Shown: positions 1 through 23,527 of the stretch, piece by piece
How the letters are laid out: each line of letters begins with the position of its first letter
Numbering within the stretch: the first letter of the stretch is position 1
NCBI GenBank assembly: GCA_903944555.1
Contig: CAJASG010000495.1
Coordinates: 1-23,527, forward strand
Direction of reading: 5' to 3'
DNA: 23,527 nt
Source: an uncultured beta proteobacterium
Lineage (GTDB): Bacteria > Pseudomonadota > Gammaproteobacteria > Burkholderiales > Burkholderiaceae_C
Notes under the pieces: model-generated
Seen by the model: only the letters and a program-made list of their open reading frames with translations
Told to the model about the DNA's origin: nothing
The model's database searches: none
Made by a program: the position numbers and the translations under genes

Positions 1-350
1 CGTTCACGGCGGTGGCGCTGCTCGATATCGATCAGGCCGAGTTCATGGAAGCTGCGTTTGCTGTTGATGAGCACATAGCCGTCCGGGCGCAGGCCCTGAA
101 ACACGTCGACCTGGTGTAGCAGCGTGGGGTCTTGAACGATCAGGACATCGGGGGCCAGAATGGGTTCGCGCAGGCGAATTTCCTGTTCGTCAATGCGGCA
201 AAACGCCACCACCGGTGCCCCGGTGCGTTCCGAGCCAAAACTGGGAAATGCCTGCGCGTGGCGGCCCTGTTCAAACGCTGCAACCGACAGCATTTCTGCG
301 GCAGTAACCACACCTTGGCCGCCACGGCCATGAATACGAATTTGAAGCAT
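1..350 (-). CDS. 2-oxoacid:acceptor oxidoreductase gamma subunit (PorG-like), 3' end outside the window
   Basis: The minus strand reads from ATG at 350 through the left edge (116 full codons). The protein begins MLQIRIHGRGGQGVVTAAEM and continues with a SFGSERTGAPV segment and APDVLIVQDPTLL. The GRGGQG turn and the SERxGAPV motif are typical of the gamma domain of pyruvate/2-ketoisovalerate:ferredoxin oxidoreductases, which oxidise a 2-oxoacid to acyl-CoA and reduce ferredoxin or flavodoxin in the cytoplasm. The alpha/beta (TPP) and delta (ferredoxin) parts would lie beyond the left edge, either fused or separate. The start is supported by AGGAG eight bases upstream. A perfect FNR box lies 63 bases upstream, which suits an oxygen-sensitive enzyme. 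The substrate (pyruvate, branched-chain or aromatic 2-oxoacid) cannot be told from this part. Confidence 0.85.
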   Translation of the reverse strand, partial: MLQIRIHGRGGQGVVTAAEMLSVAAFEQGRHAQAFPSFGSERTGAPVVAFCRIDEQEIRLREPILAPDVLIVQDPTLLHQVDVFQGLRPDGYVLINSKRSFHELGLIDIEQRHRRE

Positions 351-412
351 CAACCGGACTCCTGTGATGGTCACCAAGAGTGCAATTGTTCGGGCTTGGA
401 TCGACTTTTGGC

Positions 413-426
413 TTGATCTACATCAA
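413..426 (-). promoter_or_regulatory. FNR/ANR box upstream of the oxidoreductase gene
   Basis: TTGATCTACATCAA is an exact match to the FNR-family consensus TTGATNNNNATCAA. Read towards the minus-strand gene starting at 350, a -10-like AACAAT (385-390) follows 22 bases after the box. That is the spacing of a class II FNR-activated promoter and predicts a start near 378. The box is symmetric, so direction comes from the neighbouring gene only. Confidence 0.72.
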
Positions 427-463
427 GTCGCCTTCACATCCTTGCGGCTGAAGCCGGGCGGTC

Positions 464-595
464 TCAGGGTTGCGCGCAGGGGAGTTGGAGCGCGCCGGGG
501 GAGTTATCTTTGTGGGTGGCAAAGCCAACGCTGAGCCAGCCATCATCAAACAGGGCGTCCAGCTTTTTTTGCAGGCCAAGAAGTTTCCAGATCAT
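464..595 (-). CDS. Possible small protein, 43 aa, unknown function
   Basis: An ATG at 595 follows a good ribosome binding site (GAGAGG, about eight bases away) and opens a 43-residue frame beginning MIWKLLGLQKKLDALFDDGW and ending at TGA (464-466). It has an N-terminal amphipathic segment and no recognisable domain. It lies 16 bases after another small frame on the same strand and could be co-transcribed with it. The region 351-903 otherwise holds no clear gene, so these frames are the main candidates. I do not recognise the family, and a chance ORF remains possible. Confidence 0.35.
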   Translation of the reverse strand: MIWKLLGLQKKLDALFDDGWLSVGFATHKDNSPGALQLPCAQP

Positions 596-611
596 GGGCA
601 CATCCTCTCTT

Positions 612-731
612 TTAAAAATGGGGGCGCTTGTGCAGCAGGTGTGCACGCTGCAACGCAATGAATTCCAGTACCCCCCAGACGATGCAAGCGGGCAGGGCGA
701 TAAAACGGACGAATGCTGCATTGCGGGTCAT
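612..731 (-). CDS. Possible small single-pass membrane protein, 39 aa
   Basis: The frame starts at ATG 731 (an in-frame ATG at 746 would add five residues) and ends at TAA (612-614). The protein begins MTRNAAFVRFIALPACIVWG and ends with basic residues (HLLHKRPHF). Residues 6-27 form one hydrophobic helix flanked by positive charge, which looks like a real membrane segment rather than noise. No convincing Shine-Dalgarno sequence precedes either start, which weakens the call. A PhoB-like repeat at 781-798 on the same strand would place a transcription start near 758. The function is unknown. Confidence 0.42.
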   Translation of the reverse strand: MTRNAAFVRFIALPACIVWGVLEFIALQRAHLLHKRPHF

Positions 732-780
732 GGTGGGAGGACTCATTAACGTGAACAGGACTCAAAGTTAATGGGCTTGT

Positions 781-798
781 GTGACACCTTCGTGTCAG
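781..798 (-). promoter_or_regulatory. PhoB-box-like repeat upstream of the small ORFs
   Basis: On the minus strand the heptads CTGACAC and GTGTCAC are 11 bp apart, each 6/7 to CTGTCA(C/T). A weak -10-like TAACTT (765-770) begins 11 bases after the box. The same bases also form a dyad (TGACAC, CTTC, GTGTCA at 782-797), so this may be an unrelated operator or hairpin. It sits between the minus-strand small ORFs and the plus-strand peptidase gene. Confidence 0.35.
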
Positions 799-903
799 TG
801 CAAATTTAAGACACGGTGCCCCCAAATGTTTGTAGGAAGACATGCCAGTCTTGTATGCTTTTGGCCTGCGCGGTGACGTATTCAGCGCAGTACAAAGGCA
901 CTT

Positions 904-1917
904 GTGACACCACCCGAACTTCCCGAACTGCTGGCCCTTGAACGCATCATGGAGCTGGGTGCGAGCCAACTGGAAGCCCGTGTTGTGGGGCGGGTGGCTA
1001 TGCCCCAGGGTGGTGACTATCCCATTCATGCGGTGTCGCTGGGCAATCCGAATCCATCGGTCCCGGCGGTTGGCTATTTTGGGGGCGTACATGGCTTGGA
1101 GCGGATCGGTGCCGAAGTAGTGATTGCCTACTTGCAAAGTCTGGTGATGCGCTTGCAGTGGGACAGCACTTTGCACAAGCAACTGGAGTCGGTGCGCTTG
1201 GTCTTCATGCCGATTGTCAATCCGGGTGGCATGGCACTGGGAACCCGGGCCAACCCGCAGGGGGTGGACTTGATGCGCAACGCGCCCATTGCGTCCGTGG
1301 AGCCGGTGCCATTTTTGGTGGGTGGGCAGCGCATCAGCGCCCGCTTGCCGTGGTATCGGGGGGCCCAGGCTGCACCCATGGAAATCGAGAACAGGGCGGT
1401 GTGCGAGGTGGTCACGCAGGAGTTGCTGAGCCGCAAATTCAGCGTAGCGGTGGACTGCCATTCCGGCTTTGGCGCACGCGACCGCATCTGGTTTCCTTAT
1501 GCGCATACACGCGCACCCATTGCCCATCTGGCCGAAATCCAGGCGCTGAAAAAAATTTTTGTGCAGTCCAACAGCTACCACCGGTACATTTTTGAACCGC
1601 AGAGCCTGCAATATCTGGCGCATGGCGATGTGTGGGACTACCTGTACCAGCGGTCTTGCACCGAGGCGGATCGTGTTTTTTTGCCGCTGACGCTGGAGAT
1701 GGGCTCCTGGTTGTGGGTGAAGAAGAACCCGAGGCAGCTGTTCTCGCGCCATGGCATGTTCAACCCCTTGATTGAGCACCGGCAGCAGCGGGTGTTGCGC
1801 CAGCACCAGTCTTTTCTGGATTTTTTGTCGCGCGCGGCATGTGGCCATTCTCTGTGGTTGCCGACGATGGAAAATAGGGCGCATTTTTACGCACAGGCCT
1901 TGCAGGACTGGTACTGA
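904..1917 (+). CDS. M14-family zinc carboxypeptidase-like protein
   Basis: A 337-aa protein of the M14/succinylglutamate-desuccinylase-like superfamily, expected to hydrolyse a C-terminal amino acid or amide bond with one zinc ion. Visible ligands are H63 and E66 in GGVHGLERIG and H186 in VDCHSGFG. The probable catalytic glutamate is E265 in LTLEMGSW. An NPGG ... GVDLMRN stretch (residues 106-126) resembles the NPDG/GxxLNRN substrate-binding loop of M14 enzymes. There is no signal peptide or membrane segment, so it should be cytoplasmic. GTG 904 is chosen as start because AAAGG lies just upstream and the fold begins soon after. The 3' end overlaps the convergent CHAD gene by 31 bp. The substrate is unknown. 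Confidence 0.8.
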   Translation: MTPPELPELLALERIMELGASQLEARVVGRVAMPQGGDYPIHAVSLGNPNPSVPAVGYFGGVHGLERIGAEVVIAYLQSLVMRLQWDSTLHKQLESVRLVFMPIVNPGGMALGTRANPQGVDLMRNAPIASVEPVPFLVGGQRISARLPWYRGAQAAPMEIENRAVCEVVTQELLSRKFSVAVDCHSGFGARDRIWFPYAHTRAPIAHLAEIQALKKIFVQSNSYHRYIFEPQSLQYLAHGDVWDYLYQRSCTEADRVFLPLTLEMGSWLWVKKNPRQLFSRHGMFNPLIEHRQQRVLRQHQSFLDFLSRAACGHSLWLPTMENRAHFYAQALQDWY

Positions 1918-2744
1918 ACCCCGCGCAGAAAATCTGCCGGGCCACCTTTTAGACTAAGTTCGTCGACCAATGCGCTTGCCAGCGTGATGTCGCGCGCCGC
2001 GCCGATGTGCGCCTGAAGTTCCCTTGCCTGGGCGTACCAGTTCCGGGTGTGCAGCACCGGCAAAAGCGGGTGCAGCGCTTCTATGGCGTAGCGCATGCGC
2101 TTGGCAAGGATGCGCGTGCGGTGCTGGCTTTCGGCATCCACGGCCAATTTCCGCTGGGCCTGCAGTTCCTTATGCAAATGGGCCACGCGGTCGCGGGCCC
2201 ATTGGTGCAGTGTTCCTGCAATTTTGGTATTTGCGCCAGGTGGTCTCTTGGCGATGGGTAGGTCTTTCAGCCATTGTGTGGTGGCCTGCAAGCTGTGCTG
2301 GGTGGATGCCTGTTGCAGCGTGGCCCGCACGGCCTGACGTTGCTGGTGCGCTGCCTGCGTCAGCGTTTGCAGGAGTGCTTGCCAAGCACCGGCGCGGTGG
2401 GCGTCACCCGCTATGTAGGCCTGCGCAAGCGGGGGCAGGGTTTCCTTCAGTGCTACTTCGAGGTTTCTTAGCTTGCCCAACCCGCCCAGCAGTGGCCGCA
2501 GCGGGGCGGTGGGGGGCTTGGCGGTGGTGGGCAGTGTTGGCTTGAAAAGCCAAAGTGCGGTTTTGAAGCGGCGCCAGCCTATCCGCGTGTGGTGCACCAC
2601 CTCCGGGTCTTCCGAGGTGCCGACGTCGGCCAGATGGGTTGCGAATTCACGAAAAGCGTCGTTCAAAACCCATTTTGCTGCCTTGCGCCTGGATAGTTTG
2701 GGGTTCAGTCTGGATGCAAGTAATGGTGTTTCGGGCATGGTCAC
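1887..2744 (-). CDS. CHAD-domain protein (polyphosphate-associated family)
   Basis: A 285-aa, mostly alpha-helical, basic protein with the two CHAD signatures: VHHTRIGWRRFK (residues 50-61) and HRTRILAKRMRYAIEAL (208-224). CHAD proteins carry a conserved basic surface that binds polyphosphate, and several locate to polyphosphate granules. There is no CYTH (triphosphatase) domain, so it is probably a binding or scaffold protein. The start is GTG 2744 or ATG 2738; neither has a strong ribosome binding site (GAAGGA lies about 13 bases before the GTG). It is divergent from the olsB-plcP-agt operon and near ppk and ppx, which fits a polyphosphate role. Its 3' end overlaps the convergent peptidase gene. 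Confidence 0.85.
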   Translation of the reverse strand: MTMPETPLLASRLNPKLSRRKAAKWVLNDAFREFATHLADVGTSEDPEVVHHTRIGWRRFKTALWLFKPTLPTTAKPPTAPLRPLLGGLGKLRNLEVALKETLPPLAQAYIAGDAHRAGAWQALLQTLTQAAHQQRQAVRATLQQASTQHSLQATTQWLKDLPIAKRPPGANTKIAGTLHQWARDRVAHLHKELQAQRKLAVDAESQHRTRILAKRMRYAIEALHPLLPVLHTRNWYAQARELQAHIGAARDITLASALVDELSLKGGPADFLRGVQYQSCKACA

Positions 2745-2792
2745 GGCAGCGGGTTATTCCTTCGCAGTTTGCACATGCGGCCCGTTTTGTTG

Positions 2793-2806
2793 GTGATCTT
2801 TATCAA
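2793..2806. promoter_or_regulatory. Near-consensus FNR-type site between CHAD and olsB-like genes
   Basis: GTGATCTTTATCAA differs from TTGATNNNNATCAA at one base. Its centre is 55 bp from the CHAD start (minus) and 111 bp from the olsB-like start (plus), next to the PhoB-like array. It could link oxygen status to either gene. No matching -10 was identified with confidence. Confidence 0.4.
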
Positions 2807-2813
2807 TGCTGGT

Positions 2814-2853
2814 GTGTCACACATTCTTCATGTTCGTGACTTTCTTGTGTCAT
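2814..2853 (+). promoter_or_regulatory. Candidate PhoB-binding array before the lipid-remodelling operon
   Basis: Four heptads at exact 11-bp steps: GTGTCAC (2814), TCTTCAT (2825), GTGACTT (2836) and GTGTCAT (2847). The first and last match CTGTCA(C/T) at 6/7; the inner two are weak. A CACACT hexamer (2864-2869) sits 11 bases after the array, the spacing seen at the better Pho promoters in this window, predicting a start near 2876 and a leader of about 35 nt. Confidence 0.45.
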
Positions 2854-2910
2854 GTTGCGTCTGCACACTGCGGAGCGGGAGCCGCTTCATAAAGAACACA
2901 GGAGACAACA

Positions 2911-3738
2911 ATGCAGAACTCTGTCAACACACATACCACCACGACCACACCACTGGCGCGGGCGGTCCATTCAATACCTGCCGACGTGCAGTCCGTGCCA
3001 GGCACTGGCGGCAAAGGTCTCTCCGTTACCTGGGCCAGCCACCAAGACGAGGTGCGTGCAGCGCAGCGTCTGCGTTTTGATGTTTTTGCAGGGGAAATGG
3101 GCGCGCGGCTCAATACGCCCATACCGGGCCACGATGTGGATCTGTTTGACAACTACTGTGAGCACCTGATCGTGCGGGACCAACTGACGCAGCAGGTGAT
3201 TGGCACCTACCGTGTGTTGACTCCCGTGCAGGCCAAGCGGGTTGGCAGCACATACAGCGACACCGAGTTCGATTTAACCCGCCTGCGCAGCCTGCGCGAG
3301 CGCATGGTGGAGCTGGGGCGTAGCTGTGTGCACAAGGACTACCGCCATGGTGGCGTCATCATGACGTTGTGGGGTGCTTTGGCCGAGTTCATGGTGCGCA
3401 ACCAGCTCGACACCATGATTGGTTGCGCCAGCGTGCCCATGCTGCACAACGGCATCGTCAGCGGGGACGCCGCCGCCAGCATCTGGCGCCAGGTGCAGGC
3501 CACGCATCTTGCACCCATTGAATACCATGTGCGTCCGCGCCTGCCACTTCCCATTGCGCAATTGGATTCCACCTTGGATGTGGAGCCGCCGGCCCTCATC
3601 AAGGGCTATTTGCGCCTGGGAGCCAAAGTGCTGGGCGCTCCGGCCTGGGACCCAGACTTCAACTCCGCCGACCTGCCTATGCTGATGCGCATCGCCGACT
3701 TGCCCGCACGTTACCGCAAACACTTTTTGGGGGCCTGA
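2911..3738 (+). CDS. olsB: OlsB-like N-acyltransferase (ornithine lipid synthesis)
   Basis: A 275-aa GNAT-fold protein of the OlsB/Acetyltransf_5 type, which transfers a 3-hydroxyacyl chain from acyl-ACP to the amino group of ornithine to form lyso-ornithine lipid at the inner face of the membrane. Family landmarks are AAQRLRFDVFAGEMGA (50-65), VIGTYRVL (96-103), ELGRSCVHKDYR (134-145), IGCASVP (170-176) and ALIKGYLRLGAKV (228-240). These correspond to segments I recall from rhizobial OlsB. ATG 2911 follows AGGAG by six bases. The stop overlaps the next start (TGATG), so translation is coupled to plcP. OlsA, which adds the second acyl chain, is not in the window. A different amino acid acceptor is possible, but the family call is strong. 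Confidence 0.82.
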   Translation: MQNSVNTHTTTTTPLARAVHSIPADVQSVPGTGGKGLSVTWASHQDEVRAAQRLRFDVFAGEMGARLNTPIPGHDVDLFDNYCEHLIVRDQLTQQVIGTYRVLTPVQAKRVGSTYSDTEFDLTRLRSLRERMVELGRSCVHKDYRHGGVIMTLWGALAEFMVRNQLDTMIGCASVPMLHNGIVSGDAAASIWRQVQATHLAPIEYHVRPRLPLPIAQLDSTLDVEPPALIKGYLRLGAKVLGAPAWDPDFNSADLPMLMRIADLPARYRKHFLGA

Positions 3739-4619
3739 TGCGCACCGCCTTCGATGCCATGGGCGCCAATTGGCAGGGGTTGATTGCCAATGCTGCGACG
3801 GACGGCGAAGAAGAGTTGGGGCACCACCGCTTGCGGGCCGTGTTTGTATCCGATATTCACCTTGGTACTGCGGGTTGTCAGGCACAGGCCTTGCTGGATT
3901 TTTTGAAGCACCACCCCAGCGATTCCCTTTATCTGGTGGGCGACATCGTGGACGGCTGGCAGTTGCGTCGCCGCTGGTTTTGGCCGCAGGCGCACAACGA
4001 CGTGGTTCAAAAGCTGCTGCGCCGCGCACGCAAGGGCTGCCGCGTGGTGTTTATTCCGGGTAATCATGACGAGTTTGCCCGTGCGTTTGTGGGGCACCAG
4101 TTCGGCGGAATTGAAGTGCACGCCGACACCGTGCACACCACGGCCGATGGCCGCACTCTGTGGGTGACCCATGGGGATTACTTTGACGGGGTGATTCAGT
4201 GTGCCAAGTGGCTCGCCTATCTGGGTGACAACCTTTACGAATTCACCCTCAAACTCAATCGCCACCTCAACAGCCTGCGGGCCCGTCTGGGCTTGCCCTA
4301 CTGGTCGCTTTCGGCTTACTTGAAGCAGAAGGTGAAAAAGGCATTGAATTACGTCACCGATTTTGAAGTGGCCGTGGCCGGCGAGGCCCGGGCGCGCGGG
4401 CACCACGGTGTGGTGTGTGGTCACATTCACCGGGCCGAAATGCGTGACATCAACGGCACCCTGTATTGCAATGATGGTGACTGGGTGGAGAGCCGCAGCG
4501 CCCTGGTGGAGCATATGGATGGCCGCCTGGAGCTGATCCATTGGGCGGGCGCACCTGCCCGCCCAGAAATGGCTCCCCGTATAGAGATTCAAAAACAATG
4601 GACGGAGACCCCCGCATGA
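3738..4619 (+). CDS. plcP: PlcP-like metallophosphoesterase (phospholipase C for lipid remodelling)
   Basis: A 293-aa calcineurin-like phosphoesterase. The two-metal motifs are all present: SDIHLG (38-43), VGDIVDGW (67-74), GNHDE (108-112), THGD (144-147) and GHIH (228-231). Such proteins are often labelled UDP-2,3-diacylglucosamine hydrolase, but the stretches WPQAHNDVVQKLLRRARKG (82-100), FGGIEV (122-127) and RLGLPYWSLS (183-192) resemble the rhizobial phospholipase C PlcP, which cleaves membrane phospholipid to diacylglycerol during phosphate starvation. There is no signal peptide. Its position between OlsB-like and GT4 genes, with overlaps on both sides, supports PlcP over LpxH. The substrate (PE, PG or other) cannot be read from sequence. 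Confidence 0.8.
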   Translation: MRTAFDAMGANWQGLIANAATDGEEELGHHRLRAVFVSDIHLGTAGCQAQALLDFLKHHPSDSLYLVGDIVDGWQLRRRWFWPQAHNDVVQKLLRRARKGCRVVFIPGNHDEFARAFVGHQFGGIEVHADTVHTTADGRTLWVTHGDYFDGVIQCAKWLAYLGDNLYEFTLKLNRHLNSLRARLGLPYWSLSAYLKQKVKKALNYVTDFEVAVAGEARARGHHGVVCGHIHRAEMRDINGTLYCNDGDWVESRSALVEHMDGRLELIHWAGAPARPEMAPRIEIQKQWTETPA

Positions 4620-5680
4620 AACTCGCATTGGTAACCGATGCATGGCAACCCCAAGTCAACGGTGTCGTGACGACGCTGGTGGAACTGGTGCGCGAAATGG
4701 AGACACTCGGGCACCAGGTGACCGTGATTCACCCCGGCTTGTTCACCACGCGGCCCTGCCCAGGCTACGATGGCATCGACCTCGCCGTACGCCCTGCCAA
4801 GCCACTGGCTGCACAACTTGATGCCTTGGCGCCGGATGCTGTGCATATTGCTACGGAAGGGCCCTTGGGCTGGGCGGCGCGACGGTATTGCATTCGCAAT
4901 AAGTTGGGTTTCACCACGGCATTTCACACCCGGTTTCCCGAGATTTTGAAGGCGGCCCTGAAAGTGCCGCTGTGGCTGGGTTATGCCGTATTTCGGCATT
5001 TTCACAAGCCCTCGTCCGGGGTCATGGTGCCAACCCCCAGTGTGCTGCGCATGCTGGAGGGTCGCGGGTTCAAGAATCTGCGCAGTTGGACCCATGGGGT
5101 CGACATGGACCTGTTCACCTACCAAGAAGCACCGGAGGTCTATCCTGCGCTGGGAACGCTGGCGCGCCCGGTGTCGTTGTTTGTAGGGCGGGTTTCCTAC
5201 GAGAAGAATATCGATGCGTTTCTCAAGCTCGATGTTCCGGGCACTAAGGTGGTGTGTGGGGTGGGGCCGCTGGAAGTGTCGTTGCGGGAACGTTACCCGC
5301 ACGTCCGGTGGCTGGGTCTGTTGCCCCGCGATGAGTTGGCACAGGTCTATGCGGCGGCGGATGTTTTTGTGATGCCCAGCCAGTCGGAAACCTTTGGTCT
5401 GGTGATGTTGGAGTCAATGGCTTGCGGCACGCCTGTTGCCGCGTTCCCGGTAGAGGGGCCGCTGGAAGTCGTGGGCGCACCGGCACGGGGCGGGGTGCTG
5501 GACAATGACTTGGCGGCTGGGTGGTACCGCGCACTTGCGCTGCCGCGCCACGAGGCCCGTGCGCGTGCGATGGACTTCAGTTGGGCTTACGCCTCCTTGC
5601 TATTCTTGGGGCATTTGGTGCCTGCCAAGCGGGGGCAGGTGTTTGATCGGATTGCAATATCGCACAGGGCTGTCACATAA
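4616..5680 (+). CDS. GT4 glycosyltransferase, probable glycolipid synthase (Agt-like)
   Basis: A 354-aa GT-B fold enzyme. The N-terminal half begins MKLALVTDAWQPQVNGVVTT, a glycine-containing loop typical of GT4. HIATEGPLGWAARR (77-90) and TAFHTRFPE (101-109) follow. The nucleotide-sugar half has FVGRVSYEKN (189-198) and the E-x7-E motif from E258 to E266 in SETFGLVMLES. Paired with PlcP, this class (Agt) glycosylates the diacylglycerol released by PlcP to make phosphate-free glycolipid at the cytoplasmic membrane. ATG 4616 is chosen because it overlaps the plcP stop (ATGA) and has GGAG nearby; an upstream in-frame ATG at 4541 lies inside plcP. The sugar donor is unknown. The stop lies inside the ppk Pho box. 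Confidence 0.8.
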   Translation: MKLALVTDAWQPQVNGVVTTLVELVREMETLGHQVTVIHPGLFTTRPCPGYDGIDLAVRPAKPLAAQLDALAPDAVHIATEGPLGWAARRYCIRNKLGFTTAFHTRFPEILKAALKVPLWLGYAVFRHFHKPSSGVMVPTPSVLRMLEGRGFKNLRSWTHGVDMDLFTYQEAPEVYPALGTLARPVSLFVGRVSYEKNIDAFLKLDVPGTKVVCGVGPLEVSLRERYPHVRWLGLLPRDELAQVYAAADVFVMPSQSETFGLVMLESMACGTPVAAFPVEGPLEVVGAPARGGVLDNDLAAGWYRALALPRHEARARAMDFSWAYASLLFLGHLVPAKRGQVFDRIAISHRAVT

Positions 5681-5703
5681 CTGTCATCTAATACGTCAAC
5701 AAT
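5670..5703 (+). promoter_or_regulatory. Pho promoter of ppk
   Basis: The 18-bp PhoB box CTGTCACATAACTGTCAT (5670-5687) matches both heptads of the CTGTCA(C/T) consensus exactly and has the AT-rich spacer. A -10-like AACAAT (5698-5703) starts 11 bases after the box, giving a predicted start near 5710. The box overlaps the stop codon of the upstream glycosyltransferase. Confidence 0.8.
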
Positions 5704-5721
5704 CCTTCATTGCTTTGTCAT
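5704..5721 (+). promoter_or_regulatory. Second PhoB-like heptad pair in the ppk leader
   Basis: CCTTCAT (5704) and TTGTCAT (5715) are 11 bp apart and match the heptad at 5/7 and 6/7. They lie downstream of the predicted start and are out of 11-bp phase with the main box by one base. If bound, they would more likely modulate than activate. Confidence 0.2.
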
Positions 5722-5737
5722 AGTCAGGTCTGCATTT

Positions 5738-7846
5738 ATGTTGTCACTTCCTCGAAACTCTAAACTGCAGAGCGCGGCAGACTCCGCCCCTGAGTTGCTC
5801 GACCGCGACCACAGTCTTTTGGCTTTCAATGAGCGGGTGCTGGATTGGGCGATTCGTGGTGACGTGCCCTTGTTGGAGCGTTTGCGTTATCTGTGCATCG
5901 TGTCATCCAATCTGGATGAGTTCTTTGAGGTTCGCGCCGAACCTCATTTGGCAGCGTATTTGGCCAATGAGCGCAAAGGGGTGTACACACTGGACTCGTT
6001 CGAGCGCCTGGCCGATGCATTGCAAAATCTGGTGGCGCGCCAGTACGTCTTGTACAACGAGAAGTTGATGCCCGCCTTTGAGAAGCTGGGCATCAAAGTC
6101 ATCTCGCATGGCGAACGCAATGCGGTGCAGCGCCAATGGGTCAAGCAATATTTTGAGCGCGAAGTGCGCCCACTGCTGATCCCGGTGGGGCTAGACCCCT
6201 CGCACCCATTTCCGCAGGTGGCGAACAAGTCGCTGAACTTCATCGTGCGCCTGAGTGGCAAAGATGCTTTTGGCCGAGAAAACGAGATCGCCATTGTGAA
6301 AGTGCCACGCGTGTTACCGCGCCTGATCCGCATGCCGGACAAGGTGGCTGGTGGCATGACGGTTTTTGTCTCACTGTCCAGTGTGATTCGTGCCCATCTG
6401 GCCGAGTTGTTCCTTGGGCGGTCGGTGGGGCAGTTTTCACAGTTTCGGGTAACCCGGCATTCGGATTTGGCCGTGGATGAAGAAGATGTTCAGAACCTGC
6501 GTACCGCCTTGCGGCAAGGCTTGGCGCACCGTCACTATGGGCAAGCGGTCCGGCTTGAGGTGTCAGCAGGGTGCTCGGACTATTTGTCGGATTTCTTGCT
6601 GAAGCAATTTGAATTGCCTGCGAAGGCCCTGTACCGGGTGCAGGGCCCGGTCAATCTGGTCCGCCTGACGCAACTGATTGATTTGGTCGGGCGCCCAGAT
6701 CTGTGCTTTACGCCCTACAAAGCCAGTTACCCAGCCCAGATGAATTCGGCCCTGTCGATCTTTGATCAGCTCAAGCAAGGCGATATTCTGATTCACCAGC
6801 CCTTTGAGAGTTTTGATGGCGTGCTCGGATTTTTGCGCGAGGCGGTGAAAGATCCCCAAGTGCTGGCCATCAAGCAAACAATCTATCGCACGGGGTCTGA
6901 CTCCGAGCTGATGGATTTGCTGCGTGAAGCGGTACGGGTTGGCAAAGAGGTGACTGTGGTGGTGGAGCTGAAGGCACGTTTCGACGAAGAAGCCAACATC
7001 AATTGGGCCGAGATGCTGGAGTCAATAGGCGCGCAGGTGGTGTACGGCGTGGTGGGGCTAAAAACCCACGCCAAGATGATGCTTATCACCCGGCGCGAGG
7101 GTAAGAGCCTCAAACGCTATGGCCATTTATCGACTGGCAATTACAACCCGCGTACCGCAGGCCTGTATACCGATGTGAGCCACATCACTGCCGATGCCGC
7201 GCTGACTGCCGACATGGAGCACGTGTTCGTGCATTTGGCAAGTCATAGTAAGTTGCCAAAATTGCGTAAGGCCTGGATGGCGCCGTTTTACCTGCACCGC
7301 AACTTGATTGCGAAGGTGGATGCCCTGGGTGTGGCTGCGGCAAAGGGTGTGTCCACGCGGATTGTGGCAAAAATGAATTCGTTAACCGACGAGGCCTTGA
7401 TCCACAGCCTGATGCAGGCAGGGCAACGCGGTGTAAAAATTGACCTGATCGTGCGGGGCGCGTGTATGTTGCCAGCACAGGTGCAGGGGCATACCGACAA
7501 CATCCGTGTGCGCTCCATCATTGGCCGGTTTTTGGAGCATTCACGGGTTTTCTACTTCCGCAAGGGCGAAGAAGAGGACTTGTATTTGTCCAGTGCTGAT
7601 TGGATGAATCGCAACATGGTGCGACGGGTCGAGCTGGCCTGGCCGGTAACCGATCCCGTGCAACGCCAACGTATTGTGGATGAATGCCTGGTGGCTTACT
7701 TGCATGATGGCGTGGATGCCTGGGACATGGGGGCTGACGGCACCTACACCCACTTTAAAGGCGATGGGCAAACCCCTGTACATGGGGCGCAAGCGGCGCT
7801 GATGGCACGGTACGGGCGCAATGACCAGGGCAAACGAGGAGCGTGA
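5738..7846 (+). CDS. ppk: Polyphosphate kinase 1
   Basis: A 702-aa PPK1, close to the usual family length. It reversibly transfers the gamma-phosphate of ATP to the end of a polyphosphate chain, usually as a membrane-associated oligomer. The order of parts is right: helical N domain (LLAFNERVLDWA, SSNLDEFFEVRAEP), head domain, then two C domains. The catalytic histidines are visible as H444 in LKTHAKMMLI and H463 in YGHLSTGNYNPRTAGLYTDV; their 19-residue spacing equals that of E. coli H435/H454. ATG 5738 has AGG nine bases upstream. A strong PhoB box lies just upstream, and sixA begins four bases after the stop, so the two probably share a transcript. Confidence 0.97.
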   Translation: MLSLPRNSKLQSAADSAPELLDRDHSLLAFNERVLDWAIRGDVPLLERLRYLCIVSSNLDEFFEVRAEPHLAAYLANERKGVYTLDSFERLADALQNLVARQYVLYNEKLMPAFEKLGIKVISHGERNAVQRQWVKQYFEREVRPLLIPVGLDPSHPFPQVANKSLNFIVRLSGKDAFGRENEIAIVKVPRVLPRLIRMPDKVAGGMTVFVSLSSVIRAHLAELFLGRSVGQFSQFRVTRHSDLAVDEEDVQNLRTALRQGLAHRHYGQAVRLEVSAGCSDYLSDFLLKQFELPAKALYRVQGPVNLVRLTQLIDLVGRPDLCFTPYKASYPAQMNSALSIFDQLKQGDILIHQPFESFDGVLGFLREAVKDPQVLAIKQTIYRTGSDSELMDLLREAVRVGKEVTVVVELKARFDEEANINWAEMLESIGAQVVYGVVGLKTHAKMMLITRREGKSLKRYGHLSTGNYNPRTAGLYTDVSHITADAALTADMEHVFVHLASHSKLPKLRKAWMAPFYLHRNLIAKVDALGVAAAKGVSTRIVAKMNSLTDEALIHSLMQAGQRGVKIDLIVRGACMLPAQVQGHTDNIRVRSIIGRFLEHSRVFYFRKGEEEDLYLSSADWMNRNMVRRVELAWPVTDPVQRQRIVDECLVAYLHDGVDAWDMGADGTYTHFKGDGQTPVHGAQAALMARYGRNDQGKRGA

Positions 7847-7850
7847 GCGT

Positions 7851-8312
7851 ATGGACCTGATACTGTGGCGACATGCTGAAGCGATCGATGTGGAGTTGGT
7901 GGGTGATGACCTGGAGCGGACCCTGACCCCGCGTGGTGAGAAACAGGCGGCCCGCATGGCGGCGTGGTTGGACCGACAGTTGCCGGATGGCGCAAAGGTA
8001 TGGGCCAGCCCTGCGGTACGTACGCAGCAGACGGTCAAAGCACTGGGGCGAAAATTCAAAACCAGTTCTGCGCTGGCACCTTTGGCCACGGTGGACGAGT
8101 TGCTGGAACTGGTTCAATGGCCGGATGCCAAAGGCTGCATTCTGGTTGTGGGACACCAGCCAACGCTAGGACAGACTTTGTCCCGGTTGCTGGGTTTGAG
8201 CGATAGCGAGTGCGCAGTCAAGAAAGGCGCGGTGTGGTGGCTGCGCCATCGGGAGCGTGAAAACGGCAACAAGACGGTACTGGTCACCGTCCAAACGCCT
8301 GACTTGCTGTAG
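7851..8312 (+). CDS. sixA: SixA-type phosphohistidine phosphatase
   Basis: A 153-aa histidine-phosphatase (phosphoglycerate mutase-like) protein of SixA size. The nucleophile motif is LWRHAEA with R7 and H8, and the second catalytic histidine is H102 in VVGHQPTLGQ. SPAVRTQQT (53-61) carries the conserved arginine. SixA removes phosphate from phosphohistidine in carrier proteins; for E. coli this concerns the nitrogen PTS. ATG 7851 is chosen because GAGGAG precedes it by nine bases and the fold starts at residue 2; a longer frame from 7821 would overlap ppk. PPK1 itself works through phosphohistidine, so a link is conceivable but unproven. It is convergent with the next gene. Confidence 0.85.
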   Translation: MDLILWRHAEAIDVELVGDDLERTLTPRGEKQAARMAAWLDRQLPDGAKVWASPAVRTQQTVKALGRKFKTSSALAPLATVDELLELVQWPDAKGCILVVGHQPTLGQTLSRLLGLSDSECAVKKGAVWWLRHRERENGNKTVLVTVQTPDLL

Positions 8313-8329
8313 CGCCTAGCGCAGAAGGT

Positions 8330-8824
8330 TTAAGCTGCCTTTGCGTTGGCAGGGCGCCCGGTCTTGAGGCTGGGCACTGCCTTCAGTGCGCTCAAAAACG
8401 CAGCATCCGACATGGCGGCCAAGGCCTTGATTCCGGCGCGAATCAGTTCGGTTTTTTTGACGGGACTTGCCAGCTTGGCGCCACGCAGCTTGAGCGTGTC
8501 CAGCACTGCGTATTCCGGCTTTGGCATGGTCAGGCTGTCACGAACCATTTTTGGCTTTTTCACTTTGACAGGTTTGGCTGCTACAGGCTTCGCTGCAGGC
8601 TTGGCTTTAACCGTGGGTGCTGCAATAGTTTTTGCTTTTGCAACGGGCTTGGCGGCAGGCTTTGCAACCACTTTGGCAGTCACTTTTGCAATGGGCTTTG
8701 CCGCCACTTTGGGCGCGACGGCCTTTGGCGTGGCCTTGACTGGCACCTTTTTAACCGTTACGGCGGCTTGGGTCGCAGGGGCAGTTGTTTGAGTGGGGGT
8801 GGCAGGTTTTTCAGTAGTGGTCAT
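8330..8824 (-). CDS. H1-like lysine/alanine-rich protein with C-terminal ribbon-helix-helix-like domain
   Basis: A 164-aa very basic protein. Residues 1-92 are low-complexity KPAAKPVA-type repeats like the tails of bacterial histone H1-like proteins (AlgP, BpH1, PhaM tail). Residues 93-135 read as a strand (RDSLTMP), a helix (EYAVLDTLKLRGAKL) and a second helix (KKTELIRAGIKALAAM). That order and the KKTELIRAG turn suggest a ribbon-helix-helix dimer that binds DNA. It is probably a nucleoid or granule-associated DNA binder. The start is supported by AAGGAG eight bases upstream and a good sigma-70 promoter. It is divergent from the cyclic-di-GMP gene. The fold call comes from pattern only. Confidence 0.75.
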   Translation of the reverse strand: MTTTEKPATPTQTTAPATQAAVTVKKVPVKATPKAVAPKVAAKPIAKVTAKVVAKPAAKPVAKAKTIAAPTVKAKPAAKPVAAKPVKVKKPKMVRDSLTMPKPEYAVLDTLKLRGAKLASPVKKTELIRAGIKALAAMSDAAFLSALKAVPSLKTGRPANAKAA

Positions 8825-8853
8825 GTAAGTAGCTCCTTTTAAACGGTGTATAT

Positions 8854-8882
8854 AGTTTACATAGTTTATTTTCGGTCGTCAA
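8854..8882 (-). promoter_or_regulatory. Sigma-70 promoter of the H1-like gene
   Basis: On the minus strand TTGACG (8877-8882), a 17-bp spacer and TAAACT (8854-8859) form a good sigma-70 promoter. The predicted start is near 8847, leaving a leader of about 23 nt with AAGGAG before ATG 8824. Confidence 0.6.
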
Positions 8883-8921
8883 ATTTCGACGGCATACACA
8901 GCGAACTCTGCTCCCTTTGGG

Positions 8922-8955
8922 CTGTCACAACGTTGTCACCCCCGCGCCATAGACT
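8922..8955 (+). promoter_or_regulatory. Pho promoter of the EAL-CBS-GGDEF gene
   Basis: The PhoB box CTGTCACAACGTTGTCAC (8922-8939) has heptads matching at 7/7 and 6/7. A -10-like TAGACT (8950-8955) starts 11 bases after the box, the same spacing as at ppk and pstS. The predicted start near 8962 is upstream of the GTG at 8985 and downstream of the alternative TTG at 8955. Confidence 0.75.
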
Positions 8956-8984
8956 TGATATTTACGGTTAATCAGGAGTCTTCA

Positions 8985-10784
8985 GTGAACAACAATTTGT
9001 TGCGAATCGTTCCCCGGTCGACGGGGATCACTGGTGGACAGGGGCCGCTGGAAAAGCTATTGCAGGAGAGTCGTCTCTACCCTGTATATCAACCGATTGT
9101 CAATCTGGCGGATGCGTCCATCCACGCCCACGAGGCCTTGATCCGCGGCCCGCAGGGGACATCCATGCACACGCCGGACGCATTGCTGCGGGCAGCTGCG
9201 GATGAGCGCATGGAGTACGAGTTCGAAAACGCGTGCGTGGTGGCTGCCATGCAAACTTGGGGGCAGCTTAATGTGCCGGGGCGTTTGTTCGTCAACATCA
9301 GCGCGGGTGTTTTGACCCGGTTGATGGCGATTCGTGGTCGAGACGCGTTGCTGGAACTGGTTTGTCAATTGGGGGTGGTGCCACGCATGTTGGTGCTGGA
9401 AATTACCGAGCATGAGCGCATTGCGGACATGGACCATTTTGCAGAAGTGGTGGCAGAGGTCCGTTCGGTGGGGGCATCCATCGCATTGGATGATTTTGGC
9501 GACGGCCACTCCAGCTTGAGGCTGTGGTCGCAGATCAAACCCGAGGTGGTGAAAGTTGACAAGTACTTCACCAAGGACATCAGCGAGCATGGCGACAAGT
9601 TAAAAACAATTCAGGCCTTGCAGCAAATTGCAACGATATTTGGAACGGAACTTGTGGCGGAGGGCATTGAGACCCAGGAAGACCTGCGGGTGCTGCGTGA
9701 CTTGGGAATCACCTATGGGCAAGGGTACTTTTTGGGGCATCCCGACCGCACACCGTTGAAGTATCTGGGCGTGGATTCCCAGCGGATTTTACGGGAGCGG
9801 CAGGTCGCCGTTTTTCCGGAATTGACCCGTGCCACCCAGGGCGGTCACTTGCGTAGCCTCTCTCTGGTTCGCGCACCAACCGTGACCGAAAACACCACCA
9901 ACGACGAGTTGGCCGCACTTTTTTTTGGGGCGCCGATTCTGCATGCAATCGCATTGCTGGATGGTGAACGGCCGTTGGCCATCATCAACCGTGCGCAATT
10001 CATGAATGAATACACCAAGCTGTACTACCGTGAAGTGTCCGGGAGAAAATCCTGCGCGGCGCATGCGAACCGGGAACCCCGACTCATCGAGCGTGACCAC
10101 AGCGTGGACCAGTTGATAGGGATATTGACTTCACAGGATCAGCGCTATTTGTCGGACGGTTTCATCGCCACCGAAAACGGACGATATGCTGGACTGGGCA
10201 CTGGTGACCAGTTGGTGCGCTCGGTCACCGAAACCCGCATTGAGGCGGCCCGGCATGCCAATCCGTTGACGTTCTTGCCCGGAAACATTCCGATTAGCCA
10301 GCACATCGAACGCCTGCTCAAGAAGCAAGTTCGGTTTGTCGCGTGTTATGCCGATCTAAACCATTTCAAACCCTTCAATGACCACTATGGCTACTGGCGT
10401 GGGGATGAAATGATCCGGTTGGTTGCCCGAACCGCCATGGAGCAATGTGACTCCCAGCGGGACTTTTTGGGCCATGTCGGCGGGGATGATTTCATTTTGC
10501 TGTTCCAAAGCGCGGACTGGCGTGCCCGGTGCGAGCGGCTGGTCCTTGATTTTCAAACTCGCGCGCTGGCCATGTTTGACGAAGACGCCCGCCGCGTGGG
10601 TGGGATTCAGGGCGAGGACCGCTACGGAGTGCCCCGGTTCTTTCCGTGTACCACCTTGTCGATCGGTGCCGTGGCTATCGATGGCAGCCAGTTTTCAAGG
10701 GCTGAAGATGTGGCCAATCTGGCGGCACAAAGCAAGCATCTCGCCAAGACGTCGGGAGCTGGTGTGTACGTACACCAGGCCTAA
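8985..10784 (+). CDS. Cyclic-di-GMP protein with EAL, CBS-pair-like and GGDEF domains
   Basis: A 599-aa soluble protein. The EAL domain (about 25-260) keeps the phosphodiesterase residues: E50 of EALIRG, N104 in FVNIS, E139 in LEITEHE, D169/D170 in LDDFG, K190 in VKVD, E226 and E229 in VAEGIET, and Q246 in GQGYFLG. So cyclic-di-GMP hydrolysis is expected. A middle segment (about 285-420) looks like a degenerate CBS pair, a ligand-sensing module. The C-terminal GGDEF domain has GGDDF at 499-503, with D for the usual E; ADLNHFKPFND (around 454-464) is the normal substrate loop. GTG 8985 is preferred over the longer TTG 8955 because AGGAG ends six bases before it and it lies after the predicted transcription start. 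No membrane segments are seen. Confidence 0.9.
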   Translation: MNNNLLRIVPRSTGITGGQGPLEKLLQESRLYPVYQPIVNLADASIHAHEALIRGPQGTSMHTPDALLRAAADERMEYEFENACVVAAMQTWGQLNVPGRLFVNISAGVLTRLMAIRGRDALLELVCQLGVVPRMLVLEITEHERIADMDHFAEVVAEVRSVGASIALDDFGDGHSSLRLWSQIKPEVVKVDKYFTKDISEHGDKLKTIQALQQIATIFGTELVAEGIETQEDLRVLRDLGITYGQGYFLGHPDRTPLKYLGVDSQRILRERQVAVFPELTRATQGGHLRSLSLVRAPTVTENTTNDELAALFFGAPILHAIALLDGERPLAIINRAQFMNEYTKLYYREVSGRKSCAAHANREPRLIERDHSVDQLIGILTSQDQRYLSDGFIATENGRYAGLGTGDQLVRSVTETRIEAARHANPLTFLPGNIPISQHIERLLKKQVRFVACYADLNHFKPFNDHYGYWRGDEMIRLVARTAMEQCDSQRDFLGHVGGDDFILLFQSADWRARCERLVLDFQTRALAMFDEDARRVGGIQGEDRYGVPRFFPCTTLSIGAVAIDGSQFSRAEDVANLAAQSKHLAKTSGAGVYVHQA

Positions 10785-10792
10785 ACGTGAGA

Positions 10793-12301
10793 TCAGGCGC
10801 CCTGGATTTCGAGGGACCAGGGCGTCTTTTGCCAGGCCATGGCTTCTTCCCGCAGCAAATGGGCCGATTGTGGGTAGGCCGAAGCCCAGCCCTTGCGCAC
10901 ACTCAAGCGCGCCTGAGTGCCTTGAGGGTCGGCGCGCTCCAGCGTCATTCCCGTTAGGTCCGGGTCACGTCGTGCGTGGCACAAAATCACAGCCAGTCGC
11001 AGGGTCATCAATTGGGTGACCAGATCATCATCGGTCAATACCGCCTCCAGCTTGCGCAGTTTGCCCCGGTGGCCCAGCACCAACAGACTCAGGCGGTGCA
11101 TCTCCGAGAGTGAAAACCCCATGGCGTCGGCGTTGTCCAGAATATAGGCACCATGCTTGTGGTAATCGCTGTGGGAAATGTGGCTACCAATCTCATGCAG
11201 TTGTGCCGCCCAGTTCAGCTTGCGCAAAAGACGGGCTTCAAGGGCTGGGTTGGTTGCGGATTGCGTAGCCATAAGCTGTGAAAACAACTGCGTTGCCACT
11301 TTGCCCACGCGCTCGCCGTGGACGGTGTCGATCGAAAATTTGGTGCCAAGGCGCCGTACGCTTTTGAAGCGTATATCGTCTTCAGTGTCGGTCGTGCCCA
11401 GCAAATCACACAGCAGGCCATGGCGCAGTCCGCCAGCGGCATGCTGCATGCTCTTTATGCCCAGCAGGCTGAATACGGCGCGCATCACGCTCACACCGCC
11501 GCCGATAATGGCTTTGCGGTCCTCGCGCATGCCGGGCAGGCGCAGGCGATCGACGTGTTGCGCCGCCACCAATTTGTCCAGCAACCAGTCCAGACCTTCT
11601 TGGGTCACGGTGCCCGCCGGCCATCCGGCGGCGACCAACACATCACCAATGGCACCTACCGTGCCTGCGGAGCCATAGGCCACGTCCCAGTTGTCGGGGT
11701 GGTAGGCGTCAAAGGCCTCGTCCAATACTGCCTTGGCCGCAATTTCCGCGACCTCAAAGGACCGTTTAGAGAACTGCCCATCGGAGAAGTAGCGCTTGGA
11801 CCAGGCAATGCTTCCGACCCGAAACGACTCCATGACCGTGGAGTTAAGGCCCTGACCCAAAATGAGCTCGGTGGAGCGACCACCGATGTCAATCACCAAG
11901 CGGCGTTCCTCAGAGCGCTCCAACATGTGCGCCACACCTTGGTAGATGAGGCGCGCTTCCTCGCGGCCCGAAATAACGTTGATGGGAAAGCCGAGAACTT
12001 CATTGGCACGGACCAGGAACTCATCACGGTTTCGGGCCTCACGCAGGGTTTGCGTGGCCACTGCGCGCACTTCGTCAGGGCTGAATCCGGCGAGACGCTC
12101 GCCGAAACGCGCCAGACAGTCCCATCCGCTTTGCATGGCTTCGGGGGTTAAATTCCGGTTTTCGTCGAGACCGCCGCCTTGACGCACGGTTTCTTTCAGG
12201 TATTCGGTGCGGCGAAATTCACCATGGTCCACCCGGCCGATTTCCAGGCGGAAGCTGTTAGAGCCTAAATCTACAGCCGCTAGGCGATTTCCGTTTTGCA
12301 T
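10793..12301 (-). CDS. ppx: Exopolyphosphatase (Ppx/GppA family)
   Basis: A 502-aa member of the Ppx/GppA branch of the sugar kinase/Hsp70 actin-like ATPase fold. It releases phosphate from the ends of polyphosphate, or pppGpp 5'-phosphate in the GppA case. The motifs are AVDLGSNSFRL (9-19), VATQTLREARN (81-91), SGREEARLIY (111-120, with the catalytic glutamate) and VIDIGGRSTELILG (136-149). The C-terminal half has the HD-like helical part (HEIGSHISHSDYHKHGAYIL). The length and the ppk nearby favour Ppx over GppA, but the two cannot be separated firmly by eye. It is convergent with the cyclic-di-GMP gene, with only 8 bp between the stops and no clear terminator. No Pho box is seen in its upstream 85 bp. 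Confidence 0.92.
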   Translation of the reverse strand: MQNGNRLAAVDLGSNSFRLEIGRVDHGEFRRTEYLKETVRQGGGLDENRNLTPEAMQSGWDCLARFGERLAGFSPDEVRAVATQTLREARNRDEFLVRANEVLGFPINVISGREEARLIYQGVAHMLERSEERRLVIDIGGRSTELILGQGLNSTVMESFRVGSIAWSKRYFSDGQFSKRSFEVAEIAAKAVLDEAFDAYHPDNWDVAYGSAGTVGAIGDVLVAAGWPAGTVTQEGLDWLLDKLVAAQHVDRLRLPGMREDRKAIIGGGVSVMRAVFSLLGIKSMQHAAGGLRHGLLCDLLGTTDTEDDIRFKSVRRLGTKFSIDTVHGERVGKVATQLFSQLMATQSATNPALEARLLRKLNWAAQLHEIGSHISHSDYHKHGAYILDNADAMGFSLSEMHRLSLLVLGHRGKLRKLEAVLTDDDLVTQLMTLRLAVILCHARRDPDLTGMTLERADPQGTQARLSVRKGWASAYPQSAHLLREEAMAWQKTPWSLEIQGA

Positions 12302-12386
12302 TCGCTATTTTCTTCTAAGGGGAGATTGACTTGGGTGAGCATAGCACTGGCACTGCCGCCACAAGTACGGTGGGAAAGGTTCAGAC

Positions 12387-13532
12387 TTAGCCCACCAAAC
12401 GGCCATCGGATGACAACATGCTTTGGGTAACGTAGGTTCCGCTGCGGCTCTTGGAGTCCAGCGCGACACGAAAGCCCCCCAAGTCCATGGATCCACGCTT
12501 TTGCATGGCTTGCAGCGTACTTGCGCGGTTCAGGCTGCCATCCACGTTTTGAAGCATTTCAAATGTATAGCGTGCGGCCATGAATCCAGCGAGACTGTGG
12601 GGGGTGGGCGGCTCGTCGTACAAGCGTCCCAGCGTTTCGCGGTAGGTCCTGACGATGGGGAGATTCGAATTGACCATGGGAACCACTTGTGTTGCCACGA
12701 CCGACGCATATTTAGACGCACCCATTTGTGCCATGGTTTGCAAATTGACGTCCGACATGGCAACGATGTAGCGCTGGGCGGCCTGCTTGTCGATGCCCTG
12801 TGAAAACTGCACCAGCTCGGGGGTGCCACCCAAAAAAACGAGTATGCGGGGGCTGTCAGGGCTCAGTGAGCTGCCCAGAAGTTTCAGGTCGGCAGACGGA
12901 CTGTAGGAGGTCATCCGTACTTTGAGCTTTGCTGCAATTTGCTCCATGCTGTCGCGGTAGGCCGCAAATTCAGCCTGCGATCCATAAACCGCACCCAAGG
13001 ATGGGATGCCCATCACGGACAAGGTCTTGATGGCGTGGGCAATTTGGTCCACGCGCGGCGCAAATATTGGGAACGTGCTTTCGCCCGCGTCCACGTCTGT
13101 GCTTTGCAGCCAGGGCGCGATGTGGGCCAAGTCTGGCATGTCCTTGCGCACGATAGCCGCGACCTGGCTCGCAGCACGATCGCCTGCGGTACCGAATAGG
13201 GCCAGGCAGTGGGGCTGACTTTTGAGTGTGTCCAGCGCCGTGCGAACACTGGCGGCACTGCCGTCGACCTCTAGCACCAGGTGGCGCACTGTGGCACCAC
13301 GCAAGCCGCCTTTGGCATTAATGTCCTTCCAGGCCGCCCGTGAGCCCACGAGGAAGTCTTTGGAAACGTCGATCTGGCTGGCCGACATGTCCACAATTTG
13401 GGCCACAGTGTGCGTACGTGCGCCAGACGTTCCGCTGGGCCCTTGCGCCCAGACTGGCGCCGTGCCGCTTGCGCCCGCACCAAGCGCTGCAAGCATGAGG
13501 TCTCTTCGGTTGAATTTCGGATGGGAGATCAT
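12387..13532 (-). CDS. Tat-exported type 1 periplasmic binding protein, branched-chain amino acid ABC family
   Basis: A 381-aa periplasmic substrate-binding protein of the Leu/Ile/Val (Peripla_BP_6) type. The N terminus has a twin-arginine motif (NRRDLMLAALGAGASG, residues 8-23) and an AQG cleavage area, so export by Tat is likely. The fold markers are a first lobe with the NAKGGLRG segment typical of this family (KDINAKGGLRGATV), DTLKSQPHCLALFGTAG, and a second lobe with LVFLGGTPELVQF. No permease or ATPase is adjacent, so it is an orphan and may serve a distant transporter or sensor. AGGAAG lies about nine bases before ATG 13532. The ligand is unknown. It lies 85 bp upstream of ppx on the same strand. 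Confidence 0.85.
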   Translation of the reverse strand: MISHPKFNRRDLMLAALGAGASGTAPVWAQGPSGTSGARTHTVAQIVDMSASQIDVSKDFLVGSRAAWKDINAKGGLRGATVRHLVLEVDGSAASVRTALDTLKSQPHCLALFGTAGDRAASQVAAIVRKDMPDLAHIAPWLQSTDVDAGESTFPIFAPRVDQIAHAIKTLSVMGIPSLGAVYGSQAEFAAYRDSMEQIAAKLKVRMTSYSPSADLKLLGSSLSPDSPRILVFLGGTPELVQFSQGIDKQAAQRYIVAMSDVNLQTMAQMGASKYASVVATQVVPMVNSNLPIVRTYRETLGRLYDEPPTPHSLAGFMAARYTFEMLQNVDGSLNRASTLQAMQKRGSMDLGGFRVALDSKSRSGTYVTQSMLSSDGRLVG

Positions 13533-13584
13533 GGGTGGGGGGCTTCCTCAAGGTAGAAGGGCTCGAAAATTTGAGTACACCGTT

Positions 13585-13610
13585 GCTATTAATTTAATAG
13601 CTGCTTGCGC
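13585..13610. repeat. AT-rich palindrome followed by TGCTTGCGC, probable dispersed intergenic repeat
   Basis: The inverted repeat GCTATTAATTTAATAGC (13585-13601; 7-bp arms around ATT) is followed by TGCTTGCGC. I recall variants of this ATAGCTGCTTGCGC element between genes in Comamonadaceae genomes. Only one copy is in this window, so repetition is from memory, not seen here. Confidence 0.45.
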
Positions 13611-13649
13611 AGTATCCGCGGGGTCTGGATGCCTATTTGACACATAAAT

Positions 13650-13670
13650 CTGGCGGCCACTGACCGCCAG
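13650..13670 (-). terminator. Hairpin after the fasciclin gene, weak terminator
   Basis: Arms CTGGCGG (13650-13656) and CCGCCAG (13664-13670) form a 7-bp GC-rich stem with a 7-nt loop, 10 bases after the fasciclin stop on the minus strand. The following ATTTAT is a poor T-tract, so termination may be partial. Confidence 0.45.
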
Positions 13671-13680
13671 CGGGTGCGAA

Positions 13681-14181
13681 TTACTTCTTGACTGGGGGGA
13701 TGAGTACGGTGTCGACCACGTGCACCACGCCGTTGGTCGCAGCAATATCCGCTGTAGTGACCATTGCACCCTCGACCGTGACAAAGTCCCCGGCCTTGGA
13801 CAGGGCCACAGTTGCGCCGTTGACTGTTTTGGCATTGGCGTTTTTCACGTCAGCCGCCATGGTCTTGCCAGCGAGCACATGGTAGGTCAATACGTCTTTC
13901 AGCTTCTGGGGGTTCTGTGCCAGATCGTCCATCACCTTGGCAGGCACTGCCTTGAAGGCGTCATTGCTGGGGGCGAAAACAGTAAAAGGGCCACCTGTTT
14001 TGAGGGTGTCGGTCAGTCCGGCTTTGGTCACCAATGTGTTGAGCGTGCTGAGGGATGGCGTGCTGGCCAAGGTGTCCGCTACGTTGGTGGGGCCGGATTG
14101 CGTCGCGCAGCCGACCATGGTCGTTGCAAAAGCCGCTGCCAAAAGCATGCGGCATGTTTGGGTGAAGTGGGTCTTGGTCAT
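13681..14181 (-). CDS. Fasciclin (FAS1) domain lipoprotein
   Basis: A 166-aa secreted protein with one FAS1 domain. The signal sequence MTKTHFTQTCRMLLAAAFAT ends in MVGC, an acceptable lipobox with C25 as the lipidated residue, so it is probably membrane-anchored. FAS1 markers are TVFAPSNDAF, LTYHVLAGK and NGVVHVVDTVLIPP near the end. FAS1 domains mediate adhesion or ligand binding at the cell surface; the bacterial roles are mostly unknown. GGAG eight bases before ATG 14181 supports the start. It is divergent from pstS and has its own PhoB-like box, so it may be a phosphate-starvation surface protein. Confidence 0.88.
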   Translation of the reverse strand: MTKTHFTQTCRMLLAAAFATTMVGCATQSGPTNVADTLASTPSLSTLNTLVTKAGLTDTLKTGGPFTVFAPSNDAFKAVPAKVMDDLAQNPQKLKDVLTYHVLAGKTMAADVKNANAKTVNGATVALSKAGDFVTVEGAMVTTADIAATNGVVHVVDTVLIPPVKK

Positions 14182-14223
14182 GAAGTTACTCCGGGTTGAA
14201 AACCCCTAGCGTAGAAAGCTGGT

Positions 14224-14263
14224 ATGACGTTTCTGTGACAAAAACTTGAATTTTTCATGACAA
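14224..14263 (-). promoter_or_regulatory. PhoB-like box upstream of the fasciclin gene
   Basis: On the minus strand the heptads TTGTCAC (14235-14241) and ACGTCAT (14224-14230) are 11 bp apart (6/7 and 5/7). A further TTGTCAT (14257-14263) lies exactly 22 bp upstream. A weak -10-like TACGCT (14208-14213) begins 11 bases after the box, predicting a start near 14201. Confidence 0.5.
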
Positions 14264-14299
14264 GCGCGATAAATTCGAATTTACCTTGCAGGGTGCAAT

Positions 14300-14333
14300 T
14301 TGTCACATGCTTGTCATAAAAGCTTCTTAAAGT
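14300..14333 (+). promoter_or_regulatory. Pho promoter of the pst-pho operon
   Basis: The PhoB box TTGTCACATGCTTGTCAT (14300-14317) matches each heptad at 6/7. A -10-like TAAAGT (14328-14333) starts 11 bases after the box, and the predicted start is near 14340. This is the expected place for autoregulated pst control. Confidence 0.8.
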
Positions 14334-14366
14334 CCCTTCATTACTTAACCAACCAAAGGGTATTTG

Positions 14367-15410
14367 ATGAACATCTTTTTTAACCGAACAGTTTTGGCCG
14401 TTCTGGCTACAACAGCTTTGAGTTTCGCAAATGGCGCCAATGCCCAGGAAATTACCGGTGCAGGTGCAACCTTCCCAGCGCCGATTTATGCCAAATGGGC
14501 GTCTGATTACAACAAGGCGACCGGCGTCAAGGTGAACTACCAGTCCATCGGTTCAGGCGGTGGTATCAAGCAAATTGACTCGAAAACGGTGGACTTTGGT
14601 GCCTCCGATATGCCTCAAACCGATGAGGTTTTGAAGTCCAAAGGCCAAATGCAGTTCCCTACAGTGATGGGTGGTGTAGTACCTGTGATCAACGTCAAGG
14701 GTATTGAGCCAGGTCAGCTCAAGTTGAATGGCCAAGTGCTTGGCGACATTTTTCTGGGCAAGATCGCCCGCTGGAATGACCCCGCCATCAAGGCGCTGAA
14801 TCCATCGCTGCCTTTACCGGATGCGGCCATTGCCCAAGTGCGTCGCGCGGACGGCTCAGGAACCACGTTCATTTTTACCAACTACCTGAGCAAGGTCAAT
14901 GCCGAGTGGAAGTCCAAAGTGGGTGAGGGCACTGCAGTGAACTGGCCAGTGGGCGCGGGTGGCAAGGGCAATGAGGGTGTGGCTGCGTTTGTGGCGCGCC
15001 TGCCTAATTCCATGGGTTACGTGGAATATTCTTACGTTAAACAAAACAAGCTGAACTACGCGCTGATGCAAAACTCGGCAGGCAATTTCATCAAGCCTGA
15101 AGACGACACGTTCAAGGCCGCTGCTGCAGGTGCTGATTGGAACAAAACGTTCTATCACATTCTGACCAATCAGCCTGGCAAAGATGCTTGGCCTATCAGC
15201 GGTGCCACATTCATCTTGATGCATACCAAGCAAGACAAGCCTGCCAACGCCACGGAAGCCTTGAAGTTCTTTAGCTGGGCCTACAAGAACGGTGATGCAA
15301 CCGCTGCTGCGCTGGACTATGTGCCGATGCCCAAGTCCGTGATTGCGGCCATTGAGAAATCCTGGGGTGAAATCAAGGACGGTGCTGGTAAACCAGTGGC
15401 GTTCAAGTAA
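14367..15410 (+). CDS. pstS: Periplasmic phosphate-binding protein PstS
   Basis: A 347-aa phosphate-binding component of the high-affinity Pst transporter. A Sec signal peptide ends near ANA/QEITG. The mature start EITGAGATFPAPIYAKW, the GSGGGIKQI and DFGASDMP segments, and RRADGSGTTFIFTNYL are phosphate-contact regions of PstS. ATG 14367 is chosen because AAAGGG precedes it by six bases; a TTG three bases upstream is less likely. It is the first gene of pstSCAB-phoU-phoBR and has a good PhoB box upstream. Confidence 0.96.
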   Translation: MNIFFNRTVLAVLATTALSFANGANAQEITGAGATFPAPIYAKWASDYNKATGVKVNYQSIGSGGGIKQIDSKTVDFGASDMPQTDEVLKSKGQMQFPTVMGGVVPVINVKGIEPGQLKLNGQVLGDIFLGKIARWNDPAIKALNPSLPLPDAAIAQVRRADGSGTTFIFTNYLSKVNAEWKSKVGEGTAVNWPVGAGGKGNEGVAAFVARLPNSMGYVEYSYVKQNKLNYALMQNSAGNFIKPEDDTFKAAAAGADWNKTFYHILTNQPGKDAWPISGATFILMHTKQDKPANATEALKFFSWAYKNGDATAAALDYVPMPKSVIAAIEKSWGEIKDGAGKPVAFK

Positions 15411-15451
15411 GACAATCCCGTTAATATAAGCGCCAAGTGGAGATAAGCCTC

Positions 15452-16483
15452 ATGTCGTCCGTACTAGTGCATGGGGAGTCCCCATCTGGCTCTTCTGTAA
15501 AACCCATTGCCCGTGCTATGCCTAAAAAAAATCCCGAAAAAAGACCCAGATCCGGTCCGATGGCCGACCGCATTTTTGGCTGGGTGGCCAAGGGTGCGGC
15601 AGTGGTCGCGCTAGGGTTGTTGGTTGCGATATTGACCACACTCACGATCAGCGCTTGGCCAGCCATCAGTAAATATGGGTTTTCGTTTTTGACCAGCACC
15701 ACTTGGGACCCGGTCAAAGACGAATATGGCGGGTTGGTCATGATTTATGGCACTGTAGCGACCTCGGTTATCGCGCTGCTAATTGCGGTTCCGGTGAGTT
15801 TTGGCATTGCCTTATTTTTGACCGAATTATCTCCAGCTTGGCTCAAGCGCCCATTAGGCACCGCTATCGAGCTGCTGGCAGCGGTTCCCTCCATTGTGTA
15901 CGGCATGTGGGGTTTGCTGGTGTTTGGCCCGGTGTTGGCGACCTACGTGCAGCAACCACTGCAGGCCGCCTTTGATGGCGTGCCCTACCTGGGTGCATTT
16001 GTGTCTGGCCCCCCCGTGGGAATTGGCCTGCTGTCGGCAGGCATCATTTTGGCCATCATGATTATTCCTTTCATCGCGGCCGTGATGCGTGATGTGTTTG
16101 AAGTCACTCCCCCTTTGCTGAAAGAGTCGGCCTATGGGCTGGGAGCGACCACCTGGGAGGTCGTATCCAAAGTGGTGCTGCCTTACACCAAGACCGGTGT
16201 CATTGGCGGCATCATGCTGGGCTTGGGTCGCGCTATCGGTGAGACCATGGCCGTGACCTTTGTGATTGGTAACTTTAACCAGCTGGATTCCTTGAGTCTG
16301 TTTCAAGCCGCCAACAGCATTACCTCTGCCTTGGCTAATGAGTTTGCCGAGGCCTCAGAAGGTTTACACCAGGCTTCACTGATGTATCTGGGCTTGGTCC
16401 TTTTCTTTATTACCTTTGTGATCTTGTCGCTGTCCAAAATTCTGCTGTTGCAGTTGAAAAAAGGTGAGGGTACAAAAACATGA
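15452..16483 (+). CDS. pstC: Phosphate ABC transporter permease PstC
   Basis: A 343-aa inner-membrane permease with about six to seven membrane segments after a basic 45-residue N-terminal extension. The EAA-type loop is [20 protein letters not shown], and [18 protein letters not shown] follows, as in PstC. ATG 15452 has GGAG nine bases upstream; a GTG at 15437 is in frame but lacks a site. The stop overlaps the pstA start (ATGA), showing coupling. It forms the channel with PstA. Confidence 0.95.
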
Positions 16484-17340
16484 ACACCGCCTTGAACCAA
16501 GCCCGCGCTGCCAAATTTGCGCAACGTAACCGTATTAACAACCTTGCAACCTTCCTGGCGCTGTCTGCCATGGCCTTTGGTTTGTTTTGGCTCTTCTGGA
16601 TTCTGTTTGAAACGGTACGACTCGGCTTTGAGGGCCTGACTTTTGCCACCTTGACCCAAATGACGCCGCCGCCCAACGAAGAGGGTGGCTTGGCCAATGC
16701 CATCTACGGCTCTTTCCTTATGGTGGGTCTGGCGGCCTGCGTAGGGACACCGATTGGTGTGATGGCGGGTATTTACCTGGCTGAGTTTGATAGCAAGAGT
16801 TGGTTTGCTTCGCTGACCCGCTTTGTGAACGACATCTTGTTGTCCGCGCCTTCCATCGTGATCGGACTTTTCGTCTACGCGGTTGTGGTGTCAAGGTTCA
16901 AATCGTTTTCGGGCTACGCGGGGGTGCTTGCACTGTCTCTGATCGTGATTCCCGTCGTGATTCGCACCACCGAGAACATGCTGCAGTTGGTGCCTGCCGG
17001 TCTGCGGGAAGCAGCCTACGCATTGGGTGCCCCCAAGTGGAAGGTGATTTTGAGCATCACACTCAAAGCAGCTCGCGCAGGTGTCATTACCGGTGTTTTG
17101 CTGGCCGTTGCCCGCATTGCTGGTGAAACAGCGCCCTTGTTGTTTACCGCGTTGAGCAACCAGTTCTGGACCTCAAGTCTGGGTGAGCCCATGGCCAGTT
17201 TGCCGGTCACCATCTTCAAATTCGCCATGAGCCCGTATGAAAACTGGCAAAAATTGGCTTGGGCGGGCGTGCTACTGATTACGGTTGCTGTGTTGGCACT
17301 GAATATTCTCGCGCGGGTGATGACCCGCAGCAAAGCCTGA
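16480..17340 (+). CDS. pstA: Phosphate ABC transporter permease PstA
   Basis: A 286-aa permease with about six membrane segments. The coupling loop is [20 protein letters not shown], followed by [20 protein letters not shown], both typical of PstA. The short cytoplasmic N terminus ([20 protein letters not shown]) is basic. It starts in a 4-bp overlap with pstC and ends 33 bp before pstB. Confidence 0.95.
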
Positions 17341-17373
17341 TTCGTCTTCCTGCGACCTTTCTGATCTAACCTC

Positions 17374-18153
17374 ATGAACACAATTACTACTGCGCCGGAA
17401 AAGACCAAAATATCGGTCAAGGATTTGAACTTTTACTACGGAAAGTTCCATGCCCTCAAGGGCATCAATCTGGAAATTCCAGAGAATAAGGTCACCGCTT
17501 TTATCGGCCCGTCCGGGTGCGGAAAGTCCACGCTCTTGCGGGTTTTTAACCGCATGTTTGAGCTGTACCCTGAGCAGCGTGCCGAGGGCCAAATCCTGTT
17601 GGACGGTGAAAATTTACTGACCAGCAAAGAAGACGTGGCGTTGTTGCGTGCCAAGGTTGGTATGGTGTTCCAGAAGCCGACGCCGTTTCCGATGTCGATC
17701 TTTGACAACATTGCTTTTGGCGTTAAATTGTTTGAGTCACTCAACGCCACCGACATGGAAGAACGGGTCGAATGGGCTTTGCGCAAATCCGCTTTGTGGA
17801 CCGAGGTGAAGGATAAATTGCACCAAAGCGGGTCCAGCCTGTCTGGCGGTCAACAGCAACGCCTGTGTATTGCACGTGGTATCGCCATCAAGCCCGAGGT
17901 GTTGCTGCTGGATGAGCCTTGCTCGGCACTGGACCCGATTTCGACGGCGAAGGTCGAGGAGCTGATTGTGGAGCTCAAGAGCGATTACACCGTGGTCATC
18001 GTGACCCACAACATGCAGCAAGCCGCGCGTTGCAGCGACTACACCGCCTACATGTACCTGGGTGACTTGATGGAGTTTGGCTCCACCGAACAAATGATTT
18101 TCAAGCCTACCCGCAAAGAAACAGAAGACTACATCACTGGCCGTTTCGGCTAA
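17374..18153 (+). CDS. pstB: Phosphate ABC transporter ATPase PstB
   Basis: A 259-aa ABC ATPase that powers phosphate import. Walker A is GPSGCGKST (45-53), the Q-loop glutamine is Q100 (VFQKP), the signature is LSGGQQQR (156-163), Walker B is VLLLDEP (176-182) and the switch histidine is H212 (VTHNMQQA). [15 protein letters not shown] near the start is typical of PstB. The gene sits between pstA and phoU, and phoU starts nine bases after the stop with AAGGAAAG as binding site. Confidence 0.97.
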
Positions 18154-18162
18154 GGAAAGAAT

Positions 18163-18864
18163 ATGCCCGAAAAACACTTATCTACCCAGTTCGACAGCGA
18201 ACTGACTTCCGTTTCCTCCCGTGTCATGGAACTCGGCGGTTTGGTTGAATCGCAGATTCGCCAAGCGATCTATGCCCTGTCTCAATTCAGTGTGGAGGTG
18301 GCCAATGACGTAACTGCCAACGAAGCCCGGGTGAACGCGATGGAGATCGAGATTGATCGCGACCTTTCCAGCATCATTGCGCGTCGCCAGCCCACAGCCC
18401 GTGATTTGCGCCTGCTCATTGCCATTTCCAAAACTACCGCCAACCTGGAACGCGTAGGCGACGAAGCCGAGAAGATCGCTCGCATGGTGCGTTCCATCAT
18501 CAACAGTGGTGCCCCCCGTTCGCTGCCGTCTCTGGAGTTGCGGGTTGCCGCCGATTTGGCTTCCGGGCTGCTCAATAAGGCATTGGACGCATTCGCCAGA
18601 CTGGACGTCAATGCGGCGGTCACCATTCTCAAAGAGGATGACCTGATTGACAAAGAGTTCGACGGCTTTGTGCGCAAGCTCATCACCTACATGATGGAAG
18701 ATCCGCGCATGATTTCGCCCAGTCTGGATTTGCTGTTTCTGGCCAAGGCGATCGAGCGCATCGGTGACCATGCCAAGAATATTGCCGAGTTCATCATCTA
18801 TGTGGTGAAGGGCGAAGACGTTCGCCACTCCAGTATGGAAAAAATTGAGTCGGTCATCAAATGA
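18163..18864 (+). CDS. phoU: Phosphate signalling regulator PhoU
   Basis: A 233-aa all-helical protein with the two PhoU repeats (about 20-110 and 120-220). Each carries the metal-binding E/D pattern: ANLERVGDEAEKIARM in the first and AIERIGDHAKNIAEFI in the second. PhoU damps PhoR signalling when Pst is transporting phosphate. ATG 18163 follows AAGGAAAG. The stop overlaps phoB by four bases (ATGA), so the transporter and its regulators are tightly coupled. Confidence 0.96.
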   Translation: MPEKHLSTQFDSELTSVSSRVMELGGLVESQIRQAIYALSQFSVEVANDVTANEARVNAMEIEIDRDLSSIIARRQPTARDLRLLIAISKTTANLERVGDEAEKIARMVRSIINSGAPRSLPSLELRVAADLASGLLNKALDAFARLDVNAAVTILKEDDLIDKEFDGFVRKLITYMMEDPRMISPSLDLLFLAKAIERIGDHAKNIAEFIIYVVKGEDVRHSSMEKIESVIK

Positions 18865-19586
18865 GAAACATGCCCGCAGTCTTGGTAGTGGAGGATGAGC
18901 CGGCAATAGCCGAGCTGATCGCCGTGAATCTGCGGCATAACGGTTTTCGACCGACTTGGGCGATGGACAGTGAGAGTGCGCAGCGCGAACTCGATGCTGC
19001 CTTGCCGGACCTGATTTTGCTGGACTGGATGCTGCCAGGTGAAAGCGGCTTGGTATTGGCCAAGCGCTGGCGGGCCAACCCCCGAACCAAGGCGATTCCC
19101 CTGATCATGTTGACGGCGCGAGGAGATGAGTCTGACCGCGTGGCGGGTCTGGATGCCGGGGCTGACGACTACATTGCCAAGCCTTTTTCCACCAAAGAGT
19201 TGTTGGCCCGCATACGTGCTGTACTGCGCCGACGTGCCCCAGAACAAGCGGGCGAATCCATCACCATTGCGGGCTTGAGTCTTGACCCCGCAACCCACAG
19301 GGTGACCTTTCAGGATCAGCCCTTGAAGTTGGGACCCACCGAGTTCAAGCTGTTGCATTACCTGATGGGCAGTGCGGAGCGGGTGCACAGTCGTGCGCAG
19401 TTGCTTGACAAGGTGTGGGGTGACCATGTCTACATTGAAGAGCGTACTGTGGATGTGCACGTGAAGCGTTTGCGCGAAGCGCTGGCCCATGCGGGTGCTA
19501 TGGTGGAAACGGTTCGGGGTGCGGGCTACCGGTTGACCTCCAAGCCAGAGATCGCCGTTTTACCGATCGAAAAACTGAGCGCCTGA
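18861..19586 (+). CDS. phoB: Phosphate response regulator PhoB
   Basis: A 241-aa OmpR/PhoB-type regulator. The receiver domain has the acidic pair in VEDEP (10-14), the phosphoacceptor D55 in LLDWMLPG, and the lysine of IAKPFS. The C-terminal winged helix ends with ERTVDVHVKRLREAL and VRGAGYRL, the recognition helix and wing. Phosphorylated PhoB binds the CTGTCAT repeats found in this window. It starts within phoU at ATG 18861; ATG 18870 is an alternative that would remove three residues. Confidence 0.96.
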   Translation: MRNMPAVLVVEDEPAIAELIAVNLRHNGFRPTWAMDSESAQRELDAALPDLILLDWMLPGESGLVLAKRWRANPRTKAIPLIMLTARGDESDRVAGLDAGADDYIAKPFSTKELLARIRAVLRRRAPEQAGESITIAGLSLDPATHRVTFQDQPLKLGPTEFKLLHYLMGSAERVHSRAQLLDKVWGDHVYIEERTVDVHVKRLREALAHAGAMVETVRGAGYRLTSKPEIAVLPIEKLSA

Positions 19587-19592
19587 TTTACT

Positions 19593-20951
19593 TTGCTAAC
19601 ACGCATGCTCTGGCGAGTTTCCTCGTTTTTTCTTTTCCAAGCCACGGCTGCGGCGCTTGGCTGGTATTTGGCATCGCACGGTAACGAAGTGCTGGATGCC
19701 TTGGCTTTGGCTGTGCTGGGAGGCTATGTTTGGCTTTCTCTGGATGCCTTGCGAGGCATGCGCCTGCTACGCTGGTTGCGTCTGGGGGAGACCGGTAGTG
19801 TGGCTGTCGGTAGTGGCCTTTGGGGCGAGGTGTCGGACCGTGTCCGCCGATTGATTCGGGCTCGGGATCGGCTTGCCATTGACAGCGAGGGCAGGCTTCA
19901 GGATTTTTTGGCGGCTTTGCAGGCTTCCCCCAATGGCGTAGTGCTGCTAGATGCTGAGGGACGGATTGAATGGTTAAACCAGACGGCTGCTGGCCATTTT
20001 GGATTTGATGCCCGACGTGACGTGCTGCAGCACTTTGGGAATTTGGTACGTGATCCCGGATTTGCGGCGTACTACGGTGCGCGTGATTTTCGTCGGGATG
20101 TAATCATGCCGGGGCGTGAGAGCACCAGTTCCAAGCCGGTCAAACTTTCGGTGCATCTGCACCCCTATGGGGAAGGTCGTAGCCTGCTGCTGTCCCATGA
20201 CATTACCGCGGTGGAGCAGGCCGATGCCATGCGCCGCGATTTCGTGGCCAACGTGTCGCACGAAATTCGTACTCCACTGACCGTGTTGGCAGGCTTTGTC
20301 GAAACCATGCAATCTCTGCCTTTGCCTGACCAAGAGCGGCAACGCTATTTGGGCTTGATGTCGCACCAGGCCCAGCGCATGCAAACCTTGGTCAACGACT
20401 TGTTGATGCTTTCTCGGCTGGAGGGCAGTCCCTTGCCGCCCACGCAGGAGTGGATTTCGGTGAGCGCATTGATGACGCAGTGCGAGCAAGATGCGCATGA
20501 TTTGTCCAGCGTGGTGTTTGCCCGCGTCAAAGATGTGAGTTTCGAGGTTGAAGGTGTCTGCGAGCTGGCGGGCTCCTCATCGGAGTTGCACAGTGCAATG
20601 TTCAACCTGATTGGCAATGCTATACGCTACACGCCCGGTGACCGGGCTATCCACGTCAGTTGGCGTTTGTTGCCCCATGGAGCAGCTGTTTTTGCAGTCA
20701 AAGATGCTGGCCCAGGCATTGCTCCGGAGCATATTGCCCGATTGACGGAGCGTTTTTATCGGGTCGATCGCAGTCGTTCACGCGACACCGGTGGTACTGG
20801 TTTGGGCTTGGCGATCGTGAAGCACGTGGCACAACGCCATGGCGCCGAGTTGGGCATTGAGAGTGTGCCCGGCAAAGGTTCGACGTTTTCGATCACCTTC
20901 CCGGCGCAACGGGTCCGCCCCGCGATCTTGAAGCAAGCCGTGCTGGCTTAG
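19593..20951 (+). CDS. phoR: Phosphate sensor histidine kinase PhoR
   Basis: A kinase of about 452 aa. Two N-terminal membrane segments (about 10-28 and 33-52) have almost no periplasmic loop, which fits sensing through PstSCAB-PhoU rather than direct ligand binding. A PAS domain (about 105-205) follows. The H box is FVANVSHEIRTPLTVLAGF with H223, the N box is NLIGNAIRYTPG, and the G boxes are DAGPGIAPEHI and GGTGLGLAIVKH. Start: TTG 19593 gives the full membrane pair and lies six bases after the phoB stop; ATG 19605 is an alternative. Neither has a strong ribosome binding site. Confidence 0.94.
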   Translation: MLTRMLWRVSSFFLFQATAAALGWYLASHGNEVLDALALAVLGGYVWLSLDALRGMRLLRWLRLGETGSVAVGSGLWGEVSDRVRRLIRARDRLAIDSEGRLQDFLAALQASPNGVVLLDAEGRIEWLNQTAAGHFGFDARRDVLQHFGNLVRDPGFAAYYGARDFRRDVIMPGRESTSSKPVKLSVHLHPYGEGRSLLLSHDITAVEQADAMRRDFVANVSHEIRTPLTVLAGFVETMQSLPLPDQERQRYLGLMSHQAQRMQTLVNDLLMLSRLEGSPLPPTQEWISVSALMTQCEQDAHDLSSVVFARVKDVSFEVEGVCELAGSSSELHSAMFNLIGNAIRYTPGDRAIHVSWRLLPHGAAVFAVKDAGPGIAPEHIARLTERFYRVDRSRSRDTGGTGLGLAIVKHVAQRHGAELGIESVPGKGSTFSITFPAQRVRPAILKQAVLA

Positions 20952-20954
20952 ACG

Positions 20955-22670
20955 CTATTTGCGTTGGAAGACCAGTACGCTTTCTTCCTTGTCGGCCAGA
21001 TGAATCACCGTCGCTTTCAGCATCCAGAGTGACGTGTCCAAATTTTTGGGAGTGGATGTGCCCACCCCTGGTTCTGCGAGCAACCATGGGCACACGGGTG
21101 TCGTTGCCATGGCTCGGAGTTGCAACCTGCCATAGAACTGGAAAGCTGCGATCTGGCCCTGGCTAAGCCCCAATGTTTCCACACAGCCCGGTTGGTCCAG
21201 CTGTTTGGCAGTGCGGCTCACCAGCGTCACATAGCTTTGGGCGTAGTTCAACAAGGGCATCCACAAGGTCATCAGCAACAGCCAACACAGGGCGGCTCCC
21301 CCGGCTGGCAGCACCAGGCTCTTCCAGATCGCTGCGCGGTGCCGTCCCACACGCCATTTCACCAGCCAGGCCCAGGCCCAGGTTGCAATAGCGGCCATGG
21401 CAAACGCAAGGATAGAAAAACTGGCTTCAAACCCGGGTGCCAGACGTGCGACGTTGGCTGCCGGTTGGCTGGGGAATCCGGTTTGCATGGCAATCCAAAC
21501 CACCCAGATGGTGAAGCCGCAGCCTGAGAAAAACAGCAGGGTGAACCAGTCCACCAACGAGGCCATCTGGCGCTTCAGGGTGGGCAGCGCAAAAGCCGCC
21601 AACGTTGCCAAAGCCGGCAGGGCCAGTAGCAGTGTCCGGTCTGCTGAGCCGGTGAGCAGCGTCGCGATCAAAGTGACCAAAACAAACCAGGCCGGTAGCG
21701 CCAAATGGCGACTGATGTGGCGGCTGAACAGCTGCCTGCGCCACCGCCACGTGGTCCACAAAGCCAAGGGCCATGCCGGCCAGGTAAACCAAACCAGCAA
21801 TTGTGCGTGGCCGTTCCAGTCGATCCAGAGAGCATGTGGCAGTTGAATTTTCCAGCGCCACAAGTCAAGCGCGTAGGCCATGAGTGCGACGCATGCGGTG
21901 CCCAGCACAATGACGATGCTTTCCCAAATGGCCTGACGATGCTGTCCGCTTGAAGGGTTGTCGCTCGGCTCTTCATTGCTTCGGTCAATGCCATGGATGA
22001 GGGCACTGCCCAGCCCGAACAGCACGGCCATGGCCGGGGCGCCAGAAAGCGCCAGACCGGTCAGCCCCAGAACGGCGGCAACGGCAGATGAAATTCTGTG
22101 GTACGGAACTGCGCCAACGGCATAAAAGAAAAGCGCCGTAAAAGACAGTTGTGCCAATGCCGGCGTGGTTTCATGTGAAAGTTGAGCCAAGCCAAGGCAG
22201 GCTATGAAAGCCAGCACCCCTCCATCCGCGATGGCGCGGGCGTAATCGGTCGGCAACGCTTCTCCACCAAAGGCAAAGGCGACGGGCTGGGCCTTGAGAT
22301 TGCGGGCCAGGTAGTAGGTGCCATACCAGGTAGAGAGTAAAGCCAACGCGAGTAGCATGCCGAATGGAATGCGTACCACAAAATCAGCGGCGAGCCAGGC
22401 GGGTGTCAGTTGAATGGTCCACGCGCCCAGCCAGTAAGGGAGCAAGGCGGGATTGTCGGTTGGCACCCCCATCAGGGTGGGGGTCAGCCAGTGCGCTGTT
22501 CCTTGCGCCAGCTCAGTCATGTAGCCCAGCGCCGTCATGTCCGCGCTTTTCCATGCATCGCGCCCGACGAAGCCCGACAGAACGTAGGCGATGCAAAGCA
22601 GTAAAAGCGCGGCGCGGGGAAAGCGTCGAACGGCGGCTTGGGCAACGATGGCAGGGTTAGGGTGGTTCAA
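20955..22670 (-). CDS. ArnT/PMT-like integral membrane glycosyltransferase
   Basis: A 571-aa protein with roughly ten to twelve membrane segments and a soluble C-terminal tail. The first loop after segment 1 (GFVGRDAWKSADMTALGYMT) holds acidic residues in the place where GT-C fold enzymes of the ArnT/PMT type have the catalytic aspartate. Such enzymes move a sugar from a polyprenyl-phosphate donor to lipid or protein on the periplasmic side. The donor and acceptor are unknown. The proposed start is TTG 22670 with no good ribosome binding site, so the true start is uncertain. It is convergent with phoR, with 3 bp between the stops. Confidence 0.72.
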   Translation of the reverse strand: MNHPNPAIVAQAAVRRFPRAALLLLCIAYVLSGFVGRDAWKSADMTALGYMTELAQGTAHWLTPTLMGVPTDNPALLPYWLGAWTIQLTPAWLAADFVVRIPFGMLLALALLSTWYGTYYLARNLKAQPVAFAFGGEALPTDYARAIADGGVLAFIACLGLAQLSHETTPALAQLSFTALFFYAVGAVPYHRISSAVAAVLGLTGLALSGAPAMAVLFGLGSALIHGIDRSNEEPSDNPSSGQHRQAIWESIVIVLGTACVALMAYALDLWRWKIQLPHALWIDWNGHAQLLVWFTWPAWPLALWTTWRWRRQLFSRHISRHLALPAWFVLVTLIATLLTGSADRTLLLALPALATLAAFALPTLKRQMASLVDWFTLLFFSGCGFTIWVVWIAMQTGFPSQPAANVARLAPGFEASFSILAFAMAAIATWAWAWLVKWRVGRHRAAIWKSLVLPAGGAALCWLLLMTLWMPLLNYAQSYVTLVSRTAKQLDQPGCVETLGLSQGQIAAFQFYGRLQLRAMATTPVCPWLLAEPGVGTSTPKNLDTSLWMLKATVIHLADKEESVLVFQRK

Positions 22671-22690
22671 AACAGGAGGATAAAGAGGTC

Positions 22691-22722
22691 GAAAAAAAAG
22701 CAGCCTGGAGACTCCGGGCTGC
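22691..22722 (-). terminator. Rho-independent terminator after rpmE2
   Basis: On the minus strand the arms GCAGCC (22717-22722) and GGCTGC (22700-22705), with inner pairing GGAG/CTCC, are followed directly by eight T (22692-22699). This is a classic intrinsic terminator 38 bases after the rpmE2 stop. Confidence 0.85.
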
Positions 22723-22733
22723 CCTTTCTTGGC

Positions 22734-22755
22734 GGTTCAGGTAATAACCTGAACC
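22734..22755 (-). other. Perfect hairpin between rpmE2 and its terminator
   Basis: Nine-bp arms GGTTCAGGT and ACCTGAACC enclose a 4-nt loop, 5 bases after the rpmE2 stop. There is no T-tract. It may protect the transcript 3' end or assist the terminator that follows. Confidence 0.6.
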
Positions 22756-22759
22756 TGAT

Positions 22760-23041
22760 TTACTCCGCTGCTGGTGTAGCGGGCGCAGCGACTTTGGTCT
22801 TGCCGAAACGGTTGCGGAAGCGCTCAACACGGCCACCCATGTTGTCCACGGATTTTTGTGTACCGGTATAGAACGGGTGCGACTCGCTGGTGGTGTCCAG
22901 CTTGTACAAAGGCAGCTCGCGGCCGTCTTCCATCTTGATCATTTCCTTGGCCGAAGCGCAAGAACGTGTCACGAATTTGAAACCATTGGACATGTCCTGG
23001 AAACAAACTTCGCGGTAATTGGGGTGAATGCCTTCTTTCAT
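22760..23041 (-). CDS. rpmE2: Ribosomal protein L31 type B
   Basis: A 93-aa L31 of the B type: [20 protein letters not shown], then [10 protein letters not shown] and [11 protein letters not shown]. The CxxC zinc pair of the A type is absent; only C13 and C28 remain. B-type L31 is zinc-independent and often replaces the zinc form when zinc is scarce. An alanine-rich tail (AAPATPAAE) extends the usual end. GGAG eight bases upstream supports ATG 23041. It lies just downstream of rho on the same strand and ends at a strong terminator. Confidence 0.95.
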
Positions 23042-23132
23042 ATCTTCTCCATCAGTTGCGCTAGCCGCACCAAGCCCTCAGGCAAACCATGCCTAATTCA
23101 AAACTCAGCGTACTTGTCGCGTAAAACCCAAG

Positions 23133-23161
23133 ATTATAGCCTAGCCGCCCCGGCGCATCAT
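23133..23161 (-). promoter_or_regulatory. Candidate rpmE2 promoter at the end of rho
   Basis: A perfect -10 TATAAT (23133-23138, minus strand) lies just after the rho stop, with a poor -35 (ATGATG, 23156-23161) 17 bp upstream. It would give rpmE2 its own transcript with a leader of about 85 nt. Confidence 0.45.
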
Positions 23162-23527
23162 CTCGAAGAACTCATTATTGGTCTTGGTGGCCTTCATTTG
23201 CTTGAGCACCATTTCCATAGCTTCGATTTCGTCCATGTTGTACATGAATTGGCGCAGGATGCGGGTCTTTTGAAGAATGTCCGGCGCCAAAAGCAACTCT
23301 TCGCGACGGGTACCGCTGCGGTTGAGTTGAATGGACGGGAACACGCGTTTTTCGTACAGGCGGCGGTCCAGGTGGATCTCGCTGTTGCCGGTGCCCTTGA
23401 ATTCTTCAAAAATCACTTCGTCCATGCGGCTGCCCGTGTCTACCAGCGCCGTGGCGATGATGGTGAGCGAGCCACCTTCTTCGATTTTTCGAGCTGCGCC
23501 AAAGAAACGCTTGGGCCGTTGCAATGC
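23141..23527 (-). CDS. rho: Transcription termination factor Rho, C-terminal 128 residues
   Basis: The frame runs from the right edge to TAG (23141-23143). It holds the end of the RecA-like ATPase domain of Rho: [40 protein letters not shown] (Q/R-loop region with the hydrolysis contacts), [15 protein letters not shown] and [11 protein letters not shown] (arginine finger area). Rho is the hexameric helicase that ends transcription on unstructured RNA. The N-terminal RNA-binding part lies outside the window. No intrinsic terminator is seen between rho and rpmE2. Confidence 0.97.

Follow-up and report, generated by a model that had tools for sequence, protein, structure and literature searches.

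Do three overlapping genes beside a polyphosphate kinase gene, in an uncultured betaproteobacterium, form a unit that exchanges membrane phospholipids for phosphate-free lipids? PlcP splits phospholipid into diacylglycerol and a phosphoalcohol, and Agt glycosylates the diacylglycerol. OlsB and OlsA were reported to make phosphate-free ornithine lipid (PMC3972451). In Pseudomonas BIRD-1, PlcP and OlsAB were described as absent in a phoBR mutant (PMC5082522), and in marine isolates an agt homologue was given as the commonest plcP neighbor (PMC4796936). For Burkholderia sensu lato, 21 of 43 genomes were reported to have a predicted Pho box ahead of olsB (PMC7814305); the accessible text of that paper calls the olsB gene context conserved in this group but does not display it. 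We analyzed a contig of 23,527 nucleotides (CAJASG010000495.1, hereafter the window), in which an olsB-like gene, plcP, and an agt-like gene follow one another.

Three overlapping genes in a phosphate island

Three plus-strand reading frames were confirmed. The first, at 2911–3738 (275 aa), encodes an OlsB-like GNAT N-acyltransferase and heads the unit. The second, at 3738–4619 (293 aa), is plcP and encodes a phospholipase-C-type metallophosphoesterase with a Metallophos domain. The third, at 4616–5680, encodes an Agt-like GT4 glycosyltransferase. The TGA stop of olsB (3736–3738) shares one nucleotide with the ATG of plcP at 3738, and the plcP stop (4617–4619) lies in a 4-nt overlap with the glycosyltransferase ATG at 4616. 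The initial annotation's placement of the three genes and their overlaps of one and four bases agree with this layout. For the glycosyltransferase, the mechanical list of reading frames had a TTG start at 4541, which we dropped in favor of the ATG at 4616 (354 aa), where the alignment with relatives begins. With this arrangement, the three genes would be read as one transcript.

The placement of these genes in a phosphate island was borne out. ppk1 (polyphosphate kinase 1; TIGR03705, 856 bits against a cut-off of 465.85) lies on the same strand at 5738–7846, 57 nt after the end of agt, and pstS-pstC-pstA-pstB-phoU-phoB-phoR occupies 14364–20951 of the window. A Ppx/GppA-type gene is also present in the window. 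PlcP, the OlsB-like protein, and the glycosyltransferase have a single match each in their own assembly (E 1e-3, 1e-10, and 1e-50, respectively), which comprises 4.07 Mb in 792 contigs and is 91% complete.

The head gene encodes an OlsB-like protein

The OlsB-like protein carries an Acetyltransf_5 GNAT domain (PF13444, 120 bits against a cut-off of 22.4). Its top NCBIfam matches are the two OlsB models, under both cut-offs (155.5 versus 350 bits and 142 versus 320 bits). Sinorhizobium meliloti OlsB itself passes one of these cut-offs (511.5 versus 320) and fails the other (242.3 versus 350), and the NCBIfam cut-offs are thus clade-bound. Because the curated cut-offs are not reached, we name the protein OlsB-like only. 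It is 32% identical to S. meliloti OlsB, and an OlsB alignment of nine sequences has 38 invariant columns. A PDB sequence search with the protein gave no useful match.

We looked for the partner enzyme. OlsB relatives from Kitasatospora (45% identical) and Methylomagnum (40%) are encoded by genes that overlap an OlsA-type acyltransferase gene, and these OlsA-type proteins also score under the OlsA cut-offs. The operon in the window contains no olsA; OlsA is unlinked, with one weak candidate elsewhere in the genome. Among seven acyltransferase loci of this genome, one (L004, 848–1702 on the minus strand) tops the OlsA models at 126.5 bits against a cut-off of 300 and is 36–37% identical to the Kitasatospora and Methylomagnum OlsA-type proteins; we treat it as a candidate, and the assignment is weak. 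The initial annotation had OlsB starting ornithine lipid synthesis. The family placement stood, with PF13444 and with the OlsB models as best matches, but the model cut-offs were not reached and OlsB alone does not complete an ornithine lipid.

Ornithine is the probable substrate. The enzyme might instead acylate another amino acid within the same remodeling operon, so that the amino lipid would not be ornithine lipid (compare GlsB and the glutamine lipid of roseobacters). Low identity to S. meliloti OlsB and scores under both cut-offs point that way, as do reports that OlsB-analogous N-acyltransferases serve other amino lipids (PMC8319176). However, the best NCBIfam matches are OlsB models and OlsB relatives overlap genes for OlsA-type acyltransferases, and we consider another amino acid unlikely.

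olsB, plcP, and agt are linked in one lineage of the family

We surveyed 150 genomes of the family, as the initial annotation had proposed for the wider order. PlcP was found in 111, the OlsB-like protein in 127, and the glycosyltransferase (E 1e-50) in 55. In 43 of the 150 genomes (43 of the 111 with PlcP), olsB is the gene immediately upstream of plcP. This is more than chance, for which a rough estimate gives about 0.01 of the 106 genomes with both genes. agt follows directly downstream in 32 of the 43 linked genomes, the window genome included. Eight linked genomes have no Agt at E 1e-50, and in three the glycosyltransferase match was scored elsewhere (cut by a contig end, 798 nt downstream, or on another contig). 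The other 68 PlcP genomes lack the olsB linkage. Another 15 places in the family have the plcP-agt pair and an olsB at a different site; one genome has olsB and agt as neighbors and plcP at a different site.

We also examined named loci, the best 80 of a longer list. olsB is directly upstream of plcP in 27, and 14 of these also have agt. Among the matches listed, the three-gene carriers include two Acidovorax, four Limnohabitans, one Curvibacter, one Polaromonas, and metagenome-assembled genomes (MAGs). The arrangement, which the initial annotation framed around one betaproteobacterium, is therefore not special to the window genome. Also among the matches listed, five Variovorax loci have neither olsB nor agt within ∼5 kb, and plcP-agt with no olsB in the available flanks occurs at four Burkholderia, three named Paraburkholderia, and two Cupriavidus loci. 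Two Undibacterium loci in the same list have olsB-plcP without agt, a Limnohabitans locus also lacks agt, and further olsB-plcP pairs occur in an Oxalobacteraceae MAG and two other loci.

A class-wide draw found PlcP in 44 of 140 genomes, two of the 44 in the family itself. olsB was directly beside plcP in none of 28 class loci (1.5-kb flanks; 28 of the 42 non-family PlcP genomes), although in two of them a weak partial olsB match lies on the other strand, at the end of the locus. A glycosyltransferase directly downstream of plcP was found in 17 of these loci (15 strong and two weak matches).

The glycosyltransferase contains Glycos_transf_1 and Glyco_transf_4 domains. All 55 family genomes with a glycosyltransferase match also have PlcP at E 1e-20 (hypergeometric p 4.5e-10 with PlcP in 111 of 150, counting genomes as independent and ignoring kinship). 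Across genomes, agt depends on plcP. On a tree of 74 glycosyltransferases, the 63 plcP-adjacent ones, that of the window among them, need two label changes; the sole exception inside this group is the one encoded 798 nt downstream of plcP. The comparison set was other plcP-adjacent glycosyltransferases and a few paralogues; the Agt-like protein would glycosylate diacylglycerol. A strict EX7E-type pattern, which we set aside, matched 29 of the 63 plcP-adjacent rows.

On a PlcP tree, one 46-row clade (SH-aLRT 97) contains all 43 linked rows, and the linkage label changes four times versus a shuffled mean of 37.1. These changes fit one gain and three losses of the olsB-plcP linkage in the family, with 51 of 140 inner branches open. 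The five distant cases (two Undibacterium, the Oxalobacteraceae MAG, and the two other loci), whose OlsB proteins are 44–51% identical, may have an older or a separate origin.

For the downstream side, 112 PlcP places in 111 genomes gave 110 loci after a 100-residue fragment (G090) and a second copy (G143) were left out. In 49 of the 110, ppk1 follows plcP within 2.2 kb, and 11 of these 49 have neither olsB nor agt; flanks were 1.5 kb only for 30 of the 110 and for the 28 class loci, where absence of ppk1 is uninformative. The 11 loci with ppk1 but neither olsB nor agt, and a linkage that tracks one clade within the family, would be expected if the genes of a passive phosphate island stayed together by common regulation or inherited order, with no functional coupling of the enzymes. 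Yet the reading frames overlap, the glycosyltransferase never occurs without PlcP in the 150 genomes, and olsB-plcP recurs at the five distant loci. We judge a passive island to be quite unlikely.

The metallophosphoesterase belongs to the PlcP family

Public names label the 3738–4619 protein as UDP-2,3-diacylglucosamine diphosphatase, which is LpxH of lipid A synthesis. With the LpxH model it scores 36.3 bits versus a cut-off of 190.35, and a separate LpxH gene in the same genome scores 190.7 bits, over the cut-off. It has the motif GNHDE, whereas LpxH has GNRDF. It is 52.6% identical over 86% to S. meliloti PlcP, the product of a gene beside sinI/sinR-type genes that we take to be the characterized PlcP. 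The PlcP of Curvibacter sp. AEP1-3 is 83% identical over 92%. The calcineurin-type metal site (D-x-H, GD, GNHD, H, GH-x-H) forms invariant columns in alignments of 24 and 25 sequences, in which E112 is nearly invariant, and the metal-site motif with GNHDE is common to the window and S. meliloti proteins. LpxH has the same fold and shares metal-site residues, but it differs in the GNHDE position and in its clade.

The initial annotation had made its PlcP assignment depend on phylogeny. In the tree, the window protein is on the S. meliloti PlcP side and the LpxH rows stand apart (SH-aLRT 100, by a quick method and with long LpxH branches). The structure search that it also called for was less decisive. 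The single hit from a sequence search of solved structures was an LpxH (E 0.12), and in a structure comparison the nearest fold was again LpxH; PlcP and LpxH were not separated by fold, and we left the fold comparison out of the identity call. LpxH identity was ruled out on the model score, the genome's own LpxH elsewhere, the motif, and the tree position. By family the protein is PlcP, with a predicted phospholipase C activity on phospholipids, which corrects its frequent annotation as LpxH. Despite the public names and the closest solved folds, it is very improbable that a gene with these features, coupled to olsB and agt, encodes an LpxH paralogue of lipid A synthesis in an operon concerned with LPS.

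Pho-box-like sites precede olsB, plcP, and ppk1

We scored sites out of 14 against the consensus CTGTCAT-4-CTGTCAT, with shuffled sequence as background. A weak site (10/14) lies upstream of olsB at 2836–2853 on the plus strand; when the 400 nt upstream were shuffled 100 times, 14 of the shuffles scored as well. The best site of the window on either strand (13/14; 5670–5687, plus strand) overlaps agt at its 3′ end and lies ahead of ppk1, and a second site before ppk1 (5704–5721, plus strand) scores 11/14. Other 11/14 sites in the window are at 14300, before pstS, and at 8922.

The same scoring was applied to relatives. The mean best score was 9.91 before linked olsB versus 8.44 for shuffles (sd of the mean 0.12, n = 43), 9.76 versus 8.33 before plcP without linked olsB (n = 67), and 10.47 versus 8.23 before ppk1 (n = 49). 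Upstream of linked olsB, only 13 of 43 loci had a site of at least 11/14, against 0.4 expected from shuffles; the counts were 15 of 67 (0.6 expected) upstream of plcP without linked olsB and 26 of 49 (0.4 expected) upstream of ppk1. olsB-plcP gaps longer than 60 nt showed no enrichment (7.53 versus 7.84 shuffled, n = 19), and none of the 19 had a site of at least 11. A control inside plcP was at background (0 of 43). The control inside olsB was above shuffles (8.93 versus 8.46), with 3 of 43 at 11 or more and 0.6 expected.

Most simply, the promoter and its predicted site would go with whichever gene comes first in the unit. Since sites are enriched before linked olsB and unlinked plcP and not in the gaps between the two genes, olsB apparently became the head of a PhoB-type unit. 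These sites may bind PhoB, and regulation of the PhoB type is predicted.

A model for coupled lipid remodeling

We propose, with a probability of roughly 0.8, that the three genes are a PhoB-type phosphate-starvation operon for membrane lipid remodeling. Gene order, PlcP family identity, conserved linkage, the dependence of agt on plcP, and site enrichment over relatives are shown by the sequences; the activities, substrates, and lipid products are predicted from the enzyme families. PlcP would strip phosphate head groups from glycerophospholipids and leave diacylglycerol, which the Agt-like GT4 would turn into a phosphate-free glycolipid. The OlsB-like enzyme would make a lyso-lipid by N-acylation of an amino acid, with ornithine the likeliest, and an unlinked OlsA would complete this lipid; ppk1, with its own Pho-box-like sites, would handle polyphosphate. 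Because the overlapping reading frames couple the three genes, phospholipid removal and both replacement routes would rise together.

The eight linked genomes without Agt show olsB and plcP kept together also without a known diacylglycerol user. A more tentative extension, which we regard as possible but not probable, is that olsB took over from plcP the first place behind the Pho box in one lineage of Burkholderiales. A single promoter would then set the ratio of phospholipid breakdown to the synthesis of both amino lipid and glycolipid; the freed phosphate could be banked by ppk1, which has Pho-box-like sites as well. At loci that lack agt, the conserved core would be olsB-plcP alone, coupling removal directly to amino lipid supply, and the diacylglycerol would take another route. 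In this Comamonadaceae-type one-unit version, one-switch control of amino lipid and glycolipid replacement is directly testable. Its carriers include Limnohabitans, described as a prominent genus of freshwater plankton (PMC3591437).

Relation to known systems

The remodeling literature that we searched for low phosphate deals with alphaproteobacteria, methanotrophs, Pseudomonas, and marine bacteria. The plcP-agt pair (type 2 of PMC4796936; Methylosinus trichosporium OB3b, PMC9239053; P. aeruginosa PA3219-PA3218, PMC8528852) has PlcP followed by an Agt-like glycosyltransferase, as here, and Pho boxes are reported for it (PMC4796936, PMC8528852). However, the accessible text of these papers reports no olsB beside plcP, whereas here an olsB-like gene heads the unit and ppk1 follows it. 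The olsBA operon of P. aeruginosa (PMC9804370), reported to be raised at low phosphate, encodes an OlsB-type N-acyltransferase as here, but pairs its gene with olsA. In the window, the olsB-like gene forms a unit with plcP and agt and has no olsA next to it. plcP-btaAB (type 1, PMC4796936) also places plcP with genes for a phosphate-free lipid, but that product is the betaine lipid DGTS and not, as predicted here, an amino lipid and a glycolipid.

In the accessible open-licence PubMed Central literature, supplementary tables aside (for example the plcP neighborhoods of PMC4796936), we found no description of an operon that combines olsB with plcP or agt, and the accessible text of PMC10667739 and PMC12226003 contains nothing on such an operon. 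Within that literature, the initial annotation was right to call the arrangement nonstandard. The arrangement is real, conserved, and coherent; its parts are known, and the arrangement itself is apparently undescribed.

Other neighbors of plcP

We grouped the neighbors of plcP at the 50 family loci that have neither olsB nor agt into 16 clusters, several of which are shadow open reading frames. Besides ppk1, the real neighbors, counted by similarity to one member each and named by eye except for the Pfam-confirmed decarboxylase, are genes for a phosphatidylserine decarboxylase (13 loci), an aminotransferase-like protein (10), a RecJ-like protein (11), and a ppx-like protein (11).

Other arrangements of plcP

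PlcP, a phospholipase-C-type metallophosphoesterase, often appears in public records as UDP-2,3-diacylglucosamine diphosphatase or LpxH, the name of a lipid A enzyme. This name is a misnomer, at least where the genome has a separate LpxH; the genome that encodes the PlcP of the window (3738-4619) is such a case.

A second neighbourhood of plcP emerged from 50 loci of the family genomes that lack both olsB and agt. A phosphatidylserine decarboxylase gene lies within about 3.8 kb of plcP in 13 of these 50 loci (L109, L113, L130, L143, L145, L155-L157, L160-L163, and L167). It is immediately 5' of plcP on the same strand, with a gap of 65-147 nt, in three of the 13, and its orientation relative to plcP varies in the remaining loci. 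Ten of the 50 loci carry a gene close to plcP that we named aminotransferase-like by eye.

The three genes also occur in partial combinations. Among the matches listed, olsB-plcP units with agt absent at the locus were found in Limnohabitans (L187), a Comamonadaceae MAG (L190), and Undibacterium (L244 and L254). At G101:C1:2531389-2533204, in one of the family genomes, agt is immediately 3' of olsB and plcP is elsewhere in the genome. In 11 family loci, ppk1 lies within 2.2 kb of plcP and both olsB and agt are absent; on the Mitsuaria sp. 7 plasmid (L087, 4953-9736), ppk1 and a Ppx/GppA gene come after plcP, and again neither olsB nor agt is present. Adjoining plcP and agt-like genes are carried by plasmids NZ_CP137508.1, CP075839.1, NZ_CP042268.1, and Roseomonas plasmids (L088), three of these plasmids being from P. 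aeruginosa.

Other genes of the window

A gene for a CHAD-domain protein (1887-2744, minus strand) is divergent from olsB (2911-3738, plus strand) and shares a 166-nt upstream region with it. CHAD proteins are associated with polyphosphate. The ORF at 904-1917 (plus strand) matches Peptidase_M14 (zinc carboxypeptidase). A longer ORF opposite it (592-1884, minus strand) had no family match and looks spurious. At the thresholds applied, the 571-aa ORF at 20955-22670 (minus strand) matched neither an NCBIfam nor a Pfam model. Pho-box-like sites, matching the consensus CTGTCAT-4-CTGTCAT at 11/14 and 10/14 positions, are found at 8911-8954, immediately 5' of a gene for an EAL-GGDEF protein (8955-10784), and could tie phosphate to c-di-GMP turnover.
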